A stretch of 64,000 nucleotides of DNA from Lineus longissimus (lineage: Eukaryota > Nemertea > Pilidiophora > Heteronemertea > Lineidae), in the NCBI RefSeq assembly GCF_910592395.1, contig NC_088312.1, positions 3,410,001 to 3,474,000 on the forward strand, given 5' to 3'. Below the pieces are notes generated by a model. That model saw only the letters and a list, made by a program, of their open reading frames with translations, was not told the origin of the DNA and did not search any database. Positions within the stretch are counted from its first letter, which is position 1. Each line of letters starts with the position of its first letter. The position numbers were made by a program, and so were the translations under genes. This document shows, in pieces, positions 1 through 64,000 of the stretch.

Positions 1-32
1 TAAGAGGATCTTAGCCCATATCGTACCCTCAC

Positions 33-440
33 CTTTTGTGCCGTAATAGTCCTCACATCACCAAGATGGGTCACGTTATCTTTGTGTTGCATCTTTGTTA
101 CATTAATTGCATCCTGGTCAATCTCGCTAGCAAAGTAGAATTCAACGTCAAAACCAAGTTGGTCGAGGACAAATTTTCCTGAAAAATGAGTCATATTCAA
201 AATCTTCTAAATAGAAAGCACCATGATACATAGTTTTGAACGGATGTAGCCCAGATTAGAGCCGAGTACAGCAGGGGCATATCTCCCAGCCCCTTGATGC
301 AATGAACTCCATAGTTGCATGTTTTGAAATCCTCCAGAGACGCATAACAACAATCTAATTCAATGCTTACCGGTGCCTATTCCATCAAAGAGGGACAACA
401 CCCTCATTCGATGAGTTGGGAGGTCCTCGGGTGTTGGAGG
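33..440 (-). other. DNMT3: DNMT3 exons coding for the start of the methyltransferase domain
   Basis: Two exons, 371-440 and 33-178. The first ends in RVLSLFDGIGTG, the S-adenosylmethionine-binding motif I of C5 methyltransferases. The codon for the last Gly is split by a phase-1 intron. The second continues KFVLDQLGFDVEFYFASEID and ends DVRTITAQK, matching the motif II/III region of DNMT3 enzymes. The donor after base 33 (GTGAGG) shows that more exons follow outside the window. Confidence 0.92.
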
Positions 441-3400
441 CTAAAAAGACATCAGTGACACAAAGATTGCTATCATTTTCTAAGTGTGTTATCTGTGTTC
501 TGCTCACAACTGCAACTCAAATGAGGCCTACTGGTACAAAGAGCATCATCTATCCCATGGAGATGCCACGGCTTAGCTAGATCGGGGACTTTCACGGAGG
601 TAGCTAACTTAGATGTAACTCTGCCAACAGGTGGTCGAAAGTACATACAGCATCTCGCCAAATCTTACCGAATATCAACGGATTGACAAATTGGGAATTC
701 ATCGTTGAAATCAACAAGGATAGCTGCAGATGTTTACAATTAACTCGAAAGTCAAGCTATTGTAGACACACCTTGGGCATGAGGAGAGCAGTCAAATATC
801 AACTGGTGTTAAGACTGATTGACAAATTGGGAATTCATTGTTGAAATCAACAAGGATGGGTGAAGATGTTTTCAAGTAACTCGTAAGTCAAGCTATTGCA
901 GACACAACTCGGACATGAGGAGAGCAGTCGATTCTGCTGGAGTGAACGGCAAAACTCTCCAAATTGGTGACAACTCATAAAACGTGGACTGTTGCCCAAC
1001 TGGTCGCCTTCTAAAATCAGTGTGACATACCTGTGAGCCAATGGTGTGATTGAAAAGACCGTGGACATTCTGTTTCCAGTTCGCCTTCTTGACCAATATG
1101 CCGTGGGTCTCTGGTTTGTGCTCGGAGCACATGAAGCATAGCCAAGGTTCTGTCTTGTGGATGAGGTCAATGGCTGATGGCGCCACAAGTTCTACGATGC
1201 AAACGGTGCAGTAGACCCTGCGATCGAGAGATTTGTTAAATCTTAGAATATTACAATTGAATCATTGTTTAGGATGCCCTTGTGAGGTGACAATGTTGTT
1301 CTTAAAGGGGTGCAATGTTCCAGCGCAATTTGACAATAAAATTAATCGACTGATAAGAAGTACTGACCTGTTGCATGCAGTCTTATCACAAACAAAGAGG
1401 TCTCCACCGTTTCCACAGATTATGCAGAAAAACTGAAACATATTGACAGCATTTTATAGTGTGTGTGTGTGTGGGGGGGGGGGGTCACGAAAGTAAGTTT
1501 TTATACCTTGGTATCGGGTGTCAAATCAACAACATTCGCACTGTGACCTTCCCCTGTCCCTAGTGTGCTTTGTTCATAGGTCAACATGACTAGTTCGTCA
1601 AACTCACCCCAGTCCCATCAGCACCAAAAGCAAACATAGTGTCCATCAATTCCTCCTTGCACATTTGGCACAGACCTCCTTCGAAGAATGGGTGCTGTAC
1701 AACCACCACGGCAGAGGTGGATGTACAGGCAAGACAGGTGTCTGAAAAGGAGAGACTGTTTCAACAACAGAGTCGCAACAAAGTCTACAATGTCAAAACA
1801 TCTTTGAGAAATCACTTGCGTCATGTTGTCATTCAGACTGTGAACTTTAAACTAGACAGATGCAAGTCAACCTGAGCCACCCTGATGAAGCCAAGAGGGG
1901 TAGAAACGTGCCTTGATGGAGCAACACAACAGCCCAACAATAGGAATCAGTGGACATTGTTGTAAACTACAGTTACAGTATCCAGTTTTACCTCTTTTCA
2001 TTTTACTACTATCCATTCTGAAAAGGAGAGACCAACATTTCTTGAGGGATTGAGAGGTTGCGCAGCCTTCCGACTGGGAGTGGGAGTGCATGTCAATCCA
2101 GTCCAGGGGAAGAAATGATAAGGGTAATGGTGAGAAGGCAGTCAGGATCCCAGACAAGGTGGTAGTCAAACGGTGGTGTCTCGGCACAATGTGTTCAGAG
2201 ATCCTCGCCTAACTGATAAACTTACCCGTAATAGCTCTTCTCCCACTTTGTATATCAGCCACTGCGTCTTCTGAGAAATACGAGAGTTAAATGGGGACTT
2301 TAGACATGGCAATGTTATATTGAAATAACAGATAGCAGGACCTTGGCAACACCAAGATGGCATTGAACACCCATTTGAAACGGTATACCAAATGATTCCT
2401 CTTACCCATTCTTAACTGATGACATAAAATGTGAAAAGGGATGATGTGCCTGATGTCTCTAGTATCTCAAAACCAAATTTTCATTAGCACAAAGAGCAAA
2501 CTCTCACATGAAACTAACCATGACTGCCATTCTTCCTCTGCTCCAAAACCTCTAATCTTGTTGGTTTCAATTCCCACTCTGTGACTCTCTCCTCGTTTTC
2601 CTTGACTTCCTTACTCCGTTTAATCTTGGCCGAGAGTGCTGCAACACCTTTGATGACAAAGTTTGGTAACTGCTGGTTGCCTTCAAGAAATTAAAGCTGA
2701 CATTTTGAGATAGGGAGGAGAGGCGCTTCATAGCTGCTGACTACCACGCAACAGGGCCCAGGTTTGATAAAGGGGAGGAACCTAGGATTGAATATCTAGA
2801 TGAACAAAAATTGCTCATTAACGGTGGTATCACTGGAGGTGCTGCAACAAAATCAGGCACTGCAGTGACTTGCAATTAAGATCGAACCCAGCGATTACTG
2901 GTATTATCAACATTGAAAGATCTTTTTGTTGCATGAAGCAGCAATTATACCTGCAGGTCGCAGAGATTTAAATCACTCACTTGTGCATTGCTTAAGTCCG
3001 ACCACTTACCCTTGGGTTCATCAAGCTGGCCTTGAAGCGATTTCCCATTTCGGGCTTTGAAGCCGTTTTCTGCCCACAGTAGCAGATCTTCCTCAGCTTT
3101 CCCAGGGGTGAAGCCAGCCCTTTCACAGCACACCTGAAAGTAACAAGATGACTATGTACACATCAACATGGCAGTTTCTATTCGGAAGCAATCAGTAGCC
3201 AAGAGAAACTAGCCCTGTGCTTCAGCCAATGAGGGAAATGTGTCAGGGGTTTGTGTGCTGCAGGGTCACAGAAGCGAACATTAACCTCTGATTTCCTCAG
3301 GATGCTCTCCCCTAAGCATACCCTTTGGTCTTCTAAGATAATGTTGAAAATGTTGAAACCCCTTTACCTGAATCGCCTCAACGACGGCCTTGTGGAATGT

Positions 3401-6400
3401 CTTGACCATGGTGGTACTTTTCTTCTTGTAGTTGAAGAAGTCAATGGTAAAAGGTCGGATCTTGCCATGAGCAACCTGGGGAACGAAATGTATCATGATA
3501 CCGGTAATCAAGAACATTTTTTTAGAGGATCAACTAAAATCATACACTGTAGGCTCCCCTCTTGGTCGATACATTCTACACAAGCACAGGGGCGGATTCA
3601 GGAGACGGAGGGAGAGGTGGTGCCCCTTTCTTTACGTGAATTTCTAATCACAAGGTCAAATATCTACGACAATTCAGGTCCAAGAGTTTATACTGCTAAA
3701 TGAGGCTGTTCTTCAATCCTGCGATGAAAGGACGACGATAATCTGAGGATTTCTTCTGACTAAAATCTTTGAAACCGGGTAACTCATCGACATAGCCGGC
3801 CCAGGTAATACCGCTGATTACTTTTGGTGTCAATAATGATCCAATTTTCAAACTTTTTTGCCATCTTTAACGTGTTAAAACTAAAAAACTGGGCCTGGTT
3901 TAGTCAAAATGCTATCACAGAAACATAACATGACATGTCTCCGAAATACTATCATGGCAACATAACTTAGGACATGTCTTACCTCAGACACCTTGTGGTC
4001 CCCAAACCAATATATCCAAGAGTTACCATAATTGGCAGCGTGAAGGTAACACATGTTTCCACGTACAATGATACCGGGCCACCATCTATGGCCACCAAAT
4101 CTGGCCCACACCAGTTTTCCAAGGAGTGGCTCCTGCAAAATGTGAAAGCATTGATTAAAAGAGGGATATTTGATGAGACAAATACTGCAACTGGCACCCA
4201 ACCGAAGTAGAATGCAACAAACACCCACTACAGAATTTTCAGGAGGAGAAGTTCTGCCCAAGAAACTAACCTGTTTGTCTGTGGTTGGCTCCATCAGTTT
4301 CGGCACGCTGGTAGATGCTGCAGGAGGTTTCGGGGAATCGGCTAATCTTCTTTTCACTACAGACCCATCCTGCCCATCCTCTCCACTCATCTCTGTCGCA
4401 GTCTTCGTCTTCGGCTCCTGTGGTTTGATTTGAAACAGGTCTGTCTTTGGTACATTTTCTCTCAGGCCGTACAATCCTCTACGCTGGTTGGTGGGCTGAT
4501 CTGAGAAGAGTTTCCGTTTTCGAGGAGACTTTGGTGTTGGTTCCTCTATTTCTTCCTGAGAAAGACAACGGATATGATTTGTCCCCAAGAGTGCAACCAT
4601 GGTGTTTATTCAATTATAATGATTTATCATCATGTTACAACAAACCAAAAACAAAAGAGAAGAAGGCATTCGAATAAAGAGCCATATTCTTGCATGAAAA
4701 AGTCATTAGTGCTGGAAGTGATAACAATTGCATACAACTTATTTACCCCTTCTACTGATAACCCCCATGTTCCTACTCACCTTCTCATTAACTGATGGCA
4801 CCATATCCTCAGGCACATTAGTAGGCACTGCCAACGCTTTCCCATGGTCAGCCGCCCTTGGGCGTCCCCTCTTCTTCTTAGATGCTTCTGGCTCCAGTTC
4901 AACTCTCAAGGGCTCCAGAGGCTTGGCAACAGCCTCAGACATCCCAGATGCATTCCAATGGTCAGCTGTCCTAGGGCGTCCCCTCTGTCGTTTCAGCCAT
5001 GTTCCTGCCCCTTTTTTCTCAACTGGTGGCGCCATCGCTGGGGCAGCAGTAAATTTAGCTGATGAATTAGCAGGTTTAGATGCAACAGGTTGTCCCCTTC
5101 GCTTTTTCGCTGGTGGTTCCATATCTGCCTCTTCATTATTATTGATATCTCGTGTCTTCCCTGTCTCCTGAGGTTTGATCGGGAATAGTTCCACTTTTGG
5201 GGCATTTTCTCTAAGGCCATATGAACGTTGGCGCTGGTTTGGCTGCCCTAACTGACGTTTTTTGCACTTTCGTTTCTTAACAGTCTTAGGAGTCGCCAAA
5301 CGCTCTTGTTTGGTGCCTGAAGCTTTATGTTCTTCGGATGCTTGAGGTACCACTTCATCATGCATGGCTACATATAGTATTTCTCCATCATGTGAAGCTG
5401 GCACTCGCTCATCAATGCCATGCGACAAGATTGGTTCTTCATTCTCACAAGTAGGCCTATGTTCCATTGGTAGCCCTCGTTCAATGTTGTTAAGTATTAC
5501 AAATAGTTCTTCAGGATCGCATGTAATCAAAGGGTCCGATTTGTCCGCATCAGACATCATCAATGGCTCCTCATCATCAGTGCTACACGTCATCAACACT
5601 TTCTGCCCAACAACTTCGTCGTGCAAATTGGAGCGTGTCAAAACTGTTTCTTCTTCATCATCATTGGGCACCAACAATGGTTTTTGTTCATCAACTCTAG
5701 GAGCAACTGATGGTCCTTGTTCATCAAGATTAGGAGCCACCAATGGTTCCTGTTCATCATCACCGGTGGCAATGATCTGTTCTCGTTCATCAACATTCGG
5801 AACCACCAAAGATTCTTGTTCATCAGCATTAGGAGCCACAAATGGTTCTTGTTCATCAGCATTAGGTTTTTGTTCATCTGCACTAGGTTCATGTTCACCT
5901 GCATTAGGTTCTTGTTCATTATGATTAAATTCTTGCTGATCAGCATCAGGAGAAACTGCTTGTTCTTTATCCTCATTGAGTGTCACCATCCACACCTGTT
6001 CATCCCGATCTTGTACAACAAGTGGCCCCTTCGCAACCGTCTCGCATGTCAAAACCAAATCTTCTTCATCTGCATGCTGGGTCAATAATGGCTCTTGTTC
6101 ATGTTGACCCTCTCTTACCGACTCAAGGTCAGCTGTGTTACTGGTCATGGTCCTCTGGTTTCGTTTCTTGAAAGACATCGCAACCGACGTCAGATGATTT
6201 TCTCCAACTGTCTTCAACCGCAATTCCTTATTATGAGATGACATGGACAGCTCAGGTTGAACTTTTTTGGTCGTTGCTTTCTTGGCAGTTCTCGTCTTGG
6301 GAGGTGACTTCAATGACTCAAGCTCTTCACTAATTGTCTCCAGTCCGTTCCTGCTCCTCTTACAAGATGACACTAACACATCGGTTTGACCACCTTTTTT

Positions 6401-9400
6401 GGTCCCAGCTTTCAATGTCTTGCGAGGTGACGCAAATTTATCATGATCATCCTTATTCGCATAGCTTTCTGTCTCAGTATCTCCTTTCATGAGGGATTTC
6501 AAAAACACTCCATCATCTTCTTCAATGGTTTCCAATTTGTTCCCTCTCTTCATCAGAGTTGACAGCAGTGACATACGTTTATCCTTTTTCTTTCTGCCCC
6601 TTCCTCTCGTTTGTGATGACACCCCTGGGTGATGTTCATCCGTTTTGGTCTTAAGGCTTTCCCTTTGTTTGCAAGATGACACAGATGGCTCACTTTGACC
6701 TTCTTTATCCTCTGTTCTGGCCTGTTCATCATCACGTTTGGTCCTGCTCCTTTCCCTCCTTGTCTTCTGTAATGACACTGTCGGCTCATTATCCTCATTT
6801 CTACTTGTCACTGGCCTGTCCGTTTTCTTGCGAGGCAACACAGATGGCTCAGTTGGATCATCCTTATGAGCCACTTTCTTAGCATTTCCTGTGTTGCAAG
6901 GTGGCGTCAATGTCTCATGACCACCAGGTATGGTCTCCAGCCTGGCCTTTCCTTTCTTGAGAGGGGAAACAAACAGCTCAGCCCCATCAGTTTTCTCAGC
7001 CACTTCCTCACCCTTTCCTGTCTTATGAGGTGACATCAACATATCATGTCCACCAGATTTGGTCATCCGCCTGGCCTTTCCTTTCTTGAGAAGGGGAACA
7101 AACAGCTCAGCCCCATCAGTTTTCTCAGCCACTTCCTCACCCTTTCCTGTCTTACGAGGTGACATCAACATATCATGTCCACCAGATTTGGTCATCCGCC
7201 TGGCCTTTCCTTTCTTGAGAGGGGAAACAAACAGCTCAGCCCCATCAGTTTTCTCAGCCACTTCCTCACCCTTTCCTGTCTTATGAGGTGACATCAACAT
7301 ATCATGTCCACCAGATTTGGTCATCGGCCTGGCCTTTCCTTTCTTGAGAGGGGAAACAAACAGCTCAGCCCCATCAGTTTTCTCAGCCACTTCCTCACCC
7401 TTTCCTGTCTTATGAGGTGACATCAACATATCATGTCCACCAGATTTGGTCATCGGCCTGGCCTTTCCTTTCTTGAGAGGGGAAACAAACAGCTCAGCCC
7501 CATCAGTTTTCTCAGCCACTTCCTCACCCTTTCCTGTCTTATGAGGTGACATCAACATATCATGTCCACCAGATTTGGTCAACCGCCTGGCCTTTCCTTT
7601 CTTGAGAGGGGAAACAAACAGCTCAGCCCCATCAGTTTTCTCAGCCACTTCCTCACCCTTTCCTGTCTTACGAGGTGACATCAACATATCATGTCCACCA
7701 GATTTGGTCATCCGCCTGGCCTTTCCTTTCTTGAGAGAGGAAACAAACAGCTCAGCCCCATCAGTTTTCTCAGCCACTTCCTCACCCTTTCCTGTCTTAC
7801 GAGGTGACATCAACATATCATGTCCACCAGATTTGGTCTCCGGCCTGGCCTTTCCTTTCTTGAGAGGGGGAACAAACAGCTCAGCCCAATCAGTTTTCTC
7901 AGCCACTTCCTCACCCTTTCCTGTCTTATGAGGTGACATCAACATATCATGTCCACCAGATTTGGTCTCCAGCCTGGCCTTTCCTTTCTTGAGAGAGGAA
8001 ACAAACAGCTCAACCCAATCAGTTTTCTCAGCCACTTCCTCACCCTTTCCTGTCTTACGAGGTGACATCAACATATCATGTCCACCAGATTTGGTCATCC
8101 GCCTGGCCTTTCCTTTCTTGAGAGGGGAAACAAACAGCTCAGCCCCATCAGTTTTCTCAACCACTTCCTCACCCTTTCCTGTCTTACGAGGTGACATCAA
8201 CATATCATGTCCACCAGATTTGGTCATCCGCCTGGCCTTTCCTTTCTTGAGAGGGGTAACAAACAGCTCAGCCCCATCAGTTTTCTCAGCCACTTCCTCA
8301 CCCTTTCCTGTCTTACGAGGTGACATCAACATATCATGTCCACCAGATTTGGTCATTCGCCTGGCCTTTCCTTTCTTGAGAGGGGAAACAAACAGCTCAG
8401 CCCCATCAGTTTTCTCAGCCACTTCCTCACCCTTTCCTGTCTTACGAGGTGACATCAACATATCATGTCCACCAGATTTGGTCATCCGCCTGGCCTTTCC
8501 TTTCTTGAGAGGGGAAACAAACAGCTCAGCCCCATCAGTTTTCTCAGCCACTTCCTCACCCTTTCCTGTCTTACGAGGTGACATCAACATATCATGTCCA
8601 CCAGATTTGGTCATCCGCCTGGCCTTTCCTTTCTTGAGAGGGGAAAGAAACAGCTCAGCCCCATCAGTTTTCTCAACCGCTTCCGCACCCTTTCCTGTCT
8701 TATGAGGTGACATCAACATATCATGTCCACCAGATTTGGTCTCCAGCCTGGCCTTTCCTTTCTTGAGAGAGGAAACAAACAGCTCAACCCAATCAGTTTT
8801 CTCAGCCACTTCCTCACCCTTTCCTGTCTTACGAGGTGACATCAACATATCATGTCCACCAGATTTGGTCATCCGCCTGGCCTTTCCTTTCTTGAGAGGG
8901 GAAACAAACAGCTCAGCCCCATCAGTTTTCTCAACCACTTCCTCACCCTTTCCTGTCTTACGAGGTGACATCAACATATCATGTCCATCAGATTTGGTCA
9001 TCAGCCTGGCCTTTCCTTTCTTGAGAGGGGGAACAAACAGCTCAGCCCCATCAGTTTTCTCAGCCACTTCCTCACCCTTTCCTGTCTTACGAGGTGACAT
9101 CAACATATCATGTCCACCAGATTTGGTCATCGGCCTGGCCTTTCCTTTCTTGAGAGGGGGAACAAACAGCTCAACCCAATCAGTTTTCTCAGCCACTTCC
9201 TCACCCTTTCCTGTCTTACGAGGTGACATCAACATATCATGTCCACCAGATTTGGTCATCAGCCTGGCCTTTCCTTTCTTGAGAGGGGGAACAAACAGCT
9301 CAGCCCCATCAGTTTTCTCAGCCACTTCCTCACCCTTTCCTGTCTTACGAGGTGACATCAACATATCATGTCCACCAGATTTGGTCATCGGCCTGGCCTT

Positions 9401-12106
9401 TCCTTTCTTGAGAGGGGAAACAAACAGCTCAGCCCAATCAGTTTTCTCAGCCACTTCCTCATCCTTTCCTGTCTTACGAGGTGACATCAACATATCATGT
9501 CCACCAGATTTGGTCTCCGGCCTGGCCTTTCCTTTCTTGAGAGGGGAAACAAACAGCTCAGCCCCATCAGTTTTCTCAGCCACTTCCTCACCCTTTCCTG
9601 TCTTATGAGGTGACATCAACATATCATGTCCACCAGATTTGGTCTCCGGCCTGGCCTTTCCTTTCTTGAGAGGGGAAACAAACAGCTCAGCCCAATCAGT
9701 TTTCTCAGCCACTTCCTCACCCTTTCCTGTCTTATGAGGTGACATCAACATATCATGTCCACCAGATTTGGTCTCCGGTCTGGCCTTTCCTTTCTTGAGA
9801 GGGGGAACAAACAGCTCAACCCAATCAGTTTTCTCAGCCACTTCCTCACCCTTTCCTGTCTTACGAGGTGACATCAACATATCATGTCCACCAGATTTGG
9901 TCATCCGCCTGGCCTTTCCTTTCTTGAGAGGGGGAACAAACAGCTCAGCCCCATCAGTTTTCTCAGCCACTTCCTCATCCTTTCCTGTCTTACGAGGTGA
10001 CATCAACATATCATGTCCACCAGATTTGGTCATCCGCCTGGCCTTTCCTTTCTTGAGAGGGGAAACAAACAGCTCAGCCCCATCAGTTTTCTCAGCCGCT
10101 TCCTCACCCTTTCCTGTCTTACGAGGTGACATCAACATATCATGTCCACCAGATTTGGTCATCAGCCTGGCCTTTCCTTTCTTGAGAGGGGGAACAAACA
10201 GCTCAGCCCCATCAGTTTTCTCAGCCACTTCCTCACCCTTTCCTGTCTTACGAGGTGACATCAACATATCATGTCCACCAGATTTGGTCATCAGCCTGGC
10301 CTTTCCTTTCTTGAGAGGGGGAACAAACAGCTCAGCCCCATCAGTTTTCTCAGCCGCTTCCTCACCCTTTCCTGTCTTACGAGGTGACATCAACATATCA
10401 TGTCCACCAGGTATGGTCTCCAGCCTGGCCTTTCCTTTCTTGAGAGGGGAAACAAACAGCTCAACCCAATCAGTTTTCTCAGCCACTTCCTCACCCTTTC
10501 CTGTCTTATGAGGTGACATCAACATATCATGTCCACCAGATTTGGTCTCCGGCCTGGCCTTTCCTTTCTTGAGAGGGGAAACAAACAGCTCAGCCTCATC
10601 AGTTTTCTCAGCCGCTTCCTCACCCTTTCCTGTCTTACGAGGTGACATCAACATATCATGTCCACCAGATTTGGTCATCCGCCTGGCCTTTCCTTTCTTG
10701 AGAGGGGAAACAAACAGCTCAGCCCCATCAGTTTTCTCAGCCACTTCCTCACCCTTTCCTGTCTTATGAGGTGACATCAACATATCATGTCCACCAGATT
10801 TGGTCTCCGGCCTGGCCTTTCCTTTCTTGAGAGGGGGAACAAACAGCTCAGCCCCATCAGTTTTCTCAGCCACTTCCTCACCCTTTCCTGTCTTACGAGG
10901 TGACATCAACATATCATGTCCACCAGATTTGGTCATCCGCCTGGCCTTTCCTTTCTTGAGAGGGGAAACAAACAGCTCAGCCCCATCAGTTTTCTCAGCC
11001 ACTTCCTCACTCTTTCCTGTCTTATGAGGTGACATCAACATATCATGTCCACCAGATTTGGTCATCGGCCTGGCCTTTCCTTTCTTGAGAGGGGGAACAA
11101 ACAGCTCAACCCAATCAGTTTTCTCAGCCACTTCCTCACCCTTTTCTGTCTTACGAGGTGACATCAACATATCATGTCCACCAGATTGAGTCATCAGCCT
11201 GGCCTTTCCTTTCTTAAATGAGGAAACAAACAGCTCAGCCCCATCAGTTTTCTCAGTCACTTCCTCACTCTTTCCTGTCTTACGAGGTGACATCAACATA
11301 TCATGTCCACCAGATTTGGTCATCGGCCTGGCCTTTCCTTTCTTGAGAGAGGAAACAAACAGCTCAGCCCCATCAGTTTTCTCAGCCACTTCCTCATCCT
11401 TTCCTGTCTTATGAGGTGACATCAACATATCATGTCCACCAGATTTGGTCATCGGCCTGGCCTTTCCTTTCTTGAGAGGGGAAACAAACAGCTCAGCCCC
11501 ATCAGTTTTCTCAGCCACTTCCTCACCCTTTCCTGCCTTATGAGGTGACATCAACATATCATGTCCACCAGATTGAGTCATCAGCCTGGCCTTTCCTTTC
11601 TTAAGAGGGGAAACAAACAGCTCAGCCCCATCAGTTTTCTCAGCCACTTCCTCACCCTTTCCTGTCTTACGAGGTGACATCAACATATCATGTCCACCAG
11701 ATTTGGTCATCGGCCTGGCCTTTCCTTTCTTGAGAGGGGAAACGGTCTGAGATCCATTGTCTTTCTCAGCCTCTGCCTCTGCATTTCCAGTCTTGTGAGG
11801 TGACGTTAACGTTGCATGACAACCAGGTTTGATCATCAGCCTGGCCTTTTCTTTCTTGAGAGGGGAAGCAATCACCTCAGCTCGATCGCCATTTTTAGCC
11901 ACAGTTTCAGCAATTCCCATCTTGAGAGGCAATGCCAGTGCTTCAGGAGCATCCTTTTTGGTCACTGGCCTGGTTTTTTTCTTGCGGGATGACAATAGCC
12001 GCTCAGCGTCACCATCTGTCTTGCTAGATGCCACCAACATTTCACGTTTCACTACATGACTGGCTACAAGCTGATCAGTAGTTTCCTTTGACCGAGAATG
12101 TTTCAT
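33..12106 (-). CDS. DNMT3: DNMT3-family de novo DNA (cytosine-5) methyltransferase with giant repeat-bearing N-terminus (3' end outside window)
   Basis: De novo cytosine-5 DNA methyltransferase acting on chromatin in the nucleus. I assemble twelve minus-strand coding exons: 4781-12106, 4271-4555, 3983-4132, 3368-3475, 3010-3133, 2519-2680, 2226-2270, 1608-1741, 1368-1432, 1031-1217, 371-440 and 33-178. All have AG/GT borders and compatible phases, giving 2,934 uninterrupted codons. Order: repeat-rich basic region, AT-hooks, PWWP, ADD, then methyltransferase motif I (SLFDGIGTG) and the following FASEID segment. This order (PWWP, ADD, catalytic domain) is diagnostic of DNMT3. The catalytic PCN motif and C-terminus lie beyond base 1. 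Vertebrate DNMT3A/B are about 850-910 residues; this protein would exceed 3,100, almost all of the excess being the repeat exon. The 5' end is unresolved: exon 4781-12106 starts in phase 0 and could follow a short exon at 12250-12264 or the exon at 12510-13463. Confidence 0.9.
681..930. repeat. Diverged tandem duplication (about 113 bp, offset 136) in a DNMT3 intron
   Basis: Copies at 681-793 and 817-930 both begin GATTGACAAATTGGGAATTC and both end ATGAGGAGAGCAGTC, with scattered substitutions. They lie in the intron between the ADD and catalytic exons, and the right copy ends about 100 bp before the ADD exon. No coding potential seen. Confidence 0.85.
1031..1741 (-). other. DNMT3: DNMT3 exons coding for the ADD (ATRX-DNMT3-DNMT3L) zinc-finger domain
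   Basis: Exons 1608-1741, 1368-1432 and 1031-1217. All six cysteine pairs expected of an ADD domain can be read: TCLAC and LCQMC (GATA-like finger), FFCIIC with VYCTVC, and FVCDKTAC with LCFMC (PHD-like finger). In the family this domain reads unmodified H3K4 and holds the enzyme autoinhibited until it binds. The pairing is intact, so the fold is probably functional. Confidence 0.92.
2226..3133 (-). other. DNMT3: DNMT3 linker exons between PWWP and ADD domains
   Basis: Exons 3010-3133, 2519-2680 and 2226-2270 (45 bp). The first starts VCCERAG and aligns with the end of the DNMT3 PWWP helical tail; I chose the donor AAGG|GTAAGT because it alone keeps phase with the next exon. The second encodes NQQLPNFVIKGVAAL and a charged stretch. 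The 45-bp exon (DAVADIQSGRRAIT) connects in phase 1 on both sides to the ADD start. These linker residues are poorly conserved in the family, so exact borders are less certain. Confidence 0.75.
3243..3304. repeat. Fold-back element, copy 1 (in a DNMT3 intron)
   Basis: GTCAGGGGTTTGTGTGCTGC followed by AGCGAACATTAACCTCTGAT and TTCCTCAGGATG. Shares these blocks in order with the copies at 20506-20564 and 38296-38392; its left arm is shortened. Confidence 0.6.
3368..4132 (-). other. DNMT3: DNMT3 exons coding for the PWWP domain
   Basis: Exons 3983-4132 and 3368-3475, both in phase 0. The first encodes LLGKLVWARFGGHRWWPGII and later WIYWFGDHKVSEV, the β-barrel core of a PWWP domain of the DNMT3 type. 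The second encodes the helical tail (FHKAVVEAIQ). In DNMT3A/B this domain binds H3K36me2/3 through an aromatic cage of Phe, Trp and Asp. Here the Trp (second W of WWPG) and the Asp (of WFGD) are present, but the cage Phe position is His (GGHRWWPG). Confidence 0.92.
5640..5935 (-). repeat. Coding acidic DEQEP-type repeats in the giant DNMT3 exon
   Basis: Imperfect repeats of about 7-15 residues around the core (N/V)DEQEP, e.g. NADEQEPFVAP, NVDEREQ, NLDEQGPSVAP, RVDEQKPLLVP. They form an acidic block between the basic 43-residue array and the AT-hook region. On the plus strand they appear as recurring GTTCATC words. Disordered and strongly negative; no known domain. Confidence 0.8.
6921..11770 (-). 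repeat. Coding 129-bp tandem array, about 38 units of 43 residues
   Basis: Units repeat at exactly 129 bp with no visible indels from about 6921 to 11770; diverged units continue to about 11,980. The unit holds KSGGHDMLMSP, KTGKGEEVAEKTD, AELFVSPLKKGKAR in order. Most units carry two S-P-x-K/R motifs (MSPRK or MSPHK, and VSPLK). Variation is mostly single transitions, e.g. MSPR/MSPH, DGAELF/DWVELF, VSP/VPP/VSS. S-P-x-K/R is both the CDK phosphorylation consensus and the SPKK-type minor-groove DNA-binding motif known from histone H1 tails. Which role applies here is inference. Confidence 0.95.
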
Positions 12107-12249
12107 CTGAAAGAGAATCACTTTTGAAATATATTTCATCAGACCGTATGACTTGGGTTTGCAGTGGAAAGTTGTGTATTTTCCCTGAAATATACAAAAT
12201 TATAACTGGTCCAACACAACCAGTCAAGCAAGGATCTTGAAACTCCCAC

Positions 12250-12264
12250 CTTTGACGACGCCAT
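12250..12264 (-). other. Possible alternative first coding exon of DNMT3 (five codons)
   Basis: An ATG at 12264 opens the codons MASSK and is followed by a plausible but weak donor (AAAG|GTGGGA). This leaves phase 0, as needed to join exon 4781-12106. The stretch upstream (12265-12400) is a CpG-containing leader-like sequence without a better ATG. This would make DNMT3 start here and leave the exons at 12510-15548 as a separate or alternative 5' end. Evidence is only splice-site and phase compatibility. Confidence 0.35.
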
Positions 12265-12509
12265 TGACTACAGTCCAAATCACAATAGACATCCGTTCGC
12301 GCGAGTTAAGTGTCAATGACGCACTTATCTCTCTGTGTTTCTGTTTCTGTTCTACCAGAGATGAGATTTGCACGGACTCCAAACTCCAATCCAATTATGT
12401 TACTTTGCCGCTGGGGACGACTTAGACAATCATTTTCTTGAAAAAATTTACAAGCATCTACTTTTGCCAAAGCAAGTCACAAATGGTTAAATAAAAACAT
12501 TAGACTTAC

Positions 12510-15500
12510 CAATTTCTTAGATGCTAACGATGCTCTGGTGGCAATTCTGGCTCCGCCTGGAACTGGTGTTGCTTTCTGGCACTTCCGAAGCGATTGCTCC
12601 CTTCTCTCGATATCTTTGAGCTTGGTCCGGCGGATGGTGAAGTTCGTAATCCTGGTTGTGTCATTCAGTTGATAATTCACCCCAGTAACTTCTGGCATAT
12701 CCTCCACCTGCAACGCCAAAGTTTTCCCAGTCTCTACAAATTCGTTGAAAGACCTCTGAAACCCAGAGTCTCCAGTCAGTGTAGGCTCTATACCAAGTCG
12801 TCTTGCATCCTTAGAAAGCCGAGGACCAAATGGCAAGGATATTTTATCATCTGACTTGTTAAACTGTCCAACAGTAGGTGATTCGGAACACACAGAGGCT
12901 TCACCACTCTGCCCTTGTGTTGGTGTATCAAACAGTCCTGGTAGTGTCCCAATTTGAGATTTTGACACTGGTGTGTCTAACATTGTTCCATACGACTCAA
13001 GTTGTTGAATAGGTATCTCAACTTGAGATGATGGAATTGGTGTAACCATCAGATAATGTGGCTCAGCTGTATGCAGCCAATGTTGTGATACAGGAGTCTC
13101 AAGCTGAGATCTCAGTACAGATGTCTCAAGTGGAGATTTTAGTACAGGGGTATCAAACTCTGGTATTGGCAGATGTGTCTCAACTTGAGATTTAGGTTTC
13201 TCTAATCGAGATTTTTGTGCAGATGTCTGAAACTCAGATTGTGGCTGATCTGACTTTCTTTCTTGAGCAGGTTTCTTGACTCGAGATTCTGACAGAGAAG
13301 TAGGCCCATAAAACTGGTTCTTTGGCACTAGTCTCAGAGCTTGACCTTTAGGCATAGGAGTATCAACCTGAGGTGCAGCAACAACCCCATCAATGATTTG
13401 ACCACGTTGTCTTACTGAAGTTTGGGTTCGGGATGATTCTCCTGTCTGGGATTTTGATCTGGACTAAAATTAAAGAACAGGGACATATTTCAGCAAATTC
13501 CAAATCACTGGTTGCCATGGTTATACACATCCGGTATTTGGCAAACAGAGTTACATCTACAGCGCATGCCAGTTCTAGAACAAAGACATTGTGACATCAC
13601 AAGACAGGGGATAGGGGACCTGTCCCAAAAAATGTTGGCGAAATCCTAAAACTATCCTCAGCTCCTACCGAAACCTGCTTAACTTAGGGTGCCCAACTGG
13701 GGAATTTGGCAGAGGTGTCTCAACTTGAGATTATGGCAGGGGTGTCTCAACTGGGGATTTTGGCAGAGGTGTCTCAACTGGGGATTTTGGCAGATGTGTC
13801 TCAACTGGGGATTTTGGCAGAGGTGTCACAACTGGGGATTTTGGCAAAGGTGTCTCAACTGGGAATTTTGGCAGAGGTGTCTCAGCTGGGGATTTTGGCA
13901 GAGGTGTCTCAACTGGGGATTTTGGCAGAGGTGTCTCAACTGGGGATTTTGGCAGAGGTGTCTCAGCTGGGGATTTTGGCAGAGGTGTCTCAGCTGGGGA
14001 TTTTGGCAGAGGTGTCTCAACTGGGGATTTTGGCAGAGGTGTCTCAGCTGGGGATTTTGGCAGAGGTGTCTCAACTGGGGATTTTGGCAGAGGTGTCTCA
14101 ACTGGGGATTTTGGCAGAGGTGTCTCAACTGGGGATTTTGGCAGAGGTGTCTCAACTGGGGATTTTGGCAGAGGTGTCTCAGCTGGGGATTTTGGCAGAG
14201 GTGTCACAACTGGGGATTTTGGCAGAGGTGTCTCAACTGGGAATTTTGGCAGAGGTGTCTCAGCTGGGGATTTTGGCAGAGGTGTCACAACTGGGGATTT
14301 TGGCAAAGGTGTCTCAACTGGGAATTTTGGCAGAGGTGTCTCAGCTGGGGATTTTGGCAGAGGTGTCTCAACTGGGAATTTTGGCAGAGGTGTCTCAGCT
14401 GGGGATTTTGGCAGAGGTGTCTCAACTGGGGATTTTGGCAGAGGTGTCTCAGCTGGGTATTTTGGCAGAGGTGTCTCAACTGGGGATTTTGGCAGAGGTG
14501 TCTCAACTGGGGATTTTGGCAGAGGTGTCTCAACTGGGGATTATGGCAGGGGTGTCTCAACTGGGGATTTTGGCAGAGGTGTCTCTACTGCAGATTTTGG
14601 CAGAGGTGTCTCAGCTGGGGATTTTGGCAGAGGTGTCTCAACTGTGGATTTTGGCAGAGGTGTCTCAGCTGGGGATTTTGGCAGAGGTGTCTCAACTGGG
14701 GATTTTGGCAGAGGTGTCTCAACTGGGGATTTTGGCAGAGGTGTCTCAACTGGGGATTTTGGCAGAGGTGTCTCAACTGGGGATTTTGGCAGAGGTGTCT
14801 CAACTGGGGATTTTGGCAGAGGTGTCTCAACTGGGGATTTTGGCAGAGGTGTCTCAACTGGGGATTATGGCAGGGGTGTCTCAACTGGGGATTTTGGCAG
14901 AGGTGTCTCTACTGCAGATTTTGGCAGAGGTGTCTCAGCTGGGGATTTTGGCAGAGGTGTCTCAACTGTGGATTTTGGCAGAGGTGTCTCAGCTGGGGAT
15001 TTTGGCAGGAGTGTCATAACTGGGGATATTGGCAGAGTTGTCACAACTGGGGATTTTGGCAGAGGTGTCTCACCTGGGGATTTTTGCAGAGGTGTCTCTC
15101 CTGCGGATTTCGGCAGAGTTGTCTCAGCTGGGAATTTGGCAGAGGTGTCACAATGGGGGATTGTGGCAGAGGTGTCTCTACTGCAGATTTTGGCAGAGTT
15201 GTCTCAACTGGGGATTTTGGCAGAGGTGTCTCAACTGTGGATTTTGGCAGAGGTGTCTCAACTGGGGATCTTAGCAGAGGTGTCTCAACTAAACTGTCTC
15301 AACTGGGCAAACTGACTTTACAGAATGCATGGGCTACTCTAAACTTGAAAGGAAAGATGCCTTTAAAAAATTTCACTCACCCATAATTTTTTTGCTGAAA
15401 CCACCACCGTTGTATCAACACCCCAGCCCGACTGGCCATCTATCAAACTTGTCTGCTCCCGCCATCTTCTTGTAGAAGGATGGGGAGGTTTACCACTCCG

Positions 15501-15548
15501 CATCTCAGTGGATTTGCTAGTGGTAGTTTTAGACCCTTTGTGCTCCAT
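12510..15548 (-). CDS. Two-exon basic/Ser-Pro-rich N-terminal region, possibly the 5' end of the DNMT3 gene
   Basis: Exon 15381-15548 starts with an ATG (MEHKGSKTTTSKS...) and ends ...VSAKKLW|GTGAGT in phase 0. Exon 13463-12510 follows a TTTTAG acceptor, encodes SRSKSQTGESS... and ends ASKKL|GTAAGT, again phase 0. Together they give 374 codons, low-complexity and rich in Ser, Thr, Pro and basic residues. Nine-residue repeats of the type VETHLPIPE, FDTPVLKSP, LETSVLRSQ lie in the middle. The last 110 residues (from about RRLGIEPTLTGDSG to TIRRTKLKDIERRE) look more ordered, but I do not recognise a domain. The next phase-0 acceptor downstream is that of the giant DNMT3 exon at 12106, so a single gene is possible. 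A separate gene would need an undetected 3' exon. Confidence 0.6.
13690..15310. repeat. 27-bp minisatellite, about 60 copies, inside an intron
   Basis: Unit GGGGATTTTGGCAGAGGTGT followed by CTCAACT, repeated at 27 bp. Because 27 is a multiple of three, several frames stay open on both strands. Read on the minus strand the unit is VETPLPKSP, the same nine-residue pattern as degenerate repeats in exon 12510-13463. The minus frame is broken by TAA at units near 13731, 14541 and 14865 (CCAAAA changed to CCATAA), so the array is most simply intronic. A block of 12 units (324 bp) around 14541 is repeated at 14865. Confidence 0.95.
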
Positions 15549-16494
15549 CGTTGAATTTGAAGTATGATTATGCTACAGTCTAGTGTAGGCCCTTGTGGGC
15601 TACCGATACAAACTGAAATGAAATAATGAAATAAATTAAATAGTTTTGGTCATGAAATAGTTTTGGCTTTGTGCAACCTCATGGTCTTTACTTCATTTAA
15701 CTGTAATTGGGATGAATCTTGTCAGATGCAAACCTTGGTCGTCAATGTCTTGTAGACTAGGGACGCTTAGGCCCTAATGCCAGCATGTAGTGAGACTACT
15801 TCATAGTGTTGAAAGTGACAAACTGTTGGCCTCGGCCTAATGGGTTATAATACTGTTGCTCATCTTGCATAAATTTTTTTCAAAATGGCCGGACTGGCAC
15901 TATCTGTTTGATGGGCAATAGTGCAGCAAGACACGAAGCTGAAGGCCACCTTATCAGTGACATTGATATCACCATACAGGCCAAGTTGATAATAGCAGCT
16001 AGGCTCATTCTCAGATTCTAGTCGAACTCATAATGCTAACCGCATTCTACACATAGTATGCAATGCATGGGTTAATACCCAGTCGCCATTAGAGAGAGTC
16101 GTTGGCAAGGCGACCCCCCTAATATTACCTGACGAAGAAAACGCAACTGACAAGACCCGCTAAAAGATACACTAAACACGATCTTAGTTGTCAGATTATA
16201 TACCATCAACTTCTGAAAACTTACTTAACTCTGCGGAAACTTGAGAAAGTGATGATAATCAGCTGTTCCGAAATTGACAAGTGGCCCGTCACGTGATGAA
16301 ATAAAATTGAATCTAAGATGGGTTTACTGAAAAACGCAAAATGACTGGGCGGAATCCCGCCTGCCACGTGGCGTTCTTGAGCACATATAAAAGCGCGAGA
16401 AAAGGAAAAAAGTTGGACATGGGCGGGGACATGCTACCGGTGTAACTGTTTTAGATGTCCCGGCTATGAACAGAGTGTTCTGCACATTTGCTCG
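15549..16494. promoter_or_regulatory. Promoter-like spacer upstream of exon 15381-15548
   Basis: No convincing gene. The stretch holds CACGTG palindromes at about 16292 and 16364, a GGCGGAATCCCGCC palindrome resembling an E2F-type site (about 16349), and a TATA-like CATATAAAAG on the plus strand at about 16383. The minus-strand gene starts at 15548 and a plus-strand transcript might start near 16415, so this could be a divergent promoter. Assignment rests on short motifs only. Confidence 0.3.
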
Positions 16495-16588
16495 GTGGCG
16501 GTTATGATATGTTTCTATGGAAAACCCGGTAATTTCTTCACAGAAGAATTATTAGTCGCTGGACACTTTATCTATTCCTATGGACTGA

Positions 16589-16689
16589 TTTTCCTGCACC
16601 AGTCCTCCAACACAGTGCACCAGTGCACCAGTCCTCCAACACAGTGCACCAGTTCTCCAACACTGTGTTGGAGGACTGGTGTAGGAAAA
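16589..16689. repeat. Inverted repeat with 25-bp arms plus direct copies
   Basis: Left arm 16589-16613 and right arm 16665-16689 are complementary with one mismatch. A second, nearer left arm at 16647-16663 pairs with 16665-16681 around a single base (17-bp arms, one mismatch). The motif CACCAGTCCTCCAACAC therefore occurs twice directly plus once with a mismatch, and once inverted. Downstream to about 16,943 a plus-strand reading frame stays open, but it matches no family I know. Confidence 0.85.
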
Positions 16690-16965
16690 TGATAAACAAC
16701 ATTGACTACAACCAGAATAGTATTTCAATAGTCGTTGCTACCACCTTGGAGTTCTCGAGGCATAACAGAGTCGTGCAAATACGGATCCATCCTGTACTGC
16801 AGTGCAACATTCGGGCCGACCATAACCGAAAAGTGTGCGAGGAGAGGAACATTCCACTGAGTCTGGTATTCGATTATTGTAATGACCCTGTTCTGACAAT
16901 AATCTTCAACATCTTGAGGGTGAAATTTAAACGAACTACTTAAGGAGTAACTACTTATCCCGGGT

Positions 16966-17050
16966 ACACTCCGGACGCATTGGACCGGCCTCGTTCTGTC
17001 CTGAGATCTAATTAGGACGACGCAATAGAGTGCCGCGGGAGTCTATTCCC
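16966..17050. repeat. Dispersed repeat, copy A
   Basis: Shares TCCGGACGCA(T/G)TGGAC, GGCCTCGT, AATTAGGA and GACGCAAT...TGCC, in the same order, with 20585-20675. A shorter relative lies at 18665-18700. Probably an old non-autonomous element; no terminal features are clear. Confidence 0.6.
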
Positions 17051-17109
17051 GGGGTACTTAAAATGGATCAACTGATCAGCGTAACGCTGAAAGGGTGGAT
17101 GTCGTCCTG

Positions 17110-17720
17110 GGGGTATCTGCCCATTCCGCCTTAACCTTATTCGCCTTATCCAATTTTGCCTTCTCCCATTTAGCCTTCTCCTAACTTGCCTTTTCTCAAT
17201 TCGCCTTCTACGATTTCGCCATCGTCTTATCTCGCCTTTGTTCCAATTGGCCTTCTTCCTAACTCGCCTTCCTCTCATCTTGCCTCATCCTAGTTTGCCT
17301 TTTCTTATTTCGCCTTTGTCCTATTCTGCCTTGGTTCCATCCTGCCTTATCTCATCTTGCCTTTTCTTGATTGACCTTTGTGTCAATTCGCCTCCCCTTC
17401 TTCCCATTTTGCCTTCTCCCGTTTCGCCATATCTCACCTCGCCTTTTATCAATCCGCCTTTGCTTATCTTGCCTTTGTTCTATTTTGCCTTGTTGTCAAT
17501 TAGCCTTCGTTTATCTCGCCTTTTTTTATTTTGCCTTTGACTCATTACGCCTTCTTCCCATTTTGCCTTCTCTCGTTTTGAGATACGGATCTCCCCTTAC
17601 CTTTCATCAACTCGCCTTCGCTTATCTGCCTTTAGTTCTATTTGGCCGTGTTGTCAATTCGCCCTTGTTTTTCATTCCATTCTGCATTTTCTCATCTTGC
17701 CTTTTCTAGATTTGGCGAAT
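17110..17720. repeat. Pyrimidine-rich degenerate short tandem repeat (TTCGCCTTN...)
   Basis: About 600 bp in which the word CGCCTT, TGCCTT or AGCCTT recurs roughly every 14-16 bases, separated by pyrimidine-rich spacers such as TTCTCCCATT. The strand asymmetry (C/T on plus) is strong. Open frames over it are by-products of the repeat. Confidence 0.8.
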
Positions 17721-18664
17721 GCAGGATGGGGAGAAAAACCGCCTCCTCACCATTGTTCAGAAAGTCACTGTTTTACTTACACATGTTGCCAATTTCGTTT
17801 GCTGTACTTGCCGGTGTAGGTGATGTGGATGCAAATAAAGACTAGCTGAATGGTCTAGGAATATCTCTAAGTCGTCAGAACGAAGGTTTAATGAGTTGGA
17901 GACTTTGAAGTGGAGGAGTGGAACATGGTACTTATTAGGGTTTGTCTCAGTGACACTAGGATAGTCCACTGCGTCAGGAGTGTAGTAAAGTACTAGTAGT
18001 TACTGATACGAATACTTGATATCGTGCTAGTGAGGGGTTTGCAGCTGATGGAGCTGGGGAGTTGGGACCATATCTCCAACATTCAGAGCTTTTATGAGAT
18101 TAACTCAAAAGAGAACATTAAAACTGTTGGAAGTTATGACATTATCCAGTCATATAACTAATTGCCCTATTAACTTGGTATCCAAGAAAAGGATAAAACT
18201 AACGTTTTATAATGGATGAATACATTTCCTCTTTAATATCAAAATATGAAACTAAAACAGTATACAATATCAAACTATGTAAATTTAATAAAACAGTTAA
18301 CGATATTGAATTTTTAAACAAGCAGATCAATACAGAACATCGGCCTTATGATGTCACAATGAGCACATACCTCAAAATGTCCATGCTATGCATCTATGGT
18401 CATAACAGGCTTATTGTAGAATTGAACGGGGAAACTTTCATTTTAAAACTACATGTATACATTGTATTATAAGAAATGGCCTCCAGCGGTTCATGAAGAC
18501 GATTCATGACATCTAAAAAAATAAATCAATAGGAAATGCATCACAAACATCATCATGACTACCAGCAGACCATTCAAAATCGATGCTAAAATATACTAAG
18601 CTTGAATATGGTCCAGTAAATAAATCAACTCTAGTATTATTTACCGTATAACTATATGAGACTA

Positions 18665-18700
18665 AAATTGATGACGCAATGGACTGCCCCGAGAATCTAA
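18665..18700. repeat. Dispersed repeat, short copy C
   Basis: AATTGATGACGCAATGGACT followed by GCCCC matches the central part of the copies at 16966-17050 and 20585-20675. Confidence 0.5.
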
Positions 18701-18734
18701 GCCGCCCTAGCTTCGGTTCAATTTGCTCATTGCT

Positions 18735-19425
18735 GTTTCAGCTCTCTAACCGTGACAACACGGTGGCCAGCCAGGACCAATTCGGCCTGGTTGTGACTGT
18801 CTCATCTCTCTCACCGTGTTGACACGGGTGGATGGTCGGGTCGTGAGATGTTCCCAGTCGGGTCGGATTCGGTCTGACCGCAACTGTCTCATCTTTTCTT
18901 TTCGTGTCGACGGAGCTGCCAGGTCTAATTCGGTCTTGTTGTGACTGTCTCATCTCTCTCACCGTGTTGACACGGATGGATAGTCGGGTCGCGAGATGTT
19001 CCCAGTCGGGTCGGATTCGGTCTTACTGCGACTGTCTCATCCCTCTTTTCATGTCGACGGAGCTGCCAGGTCCAATTCGGTCTGGTTGTGACTGTCTCAT
19101 ATCTCTCACCGTATTGACACGGATGGATAGTCGAGTTGCGAGATGTTCCCAGTCTTGTCGGATTCGGTCTTACTGCGACTGTCTCATCCCTCTTTTCGTG
19201 TCGACGGAGCTGCCATGTCTATTACGGTCTGGTTGTGACTGTCTCAACCCAATTACTGTGTTGGATCGAGTACCCATGGCCAGGTTCGATTCAATCATGT
19301 TGTGGCTATCCCATCTCCCGCACCATGTTGCAATACGGCGGAGTTCTGAGGTCCAATTTGTTCTAGTCGTGACGGCGGTGGAGCTGCCAAGTATGATTCG
19401 GTCTGGTTGACTTTCTCAGCTCTCA
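18735..19425. repeat. 147-148-bp tandem array, about 4.5 units
   Basis: The marker TTGTGACTGTCTCA recurs at about 18791, 18939, 19086 and 19233. Each unit contains two related halves (GTGACTGTCTCATCTCTCTC and GCGACTGTCTCATCCCTCTT types), a GTTGACACGG or GTCGACGGAG segment and GAGCTGCCAGGTC. So the unit is itself an ancient duplication. Not coding: the frames open across it are repeat artefacts. Confidence 0.88.
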
Positions 19426-19978
19426 CCAGGTGTCGAGAGCCTCCGACAGCTGGTTATTTTGACAGTTGAATTCTGACCTGGCAGCTCCACCGTGTTACCC
19501 ACTTGGATGCAATACCGAACGCGCTGGTATCATTGGTTCGAGGTTGCCCATCTTTGTGTGAGTGAATGGAGGAGACTGGTGAAAGAGTCTACATTTTATT
19601 AGGTTTTGACGGCTCCTGACCGAGGGCACATTAAAAGATGAGCGAGGAGAATCGCCTTTGTTTTAGCTCCTGGTCCGGTGCCTGGCTAGTGTTACTGTCA
19701 GTTTTTATGGCTCTTGACTAATTACATTGTTTGTGATGGCTCCTGACCAATCTGCCCAATAACATTAACCATCATTGAAAAGGAAAAACTGATAACATAA
19801 TATATTTCATGGGGTAAAATATTACTGTCATCACCGGTCGCAACGTAACGGCGCCTGGTAACTTGACAGTAGAGGAAACAAATAGCAAAAATGTACATAC
19901 AGTACACAGTACAAGTCTGCCCTAAATTGAACCATCAATCACGTTTTCAATTGTTTCTTGCATCATTAAAATGAAGAA

Positions 19979-19983
19979 GAAAA
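19979..19983 (-). terminator. RNA polymerase III terminator of tRNA-Sec
   Basis: A run of five T on the minus strand (AAAAA on plus), 22-26 nt after the 3' end of the tRNA, the first T-run of at least four after it. Confidence 0.6.
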
Positions 19984-20004
19984 ATAATTGTGCTTGGTAG
20001 AAGA

Positions 20005-20091
20005 CGCCCGAAAGGTGGAATTGAACCACTCCGACGTCAGTCGGCTACAGGTTTGAAGCCTGCACCCCAGACCACTGAGGCTCATTCGGGC
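20005..20091 (-). tRNA. tRNA-Sec (selenocysteine, anticodon TCA)
   Basis: An 87-nt gene on the minus strand starting GCCCGAATGAGCCTCAGTGG and ending CCACCTTTCGGGCG. Acceptor ends GCCCGAA/TTTCGGGC pair, and the anticodon loop CTTCAAA sits on the stem GCAGG...CCTGT. It has the long variable arm and the 9-bp acceptor plus 4-bp T-stem layout typical of eukaryotic tRNA-Sec. It carries selenocysteine to recoded UGA codons in selenoprotein synthesis. The match to the animal tRNA-Sec consensus is nearly complete, with substitutions mainly in the acceptor end and variable arm. CCA is not encoded, as expected. A single intact copy with its own external promoter elements argues that it is functional. 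Confidence 0.95.
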
Positions 20092-20114
20092 ACTATACCA
20101 TTACTAGTCATGTG

Positions 20115-20122
20115 CTTTATAT
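20115..20122 (-). promoter_or_regulatory. TATA box of the tRNA-Sec gene
   Basis: ATATAAAG on the minus strand, 24-31 nt upstream of the tRNA start. Animal tRNA-Sec genes are known to use an upstream TATA box (and a PSE about 60 nt upstream) rather than depending only on internal boxes. A PSE may lie around 20140-20165, but I cannot define it. Confidence 0.7.
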
Positions 20123-20505
20123 GTAGTGTGAATAACGACAGTTAATCTCCCATGGTTTTAATTCCACTTAGCACCAGATATAATTTGCATCTAATGCATA
20201 AAGAAGTCAATTCCTATGTAAGTTTCAACATCTTGTGCTTTATGCAAGATAGTTGAATAAATATCTGATGAATTTTTTAAAATTTTGTCTCATCTCCTTG
20301 GATGATTTTGATGAGACAATTACATGAATACAAATGTCGGTCACAAAGTAATACTTGTCTGTTGGTTTTAATCAATATATAGGCCTACAAGTACATTTTG
20401 TCTGTTATCACAATAGAATATAGGCCTATTCATAACATATAATGATAATGCTATGCTAATGCAATGATGCCAATTAGTTGGTGACTACATCAAGAACTTA
20501 TCACC

Positions 20506-20564
20506 GGTCCTGAGGAGTCAGGGGTTAACGTTCGCAAACATTAGACCCCTGATTTCCTCAGGAT
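20506..20564. repeat. Fold-back element, copy 2
   Basis: CCTGAGGAGTCAGGGGTTAA is nearly the reverse complement of TTAGACCCCTGATTTCCTCA that follows after a short loop. The right half (ATTTCCTCAGGATG) is shared with 3243-3304 and 38296-38392. Confidence 0.7.
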
Positions 20565-20584
20565 GGTGTGACATATTATGTCGA

Positions 20585-20675
20585 CAGTCCGGACGCAGTG
20601 GACAGTTGGCCTCGTATCTCACCTTAAGGAGACCCAATTAGGATGAGGCGCAATGGACTGCCCGCCAGGGAGTCT
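20585..20675. repeat. Dispersed repeat, copy B
   Basis: Same ordered words as 16966-17050 (TCCGGACGCAGTGGAC, GGCCTCGT, AATTAGGATGAGGCGCAATG, GACTGCC). It directly follows the fold-back element at 20506-20564; the two may be parts of one larger element. Confidence 0.6.
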
Positions 20676-22518
20676 AGTGTGACAGGGATTGTAGTCCTGG
20701 CCAACAAAGGACGCAATTGTCCGATGATAATAATCTTTAATGGTATATGGTATATGGTTAAAGTGCATAATAGAATCCTTTGTTCCACGGACTTTTTATC
20801 GTGGGACATTTCAAACTTCTACATTTCAACACAGCATCCTGACATAACCAGTGGTTTAATATACACGGCCTCTCGATATTTCAAACGATGTAGGAGTGAA
20901 TATCAAAACCTGTATCAAAGGACGGCATCACAGAGACAAATGACGTATAGTTTTAACGGCGATTCACAGATGGCGCCCCTGCATCCCGTGATGCCATTTA
21001 GAAAGTCGTGGCAGCTCTTGGTCGATTTTACAGTATGCACACTTTCAATGTGACTGTACCGTGGACATCGCATGGATAAAAAGCGTCGTATCAAAGATGA
21101 CATGAATATCTTGACGACAAACAGAAGATTTAATTTATATTTTTTAAGATTCTCCATATTCACTGACACTAAAAAGGTTTTCAGCTGATGTCAGGTCTCG
21201 TTAGGCATGTCAGGTCTCGTTTTTCCCGAATGTACGCGATGATGACGTGCCCCATTAACCTGACGTAACATCTAAAAAAAAATGCGTTTCGAAAGTGATT
21301 GCATGAGGACAACCCATTTGTGTCGTATATCACTGGAAACGCCCGATTCTCTGCAGGATATTAAATAGGGCAGTTTATTTCTTTAAATAAATCATAAGCG
21401 TCGCATTTGCTCCTAGCTTTGTTCACCATCCCAAATGGCAATATTGACAATTGGGCCGGACAATCACGGAAAATCCCAAATATTATACATTTCTTCCTAA
21501 ATAATTCTTACAGTGACCATTCTCCCATGAAAGACAGTTGCTTAAGCTACACAAAAATCAAAAAAAAATCGAGGGTCAACCATTGAACTTTTGAGATATT
21601 TTGAATTTTGCACAAATCACCAACGGGCACTGGACGGCATTTCAACACGGGGCCGACGCACATTCCAAGTTCAGTGTACACATACGTCGGCAACAACAGT
21701 AAAATGCGTAGTTTCTTGTTAGCCGCCTATTGAGTAGCACTCTAGGTTTCAGAAACTTCAAAAACATGTTTTTGCCAAAACAACTGTTAAATTAACACTG
21801 GCATAATGTGAGGACCGAGAAATGAATGGTTTTTTAGAAACTACGGGTTGGCCGCGTATGAATACAAAAAACTCCCTTATGAGACGCCAGTACACCGCCC
21901 GGTTCGAGAGGAATTGGTCAAAGTCGAAAGAAAAAAGAAAAATACCATCGAAATTCCAGTAATTTCTGCTCCAAAATCATCAACATTTGTGATTAAGGTA
22001 GATTGATATAATCATTTTCATTGCAACGAAGCAATTTAACTATTATGAAACTGTCAAGAGTTAATTTGGCATCTTTTGCGTGGAAGAGTCTCGTTTTCCC
22101 TCGTGTATTTAAATCCGACTATTGGCAGTTATATTTCTCCTCGCTTGTCCCATTAGAAATGAGCTATTGTCGGACAAATGTTTTGCTTACGAAGTGCTTG
22201 CCCCCACCTTGAACTCCACCTGAAGTGCATGAATGATGCCCCAGCCGAAGTGAGTGTGACCATACCCGCTGCGCCAAGGAGTGGACACTCATCACTCTCC
22301 ATGTCAGTGGAAGGCTTAACCCAGGCAGTGTCACTACTAAAGATGGTCACAAACATGACAATGCATCATCATTATAACAGGCTTCATGTCCCAGGCTTCA
22401 ATGGGCCTGCTATGCCATATATTTCATATATATTGCTTATGTATGGCTTTTTCCTCTTTTTTGTACTTGCTTAGTTCTTTTAGTTCTTCCTTATTTTCTA
22501 TAAACTAGCATCCTCAAC
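20676..22518. other. Spacer upstream of HTATSF1, no gene seen
   Basis: AT-rich with scattered short open frames that match nothing known and lack splice context. The last few hundred bases probably hold the HTATSF1 promoter and 5' UTR, but no clear core promoter motif is visible. Confidence 0.5.
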
Positions 22519-25500
22519 ATGTCGGATGCTGAGGACTTCGAGGAACAGCTGCGGCAGGAAGCCATTCATAAGGCCAAGGAAGAGGCGGCAGAGGGACAGT
22601 CCTCCTACAAGGATAAAGATGGCGTTGAATATGAATGGGACTCCCAGAAACAGGCTTGGTTTCCAAAGGTGAGTTGTTTTTTCCAAGAATACAGGGTGTA
22701 TCAAATGGAACCTGTCTGTTTATTTCACTTTCAGTCAAAAATGTGATCAGGCCAATAGCATGATTGCTTCATGAGTTTGAGAGCTCTGTAAGCTCTGTTA
22801 AAATTGTGCATTTTCCTCTGCACCAGTGTCAATTTTGCTTCATGCATGTCATAACATTTTCCCCTGATATCTTCAGATTGATGACGACTTTATCGCAAAG
22901 TACCAGATGAGCTATGGCTGCACCACGACTGAAGCTGACAGTACCACTGCAGCAACGGAAACCACAAAATCAGAAACCACCACAGAGTCATCACAACCTG
23001 CCCCAGACAATGCTTATAGACAATATTATGATTACTACTACAACTCATGTTATACCACTGCTGGGACTACAGGAGATAGTACAACTACTACTGCCAGCAA
23101 TGAAGGCAGTAAAGCATTAGCTTCACCGAGCACGTCAGAATCTCAAGAAGTTCCAGAAAGGACACAAGAATACATCGATTATTGCAGAGACTATTATAAG
23201 TTCTACCATGGGCAGTTAAATGAGGAAGAAGACTTTGATTATTGTCTTTATTACGAGTATTATAGTCAATTTACTGGTGGTGATGAGACAGAGGGACAGG
23301 GAGAGGATGGTTCAACTAAGAAGGGCAATGGTAAAAAGGGCAACAGTAAAAAAGGCAAGAATGGGAAAGGAGGGAAAGAAGCACCTAAACCTGGAGAGAA
23401 GAGAAAAAGGGAGGATCCCAGTAAGTATAGCCTTGATCAGCATGAGGGGTTATAACGGAATCCCGGAATTGTTTATAACTTTTTGTGGTATTTCTGAGAA
23501 AAGAGCATGTGTGTATAACTTCTTCGAATTGTTACATTTTCGTTGTATTTTCCTCTTTCAGCATGGTTTGAAATGGATCAGGATAGAAATACCAATGTGT
23601 ACGTGTCGGGCCTCCCAGCAGACATCACCAATGACGAATTCATCGAGTTGATGTCCAAATATGGCATGGTGATGTTTGATCCCTTGACAAAGAAACCCAA
23701 GGCCAAGTTGTACAAGGATGACGAGGGAAAGAATAAGGGTGATGGAAGATGTTGTTACATCAAGGTAAGATTGTTTAAGCAGGGAAGTTGCAGCTTACAT
23801 CATTGTTTAACCCTATGCAACCCGAGATCCCTGAAATCAGTTGAGACCCAACTTCAGTTTCACACGGATTTTAAGCGAACATGAGAAATGAAGTTCAGTG
23901 TATATAGGATAACACACTTTGTATAGTGAGAAGCCTTCTTTTTGGTACTCCATGAGGTTATTTATGCTCTTGTTTCAACCAGTGTGCCCTGGTGGCTTTA
24001 GAATAGAGAAAAAAGGTCAATTTTACACTGTTAGCTAACAGCCCCTTCCTTACCTTGCAGGTTGAATCTGTTGACTTGGCTCTCCAGATTTTGGATGGGA
24101 GTGATTGTAAGGGTTCTACCATTCATGTTGAGAAAGCAAATTTTTCTGTGAAGGGTGATTATGATCCGAAACTACGCAAGAAACTCAGCAACAAGCAGAA
24201 GAGGAAAATTAAGTTACAGCAAGAAAAGTAAGCAGAACTCTTGTGATGTTTTTAAAGCTTACTTAGTTAGATTACTTAGGTAACATAGCTATAACTGTTG
24301 AACCTCTCTATTAGGGACACCCTTGGGACTGAGAAATGCTGCCCTAATTCGAGAAGTGTCATGATTACAGAGGTCAAATTTGATAGAAATGACCACTTTA
24401 GGAAAGTGTCTCTGAGATCTATAAGAACTGTTGTAAAGGACATTGTGACAGAGCCTCGCCAGTTTAAGGCACAATATAAAAGAGGCTTAGTACTGAGGTA
24501 ATTGATATGAATTAAAGAATTCCATTAAAAGTCTCGCCATCTTGTTTTCAGGCTGTTTGATTGGCGGCCTGATCTCGTCCCTGGAGAGAGGAAGAAGTCG
24601 GACAAAGTCGTAGTCCTCAAGAATGTGTTCAACCCTGTAGATTTTGAGGTTAGTTACTTTTGTCTTATTTTGAATCCAGGAAGAAGGGACCTCAGTGTAG
24701 CTTTTGCACTGGAAGTCCTTTGTGTTGGAGAATGGGTTAATATCCTTTAGGATTATTTGTTGTGCTGCCTGGATTCAGATGGCAGCACAAACTGGTCCTC
24801 CTTACTTCAAATATATTTATACCTTTTATACCACCATACTACTATTATTATATAATCCTACATGTATATACTATCTAAGTGAATGCTTGGTGTGGCCCAG
24901 TGCCATTCCATTAAAGATTCTTCATGTCTACATACATATATAAATTATTCTTGTAGTTAAGAGAATTGGCCACTGGCCTGAAATATCGGCAACATTTGCA
25001 AAGTGTTTCAAACAAATACATGCAGGTTTTGGTGAGCAGGTGGCAGCACTCTTTGTTACTTGCAGGACTTGTAAGGCTCAGAGTAACCTGAACCTCTCCT
25101 TTTGAATCAACAACTTTCATGAATATTGTTGATTTAAATTGCTTTTCTGAAATTGGGGGAAGGGGAGAGGGCTAAGGCCAAGGTGCCCCCTTGGCTTGGC
25201 ACCTGTGACAATGACATTTATGGAAATAATTTCATTATAAATCCTTTCCTGCTCAATCACATTATCATCTCATCAGCAATTCCACCCAATCTCAGACTCT
25301 GAGCATCGACCCGACATAGCTCATTTAAATAACCTGTACAAAAGATGCCTCAAGACTAATTTTTGCATTTCTCATGCTTCTGATCCCTATTCAACAACCT
25401 AATAATCGTATCCGATCCATTATGTATGTAACATTGAGGCTGGTGGATATTTATGCAGGCATGTTCGGTATGTTTGTTCGCGGCACGTTATTCATCTCTC

Positions 25501-28500
25501 CCGAGTGTTGGCTGACTTTACTGACAACATGATTGAATCTTGCACTAGAATATATTATAGGCTGTTCTGCGATGATGGTGATGGTTAGGACATCAGGAGG
25601 CTCTTCACCACTGCTCCATTCCTTGCTTCACTTTAGGCCTACTGATTAAAAGAGTTGAAATCAATATTATGTGACACCTCATTCAATCACTGCTTTCTTT
25701 AGAAATTGGCATAAACAGTGGCTGTGAAGTGAAATTTGTGTCCACTTATATTAAATTTTGTGCACTGCTGTTCAAATTTAAGGAATCAAACATTTCACTT
25801 TTTTAACAAGAATCAATTTGACATCCATACTTTCATTGGCTGCCTTCAAAATTTCATTAGGCTAGAAACATGAGAAAGGCGCCAAACAATTTCCTGAAGA
25901 AGACTCTAGTAATCCTCATATTATCTGACACTAAATGAATGACTACAACACTTCATCTTTCAATATTGTGTCCGGTGAATTTTGGCCTCAATCAACCGCG
26001 CTGTGGACAGACTAAGTGGCCACAGATCCATTTGTGGTTAGCCAATATTTTACCTGATAATGATATTCATCTTTGAGCGATATTTGCAGATGAATTTTTG
26101 ATTGATTCTTCACCTCGGAAAGGAATGTTGAAATTAGACAGAAATTCCTGTATCTTGTCATTTTGTGTCATTTATCTCAAGGGTGACTTTCGAGTGTCTC
26201 ATTTGTCATTCAGATGATTCTGAACGAAGGTTTCTGCTTCGTTTTTGTTTGTGATGAAGTTCTATGTTCCGTGCGAAAGGACTGATTGTATTCCAAGTTG
26301 GTAACTTTACCAAATGTTTACCACTGGAAAATTTGCTTTTGGTGGTATCTTTTTGACTTGCTGATGTTTTTTATTGTGAGTAAATTTTGCTGTTGGAACT
26401 TGTTATGTCGTAAGGCTCCATAAAATTTGCATTTTTCCCCCGATTTCTTTGACATTTTTCAATCGTCTTCAGTTTCAAGGATGTTGTCGGATTTTCACTT
26501 TCTGGATTATAAATACGGTATCCTGAATTATCACAACCAGGGGCATTGTCATTATCCAATCAGATATCGGTAATCCAAGCTGACTCCTTTATTACATTTC
26601 TGCTGGGGATATCTCGGTTAAATTACCCAGAAGAATCAAACATGGAATTGCCGGTGCTTTAGGTTGTAAACCATAAGGCCTCACCAATGGGAGAGCCAGA
26701 TTTGTTTTACTTTGATGAATAAGTGATTGGAGGGGAGGGGGGGGGTACAAGGGGTTGTCTGAAGTTTGGCAGGCTTGAGCCATTCACAGGCATGTCAACT
26801 TTTCAATTTTTAGTATTTTAGTGGAACTTCTTATCTGGTGGGTCCACTTTTCTTGAACATAGTTGGTCTTGCCTCACATTTGCCTAGAGGGAATATCGTG
26901 GCAATCTCTTCCTATTTTTTGGTGCAATTTCATTGCGCAATATTGAATAATATCAAGGATGATTATTTTGAAAACTTTGACCAGTTGTCAGCCTCAAGGA
27001 TGTTCTGGGTGAAAAATTAAGTTGATTTGCATTTTCAATGACCTCTTCAACGAATTAGCTGCAGAATAAAATCCTTAATATCCCGAAAGGAAGAATTTTA
27101 AGCTGTTTTCACTGATTGTAGAATTAGTTTTCACTGGCGAGAATGAAAAAGTGTGCAGCGTGCTGTGTCTGTGTCTATGTAATAGACTGATTTTTGCTGG
27201 TATCTACTCCCTGATTTGAAATGAACCTTGGAGAAGAAGCTGGTTCTTGAACGTTTTGAGTGTAATATTGAAAAGGTAAAACCATTTTACTTGGAATATA
27301 GTACATTTTTAAAAAATGGGAGGGGGTGTCTTCTGAGTCTCACTCTCATTCTGTATTGTGTAAAATTTATCATTTTATGAGATATCCTTCAATTTTTAAA
27401 AGGGTCATCATCAGAATTCACTTTCTAACCACTACGGTTTCCCATTCACCCCAGGGCACATACCCTCTCCCCATCTAATGAACATTCCTCCCCTCACAGA
27501 AAAGGTGCATAAAGTTTGCCAAATGTGGCCCTTGCCTGGGGGCAGAATTTCAGATATGACCGAATTTGTTTATCGCCAAGAAAAGCCACCGATGACATCT
27601 CACCTGTGTTATAGGATTCTTGGGAAATATCCGTGGACGGAGATTCCATCGGTGGTGCAATTGGACCGGCTGCTGCCATCCCTTCAACCAATCCGTTAAA
27701 AGCCAAGAATTGCGGTGTAATCCGTTAAAATAACCAGGAAGTTTGGATAGACATTATGCTGCCGTGTTTGGTGTCCGAGTTTAGCGTAGTGGCGTGTGGG
27801 TATGAATGCGCAGATTGTGTCTAAGAGTGCCAGTCGTTCCCATCTGTAGCCCGTATGATAACAATGACACTTTTGACAAAGGGTCGCAGTAATGTCGAGG
27901 TTGTACGTTTGAAAAATATAAAATTCTTGAGATTGTTTCATTTATGTCATCCGAGGTGTGTTCATTTGGAGTAAACACTTTATCAAAATTCAGATGTCGG
28001 ATTTTCGATGCAACCATCACAGGTAACTCAAACATCCGGCTGTTCCTCATAGTAACCAATTCGATTCCCTGGGGTACAAAACAGATTTTGGGAATAATTC
28101 TGTCCCTTCTTTTCCTGCATCATAACTGCATGTGGCTCCCTTCTTGGAGAAATTGTTTTCTAAAAAAAGGACAAGTTATGACAATTGAGCAGTCATTGAA
28201 AGATATCAAAATTATTTGGCCCGATTTTAATGTCAAAGTAAACATCTAGTCACACCTGGGATGACACTTGGTCGGTGTCTCAAAGGTGCCCATTTATCCC
28301 CAAACCTCCTTTTGTCAATTGGTGTATAACCTTAAAAATTCCTTTGAAAAAGTAAACTGTTTTGATCTTTGATGATGGTGTCTGGTCTACCACAGTTGAT
28401 GCCGCAGGGTTGTCAGGTGTGTTTGATGATTTCCTTATTGGGATCGTTGAAGGATCATCGCTGGAGAAGTGACAAATTACGAGGATTCGTTATCTTGGTG

Positions 28501-31500
28501 ATACCGAACAAACACTGCTGAACGATTGCTCCCTACTTTCAAAATGTATTTTCCTCCATGCTACTTCCTGTATATGTATGTAGCATATTTCAGAAAAAAT
28601 ATTAAAAATATATGTAAACCTGAAAATGATCGCATGCCCGTTCTTTCATGTTGAAATTATTTTTAGGCCCACATTGTTTTCAAACACTATGAAATTCAAG
28701 ATAGATGTATGCCAATGTTGTGATTTCACCAAACCGCAAAATAAAGTGGCCATGTATTTGCAGGTTGGCAGTATATAAAGTAATAGGATGGAACGCTTTT
28801 GGTCCTCCTCTAATTGGTCACGTAATATGAGAGGATTTCTTCCCAGTGATCTCCATAGCTACAAACCTAAGCCCAGAAGCTCCTGTACTCAAGCTAAAAC
28901 AAATCACACTTTATTATGACAATAAATATGATTTTGTAACAATATTCATATCGCCCTGAAAATTACCAAGATATGGCCAGCGTTGGTGTGAAGGTAAATA
29001 GTTGTGTAACTGGAAACTGGGAGATTGTTTTGGTGGGAAAAGTGGGCTATGGGAGGACCCTGCTTGTACAAACACCAATGGTATCTCCACTGTTTTCTTG
29101 CCTGTTCATAAACTCAGAGAAATAACATTACGAGAAGTTCCCTACCACTTTTTTTCGAACGACTGGGGAAATTTCTCTTCTTGTGTTCTGGTTTGCAGAC
29201 GAAGTTTGCTGACTCGATTAAGAAATCAACATTGAATCAACAGTGATGAAATCTTAAGTCACATGAGCTTTCTGCTATTTAAAATTTCCATGAGTTTTAT
29301 CCAATGTTCATTGATACTGTGAGCATCGCTAAAACATGAGCTGAAAACTCGGCCACTGTAGTCTTCATCATGAGTCTTCATCAAGTCAGAGCCAAAAACA
29401 GGGACAGGAGTTAATAAGCGTGCTCAACAAAATGAGAATGTTGCCCGAAATTCTTATCAACACAATCCCATTGTTTTCCACATTTTTTCACATAGTGGGT
29501 TCCTGTACTCCAAATTCCTTTCAACATAACATTAAAATTTCACATATGCTTTTCTCTTGCCGATCACCAATTTTCTGAATTTTTGTCAACAGACTCGGGT
29601 AAATTTCGTAATTGTTGTCATACATTGTAATTGACACCATTCTTGTCTGGCTACTTAAACCACTTATATTCTGTCGGGCTGTAGTTTACCATTTGGTGAG
29701 CAAGAGATGGAGAGAGGTGTAATTTAAGATGGAATATCAATCCAGAGAGAAGCCTAAAATCTCAGTGTATGGACAAATTCAAATGTAGATTTTCAGATAT
29801 ATTCAACTCATCATCAAAATAACTTGTATCATAATTTGAAACTCAATATGTCAACTCGACAGTACAGACAGTGTGTCGTGTTTTCACGCTAAATTTTAAC
29901 TGTTCGCACCAAATGTATGAAATGTAAACAGCAAATGTGAGATACGGAACAAAGTCGTCTTATCATACAGAGCCGCCACCTGGAGAGATAAATTGACCGT
30001 GTTAGTTGTTTTCTTTTCGATTGTTCATTTAACAGCAGTGGCACAAAGTAGAGAGACCCCTAGTGCTCTCCAACTCGGCTGCTGAGTGGTTGAAAACGTT
30101 CACAACAAAGCCGACACATTCTTGTGCGGTAAATCTGACGTGAATGGACCATTAGGCTGTCGCAGCTCGCAAAGAGCTTGGATTGGTCCTTCCTTTAGCT
30201 GGTCATAAAGGGGACAGCAGTCTTCGTGAGTTCCGCGTATTATCGTCCTGATGTTGAACCGTTTTCATAACCCGAGAATAATAGCAGAAATACAAGTTAA
30301 TACCTTGTGTAAATATGGCTGATTATAATGGAAATTGATGGAGTTTGCCCTGTTGTAAACGCCTTGTGAAATCCTATCCTGAAAATCTCTTGGGTTAGCG
30401 TTTTGGTAAATAAAATTATGTGCACACCCTGTTCTTTGCTGAAAACTTATTCTTCAACAGAAGGTGCGAGGAAAAAAATTGCGATTAAGATATTTGGCGG
30501 GCTGTCAGTGCTATGGCTATGAGGGGTTGAGCTGCATCGCCTCAGGCATTGCCAAATGGTCCCAATCAACTGTTCTTAAGCGACCCACAAACCAGCAATT
30601 GAGATAGCTGCAACCTGCAATCGTGGTCGTGTGTGACAAAAATCACTCCTGTGTGGTTTGTCACATCACCAATATCTTTTCTAATTTACAGCTATGTCTT
30701 TTATATTCAGATTTGGATGCTTTCAGAATCCCTTCTTATAATCTAAATAGTCATTTTATGAGTTTCTCCCAATTTTGTCATTGCAGAAAGACCCAGGTAC
30801 CATTCAAGAAATCCGAAGTGATATCCGATTGGAATGTTCAAAGTTTGGTGAAGTTAGGAAAGTAACTGTCTATGATGTAAGTTGAATCATAAACCATCTT
30901 AAAAGCTGCGACAAATATTGCTCATTTGCGGGGTACAGGAACAGATTTATGTGTAATTGTTAAGCGAGAGGGACTAATAATGTCGGGGGAAAAAAGTTGT
31001 TTTTATATTAAAGATACAAAACTGGCTCCAGTGTCATCGATGGTTTTAGCATCCCATCAGGTTTTCTACTTTAATTCAAATTCCATTTCTTGTTTCAGAG
31101 ACATCCAGAGGGTGTCGCCACAGTCGGATTCAAAGAACCTGAAGAGGCTGACACTTGTCTGGAAGCGCTAAATGGCCGATGGTTTGGTGGGCGGCAACTT
31201 TCCGCCGCAGCGTGGGATGGAAAGACGAAATATGAGATTAAAGAATCCGAACTAGAGCGGGAGGCCCGGTTGAAGAAGTGGGCAATGTTCTTAGAGATGG
31301 GTGAAAAAGAAAAAGCTGAGGCTGCAGCAAAGAAAGAAGCAGATGCAAAGAAAGATAGGGAAAGTGATGAGAAAGTTGAGGATGCTGGTTCCGAGAAAGT
31401 GGAGAATGCAGAGATGAAAAAGGAACCTGATGCTGCAGAGAAGGTTGTCACTGTTTCTGTTGAAGAGGATACAAGAGCCATGGAGGTAGGTTGCATAATA

Positions 31501-32315
31501 TGTTTGATTTTATTGATGGTTTTATGAGCATATCCCTGTTACTTTTGTGTTAGGCTAGAGCTAGCCAGGAAAACCTTGTATCAATCTTGCATTTACAGGT
31601 TGATTTTTGAGCACCCTTACCAAACTTGCAGTTGCTGTTGAGAACCAGATCCTACTGCAATTTTTGTGGTAACTTGCAGTAACACAATTTGGCAATAGCA
31701 ACAGGGAGTAATGTTACAATGACATGCAAAATACTCGAGAGCAAATATTGACAAATTGTCGAGTGAAGTGCCCAGCACTTCCGGTGAAGAGCAATGAAAA
31801 TATTGCTTCTTCTGGTAGTCCCGAAGTCTCAGTTTCTTGGCAGATCAGCGAGGTTATCTGGGATGGATGGGAAAGAAGGAGTCTGGTCTACCACAGGGTA
31901 TCTTGTCTCGTTTTTTGCAGCGTTGTTTTGAGACAAATCCTTGGAGGTTTTCTCAGTGTTTCTGATGTTCTGTTATTACAAATATCTCTGCAGTAACTTG
32001 CTGTTGGGATTTCTTTTCATCTTCTGCATTCTCAGTCTTAGATGGATAGTCTGCAGTTGCCGGTTAGGAAGCTGAATATGATGACCTTCTCTCTTCTAGT
32101 AAGGTTGTGGTAGTTGCTGTTGTCATTTGCAGCATGGTTGTTCTTCCAAAAAACTTGTTAGCATTCTCTTAAAATAAAAACATCACTTATTATTTCAACC
32201 ACAGGATATCAGAGAACCATGCAAGGTGACAGCTACTAGTGGTCATGAGATCAGATTGAATCAGAACCTTGTATCAAAAGTTTCAAAACTCAATACCTCA
32301 GCATCCCGTAGTTAG
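22519..32315 (+). CDS. HTATSF1: Tat-SF1 homologue (HTATSF1/CUS2-type splicing and elongation factor)
   Basis: Nuclear RNA-binding factor linked to U2 snRNP/SF3B1. Eight phase-consistent exons: 22519-22668, 22877-23420, 23562-23764, 24061-24227, 24552-24648, 30787-30876, 31099-31485 and 32205-32315, giving 582 residues. The N-terminus carries YKDKDGVEYEWDSQKQAWFP as in the family. RRM1 starts NTNVYVSGLPADITNDEFIE. RRM2 is the U2AF-homology (UHM) type, from VVVLKNVFNPVDFE to RWFGGRQL, where RWF is the UHM R-x-F motif that binds UHM-ligand motifs. The tail is Lys/Glu-rich. Exon 2 has an unusual Tyr-rich, Thr/Ser-rich insert (YRQYYDYYYN, YCLYYEYYSQF) and a Lys/Gly block before RRM1. Human HTATSF1 is about 755 residues with a longer acidic tail; the last exon here is short and the least certain part. 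The intron within the RRM2 region is 6.1 kb. Confidence 0.93.
24649..30786 (+). other. 6.1-kb HTATSF1 intron
   Basis: Starts GTTAGT after ...PVDFE and ends TTGCAG before KDPGTIQE. AT-rich; I see no exon, repeat array or RNA gene in it. Short open frames here have no recognisable similarity. Confidence 0.75.
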
Positions 32316-33044
32316 AGACCGGTCGCATGCAGAATGGCCGGCACTGCATCAACAGACGCACTGTGAAGAAGCTCTCGAGTTTCAATCAGCACACGTGAGG
32401 TTCGATTTTGACGATACATAGGATGACAAAAAAGAAAGCAAGTTGTCCGTCTTGTTTGATTTCGTGCATGGTGGTCTGCCTATGACAACAAAGATATGGG
32501 ACAAGTGCTGGGAGACAGAAAGATTATCTGTTCTCCAATGCCTCAATGATGGACGAGAGTATCTCTGGATCTTTGCAGTGCCAGTTTGATAATTGCAGGC
32601 TGCTACATGTACAAACTTGACAAATTTATATGCCTTTTATATGTGCCACTCTCCCATAGGTGTAGCCAGGATATCCAGAAGGGGAGTCGCTTTCCACAAA
32701 AACAAGGCATATAATTTGTGGTCAATGTTGAAAACAAGATTCAGCTCAAGGGGTTTTTCCGGTTTTTTCCCCTCCTTCCCACCATCTGTTGTGATATGGG
32801 TTGCCTTTGGAAGAGAGAGTAGGCCGGACCACTTGGCCTCCCTCTCTTCGCCACATGGAAGTCAAGAGGAAAGTTCCTTGTTTTTATGAGGAAGCTGTTA
32901 CCATGCTGCTAGCAATCTAAACGCAACGTGAAGATTCATGAATATGCCTCTCTTTACTCAAATGTTGGAGAGCACTTACTCTCTCATTCTGCAGGAAAAA
33001 CGCACTCAGTGGAGATCTCCTACCACTTAAGTTAAAATCACCTC

Positions 33045-33050
33045 AATAAA
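33045..33050 (+). terminator. Possible HTATSF1 polyadenylation signal
   Basis: First clear AATAAA after the proposed stop codon at 32313-32315, about 730 nt downstream. Motif only. Confidence 0.3.
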
Positions 33051-36000
33051 TTTTAGAAGAGTGATAAAACGCTGACAAAACACCAATTAATTAGAAGACA
33101 CCAACTGACAAATCTATCCTTGTAAAACAGGGAGGCTGACAATATGCCTCATAATTGTCAATGTCGTTAATCATTCTGTTACATTTATAATAGAAATCCA
33201 TAGCCGCTGACACCGGGAGTCAAAATTATCAAAAAGTCACAATACAAATGTCGGGTAGAGTAACTTTAGGGTTGATACTTTACCAGAATCTTTTATCCCT
33301 GGTGTCATCTCATGACTCGGAGTTTACGACTTTCACCCATTAATAAAGGCCCCGTGTTTCTAATATGGACTCCGGTAAATCATTGACGAGCTGGCAAGCG
33401 CCAGCATGACAAGTGTAGCTCATTTCAGAGTTCGGGCGAGGATAATGAAAAACGTTATCAATCAACCTCGCTTTTGTGCCGCTAGCAGACGAGCTCATCT
33501 CCGAATAATTACCAAACTCATAACCAATTTCACGGGAAACATTTCACACTGTTCACCGCAGTTGTCCTCGGACTGTTGTAGCGATGGGTATTCGGTGATG
33601 TATATGGCCAATTCCCCAGAACTAATATTAGGCTATCAACAACAAGGGCACCAATACATTGCCGTCTCGTAAAATGGGGCTTCCCTGCCGAGATTATTGG
33701 CCCGGCTGATGTTATGACCTGACAATTGCAAGCCATTATTTTATCTTGTACAATTTCGTGGAGAAGAAACTTTTTATTTTGTTGTTGATCGCCTCTAGCA
33801 AACTGGCAAGCTTTGACACTTGGTTTGACATTTATCACAGGGCGCAGCAATGACAGATCACAAGATGCCACAAAAAAAGAACAGATTTTGAAAAAAAATG
33901 GGGAAATATTCCAAACACTATATATGTCTAGGGAAAGACTAAGTACTTGCACTTCTGCACACTGCACACTGCACCACATAGGAAAAAAACATTGTAAATT
34001 GAATGTATGAAACTATGTGAAAGATTGTACTTTTGAAAGTTTGCAATAAAAAATTATAAATTACAAAAAAAAAGAAAAGAAAAGACTTGAGCAATTTCTG
34101 TTAGTGAAACCAAAAATCCAGTCATGTGCCTTTTCAATTTGTCCAGTAATCATGCGACAGTTGAGGTAATGGTCCCTAGTGTCATAACACAACACAAATG
34201 GCAGCTCTCCTTAGGATGTAGTTAATGTCCAATCAAATGAAATTAGAATCCCTGGGGAGTAATGGATGAGACAACTAAAGCCAGTTCCCAACTCATGTTG
34301 TTGCGTTTCCCAAGAATCGACAAAAGGGAAGGGGCAAATACTCTCGTCTCAAACATTGAGTATATTGCCTTTACTTGTTAGGAAGTGTACACAGCCATTC
34401 CAGTCAAAGCAAAGCCATGCACAATATTATGTTGAAGAATCTTAAACCTTCAAAAATCTTGACTTCTCGTCCAGGTCAAGAACGTTTGTCCTCTCTCAAT
34501 TTTCTTGCATTTCTGTCTCCTTGAACCACATTCAACACATTCACTCTTGATTGTATCTTTGGAGACATTATCCAAGGGCTGTTTTGAAAAATGTTGGATC
34601 GGTTTCTTTGCTTGTCATTCTGGGCATTGCTGACATTCTATGTTTGGTGAGTGGGGTTGGCGTGCTTTGTGTCTCGACCATGTTTGAATGTTACAAGGTT
34701 GCATGATGAAGGCACACTTGTTCATTTACCGCTATCCCAAGTTATGAAATGTAAACATATTCTCTCCAATTTTTTTAGAGGGGGGGGGGGGGCTTGGCAG
34801 GGCATGACATGACATGACTGAAGAAAGACGATTATACCAGGGCAATAATTGTACCACATTGACACACACTCTTGACTAATAGACCCAAAGTTACTTGGTA
34901 CTTGAGCCTGAAGAGCATGAGCCTGTCAAATTTTATTTCAATTTTGACTGCCCTCCCTAGTGAATTTCGAAATAGTGCGAAAACTTCCTGTCACAAAGTT
35001 AAAATCTGCCCACATATGGTAACGGAACTTTATAAAGAGCAATCGTGACTGAAGCTCTTCAGTGCCGACTAATTAAACTTGGTGCTAATGACTTGGGCAG
35101 ACTTAACCCCGAATCAAAAAGACACCCACAAAGAGGGAAACGAGTGAAGATTAATAAGGTAAACAAGACAGAAGTGCCCTAGGCAAACTGTTCAGCTGCC
35201 TAAATAGAAAGCTGCGAATCAAAAACACAGAGGCACAAGACCATGACAAAAAAATGAAGCGGGACGATTGTTTTGAACAAAGTAACGATCAGGAGTGAAT
35301 GGCTGTGGGATTGTTGCCCCCCATTGCAAAATTCCTAACACTATTATCTCTGTACCCCATAATGGAGGGGAAATGGGTCCTTATTGATGGCGGGTTGGTC
35401 AATGATAATAGTCGAGTGATGCTACCAGCCGTTAACAAGCAACCTCAGTGTGTTTGAAGATGCGATCGGCTTGATCTGAACTGTTTGCGGGGACTCGGGC
35501 CGTGTTTACGGAGATCTGTGCGTGGCATTGTGAAACCTTTCAAACGGGAGATTAGACTTTGCAGATTTCGCACCATTTCGTCTTATATTGTGACAATAAT
35601 GCGCTAATCTGGTTGATTTTATTTCACCAGGTTTCCTCCGACTGTTCGTTGCCGGTATTCTTATGGTTTTCGACACACAAAGACTGCGGATCCACCCAAA
35701 ATCGTTATGCCAGTCATCACACTTTCAGCTGTTAAATCCTCAAATCGTAAACTTTAAAATGAAGTTCTGACATGATGTGGGACATTTGTAGTTTTAAGAT
35801 TTAGCCTCAGAATCCTGAAACTTGTGTCATAAAGCTTAAAACTATTTCTTTGTTAGCAGAAAAGTTTTCCCAAGGTGGAATATTTTGTTTATTGCGATTG
35901 AGAGGATGCCCTTTTAAGTTCTAATTTTCATTCAACTTTTTGTCATTTCAGGTTATTGAGAGCACTGTATCAAGTTGATCGGTTAGTCCATGACATTGGA

Positions 36001-39000
36001 GCAACATAAAAGCCAGAAAGGATGTTCCATTGGAGGATTTCCATTCAAAATGGTAGTTCTATGCAGTCCGTGGGCAAGTCACTTTCAGAAGTACATGTAT
36101 CAAACATGTATCAAACTTACACAAACCGGACAGGTCTTTCAAGTCTCAAATCCAAGTTCAAGTCTGTTTGTGATGTGTATAATGATTTTGTATTCAACAG
36201 ACAAAAGTGCTTGTCTTTGTTGAATATGTCGAATCCGATGACACTAGGCTTACCGTACATGTACATGCAGTTAGGCACTTGTAAATATTCTTGAACTGTT
36301 AAAGCAAAATCATGAATATGCGATATAAAGCAAGTAATTCCTTTTGAAGCCAGGTTATTCCAACAAATGTTTATGTTTAAGTGTGGCCTGCTTGAAATCT
36401 GAACAAAGCTTCTTGTGCAGTAACTAGACATGTCACATCAAACAGTTTTTAGCTCAGCTGACGAAAGTCTTAGATGGCCTGAGTTTGTGCAAAGCGACAG
36501 TAATTGATGATGTTGAATAGCTGCATTTAGAAGTGAATTCCTATAGTATAGGTCACATAAATATTGCTAAGCATATATATCAGCATAAATCAGGCACAGA
36601 GAAAGATTATATCGCTTTGCTATCTGAAACAGACAGAAATAATTGTAGATAATTATTTGAACAAGATACATTTGCATGTTGAATTCTGTGAATTCTTTGG
36701 AGTTTTCTATGGTTCATACCAGTAGCGTAGTCCGCTGGATTGTTAGGTTTCATTCATTCATCGCCCCTCCCCATATACACACTTGGGAAAGGCGGGTTTT
36801 ACAAAATTCATTGATGTTTTGTTTAGTTGACTTCTCTCACCTCTGTGACAAAGCTGTTCGAAATTTACGCAATGAAGGGTAGACTTTCATTTGGTAAAGT
36901 CTTGTAGAGAAAGTTTGTGAACAGATTTCTTGCAAATGATGTTCGGGAATTTGCAGTGAAGAAAGCATAAGTTCCCCAAATTCAAGAGGACGCGGTTTAT
37001 TCATTGATCATTACAGATTTTTCCTCCATCAAAAGCTCATCTATTGGAATTCATCATCCCAAGTTTCTGCCATTACTTACTATGTGCTGAATATTGATAT
37101 CTTATATGTAATGATATTAGAGATATGTCTTTCTGACTGGGAAACCAATCAAGCATTTCTTATTGGTAATTAGTCTAATTCCTGCCATATTCTCAAGGTG
37201 ATTGTACTGCCTGTGGCCATGCTTACCAAGACTCTTCAAAGAGCTGCCCAATGGTAACTACAAACCCCTTCTTTGCAGTCTCTTCAATTCCACATGCAGT
37301 CTGTTTCACATTTGGTGGCCATAATGTGAATAACGGTATGAAAATGATGTGCTATGCTGAGAATATTGATGAGAAAATAAAGAAGATGTCATTATCATGC
37401 ATATTCAATGTTGATGTTTTTCGTTTTTGAGAATTCTCCTCTCAATGCAGAGTAAACACTGAAGAAGGATGAGAAGGACTTTTCACATACTCCATCCTTG
37501 CAGTGAGCGAGACTGAGTGCAGATGACCTATATATACAATTTGCCTTGGATCTATTTGGCAAGATGACTTTGAAGGCTGATCTGCCATATGGCGGTTTTA
37601 TTAATGGGTGAAGTGTCACCTCAAAACCTTTGGAGCTCAGCAAGTGGTTCATGCCCCCGGGGTCATTTTATGGTTGAGCTAGAAAATAAACTGACTAACA
37701 ATCTTCAACTTGTGATGGCGCCAAAAAAGAACCCCTTGCATCCGATGTTGATCTGACTTTTGGAAGTAAATGCCAAGTCGATGATAAAGATCTGATGATC
37801 GGTTCACACCCATTGGGTCACACCCCCGGAGAGCAGGGGGCTAGTAATAATTAACACGTACAAAAATACATGATAATGTAAAGGGGACTGGTTCAAACCG
37901 CCTACAGCTTTAGACTGGAAGACAAACGAGGTTGACAGGTCCTTTTACAGGATATCAATCAAAATCGGGATTCTCCTGATACACCAGAGGGGTGAATTAA
38001 TTACAAAAGAGGACTTCGATACCCGAGCAGATTTACATAACGTTTAACTGAAGACAAAGTGTGTGTGATTTCTCCTGCCCATTTGTAAGGAATTCGTAAT
38101 TTCCTTGCCCCTCTTTAATGATTTCGACCCAGGACAGCCTTGAAGTAGTTTGAAAGGAATTGAAGTCAAGTCGTCAAAGAGGAAAACAACGATTAAACTC
38201 CCTTTCTGGAAGAAACAACAGGTAATATAGGCAATGCAGGGTGCAAAGCTTTAGATTTTGTTTTAAAAAGTCAAAGCAGGTCGAATCACAGATAAGGGGG
38301 TTAATGTTCACTTCTCCCCGGCCGGCCGGCCAAGCAACGCTTGTGTGCAGGGCCGGAGAAACGAACATTAACCTCCGATTTCCTCTGGATGATATAAGGG
38401 TAGGTCATTTTCGATTATTATGAAGTCGGCACCCGTCAATACGCGTTACCTCACTACCCAGTTCTCTTCTCTTGCGCAAATCGATACCTTTGAGAGACAC
38501 CCAATAGGGCACTTCCAAACCAGCCTCGACCAGCCCTTCAGAGATACCGAAAACGACACCATCCAAATTGAGGCATTCAGCAGACACCCACAGAGAACTT
38601 TTGAACCGGCCAATCCGCCTTCGTACGATAGGGTAGGTTACTTTCTTGGGTCACTTTCTCGGGGAACACTCTCTCCTGTACACATGCTTTAGCAAGACAT
38701 TCAGCAGACCACATCCCCGGACGACATCTCGACATTTTCCAACCACCAAATCTTCTTTCAGGGAGGCGTCCACTGGGATGAAGGACCTTCCAACAACCTT
38801 CATGAAGCCTTCAGCGGACGACCACTGGCACCGCCACCCGCCTCACCTCGCATTAATAGCAGACGTTTGCCATAAAAATGACGTTTTAACCAGACTATAA
38901 AGATGTCTTCGTTTTAGTGGGTTGGTATATCAGATATATTGTCGAAAAATCATAAATTTGTTTCGTTGCCGAGATTTCCAAGCTTTGCTGCAAGAGGTGT

Positions 39001-40545
39001 AGCCCAGTAGGACCCATACTGCCATTTTCTTACTCACTTCACCTAATTCTATCAAATGAAATAAAAAGTGTCGGGTAGAATATTGGTTGCTTTGCCACTG
39101 GCGGTTTGTTAGGGGACACTGATATCCTCGACAACATGTGTGGCGCGTCACTACATACCTTGGAGACATCCAAAAAGACCATCTATAATTTCAATCATGT
39201 TATTTTAATAAATAGTAATCACTCGAATGAGATTTTGTTAAGTTATCTTGGCCCGCAGGTGATTTCCAGATGATCATCCTGGTGCTGCTGAGGATGCAGA
39301 CACAGGTGGCACGCGGTACGAGTGGGAAGTCAGTACCAAAAATGTACCTGGTGTTTCATCTGTCGATGTCGTAGATCGAGTTTCATCCCTCCACAAGAGA
39401 TGTACAGCGGATCGGAGCCTATTTCCATCTAGCTCACGCTTTACCAGAATTATCTTGCTTATTGTCGAACAAGTGACACCACTTCGGTACACATGAACCC
39501 CGGTATGAGGACATACAAAAATCGTCATTGCTGCATCATCATACCATTTCATAGAATGTTTCAGTCAATAACGCCGAGATATTGGAGCTGCAAAGCCTCC
39601 AACGCCCGTAAATGCGCTTACTCAACCCAGAGTTCGCCGTAGGGCTGCTCATCGTCCCACGAACACAAGCAGACGATGCCGGGCAGACGATTCCAGTCTG
39701 TTTGCTTAGCGTTCCGGCCGGGTAACAATGCCCGCCCCTACAATCACGGAAACGGAGATTTATTTTGGAACGAGATATTCCAATCCGCGACAAGGCATCT
39801 TCGCAGGCGCGTACAACAAACAGAAACTGAAATAAAATGGTGTGATGTAAACACGAATCATTTTAATGTGGGAAAACCAATATCTTGACAAAAGCAGTAC
39901 TTAGAATCAGATTAAATTAAATAATGCTGACAAGTCCTCGTGTGTTGCAGAAGACCGTTGCGGTGCCCGGTTTCGCAACTAAAATGGCAATTTTCACACT
40001 TGGGATGACTCCTGGTGACTATATCCATAGTGTTGCCAGAAGGAAGTGAAATATAGTGGTGTGAAACACCGCAGTTTTAGCATTTCTTTTTTCTTAAAGG
40101 GTTGGAACAAAAACCCAATGACCAAGATCTAAGTCAAGCCGTAACCTTTCGGGAGAGGCAAAGCATCGTTTGTCTCTTATTCATTTCGCGTTAACGGCGA
40201 AGTAAACGACCCAGGACAACCAGCTTGACAATAAAGACATTAATTCCTTTCACCATATCAAACCATCAATTCATTATTGCTTTAGATTGCCAACTCTCCA
40301 CACACCGATCTTTGATATCGTATGAGTGGAGACTTGAATTTCCTTCCATCAATACGTCTCAGAACGAATCATCGCTCGTCTTTCTCTCGTCTGCTCCACA
40401 GTGGGGCGTTGCCATGACGGCTCGTGCGATGATGCCCCTCCCACGAGCATGCCAAACATTTGAAAAACTCGGCAATCGAGATGCTGGCATTTGGCAGTAA
40501 CGCTTGGAGATACTCAGTGAGACATTAGTTTATGTTGCGGGCACC
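33051..40545. other. Intergenic stretch between HTATSF1 and the VGLL gene
   Basis: About 7.5 kb with homopolymer runs (G-run near 34778), AT-rich DNA and the fold-back element at 38296. GC content rises around 38300-38900 and 39270-39800, where short open frames occur on both strands, but none shows a domain or a consistent splice context. The promoter of the VGLL gene is presumably at the right end. Confidence 0.5.
38296..38392. repeat. Fold-back element, copy 3
   Basis: Left arm 38296-38323 (GGGGTTAATGTTCACTTCTC then CCCGGCC) is complementary to right arm 38350-38375 (GGCCGGAGAAACGAACATTA then ACCTCC) with few mismatches. The loop is GC-rich with a GGCCGGCCGGCC core. The right end CCGATTTCCTCTGGATG matches the other copies. 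Confidence 0.75.
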
Positions 40546-43500
40546 ATGAGCTGTGTGGATATAATGTATCAACCGTACGCATCGTATTTTAGCCCCTACC
40601 ACAGATTCCATGACCCCACTAAGGTAGGATGCCAGAAATTCTAAAGACATTTTATGATATTCCTTGCATTTTACTCACGAAAATATGTCACCGGGACTCC
40701 TAATTAACAACGGCGTTTCTAATTAAGCGCAGCGTTGCTAATTAAACAACAGTGCTTGTTAATTTTGTTTCTTCTGATGATGGGCTACCTTTGGCTTCGG
40801 TTTGTTGGCGTGTTTCGAGGATTCTGATCTATTGCTTAGAGTTTGATCCTGACAGGCCGGGGAGTGTGGCACTGCGCTGCTAAACCTCATCATCTGCAGG
40901 TAGGAAGAATGGTAGGCCAAGTGCAAATAATTCACATTCTTTATTTTGCATTTTTTGCTCAAGAAAACGACAGCAAGTTAAATTATTCAACTTAACCTTA
41001 AACGAAAATATGGGAAATATTCCGTAATCTGTATTCTCTTATGTGATCCATCAACTTTTTACAAGAGACAAAATGAGAGACATGATGGCAATATGTTTAT
41101 GGCAGGACGATTTACTTTTACAATCATCATTGGATTATCTGTATATATTATAATCAAAATGATCCATGTAATACAACGGACGATTCTGTAAAGACAATGT
41201 GGCATGTGCGAAATTAATTTGTCTTTTCAGTCTCCAATTGCTTTTGCGTCAGAACTTATCCAACATATTTCTTTCTATCTATTTTTCATTAAGTTGTCAA
41301 ATGGATTTTCTTTCTATCTGCTTCCTATACGATAGGTTATGCGATGGATTCCGGATTCCACTGATACAGGAACATGCATATAGAGCTCGGCGGGAACTGG
41401 TGGTGTTGTCATAGCCTTCGGTTGAGAAACATAATATTTTGTTTGTTAACGCCTGCCTGGCGAGAAGAGCAATTCGCCACTTCAGACCTATTAACTGCAG
41501 TTGTTACCACTCTATTACCGGTACATCAACTGGCGTTTTATGTCTTCACCCAACTTATTGTACAGGAACCTTCAGCAATCCTAAGAAATTTACTGACAAC
41601 GCCAGATATCTTTGGTATGGTGCAGAGTCTTTCTACATCAACCATATACATTGATACCTGACTGGGCCCGGCGCGGAGTTATCCCTGCGCCATTCCAAAA
41701 ATGTCCGTTTAGCAAATGTATTAAATTCTGCCGAATGCCTTTCAGAGACTTGACGTTCCGAAGATGCACGAACCTTCTACAGCACAACAGCCATTGGACT
41801 CAACGGATTACTCAAGTGCCGCGACTTCTTCTGGAGGGACGCTGGTCCCCAAACGCGAGGACCCGGAGGAAGAAAAGGAGACGCAGCCAAAAGACACTCA
41901 ATACTTGACCGCAAGCTGTGTTCTCCACACGTACTTCTCAGGGGATATATCGTCTGTTGTTGACGATCACTTCACACGGGCTTTAAGTCAAAATAACAGT
42001 TACACTGGGACATGCCCGACGAGTAAAGGTAATTGGAAAGGTGAGTTTCACTGATTTATTTCAACTTTTTTTTCCTGACAAGGGACACTTATTTGGAGTT
42101 TATTCATATCAAATAACGAATAATCGAAAGCGAAAGGTATCAAATCATAAAATGGATACTGACGAATCTGCAGTTAACCTACTCAGAATATACATACTGA
42201 ATAGTCTCTCCCATCCAGTTTAAAACAATGAATTTCGTAACGAATTTCAAATAAAAAAGGCGAATTATCTTTTACCGAACACATGATTCATTTACATTCA
42301 TGATTCATGCTTTTTGTCACGAATGTTGGACAATCTGGATGAAATGATTCATTTCGTCATTTTGTTCAAACAAAGGTTACTGGAAGTATTTCCTAATCAT
42401 CGGTCTCTGGGGGCGAAATGCGTTACCATTCCCTCATTTTTACACTACCGAGCTAGGACTTACAGGGTTCCATTGATGGGAAAGGGAATTATTCAGTATA
42501 TTGGGCTTTTAATACCGTATCTTTTCCCTTCCCCCTATATAGAGCAAAATCTCTTTCGAAACTTTACCTGTACTATCTATCGTAAAACTATTAAATTGCC
42601 ATTTGATACCATAATTTCTAAACTTGACATTTAGGGTGCGCAACAGCCAATTTTCTAACTTTAACGGCGCCATAATACCCTGCGGTACGTTACCTCCTGT
42701 GACGCAGCGAGTGCTGCGTGCGGGTCTTGAGCGCCAAGTCATCTCCAAAACAACCAAAGCAATGAAATCGTCATTAGAAGAAGAGCCCTCCTTTAAAATT
42801 GGCCGCTATCACTGAAGTGATGCCAACCATGGCGACAACAGGTTCGCCTGGTAGGAGGGGAATTGACTCATTAAAATGTCATCAAGCAACCGCGATCGGA
42901 CATTACTTAATTAGTTGAAATTCCCCTCCACACCGCACTTGACTTTGTCATGACTTGTTCCCAAATTATCCGCGTCTTGTTGCCATAACAGGAAAATTAA
43001 TTACATTTTCACCCGGGATTTTCACTTAGTCAGGGGCTCCAGTTTCGTGGTATTGGCAAGTGTCTACTCCTCAATAATTGGTGCATCTTTCTGTGATAAT
43101 GTTTAAAAAAAGAAGTACATTATCATCAATATCAAATACAAGGAATAAAGAGTATTGACCCAAACAAATCCTAAATAGTTAATGAGAAAACAGACTGGCG
43201 TAGGCCTATTTTATTCGTGAGCGAATCCAGAACAGAAAGACAGAGCTATAACAGAACGTGCATCGGGTAAATAGCGCGGAGGGGAATTTTAAAGTTACCT
43301 CCGAGAACACAGGTGCAAATTATTGCGGAATCTGCCATTTATGAGGAGCATGCAAATCCTAGCAATCCTGTTGTACTTGCCTCGAGACCACTTGGCTCAT
43401 TACTCAAACATTGAATGATGATTGCTTGCAAAGTCAAAAGAAGTAGGCAATCCACCACGTGACTGCGATTCTTTGTATGATGGGGTTGCAACAGGAAGTT

Positions 43501-46500
43501 GATCGTCCAACTTCTGGTCACAACCAGATTTTGTAATTTAGCAGTTGTTTGCAGAACAAGACTAGCCCCTCCCTAGTCTCAATGATGCCCCCCCCCCCCT
43601 TATACGGCTATTATTTGGGGGAAATACAAGAAACGAGAAAACGATAAATGTTTGATGTTAAAGCTTCGGCCCGAAAAATGCCGTTTTTACGAAATTACCA
43701 ATTCCTTCAAATGCTACCAGAAACTTGGTGAGAACTCCATTCTGATTGTTTTTAATATTTTCCGTTGCCTCATGGCATATACATTAGGCCACGTGAATTT
43801 CGTTTCATTATAGAAGTCTTATCTATGGCCTTCCTCAGGAAAAAGGATCTTAACCGGGAAGTGACATGTCACAGGTCTATGTCATTGGTAGGTCTACTTT
43901 CAGTGTCAATCGGCGCGTCCTCCGACATGCGCGTTTTGGTTGTCTTGCATTGGAAATCTTGGCATTGATGTTCTTTGATGCCTTTCGCTTCATCTCAACC
44001 TCTCAAAATCCAAATAAGAATATCTGATACACTAAGACGTTAGCACGTTTCTGCATATAATACGTCTTTGTAAGCACAATACAAATAGCGCTCTTCGGTC
44101 AATGATATTTTGTAACAAAGATTCGGGGTGCGATATTCTCCAAATGATGTTAGAAGCTCTATGGCTAGTTTTGCTTTTTCATCTCTGCATTCCAAAGTTG
44201 AATTGGCAGAGGGATTACGCGATATTAAGAATCTTGGGAATGTCGAAAAAGAATCGGTCTTGCGTTGAAGCTGACCTTGACCTGTACGGCCATTGTTTGG
44301 TTAAAGTTCATAACCGGCTTTTGGTCAACCGGGAACCGTTTGGTTCTTCGACACACATCTGTAGGCTCCGTCGTTGTCCTGATGGCCTGATATTGTACAC
44401 CCTTGGCTACATTGACCAAAACCATAATGCTCATCACAGATCGTCAAATATTTTTGCAATATCATCATTTTACACCATCAGAAGAATGGGGAGTTTCATG
44501 CAATCAAACCACATTAAGCAATCAAGAAATAAATTGGCCGCTTCTTTGGCTTGGAAACCCGTCAAAAGCTTACAATGATAAGGATGGGGTTAGGCCGTTG
44601 GGATCTAGTTTGACACAAAAATAAGCTGAATTCGTTTCTTTTCAACAACGCGAATTGCATATGCATCGACTAGTATTGCTTTTTGCGGCGCAATGAGTTT
44701 GCTTTTTGAAGTCATGCGAATTCTGCGGCAGACTTGCTTCGTTATGTTGCCTCTCGCAGTAAGAGCTCCAGGTCTCTGTTTTTTACTCGACATGAAATTA
44801 GTTCGTGTTAGCGGTTCTTCCCTCACGCTGCATGCAGTAGCATTTGCATTTAATAGCTTAACATTAGTAGTTTGTTGAGAAGACATGCGAGAAGTATCTT
44901 TCTTGTTTCGCGGTTTCAATCGAAGGAGTTGCATTGGAATCCTTGTTAAGTTCACCTCTCACAAACAACAGCACGGCGAGCAGCGCTTTAAATCTATACT
45001 TTAATTATTAATAACTAGAGAGGTAGCGCACCCTTGTTGCTTGTCGTGATGGAATTCTTTTCCTCGTCATGACTCTACTTCACTCGTCTATTAAACAAGA
45101 GCCACCATCACTTTGTCACTCTTTCGCTTGAGAAATAAATCGGGCAGGTGTCCCCAAAGTTTTTCCCGAATGCGAACATGTGGATCAGGGCCAGGTACAA
45201 GTGTCAATACGTTTGTCACGTTGAAGATAATGTGCGATTAACACGCCGATGTCATTATCACCTGTTCGCCGACTCCATCCCTCGTCATCTAACATGTCAA
45301 TCTTTGGCCAATATCAACCCGTTTTCCCATCTCGTGTCTCCCAGACAGCTTCGTGATATCTTCAAACATACGAAGAGTGTTGCTATGTAGATAATAGGGA
45401 TAAGATTTTCCCTTGTGAAGATGGTCCCATAGCAATTGTGCTGAGATAGTGAAGAGGTAACGGAGTGCAGGAAGATTACACAAGGTCACGCCCAAGGACA
45501 TTAGGACCTGTTCTGTGGCTGTTGATCTGCAGAATGTACCTCGCTCGTTTGATCATGGTCTGAGCGTTTGGCGGTTCTTTTCAAAAGTAGTTTAGTACCG
45601 GTCTTTCTATCTATATGTATACGGTTCACAGCCATCCATGTATTCTTCATCAAGGGTTGCGTAGTGCAGTCCAAATCTTGAAGGTCAAGATGGGGTTATT
45701 CCTGGTGTCTCAAACTGCAACACATATGGACTCTGAGGTTCAACCGGCAGATACAGGATGACTATACCTGATCTGGTCAATCGTTCCAAAGAATTCTTAT
45801 CGATTTCCATCGTACGAAATATTGCGGAAGCACCATGACTTGTCTGTCCGCGGTCATGACTTATCTTTCAGATAAGATGGACTATTTCGAGGGAAATTTA
45901 TCATCTTTTCTCTTCCTCGGGTTAATGAGTGCAGATCATGTGAATTTGGTCAAGATAGGCAACCAAGTCCCCAGACTGCTTAAGAAGGAAACACTCACTG
46001 GAAAGATGCTAAAGTATTGAAATTCTAGACCTCTTTATTACATTTCCCATGATGATCTTGTCGGCAAAGGTTGATCGCACAATACCTTTCTTCCTCCTTG
46101 CGTTCGACTGGTCAAACTTTTACATTGTTGGTCCTGCGTGGCAGTATGACGCAAATTCGCCTGTTCCCCAAAGCTTTACATCTTGCAACTTAATTGACAA
46201 TTTCATCAAGACAACAGGACATTGGTCTTCAACGACGGAAAGGCTTGCGAAGTTGGTCATCGGGTCATGGGACTACAAGCTGTGTCTAACCCCCAACTTG
46301 ACACTGTAACACAAATAATGGCAATTTTCATATCTAAAAATTTATAATTTGATATCAGATTATTTTGACGGAAGGCTTCCCCGCTGTCTTTCCTCGCGGG
46401 GTTCGTTTAGTACATGTTTTGGTTGCTGTTTCGTGTTCCGGTTGTGGCCGTATCCTGTCCAATCATGCCGATGTAGCGTTGTAGTTTAGCAGGGTATCAC

Positions 46501-49500
46501 CGAGGGAAAACTGTTGCCATCATGTACAGTGGGCTTTGCGAGGTGATGACCCTTATAGCCCTTGGCTTATCCTACTCATTACCCACGTGCTGCTGATCAA
46601 CCCATCCTACCTGAAGCAAACTTGCTGTTCGATGGATTACTCTTGCTGAATCACGGACTTCAGATAATGTCATTAATGATCAAAAATTAGTAGACGTTCT
46701 TTTAGTGCATAATTTCATTAGAGATATGACAGCAAGATCTTGCTTCATTTGCCTTCATGAGAGTAATGAATCGATTACCAGTCAGCTCAAACCCTAATAT
46801 GACTACATGTAAATGATTAAATTTGACTTAATTTTATTTTCAAGTAAAATACAATACATAATAACTTGCCTGCACGTCATATGCACCAGTTCTATCATAT
46901 TTTGGCCCAAGTTATCGCAAAAAAACCGTCAATACGTCTTATATACAGACGTTGCGGAATGCGAACGCAGAGTTCCGTATGTCAATCAACAAGAAAGTAT
47001 GTTTATGCTTTAAACTGCGCTTTGTAATGTTAGTTTCTCGTCAATATGTAGGTCCGAGAAACATCATATCATTTTCACTGGAATAGCAACACAGCATGGA
47101 ACATAACAACTTAAGCAATGATCCATTGGTCTAGTTTTTCGTTGCTAACATTTCGGTCATGCCGCTTGCGCACTTATGATTACATCGTGCATTGCTTCTT
47201 AATCTTAGCACGGAACTGGCATGGCACTTACTACGATATTATGACATCTTCTTTAATGTTTCAAACTACTTAGAGCAGTCTCTTCCTCAGTCACATCGGT
47301 GGCAAATGATTGAATATCAACATATAATACCTGAAATAATGTTATAAAATGGCAGATGTTAAAATTATTTTTACCCAAAATTAAAACCGGTAAAGAAGTT
47401 ACAGTAATCGAAAGTGTATGAGATCAGCAGTGCAGTATTGATAATAGACTGCCGAAGAACAGATGAATAGAGTTTTTCTCTTTACGTTTTTTCTCTTGAT
47501 CGCTACATAAGTACCCATCTGTAAGGCTCTTAAAAGTACATGTAGCCAGAGGCAATTGAAGCTAACTGAAACAAGGTTAAACCTGAGAAAGCGGGTAATC
47601 CAATGAAATTAATAGCCAGATCCTTTGGAATTACCTCCAGAAAGTGATACCGGCCTACAACTAATTAGCTATTTTAAGTGAAGGTATCGTTACTTTCTAG
47701 TCAAGCTTACCTTTACTAATCAACCTTGCATGACCGGTTATTATTTCCACAGCTGGATGGCATTGTCTTAGATGAGCTGGATCAAAGAAAGTGTAGTCAT
47801 AGGCCGGTCAAACCCCCTCGTTGCTCGGGGCAAGACAGGTACCTAGTCTTAACCGAACGCTTTCCATATTTTTTATAGTTTTTGTTCATACATTACGCAG
47901 CATCAAAGAATCATTACTCTTTTACTGCATGCGTGATCGAACTATTGACGCGTCGAATATGCGGATTGTGCGGATTTGATGGCTTAAGCTACAAAGCTAT
48001 ATCAGAAATAATTTTCCCATGGTGTTTCGAAGTTGAGGTTTTTAATGTATGAACGAGCGGCTCGAAGCAGATGGACTGAGTGTCAATGAGTTTTGAGAGG
48101 AGTCAAATACACAAAATAGGAGCAAAGGCTAGTGCACAGGCCTTACATACATCAAGACTCCAGCATGTGAAGAAACCTTTCAAACAATAAGAAAGTGTTC
48201 ACAAAATATAAGTTATGGAAAAACAACGCGATATGCACAGACTATTATTGTTGTATATAGTCTTCTGTTATTTACAGCTGCTGGATGCCATCGTAATTAA
48301 AATTGCTCAATAGGGGGCGCCTTTGTTCTCCGGAATGGCAGGAATTCCTCTCTCTCCAACCTGTTTATAGTGAATTGGTGTAACATTTCTTTTTGCCTGC
48401 GGTTTCAGCAACTATCTGCTTTCTCTTACATCCTTGGTTAGATGAGAAGAGAAATTTCACTTACTACCTGCAATGTACCTTTAAATACCGCAGCCTCCTC
48501 AAAGCATTTGTTCTTTGTAACACACATTGTACTCCTTGTCTTGAAGATCAAGTGATTTTTCTGTAAAAATGAGGGTAGGGTTGTTCACAGCCATGTTCGT
48601 ATCAACAGTTTGACCTCACCTGTAACCGGCGTTCTTTAGTTTTGGCTAAAACGCCATTCGAGATTGTTCCAGTATAGATAAACGCAACGTAAAAAGCTAC
48701 GTAAGGAGCATGCTCCCGGGGAAACTGCACTTTTAAGTCCGTGCTGAAACATTGGCATCAAATATGACTTTGTGCTCTGAGCATCTTATAAGTAAAATAT
48801 TTTTCACGAGATCAAGCCATCATATGCTAACTAATTGATGAGCACGTGCCATGACCCACCGAAGAAGACGTCCAGTGATTGTGACGCTTTCGAAAGTAAC
48901 ATTATATATATGTTATAATCTTTGTTCTTTTATGAAATTTAGTAGGCCCTATATATTCAAAGCATCAATTTTTTGTCTTTTCAGATGCGTCACCCATGGC
49001 AGAGAGAAACTTTCCACCTTCCTTCTGGAACAGCCACTATCAACACGCCACGGCCGCCAGCGCGGCGCCGTCGCATCAAGATCTCCAGTTCCCGACAGAC
49101 CCGTACATGTCAACGGCAGCAGCTTCCTTACACGGTGTTACCGCACTCCACCAGGACCCCTGGCATCCGTATTCCCTCACCAGTCAAGCACACTCTTATC
49201 ACCGGCCCATGCACGATCTCCCCTATTCCAGCATGGCCGCCTCAAACAAATTCTCACCTCACTACAGCTCCTTGTTGATGCAGCCGTCCTCGATGAGGAC
49301 GGGGCGATGCGACTTGTCCAAGCCAGCGGAGACGTGGACGCCGCGGTATCATCATCACTCACACACGGAGACACTCAGTTCCGACCTTCTCTCACATCAT
49401 AATGCACACTTAGAATCGTCACATACGGGTATGTCAGGTGAGCAAAGGTCCAGTCACGTCAGGGGCATGCCCCCCAAAAAGGTCCTCCAACACCCTTGTG

Positions 49501-50027
49501 CTGGTTGCGCCAGGTGCGCCAAGCTTGATACAGAGCATGATGCGAAGGACGTGTTGGTTGATTCTTGCCATACTTTCCGATGTGGCAGCAGGGAGTAACT
49601 CAAGTCGTCTGAGGAAGACACATTGAAGATGTCACCCCATCGGTGTCCATGATTGTTGTAATTCCAGTGTTGTTCTTGACGGTCACTCGCACGTATAAAC
49701 CATGTCGTCAAGACAAAAAGGACTTCACATCATGTGGTATTGGCGCTAAGTATGGCGTTTTTATCAGCCTTTTAGATACGGTGGAGGTCCGTATAACCTT
49801 AGAAATTCTCAAATTCGTTGTCAAAAGACGTCTGGCGTATGTCCGCCAAAACCTGTCCAAGCGTCTCGCAGGAATTTTGAAATATAATGTAATAATTTGA
49901 TAGTTTATTCTCTGCGTACTGTATTCAACTGTTTGAATAACTTTACCTCGCTAAATTTTCAGGTTTAGAAACGGTGTCAGCGTCCGCGTTACCGGAGCCA
50001 TCAAGTAAGGACATGTATTGGTTTTAG
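40546..50027 (+). CDS. VGLL2: Vestigial-like transcription cofactor (VGLL2/vestigial type) with Tondu motif
   Basis: Nuclear cofactor that binds TEAD/Scalloped. Four exons: 40546-40623, 41746-42040, 48985-49437 and 49963-50027; phases 0, 1, 1 fit, giving 296 residues (human VGLL2 is 317). The start MSCVDIMYQPYASYFSPYHR matches the VGLL2 N-terminus. Exon 2 has the Tondu motif VLHTYFSGDISSVVDDHFTR, the TEAD interface, preceded by an acidic PKREDPEEEKE stretch. Exon 3 has the second VGLL2-type block MAERNFPPSFWNSHYQ followed by a His/Ser/Tyr-rich region. Exon 4 ends SSKDMYWF. For exon 2, I preferred GGAAAG|GTGAGT over an earlier GTAATT because it is the stronger donor. In animals vestigial/VGLL2 acts in muscle, wing or ectoderm patterning. 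The symbol is family-level; orthology to vertebrate VGLL2 rather than VGLL3 is likely but untested. Confidence 0.93.
42041..48984 (+). other. 6.9-kb VGLL intron
   Basis: Lies between the Tondu exon and the FWNSHYQ exon. Several open frames up to 158 codons (44102-44578) occur, but none has a recognisable domain, start context or splice partners. The size would allow regulatory elements, as expected for a developmental gene; I cannot point to one. Confidence 0.6.
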
Positions 50028-52530
50028 ACATTCAACGGGAACATTCAGGGATGACCGAAAGCAGACGAACGCTTTGGAAGTGCTAAAATCTACATTACTG
50101 GTCACGTGCAGTCACTGCACCAACCACAGTGCGTTATTTTAGAGTAACATTCTGTCAGTTTTGCTTTCGGAAAGGGTGAATGGTAGAAAAGTCAACATGG
50201 TTGTGATGTCTCCTTTTGACGAACGATTGATCCACTCGACTTCAATGTGCTAGAGATAAGGATGAGTTGTGTTTGCTAAAACGAACTGATACATGTAACT
50301 CCTCGGACAGGTCGTCACTAGTACTAGGGAAAAACAGTATTGGGACTTCGCGTCGTGGTTTTTAGCAAAATACGAATCGCGTTCTAGTGATATTTGCTCA
50401 TGAAACATGGAATGAAATCTGGAGTTGTACTCCGTCATTGCGCGCATTTGTCTTTCCGGTTTAGCGCGTGATCACGGCACAAACTTTGTTGCCAATGATG
50501 AGGCGAAGGGCGTCGCGGAGGATGGGGTATGTGCAATTCGATGATGAGACAGGACCTTGGTCCTAAATGACATATGGATAGAAATAACTTAAATTCTTGC
50601 CAAAAGAGAGAGATACCATGACAGTCAGTCACTCGTACATTGATCTCACGCCCAGGCGACAGGACGTTACAAACTCACGTGAGATCAATGAAAAAAGTCC
50701 CTCTTGCCAATATTTCCGTCATGTTTATTTAATTTGATGTAAATTATTGTTCATACTACTTTGTTGTGTAAATATTAGATTCCAAACCTGCGTGGATTGA
50801 AAGTCGCCCTTCTTGTTCTGTCACGTTTCGCTTGTTGTCCGACAGCTTGTTATACGTCCCCCTCTTCTACGGAAAATCAGTTGTCCCGTTGGCGGCAAGA
50901 CCTGTTTCAAAATATCTCTAGTCAAGAACCAAAGTGCTAGTAAGACTTACTGGCCTTTTCTGTAAAGTTTCCCCTAACTGGTACCAGGAGGCAATAATGG
51001 ACGTTATTTCCTCCTGCTGGTAACCATCACGTAGTGACCGTTTCTGCTTCATTGGACTAAATGACATACAAGGAGAAAAGGAACAAGACTGTATCTGGAA
51101 TTGTCAGGTTCTCCATAAAGTACGATGTTAGAGGAACACCGCTATCGTCGCCAATTGACCACAAAAGAAAACATGTCGAATCCAGTTAATAGATAAGGAT
51201 CCTCTGTCATCGTTGTCCACCGAAGCTCACAGTGACGAAATGAGCTCACATTTACCTCTGGTAGTGGGGGCGGGCAGGCCGGTGTAGAAGTTTAAAATGT
51301 CCTAGAAGAGATTGCCCGGGAAACAAAGGATTCTATTATGCGCTTCAATCTCTGAGCTATTAACGGTCAGGGTCTCTATAGAACCATATTGCAGAATACA
51401 ATAGGGCCGGACACTTTTTCCAGGGGGGCATTTGTTACTATTACACCGGTCTACTTTCATCGTAGCCTGATGTCAACACCTAAATCAATGTCTTACATTT
51501 GCTGTCTTATCCTTGGCTTTCGTGGTGTAAATATTCTTTTCAAAGGTTGTCTTAGAGTGCAACCTGTTGGTCTCGTACATCGGGTTAATCGTGTACATTT
51601 AATTGTGAGAATAATGTTATTAAAGAATAAACTATTTGTCCTCAATAACATTTGTGTCGAGCTATAATTGCGTCACATTCAACCGTTAGTTCCAGGGAAG
51701 TTGATAGTGCCATTGTTGTTTCCCTGCTTCTTCGCTCAAACACAATTGGCAATTGTTCAGGCAAACAATTAGCTGAGTCAGACCTTGCTACTTTCGCTTT
51801 TAAAAATCAAAAAGCGTGTCGAGTGGATTTTCGAGACACGGGTCTCGACTAAGAATTCGTTACTGGTATATGGCAATTTTGATTTCATAATCAATATGCT
51901 TCATGATCTGTCTACATGTATTTCGTGATGTCACAGTATTTCCTATAATGTCTGCCTTAATATATGAATAGGGCCATGTATATCATGCTGGATACCAGCC
52001 TCAAGGACTACCTCTTCACTTTAATTGGCGACCAAAGGCTATAATCGATCTGCGTATTCCATTGGCCCCAGAGACCCACCCCAAAATATCAATAGGCCCG
52101 TGTATGTATTTGCCTATAGTGCACTGATAATGGTGTCATCCGTTTGGTTACGAGAGACAGCGACGGCCATGATGTGAAATTCATGGATTATCGCTCAACT
52201 TGAATATAAGCGACTAGAAGAAGAGAGTACAGACGGATAAATCACCTCAACCGGTCCGAAGCGCCCGCTGCTGAGTGGGACGCGACAGGAGACCGCCCTG
52301 ATAGAGGTAGGTGAACGTGGTTTACGAGGCTGTGAAAATGTCGCCTCTAAAAAGATTGTCTCAAGTAACATGGTTGTGCTATGACTCTCCAACGGTCAGA
52401 CTAGGGCTGCTCAGCCGTGTCTCTCGATGGATCACGATGTATTAGTATAACCGGCATGTGGACGTCTATAAACAATCTTTGCCTCACACTTGGCTCGGAG
52501 AGGTCTAACGGTTGTACAGTCAATCAAAGT
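50028..52530. other. VGLL 3' flank and spacer
   Basis: Contains the inverted repeat at 50638-50690 and a possible polyadenylation signal AATAAA at 51626-51631, 1.6 kb after the VGLL stop. No further gene recognised. Confidence 0.4.
50638..50690. repeat. Perfect 13-bp inverted repeat
   Basis: CATTGATCTCACG at 50638-50650 and CGTGAGATCAATG at 50678-50690, separated by 27 bases. It can fold as a hairpin in either strand. Confidence 0.85.
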
Positions 52531-52745
52531 TGTACACTCAAAGTCACAGTCAAAATCACAGTCGTAGCCCCAGCCCCAGCCCCAGTCCAAGTCGTGGTCA
52601 CAATCACAATAACAGTCACAATGACCGTCACTTTCAAAGTCAGTGACGCAATTAGGATCACAATCACAGTAGGAATCAGTATCACCGTCACAATCAAAGT
52701 CACATACAGTCACAATCACAAACAAAATCGCAGTCACAGCCACGG
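52530..52745. repeat. Degenerate short tandem repeat (GTCACAATCACA-type)
   Basis: About 200 bp of recurring TCACAATCACA, GTCACAGTCA and GTCACTTTCAAAGTCA words, with a short CAGCCC run in front (near 52568). Frames open on both strands through it. It sits 170 bp before the Ala/Pro-rich exon, whose repeat content is different. Confidence 0.8.
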
Positions 52746-52918
52746 TTGTCTCGAGAAAGGACTGAAACGTCGCTTAATCACGTCGCTTGAAGAAGGAAAC
52801 CTTAAGCGTCACTTGTCCCCGAAAATAAGCTGTGAACTACTTCTCGTTGTCTCCACTTATAGTATATTCCATTTGTTTCTTGCCACTTAAAATGTGTTTC
52901 ATCTGTTTCAGTTTCGCC

Positions 52919-53743
52919 ATGAGGAAATATGTAGCCGCAACGGCCAAACTACTGATGCCATGGATGATAATAATCGTGTACACTGCACTTGTACTAGGCT
53001 TCACCCTTCCGTTCGCTGTCAAAGCCGCCCCGGCTCCAGCTCCAGCTCCTGCTGCACAAGCCGCCCCTGCTCCAGCTGGTCCAGCTCCAGCTCCTGCTCC
53101 TGCAGGAGCTGCACAAGCCGCCCCTGCTCCAGCTGGTCCGGCTCCTGCTCCTGCAACAGGAGCTGCACAAGCCGCCCCTGCTCCAGCTGGTCCGGCTCCT
53201 GCTCCTGCAACAGGAGCTGCACAAGCCGCCCCTGCTCCAGCTAGTCCGGCTCCTGCTGCCCCAAAAGCTGCTCCAGCAAAAGCTGCTCCAGCAAAAGCAG
53301 CTCCAGCCAAAGCTGCCCCAGCAAAAGCTGCTCCGGCAAAAGCTGCTCCGGCACCAGCTGGTCCGGCCCCAGCCCCAGCTGCAGCAGCCGCGCCACAACC
53401 AGCTGCAAATAATCAACCGGCAGCAGCTAACCCGGCCGCAGCAACAACAGCAGGAGCTGAGGCACCAGCTCTTCCAACAGTGGCACCATCAACCATCTTG
53501 AAACCAGTTGTGCCCGGAGCTCCTTCGACGACACGAAGTGGTCCACCACCTGCGCCAAACCGAGAACCTCCACCAGCAGTCCCGGCCAAACCAGGCGAGC
53601 AAAAGTTCCAGATCGTCACACCCATGAAGACACAACAGCAAGTCCAACCGCCAGCTCCGCCAAATCCTCCGGAGCAGCAGCGGCCGGCCCCCGCAGCAGC
53701 TCCAATACCACCGCCACAAAATAGGCATTACCAATATCCGTAA
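52919..53743 (+). CDS. Ala/Pro-rich low-complexity protein with signal-like N-terminus
   Basis: 274 codons from ATG 52919 to TAA 53741-53743. I chose this ATG because it follows a TGTTTCAG acceptor (leader 5' exon upstream not found) and opens a hydrophobic segment LLMPWMIIIVYTALVLGF ending FAVKA, which looks like a signal peptide or signal anchor. Then come about three copies of an 18-19-residue AAQAAPAPAGPAPAPA(T/P)G unit, five APAKA units, an Ala/Asn/Gln stretch and a Pro-rich tail with KFQIVTPMKTQQQV, ending in HYQYP. Composition suggests an extended, possibly O-glycosylated or cross-linked secreted structural protein, but no known family is recognised. Antisense and shifted frames are also open because of the repeat; this frame is chosen for its leader, stop position and non-repetitive tail. 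Confidence 0.65.
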   Translation: MRKYVAATAKLLMPWMIIIVYTALVLGFTLPFAVKAAPAPAPAPAAQAAPAPAGPAPAPAPAGAAQAAPAPAGPAPAPATGAAQAAPAPAGPAPAPATGAAQAAPAPASPAPAAPKAAPAKAAPAKAAPAKAAPAKAAPAKAAPAPAGPAPAPAAAAAPQPAANNQPAAANPAAATTAGAEAPALPTVAPSTILKPVVPGAPSTTRSGPPPAPNREPPPAVPAKPGEQKFQIVTPMKTQQQVQPPAPPNPPEQQRPAPAAAPIPPPQNRHYQYP

Positions 53744-53777
53744 TATTAGACTGGACTGACTGGGACTTACAGCATTA

Positions 53778-54127
53778 GGACATTTTGTCCCCGACGAATT
53801 CGCCTCCGAGGACAACATCCCTAGAGGACAATTCATCTCCGAGGACAAATATAGTCATCACTGGATATCTTAATTTCACCTGGGGGACAGTGCGTTGGCA
53901 ACATGGGAAAATTATACCTATACAATACTGCGAGGACATTCCTATCAGATAATTCGCACAGTGCTACCCACCAGGACGATTCGTCCAGTTACTCGTCGTC
54001 TTTGGACAATTTTCCGCATAGGACATTCGTCCTGAGACAATCAGTCAGCGAGGACACTTTGTCCAAATTCGGCTACGAGGATAATTTGTGCCAACGGGGC
54101 AAAGTGTCTCCATTGGACTAATCGTCC
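53778..54127 (+). repeat. Array of GGAC-(4-5 nt)-GTCC dyads in the 3' flank/UTR
   Basis: Five exact dyads: 53778-53790, 53974-53986, 54021-54032, 54052-54064 and 54115-54127. Degenerate relatives lie between them (GAGGACAACATCC, GAGGACAATTCATC, TTGGACAATTTTCC, GAGGATAATTTGTGCC). Spacer bases are mostly A/T. They lie between the stop of the Ala/Pro-rich gene and its likely polyadenylation signal. Confidence 0.8.
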
Positions 54128-54348
54128 AGCCTCATGAAATTCCCTACCAATATTGTCACTGACACCAGAAACAACGTGTCCCAGCATTGTCCTCGAGACA
54201 ACCTGCATGTTTTCTGGTACACCCTGTGTATTCTTTAAATGTGGATGGCTGTCAGTGGCCAGGATGAAGCATATGATTTATTTACTGATATTCGTACACG
54301 TAGAGTACAACTGCTCAAAAGTGCACAACCTCACATTTTCTGATCATC

Positions 54349-54354
54349 AATAAA
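54349..54354 (+). terminator. Polyadenylation signal AATAAA of the Ala/Pro-rich gene
   Basis: AATAAA about 605 nt after the stop codon at 53743, the first exact match on this strand. Confidence 0.5.
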
Positions 54355-54646
54355 GACCACATGTGGTATTTTCATACTCCTCGGGTGATTGGAATGATGT
54401 ACATGTACATGTACATAGAATTCCAAATGGACTTTTCGAGTAGGGGACATGAGTTGAAGAAATGGACAGCGCCAAATCCTTAGTGTAAACTTGCTGGAAC
54501 GCAGGTCGGTAGTCGTTTGAGACACCCTTTTCACATATTCGTGTGTGGTAGTTGTTCTATTGATGGATTCATCAAAATAATTCAATGCAAGGGCAAGGGA
54601 GCATTACCACATTGAGATAGTCTCAACCTGTCCCAATCCAGAGGGG

Positions 54647-54931
54647 TTTTTTACAGGTAGGTTCGTACCATTGTGTACATTGACAGCCAATCAGAGCTCA
54701 GTAACTTCGCCTGACGTCATCAAGTAAGAAACGCACGTGTTGTTAGTCAGTAAACAAGATCAGCGATGCACATTGACATATGGTGCGAGTTCGAATCTCC
54801 GAAGGACCCAAAAAATGTTTTTATTGCTTTTTTTCATTTACTTAATTATTTTGATAATAAATTTCTCTTCAGAAATTTGGTCTTTTTGTGCTGTCAATGT
54901 ACACAAAGGTTCGAACCTACCTGTAAAAAAA
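54647..54931. mobile_element. MITE-like element with 41-bp terminal inverted repeats
   Basis: Left end 54647-54687 (TTTTTTACAGGTAGGTTCG... ending GACAGC) is complementary, with about three differences, to right end 54890-54931 (GCTGTCAATGTACACAAAGG... ending TGTAAAAAA). The interior is about 200 bp, has no coding capacity and includes AGTTCGAATCTCC, similar to a polymerase III B box. A target-site duplication is not obvious. Likely a non-autonomous DNA transposon. Confidence 0.75.
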
Positions 54932-57900
54932 ACTTGCACAATCTGGCGTTTATGTGAAGACATAGTCACAACCTGATGTTCTCTTGTTTGTGTTGTCTGT
55001 TGAACAAGTGAGGCTGGATGTCGAAGGATGTCAACCAGTGTGGCGATACCAGTATCTGGTCACCGGAAATTGCCAACAGACCGTTATCCTTTGTTGTTCC
55101 AAGGGTCAGTGGATCCATTAGGTTTTAGTTGGGGAGGTCACGTCTTCAGCAGGGGCAAGCCACCAAAGTTTTTGCAAATGTCATTTTTGACACAGCTGTT
55201 TATGTGAGGCAAAGACGCCTCATATTTGATCAAAACATCAGGACAATTTCATATTTGGTCGGGCAGAAAGCCTACAGCAGCTTTATCATCAGCACATGTT
55301 AGCGCTGGGACGGGAGTAACATAGTTCATGAGATCCCATGTATATAGGGTACAAATATATTGAACTAAGGACCATACTTTTGTGAACTTCCGTTTATTCA
55401 CCATCCAATTATGTAACAATTACAAAATGCAGATGCTCTGTTTTCTCAAATTAATCTTGAATGGACCCATAACAAAGAACCAATCTCTTCTGTTTTGGTG
55501 AAGACATAGTCACAACCTTGTGATTATGATGGCAGACTTGGCCCATTAGTATTGTAAAGTCAATAAGTGTTGCACTCCTAGTATGTGTTGCAGGAGGCCA
55601 AAGTACATTAAATCTTACTGAATAACATTTTGTTTCCCTGACATACATGTACATGTAGTTGTTTAATTGTTTTTGTTATATTCACGGTATTGAATGTCCT
55701 CTCATATTGTTTTACACCAACACTGGCTTCACAATCCAAATGGAACAGCCTAACAGTAGTTCTTGTAATAAAATAGGTCCATTTAAAATCCCGGGAAAAA
55801 ACAGAGCACCTTTTTTGACAATGCATGCCCTCAAAGACCGCAACAAGTCACAAATCATCAATACTATAATCAATACGATCTATCAGACAATGTTCACAGA
55901 GCACTTTACCCCAAATTCTATAGCAATTAACCAGCTTGCATTTGCCTGGCAAGCAATTACTGTACATTAATGTAAAAGCATATACAACAATTTTGCTCAA
56001 ATAGGTGGACTCTGCTTGTTAGTGTTTTACTTCGATGAACACTTGGTCAAGAAATGAAGAGGCGAGAATAACATAATCAAATGTGAAGTTTGCTACAGCT
56101 TTTGTAATTGAAGGCCGAAGTGAAGAAACCATATTTGGCCATCAAACTTCTCCAAGCAAAATGAAATCCTTTAAATGTATTCGGACCCTTGCTAAGAACT
56201 CCAGATGTGATGGCTTCCAGCCAATCTTTGAGTAATTACAGATTCCAAGTCAGCATCCTTCCCGACTTATTCTAAAGTTATTCAAAATCAAACAGAAATT
56301 TAAGAAAGCATCTACCAAAACAATTCCAGCCAGTGGTTAAAACACGACCATTTAACATATTCCATGGCCTAACGTGTAGGCTACGTTTTGACTACTTCAA
56401 TAATTATACCACAACATTCTGTACGAATTACTAAATATGAAATAAAGCATAGTGTTCGTGTTATCAGGCAAAAATTAAACGCCATGGATAATGTAAGCCA
56501 TGTGTTGGTGCTCCTAAAGATTGCGAAAATTTGTTAGAAATACATCAAGAAAATGTTTAGTGCTCCTAATGGGCAAATACATTATAAATGTACGACAGTG
56601 TATTCTCTTTGTAAGCGAAATGTACAAAAGCTGCAAGAAGGTAATTTCCATAGGAAGATGGACATGTCATTCTCAATTTTAAAAACTGACATATTTTCCT
56701 GGAAAAAATAAGGTCTTACAGCCTCTAGGAATCAACAACACAGGCTTATATGATAATAATAATGTCACATTGAATAAACCATAAATGCTTAGAGGAGATT
56801 AGCATCAAGCCATCAACAAGCTTGACAATTACGTAACCAAACAACTGACCAAGTGTCCAAATGTGAAAATTTGTTTGATGCAAATCTCGGTACGTACTCA
56901 CAATGGAAGGGTTTCCAACAACATGGCCGTGTCTATTTCATGCGTATAGCAGCTGAACATGTTTAATAAATGATATGAAATTGAAATGTATTCAAGTAGA
57001 AGGTGCATGTCATGGCTCTTCTAAAGTTTCAAAAGTTAGTTTTCCTCTCTTCAAAAGAAGATTTAAATTATTTCTAGTCAAGTGAAAACAAGAAATTATG
57101 GTTCGACCGTGAACTCATTTTGTGCGTGAATGTTACAACCTCAAAACAACAAGAGTTGTGAATCGAGAACATGTCAGAATAATGGTGTAAATCTCTTTTT
57201 CTAAATTGTCGCATGAAAATATGAGACATGACCATGTTGGTACGGTCTCAAATAGAAATTACATCTAGTTTACTTTAAAGTTGCAAAAACAACAGGTTTC
57301 TGTCTTCAAGTGACAACACTTAGAGTAACAGATTCATCTCTGGTTTGACAAGAAGATTACCATTTAAGTATTCCATAATGATCATAAGAAGAATTACCAA
57401 TTAAGTTATTTCATCATAAGAATTACTAGACGTAAACAGTACTTGATAGGTTACAAAGGAAGGCCACGCACGCTGAGGCTGACTTAACACTGTACATCAC
57501 TGTTAATTACTAATCTCCATTTGAAGAAAATTCTGTACAACTAGATAAAACTCTGTCAACGACTTGTAAAGACTGGTTGTGCCAACTTTATATAACTACA
57601 TTCATACACTTGAACTATTTCAACACCACCTAGTCAAAAAGATAAAAACAATACTATTGTAGTTTCAATTCAAGCCAGATGTTAGAACTATCAAGTTGAC
57701 TCACAAAAACTCGCAATGCAAAATACACCTACGAAGATCTTCATTGCAGAGGATTAAAACTTCAAAAGCGACTGCAGAACTGCAAAATTTTCTTAATTCC
57801 AGTTTGATACAACCAATTCTTCAAAATGAACTTCCATCCAAAACAGGCCTGTGTTTACCAACAGAATGATATACACCAATGATTAAGTGGATGCGAGGAG

Positions 57901-60375
57901 TGGTTTAGAAAAGAAATAAAAATAGAAGTCCTGAGAGATGTTGTATTCATATTGAGATGTTTCAAACTAAAACCTGCTATACGGTTGTCTTTCGTCTCTC
58001 GTGGTGAATATCATGTCATCCGACTTATTTTATTTTGACGATAGATCTTAAATTGATTATTTAAACCATTGTCAGGGCTTTCAAGTTCAATGTGCATGAA
58101 CCAGCCTTAGGATACCAGGGGAGCCACCTATGAAACAGAAAGTGAACTGGACAAACCTGTGCATACAGATATTGTACTGGTCACTTTTCGTTTTGAAGTT
58201 GGCTCCCTTGGTATCATATCAAGGAGGCTATATTTTTTCATAAAACTTGTCCTTTGGGAACACTTGTTGCAGAAAACGGCACCTCTGCTGTCAGAAACCA
58301 TAACTCGGGAGTCGGTTGTCAATAAAAGATGAGTTAAATTTAAAGTTCACACACAAAGAAAAGGAAATATTTCATTATCTGGCACCTAAACATTACAACA
58401 TTTTAACAAGACATACTGTACAACAGAATACATGTACAAGGAAAGTAGGAAAATGATAGGTGCTGGTCTCACCAGAGAACTTTACAAAATTCAAGTTACT
58501 ATAACAAACATGCTGGAACAATGGGACACAAAATACCTGGAGAGCTGAACCATGAACCTCCAAATTACAGAATAACAATTGCGCATGTTGAATGATGAAT
58601 GTAACTCTATGAGTTTACTTAGTACAAGGGACTTAGGGGAACACTTAGTATTACTACTACACCTGAAATTGTTGCGAGGAAATGAGTGCTGAACAGTTAA
58701 AGATAGCTTGAAATACAAAAGTGAGAGCTCAATACCAATTAGTTCATAGTGCTATACATGTCTATGTCCGTAGCATTTCGTGAGCAAAAACTAGGTAAAA
58801 TTCATCAAAATGCACGACTTGGCAAAAACAAAAAGTGTTGATTCACAAAGCAAATTAAAGCATCACACAGTCATACATTGCAGAATACAAGCCCAAAATA
58901 TACAGTTAGTTATCTAGAAGTTTACTTAAAGTTACACATATCACATGAAGCTGAAGCGTTTACAAACATGAGCCAAGAGAAAAAACATAATCGGAAAGTT
59001 CACAATTAAAAGCAGATACCTGCGTTTTTAATTCGAAACTTTCAAAGTACGCGATGACAGTTTTTCAGCCCTTTGAGAGTAGAGTAAAATGTTTTTACCA
59101 AGAATGAAACATTTTAGAGACATTAAGAACTATTGAAATGTCTGTGAGAGGAAGTCAGATGAATGTATTCGAAAAGTTGCGTCCTTTTTCTCTTTCCACA
59201 GTATAAATGGTGGTTGCAGTATAGAAATAAACAACAGCATGTAGGAACCACTCCAATCAGGTCTCAAAGAGTAAAAACTGACAATAACCTTTGAACTAAA
59301 ACAAGGGCACCTCTCATTAAAACAAAACTCTCGAACTGCCTAACATCAAAATACAGGCATACATCAATAGCAAGTAACTATCTGTTGATTTTAAACAAAT
59401 GCCTTAGATTTTATTTGAAAAATTATTATCTTCTGATAAACTTGTAATAAAAATGTGAAATAAAAATGAAAATACTTAAATTTTTATAAAATATGTTAGA
59501 AAGAGGGAATGAAAACGATCATTTCACTCTACCGAAAATAGGATCTGTCATTCTGTCATGCTTCAAAATTAAGCCTTAGTTCCACAATTGAAATGTAGAT
59601 GGCACCGTCATACTGGCAAGAAATAAATTTTACAAAAGAATTGACACCAAGATGTACAGTTTTCTTCGAGAAACTTTGTGTAGGATTTATACTAAGCTGC
59701 TAAAATAGAGGACTTCTGTACTCTGGCATCCTACTCTTTCAATGCCAAAACACATGTCTCACCCAAACTGTACATCTTGGCACCACAAAATTAAAGCAAT
59801 TTTCATACACTTTCATGTATATGGCAAGTAACAGTCTCTTTCACATCTGAAGTCATTTTGAAACAGAAATGAGATGTACCTCTTTACTTGGTCATAAAAT
59901 TGGTGCCTTTTTAGGCAGAGCTGAGGTTGGGCCTAATCAGTGCTTAAATATTGTGTCGCAAACGAAAAACGGCCTCAGATGTGACGGAGACTGTAACAAA
60001 TCTTTTTTGAAGTTATATCATTTCATCTCAATAGTCGATTCTGAAAACTAATTCAATTTGGCTCAACTGAATATTTACACACACCTAGGATACTTTCTAA
60101 TATATACAGACGTTTTTCGATAGCATATCTGCGTGGAATAGCTCTAAATGTACAAGCTAACACGGGGACAGACACTTCTCTGTGGAAAGAAAGCTGTTTT
60201 TCCATCTTAACCAATCAAGGGTTAACATTAACAAATTGATCTACTCATGAGAATCACATCAGAGCTGTTTGAATTTCAACCCCTGAAGCTTCAAGATGTT
60301 TTGTTCCTAGCTGGACCAAGTATTATCAATGCACCGTGGCCCACTGGCCCCTTGCCATTAGAGACAAATGCTAGT
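54932..60375. other. AT-rich stretch without recognisable genes
   Basis: About 5.4 kb. Includes recurring TACATGTA words near its left end and a repeated GAAGACATAGTCACAACCT motif (54956 and 55499). No open frame is longer than about 100 codons and no splice-supported exon is seen. It could be the long 3' UTR or last intron of the minus-strand gene at the right end, or intergenic. Confidence 0.5.
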
Positions 60376-60720
60376 GTCAGCTCAACTGAGCATAATCCCC
60401 TTCAATAAATTCAACGTACATTTGTGATTTTGGGACTTACTGCCAATGGTACTGCCAGTGCTGATTGGTCAACCAGCCCATCTCTGCAGCCAAAGACATT
60501 AAAAAGGTGCAAATGATTAATAAAACACATATCAAGATATAGAAAGGCGTCAGCTCAACCGAGCATAATCCCCTTCAATAAATTCTACGTACATTTGTGA
60601 TTTTGGGACTTACTGCCAATGGTACTGCCAGTGCCGATTGGTCAACCAGCCCATCTCTGCAGCCAAAGGCATTAAAAAGGTGCAAATGATTAATAAAACA
60701 CATATCAAGATACAGAAAGG
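60376..60720. repeat. Recent 173-bp tandem duplication
   Basis: Units 60376-60548 and 60549-60720 both begin GTCAGCTCAAC and include CAATAAATTC(A/T)ACGTACA and GGTGCAAATGATTAATAAAA. They differ at only about five positions, so the duplication is young. Noncoding. Confidence 0.95.
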
Positions 60721-60724
60721 CACC

Positions 60725-60806
60725 ATTTGAAACAAGCAAAGAATGTCATTACATTGAAATAAACAAAGAATGCCACTAAATTTGAAATAAGGAAAGAATT
60801 TCATAA
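60725..60806. repeat. Three degenerate copies of a roughly 25-30-bp unit
   Basis: AAACAAGCAAAGAATGTCAT, AAATAAACAAAGAATGCCAC and AAATAAGGAAAGAATTTCAT follow one another directly after the 173-bp duplication. Confidence 0.7.
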
Positions 60807-60809
60807 CAT

Positions 60810-63032
60810 TACACATGTTCAGGCCACCAGCAGAGGAGCTTGTAAAATTCTATTGTCAGTCACATCAAATTACAACAGCCACAGAACGTATTTTGTGAGG
60901 TTGAATCGTATACGAATGGAGTTACTTGTGTTTTTTATAAAATATTTGTACGAATAAAATGCACTATAACCTCACCAGTACTAGATCATCTCAATATTTG
61001 TGAGCTATCCGCAGCTGTGATGAGATTGGTAAAATTATCAATTAACTTTCCTTTCTAAAAACTACCAGCAATCTGCAACTAGCAAAGCACCTTAAGACAG
61101 CAACTAATTTTAGCATGAGGCAAATCTGGTCCATTCAAAATTCACTGTGGATATGCTATTGCAATACAGAGATGAAAGCGATATGCTTTAAACATAATTG
61201 ATATCAAAATTGGAACTAAAATGCAGTTGCTGGTGAAGGTTCAAATCCAATTAGTTAGGTGTCGTTAGTAGAGAAGTGGGCTAAATCCATTATTAACATG
61301 ATTAGAAGGCAAAAATATCCCATCTTAATGAAAGAACATACATGTATGCTTCAACTTCAGTTTGCTATACTTGATTTCTTGACAACATGAACCTAGCTGA
61401 AACCTTGATTAAAGTTCGATGCTTTTCAAATCTAGCATCATGTCTCCTCGTTACAGCAAACCGAAGGTGAAACAGCCTCTTGTAATGATGCATCATCAGT
61501 TTGCATTTTCCAGTCTTTACAAAATGCTACAACAAGAAATGTCCGTTTAACATTTATAAAATCATCAAGAACTTTGCAACACATTCACGACCAACAAACT
61601 GATGCCAAAACAACTCACAGAAGCTCCAGTTACGCTAAAGTTAAATCGACTACTTTGACAAATCTCACGCATCTAAATTGACGTTTTAGCTATTTGTAGT
61701 CTAATTGCATTACATCTAGTGATCTCTCTGCAAGTGGTGTCATACAGGGTGACTCATTATGATACACCTGATCGTAATAGTCAAAGCATGCAGTTTGTTT
61801 CTATGAAAAAGTTTATAAGAAAGACGGTGACATGTGGATTGTCCAAACACTGAAGTATACAAACAACCTGTGTGAGCGCATAGATGCCACATGATACAAT
61901 ATATCATACATCATATAAAAGTCAAAAGGAACTTTGAATATACATCAAGTTTAGGAATCCTAATTCAACACGTTTTGTCACATATGTCATCACCACGACC
62001 ACGAACATACACTTTTTCCAACAAGAAGACACGACCTTTGCCATCACAGTACATACCTATACACTGTTTACTTCTAATACAAAGAATTGAGAAATGGTTC
62101 CGATTGACTGGTGGGACTCCAAGTCCATAGTTCCGAAATATGCTATCAGATGGCGTTGGAAGGCCATAGAAATCCAAGAAACATTCCTCGTTTGAAAGTT
62201 GAGCTAGAGTAGGGAGCAGTATCAGGTGTTGTGTCAAAATATGTTTGGGATAAAAAAGCCCGTCCAGACTCACTAGCTGAACATTTGGACTGGCAGACTT
62301 CTCGTCTTTCAATCACAGCACTCCAGCGCCATATGGCAACAAATTTTGGAACTATCGACTCCAAGTGGTACCAATTAACCGAAACTTAGAGAAATATGCC
62401 TGGGTGCAGATATAATGCAGATTGGGTTGCATCCAAACTGGGCACCAGAAGATCAGCAATAATAATATATTAATTTGAGATCATAACGAACCTGATTTTT
62501 AGAGAAATTTTCAATTCTAATCTAAATGTACATTTCACCTCAAAACTGACAGAACTGCCAACATATTCATGTAATGTCCTATATCGCAAAAGGCAAGCCT
62601 AGTTTGGCAAACTTGAAATGGCTCTTTTATACAATTTTATTCATGAAGAACCAAAAATCCTATAAGTTTCTTTCAGATGAGATTTTATTCTAAATTGTAG
62701 AAGTCAAATATATGATTTTTTTCTTAAGTTTTATGCTTTCACCAAATTTTCTTTTAACTTGTAATTTGTATTGCACTCGCATTCATAAGGGAACAAATAG
62801 ATGTATAATGCTTGTCTAAATTTTGTGAACGACTAATAAAAAATGTGTAACAGGTCTTGAAAATTTCAATAAATAGTCCACAACCAGTTGATGCCCATTT
62901 TATCTCGGGCCTCCTCTTAAATACATTGAAATACAATGCTAAAGAACACTGAATGCACAGCATATCCAAGTCTTCCCGAAATGAAATGAACACTTAAACA
63001 CTGAGCTTCTGGTACTCAAGGATAACCATCTA
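60810..63032. other. AT-rich stretch, possibly 3' UTR of the minus-strand gene
   Basis: No supported exon. The longest frame (61965-62312, minus, 115 codons) lacks a recognisable domain. Several minus-strand AATAAA (plus TTTATT) words are present, so the end of the 63033-63598 transcript cannot be fixed. Confidence 0.4.
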
Positions 63033-63598
63033 TCATGGCTTGCCTGACCCAGGCTTATCTGGCATATTACTAGATTGCTTATTACCGTTGTACCAATTCT
63101 CCACCAGAAAATACCGCACCTCCTTGTCAGTCAAGTCGGACTTCTCCCCGTCGGCGTCATCATCCTTTTTGTCCAAATCCTCGCTGTCATGTGTCGTGTC
63201 AATTTCCATCGGCTCCTCCTGAGCCTCTTCGACCCTCTCGGTCGCATGATACCCTGAATGCACGCCAGCATTTTTCTGCGGCTGCTTCCGAGCAACTGGT
63301 TCAGAAGAGGGTGCAGTGCGCCGCTCACCAAAAATATTCTCGCAGCTGTCCTTTGTGTCCAAGATATCAAAATCCGATGACGTTGCCATTCCCGACGAGC
63401 CCAGACTATTCGCCGTTACACGACTTCCAAAGCGGTTAAATCTAGAGTCTATAGATATGGTACAAGGTTGGGCCAAGAACCAATTTGATCTTCTCTCTAA
63501 TTGAGCAAGTTGCCGCCGACGTACTAGTTCGAATCTTCCAAGGCTTATGGAATTGAACATGCCCTCGGACATGTCTTCTATTGCAGGGGATATGGGCT
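63033..63598 (-). CDS. C-terminal exon of an unrecognised protein
   Basis: Last exon, from a TTTACAG acceptor at 63599 to TGA at 63033-63035, about 188 residues. It opens PISPAIEDMSEGMFNSISLG, continues RFELVRRRQLAQLERRSNW (basic and probably helical), then a Ser-rich part, an acidic Asp/Glu/Lys stretch (DLDKKDDDADGEKSDL) and a hydrophobic ending (VRYFLVENWYNG) before a polar tail. Mixed composition without internal repeats and with a clean acceptor argue that it is real. I do not recognise the family. Upstream exons lie beyond 64000; 63599-64000 appears intronic. Confidence 0.65.
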
Positions 63599-64000
63599 GT
63601 AAAGAGAAGGGAAGGTTGGGATGAGTATTGGGAGAAAATATTTAAAACTTCATGTCTATAGCAGTTGGGGTAGAAAAGTTAAAGCAACATGGCTTATCAG
63701 GTGATGTGAGCCTCCTGAACAAGACCACAAACTCTTGGAATACAGTAGCGAAAAACCTGTGATTCTGCCAAGTGTCTGAGACAAAGGCAAATCTATGGGA
63801 AGGCACTTTGGGTTCCAAAGTACCTTCATTGACTTTTACAGCTTCTGTGATAAAACAAGTCTTATGCATCATGACGCAGCTGATATGGACCTAATGCCTA
63901 TAATAGCACCAGCATGCAGACATGACAAAACTCATGCATGTCTTTATCGAAGGCAAACAGAACCAACTGCAACAGTTTATTCATTGGTGAGGCATAAGTA

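Follow-up and report, generated by a model that had tools for sequence, protein, structure and literature searches.

A giant repeat-bearing exon probably joined in frame to the DNMT3 gene of the nemertean Lineus longissimus

The targeting of DNMT3 enzymes outside vertebrates is poorly known. A locus of the nemertean Lineus longissimus raises the question whether a long repeat-bearing reading frame, situated directly upstream of the exons of a DNA methyltransferase, belongs to the same gene, and what the repeat could contribute to the enzyme. The window (the whole stretch of DNA analysed here, 64,000 nucleotides) starts within this gene, which lies on the minus strand. Eleven exons, E2 to E12 (4555-33), can be joined in phase without a stop and yield 492 residues when spliced. 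A search with this product as a query, which covered proteins of about 271-861 residues, reported 57 proteins at an E-value of 0.001 among 7,994 scored candidates, with a DNMT3B-like protein of L. longissimus (P0001) as the best match. The exons are as follows:

4271..4555, minus strand: E2, N-terminal exon of the DNMT3 part, with an LR-x8-F docking motif at 4465-4433
3983..4132, minus strand: E3, PWWP domain (PF00855, 31.5 bits, cut-off 25.6; DNMT3B chains matched in the PDB)
3368..3475, minus strand: E4, exon past the PWWP match, aligned to P0001
2226..3133, minus strand: E5 (3133-3010), E6 (2680-2519) and E7 (2270-2226), linker to the ADD domain
1031..1741, minus strand: E8 (1741-1608), E9 (1432-1368) and E10 (1217-1031), ADD zinc-finger domain (PF21255, 33.4 bits, cut-off 27, on the E10 stretch)
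33..440, minus strand: E11 (440-371, with SLFDGIGTG) and E12 (178-33), start of the C5 methyltransferase domain, the remainder of which lies beyond the window

The alignment of E2-E12 with P0001 contains no gaps and 385 of 405 residues are identical (95%), hence the junctions between E2 and E12 are matched by a gene model of independent origin. At this level of identity, the two sequences may come from closely related nemerteans, or they may be paralogues or strongly diverged alleles of one species. The SLFDGIGTG peptide is presumably motif I of the C5 methyltransferases, and P0001 is listed with the corresponding family PF00145, against which the E12 fragment, cut by the window edge, scores 12.9 bits (cut-off 22). 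Judged from the sequence, the downstream exons encode a DNMT3 with a PWWP domain, an ADD domain and the start of the methyltransferase. P0001 itself begins at a Met inside E2 and includes the last 8 residues of this exon (7 identical), and a model from Tubulanus (P0002) begins inside the PWWP region.

Upstream of E2, one minus-strand frame runs without a stop from 12199 to 4742 (2,486 codons). It accommodates a giant exon, E1, with several distinct parts whose boundaries were placed by us, and two further candidate exons precede it:

4781..12106, minus strand: E1, giant exon, 7,326 nt, 2,442 codons, no stop, phase 0/0
6782..11809, minus strand: array within E1, 39 anchors of a 43-residue unit, 60 [S/T]-P-x-K/R sites, net charge +96
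5312..5986, minus strand: acidic stretch within E1 with repeats of the DEQEP type, 225 residues with a net charge of -47
5012..5293, minus strand: duplicate of E2 within E1, with an LR-x8-F docking motif at 5215-5183
4984-4973 and 4870-4859, minus strand: two AT-hook cores (RGRP), assigned by pattern, with no Pfam AT-hook match at E 0.1
12510..13463, minus strand: E0, candidate exon and putative member of the gene, 318 codons, phase 0/0, degenerate copies of a 9-residue SPVETPLPK unit
15381..15548, minus strand: E-1, candidate first coding exon and putative member of the gene, ATG at 15548, 56 codons, donor GTGAGT after TGG, phase 0

E1 is bounded by the acceptor ATTCTCTTTCAG and the donor GTGAGT, and the first-pass annotation, which had proposed a single 7.3-kb exon in phase with those of DNMT3, proved correct in this respect; a second possible in-phase acceptor would move the start of E1 to 12184. 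The encoded protein part consists of a 99-residue head, the array, about 265 residues with degenerate older units, the acidic stretch, the E2 duplicate and a part with the AT-hook cores. The exon duplication with its docking motif, the acidic stretch and the two in-phase upstream exons go beyond what that annotation had described. Pfam searches with E1 also reported WH_2nd_NFRKB, Vgb_lyase, YnfE, RNA_lig_T4_1 and BiPBP_C, all of which we rejected. The whole-protein score of the first four exceeds the Pfam cut-off; however, no single stretch passes the threshold in four of the five families (Vgb_lyase has two), and the best stretch of all five lies inside the array, as expected from summed weak matches to a repeat. 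Neither E1 nor E0 has a histone or linker-histone match in Pfam at E 0.1.

Is E1 a genuine coding exon? The array itself provides no proof of it. Its 36 distinct variants (30 non-synonymous, 6 synonymous) do not differ significantly from the neutral expectation (p 0.26), and the lack of stops among them would occur with a 30% chance under neutrality, which is uninformative in so young an array; selection within the array was thus dropped as an argument, and the coding status of E1 rests on its flanks. The parts of E1 that flank the array keep the frame open for 815 codons; the next longest open run outside both repeat arrays (the second is described below) in the whole window has 328 codons and corresponds to the candidate E0. 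A codon-usage score, trained on 683 codons from E2-E12 and one exon of an HTATSF1-like gene, favours the claimed frame over the other five for E-1, E0, the head of E1, the array and the post-array part of E1. For the latter (2,001 nt) it amounts to 0.19, compared with -0.28 (sd 0.04) for the non-coding null, of which none of 500 draws exceeded -0.17.

The connection of E1 to the DNMT3 exons is indicated by three features. Within the minus strand of positions 1-13500, the perfect donor [A/C]AG followed by GT[A/G]AGT occurs once, exactly at the end of E1 and in phase 0 with the acceptor of E2. Moreover, almost the whole of E2 (residues 7-95) can be aligned with the tail of E1 (5293-5012), with a BLOSUM62 score of 129, far above the scores of 2,000 shuffles (mean 35.8, maximum 65). 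In a gapless 25-codon core of the two copies, chosen by us for its similarity, synonymous differences greatly exceed non-synonymous ones (pS 0.75, pN 0.15; Fisher p 1e-5 on rounded counts), which argues that both copies have been kept as protein; the core of E2 and of its copy in E1 shows purifying selection. The fusion to DNMT3, originally proposed from splice phase, thus gains support from this duplicate and from the conservation of its core. The third feature, a motif in the shared core, is described below. We consider it highly probable that at least a fraction of the transcripts carry E1 joined in frame to the DNMT3 exons.

The same region can be read as two genes, with E-1, E0 and E1 forming an upstream gene that ends after E1 and DNMT3 starting at E2. 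Read-through past the E1 donor encounters an in-frame stop as the 14th codon, an AATAAA signal is present at 4610 in the E1-E2 intron, and the start of P0001 within E2 would agree with such an arrangement; nonetheless, shuffling of that intron produces AATAAA in 9.7% of cases, E1 holds a conserved duplicate of a DNMT3 exon, and the sole perfect donor of the region lies exactly where E1 ends and is in phase with E2. We regard this arrangement as very improbable. A less drastic possibility, which we still consider unlikely, is that the main DNMT3 is a short isoform starting at or in E2 and that E1 is included in a minor or germline transcript only. The start could be the Met at which P0001 begins or an ATG at 4600, which lies in the frame of E2 itself and runs into it without splicing. 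Exons rich in repeats are frequently truncated in gene models, hence the start of P0001 is weak evidence against E1. In parts of PMC11266573 and PMC11624362, human DNMT3A isoforms with and without the N-terminal docking region are described, which would be a precedent for an optional exon; against it, there is no CpG-rich promoter-like gap at 4601-4750 (1 CpG in these 150 bases), although E2 reaches an observed/expected ratio of 0.66 (400-base window from 4300).

The duplicated exon carries a candidate nucleosome-docking motif. According to the relevant parts of PMC11266573, residues L180, R181 and F190 of human DNMT3A1 contact the nucleosome, with R181 entering the acidic patch and F190 packing on H3; in vitro, R181A nearly abolishes nucleosome binding and F190A lowers it more than 1000-fold, whereas in cells R181A had no appreciable effect. 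The LR-x8-F pattern has the same spacing and the same position N-terminal to PWWP in both nemertean copies, which are its only two matches in the 2,934-residue model comprising E1-E12; the copy in E1 is devoid of the Q that follows F in E2. A profile of the motif (A1: 5 sequences, 44 positions) reached no PDB chain at E 10, hence the link to DNMT3A1 docking rests on spacing and position. Inspection by eye revealed no helix after the motif resembling the C-terminal one with which DNMT3A1 contacts ubiquitin (H2AK119).

Among the first 32 of the 57 DNMT3 relatives, LR-x8-[F/Y] was found upstream of a PWWP domain located by pattern in ten (P0003, P0005, P0015, P0016, P0019, P0021-P0024 and P0030, with Y in P0019 and P0024), several of which are close kin of each other; they include proteins from the limpet Patella, the sponge Oscarella, the tubeworm Lamellibrachia and fish. 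The other 22 comprise ten proteins with fewer than 70 residues before PWWP, nine without a PWWP detected by pattern and three with N-termini that do not contain the motif; P0031, whose PWWP was not found by pattern, has an LR-x8-Y match. When 60,551 stop-free windows from the six frames were scored with a matrix derived from seven of the ten sites, the E2 copy came first and the E1 copy sixth, the four places between them being taken by chance matches; within the protein model the two copies rank first and second. The core shared by E2 and E1 therefore looks like a DNMT3 feature, which is the third indication that E1 belongs to this gene. The occurrence of the docking core, recognised by pattern, in fish, limpet, tubeworm and sponge suggests that nucleosome docking through it would be an old feature of DNMT3.

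The array that occupies most of E1 is remarkably regular. Tandem Repeats Finder (TRF) reported 38.9 copies of a 129-bp unit at 6869-11881, with 95% matches and 0% indels, and 37 of the 38 anchor-to-anchor steps measure exactly 43 residues (the remaining one is 42), in good agreement with the estimate of about 38 tandem 43-residue units in the first-pass annotation. Its count of more than 60 S-P-x-K/R motifs holds as well (62 in E1, 59 of them inside the array). The statement that most units carry two such motifs applies to a bare majority: [S/T]-P-x-K/R occurs twice in 22 of the 39 units, once in 16 and not at all in one. The proposed likeness to the S-P-x-K/R motifs of histone H1 is weakened, since only 25 of the 62 motifs have the strict form SP[K/R][K/R] and the other 37 do not (they are mainly SPHK and SPLK). 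The array exhibits no purifying selection. No secondary structure was predicted for two array units (mean pLDDT 56). If every [S/T]-P-x-K/R site were phosphorylated, the computed charge of the array would change from +96 to -24. Charge blockiness of the array exceeds that of 300 shuffles and computes to 0.242 before and 0.254 after phosphorylation; as it is nearly unchanged, a gain of blockiness like that of Ki-67 is not indicated, and a loss of net charge is.

It is possible, though in our opinion rather unlikely, that these motifs are without function and that the array is a coding minisatellite grown by unequal exchange and tolerated in a disordered linker. In favour of such a passenger, the array is young and homogeneous (3.4 substitutions per copy relative to the consensus), non-synonymous changes are not suppressed, 17 of the 39 units have lost their second SP motif, and another minisatellite, with a 27-bp unit, lies between E-1 and E0. 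On the other hand, 38 of 39 units retain an intact first S-P-x-K/R motif (37 of 38 if the units are stepped by 43 residues without the motif as anchor), although this could be due to chance in a young array, and the parts of E1 outside the array, including the older units, contain three S-P-x-K/R motifs where shuffles predict 0.66 (P 0.025).

Upstream of E1, the gene may extend further. E0 ends with the donor GTAAGT after TTG, in phase 0 with E1, and the donor of E-1 is in phase 0 with E0. The codon score of E0 is 0.10 (null mean -0.29, sd 0.07, maximum -0.07); that of E-1 is 0.13, yet inside the null range (null maximum 0.23), even though its frame is the best of six. Searches with E0 matched nothing in Pfam (E 0.1) or in the PDB (E 10), and folding of E0 alone without an alignment gave no confident structure (mean pLDDT 38.5). 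The 27-bp array at 13694-15290 was also considered as a coding exon and rejected, as it contains 7 stops in each of the two best minus-strand frames and 49 in the third.

The composition of the region provides additional clues. The observed/expected CpG ratio does not exceed 0.61 in any of the 16 one-kb bins from 1 to 16,000, lies between 0.73 and 1.10 in the next six (16,001-22,000) and ranges from 0.27 to 0.76 from 22,001 to 38,000, a stretch within which the HTATSF1-like gene begins (ATG at 22519). The two repeat arrays add little to this argument because each reflects one repeated unit; outside them the ratio is 0.48 (1-4780), 0.52 (rest of E1), 0.38 (E0) and 0.35 (15291-16000). Since methylation in invertebrates is found mainly in gene bodies, as stated in parts of PMC11292947, the CpG-depleted region from about 16 kb to beyond the window edge looks like one transcribed block. 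A local rise of the ratio to 0.74-0.78, in 400-base windows starting at 12000-12300, may mark a promoter just before E1. E1 could then be the first DNMT3 exon, translated from the ATG that sits exactly at its start (12106), with E-1 and E0 belonging to another gene. We find this somewhat unlikely, given that E-1, E0 and E1 are all in phase 0, including the junction between the E0 donor and E1, and that the E0-E1 intron contains neither AATAAA nor ATTAAA.

With the preferred assignment of E1 to DNMT3, the protein may be about 3,170 residues long, and inclusion of E-1 and E0 would bring it to about 3,550; both estimates add the 239 residues of P0001 past the window end to the in-window model, which with E-1 and E0 comprises 3,308 residues without a stop. 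No homologues were detected for residues 1745-2486 of the E1 open reading frame at E 0.01 among 4,156 candidates (proteins of about 1,367-4,350 residues), or for E0 joined to the E1 tail at E 0.1 among the 7,976 candidates sharing most words (about 549-1,747 residues); both queries contained non-array sequence only, and the searches covered proteins of these lengths with a related N-terminus. In the open-access literature, searched mostly by title and the beginning of the abstract, we came across no work on the N-terminus of any nemertean DNMT3 or on a DNA methyltransferase that carries SPKK motifs, and the passages on DNMT3 and on nemerteans in PMC12153100 and PMC10658182 do not treat a nemertean DNMT3. 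The enzyme appears to be of a kind already known, a DNMT3, and what would be new is the predicted giant disordered repeat N-terminus together with the duplicated docking exon.

What could such an N-terminus do? As reported in parts of PMC9903204, SPKK motifs of the strict form are ligands of the AT-rich minor groove, and phosphorylation of the serine inhibits this binding; from this and from the computed drop of the array charge we infer a kinase-switchable chromatin tether. The long, disordered and positively charged array would hold the enzyme on DNA and chromatin through many low-affinity contacts, docking on the nucleosome surface would fall to one or two LR-x8-F motifs, and histone H3 would be read by the PWWP and ADD domains. 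CDK-type phosphorylation of the approximately 60 sites would take the array charge from +96 to about -24 and loosen the tether, possibly in mitosis or after fertilisation, and the attachment would be restored afterwards. This charge switch, with its presumed DNA binding and kinase action, is put forward tentatively. Our best explanation of the locus as a whole, a long DNMT3 transcript that includes E1 and an array that serves as a switchable chromatin tether, is assigned a probability of roughly 0.5. We further speculate, with considerable doubt, that a de novo DNA methyltransferase could have become a giant chromatin scaffold combining dozens of CDK-switchable weak DNA contacts and two docking motifs in one chain, which would spread methylation by avidity, in a manner coupled to the cell cycle or to the change from sperm to zygote chromatin and with a dose set by a variable repeat number. 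If the long protein is made, the animal would provide a natural experiment, as about 60 CDK-type sites and two copies of the docking motif would then be attached to a de novo methyltransferase in a host genome that shows the CpG depletion expected from gene-body methylation, and the gating of de novo methylation by cell-cycle kinases via multivalent chromatin tethering would become testable.

Comparison with known systems helps to delimit these predictions. The order PWWP-ADD-methyltransferase and an N-terminal motif spaced as L180, R181 and F190 are shared with DNMT3A/DNMT3B, from which the nemertean gene differs in its giant repeat-bearing N-terminus, the second copy of the docking motif and the AT-hook cores (by pattern). 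That N-termini of DNMT3 can change is illustrated by fish Dnmt3b paralogues, which according to parts of PMC5513168 carry a calponin-homology domain and thus likewise represent a DNMT3 with a new N-terminal part; there it is a folded domain, in the nemertean a predicted disordered repeat array, and we see no sign of a common origin. With the sperm histones H2B and H1 that bear SPKK motifs, as described in parts of PMC9903204, E1 shares S-P-basic-basic motifs (25 strict ones) and phosphorylation as a possible off switch; those histones contain up to seven motifs, whereas E1 has no histone fold and more than half of its motifs are not strict. Ki-67, as described in parts of PMC9106583, resembles the array in its disordered tandem repeats, CDK-type sites and alternating charge; unlike in Ki-67, whose repeat family is absent from the Pfam matches of E1, phosphorylation of the nemertean array would mainly cut its net positive charge.

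Besides the DNMT3 exons, the window contains the following features:

13694-15290, 27-bp minisatellite, read in a minus frame as SPVETPLPK
18770-19246, 147-bp tandem repeat, 3.2 copies with 91% matches
22519-31527, plus strand, HTATSF1-like gene with RRM matches
52829-53743, plus strand, ORF of 304 codons, abundant in Ala-Pro repeats

The SPVETPLPK reading of the minisatellite contains many SP/TP, and the two best minus frames hold 7 stops each. The adjoining E0 (the candidate exon upstream of E1, the exon encoding the 43-residue array) carries in-frame degenerate copies of a 9-residue unit resembling SPVETPLPK, from which it follows that the E0 coding sequence and the minisatellite may have a common origin. 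Within the array itself, a two-unit block with identical rare residue variants is found at 8974-8717 and again, six units away, at 8200-7943, a recurrence pointing to recent block exchange.

The plus-strand HTATSF1-like gene and the DNMT3 gene lie head to head; of the two RRM matches in the former, that at 31075-31527 lies above the Pfam cut-off and that at 23519-23884 below it. The 147-bp repeat sits in the CpG-rich interval separating the two genes. The 304-codon ORF has a hydrophobic stretch close to its start.

The observed/expected CpG ratio forms a mosaic (1-16000 low, 16001-22000 high, 22001-38000 low, 38001-53000 high). Where genes could be told, the CpG-depleted stretches track gene bodies, which points to gene-body methylation in the germline of this nemertean.

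Pattern matching identified the LR-x8-[F/Y] core, putatively nucleosome-docking, N-terminal to the PWWP domain in DNMT3 relatives from sponge to fish:

P0016, Oscarella
P0005, Patella
P0030, Lamellibrachia
P0019, P0023 and P0024, fish

This distribution suggests that the core is an old feature of DNMT3 proteins.
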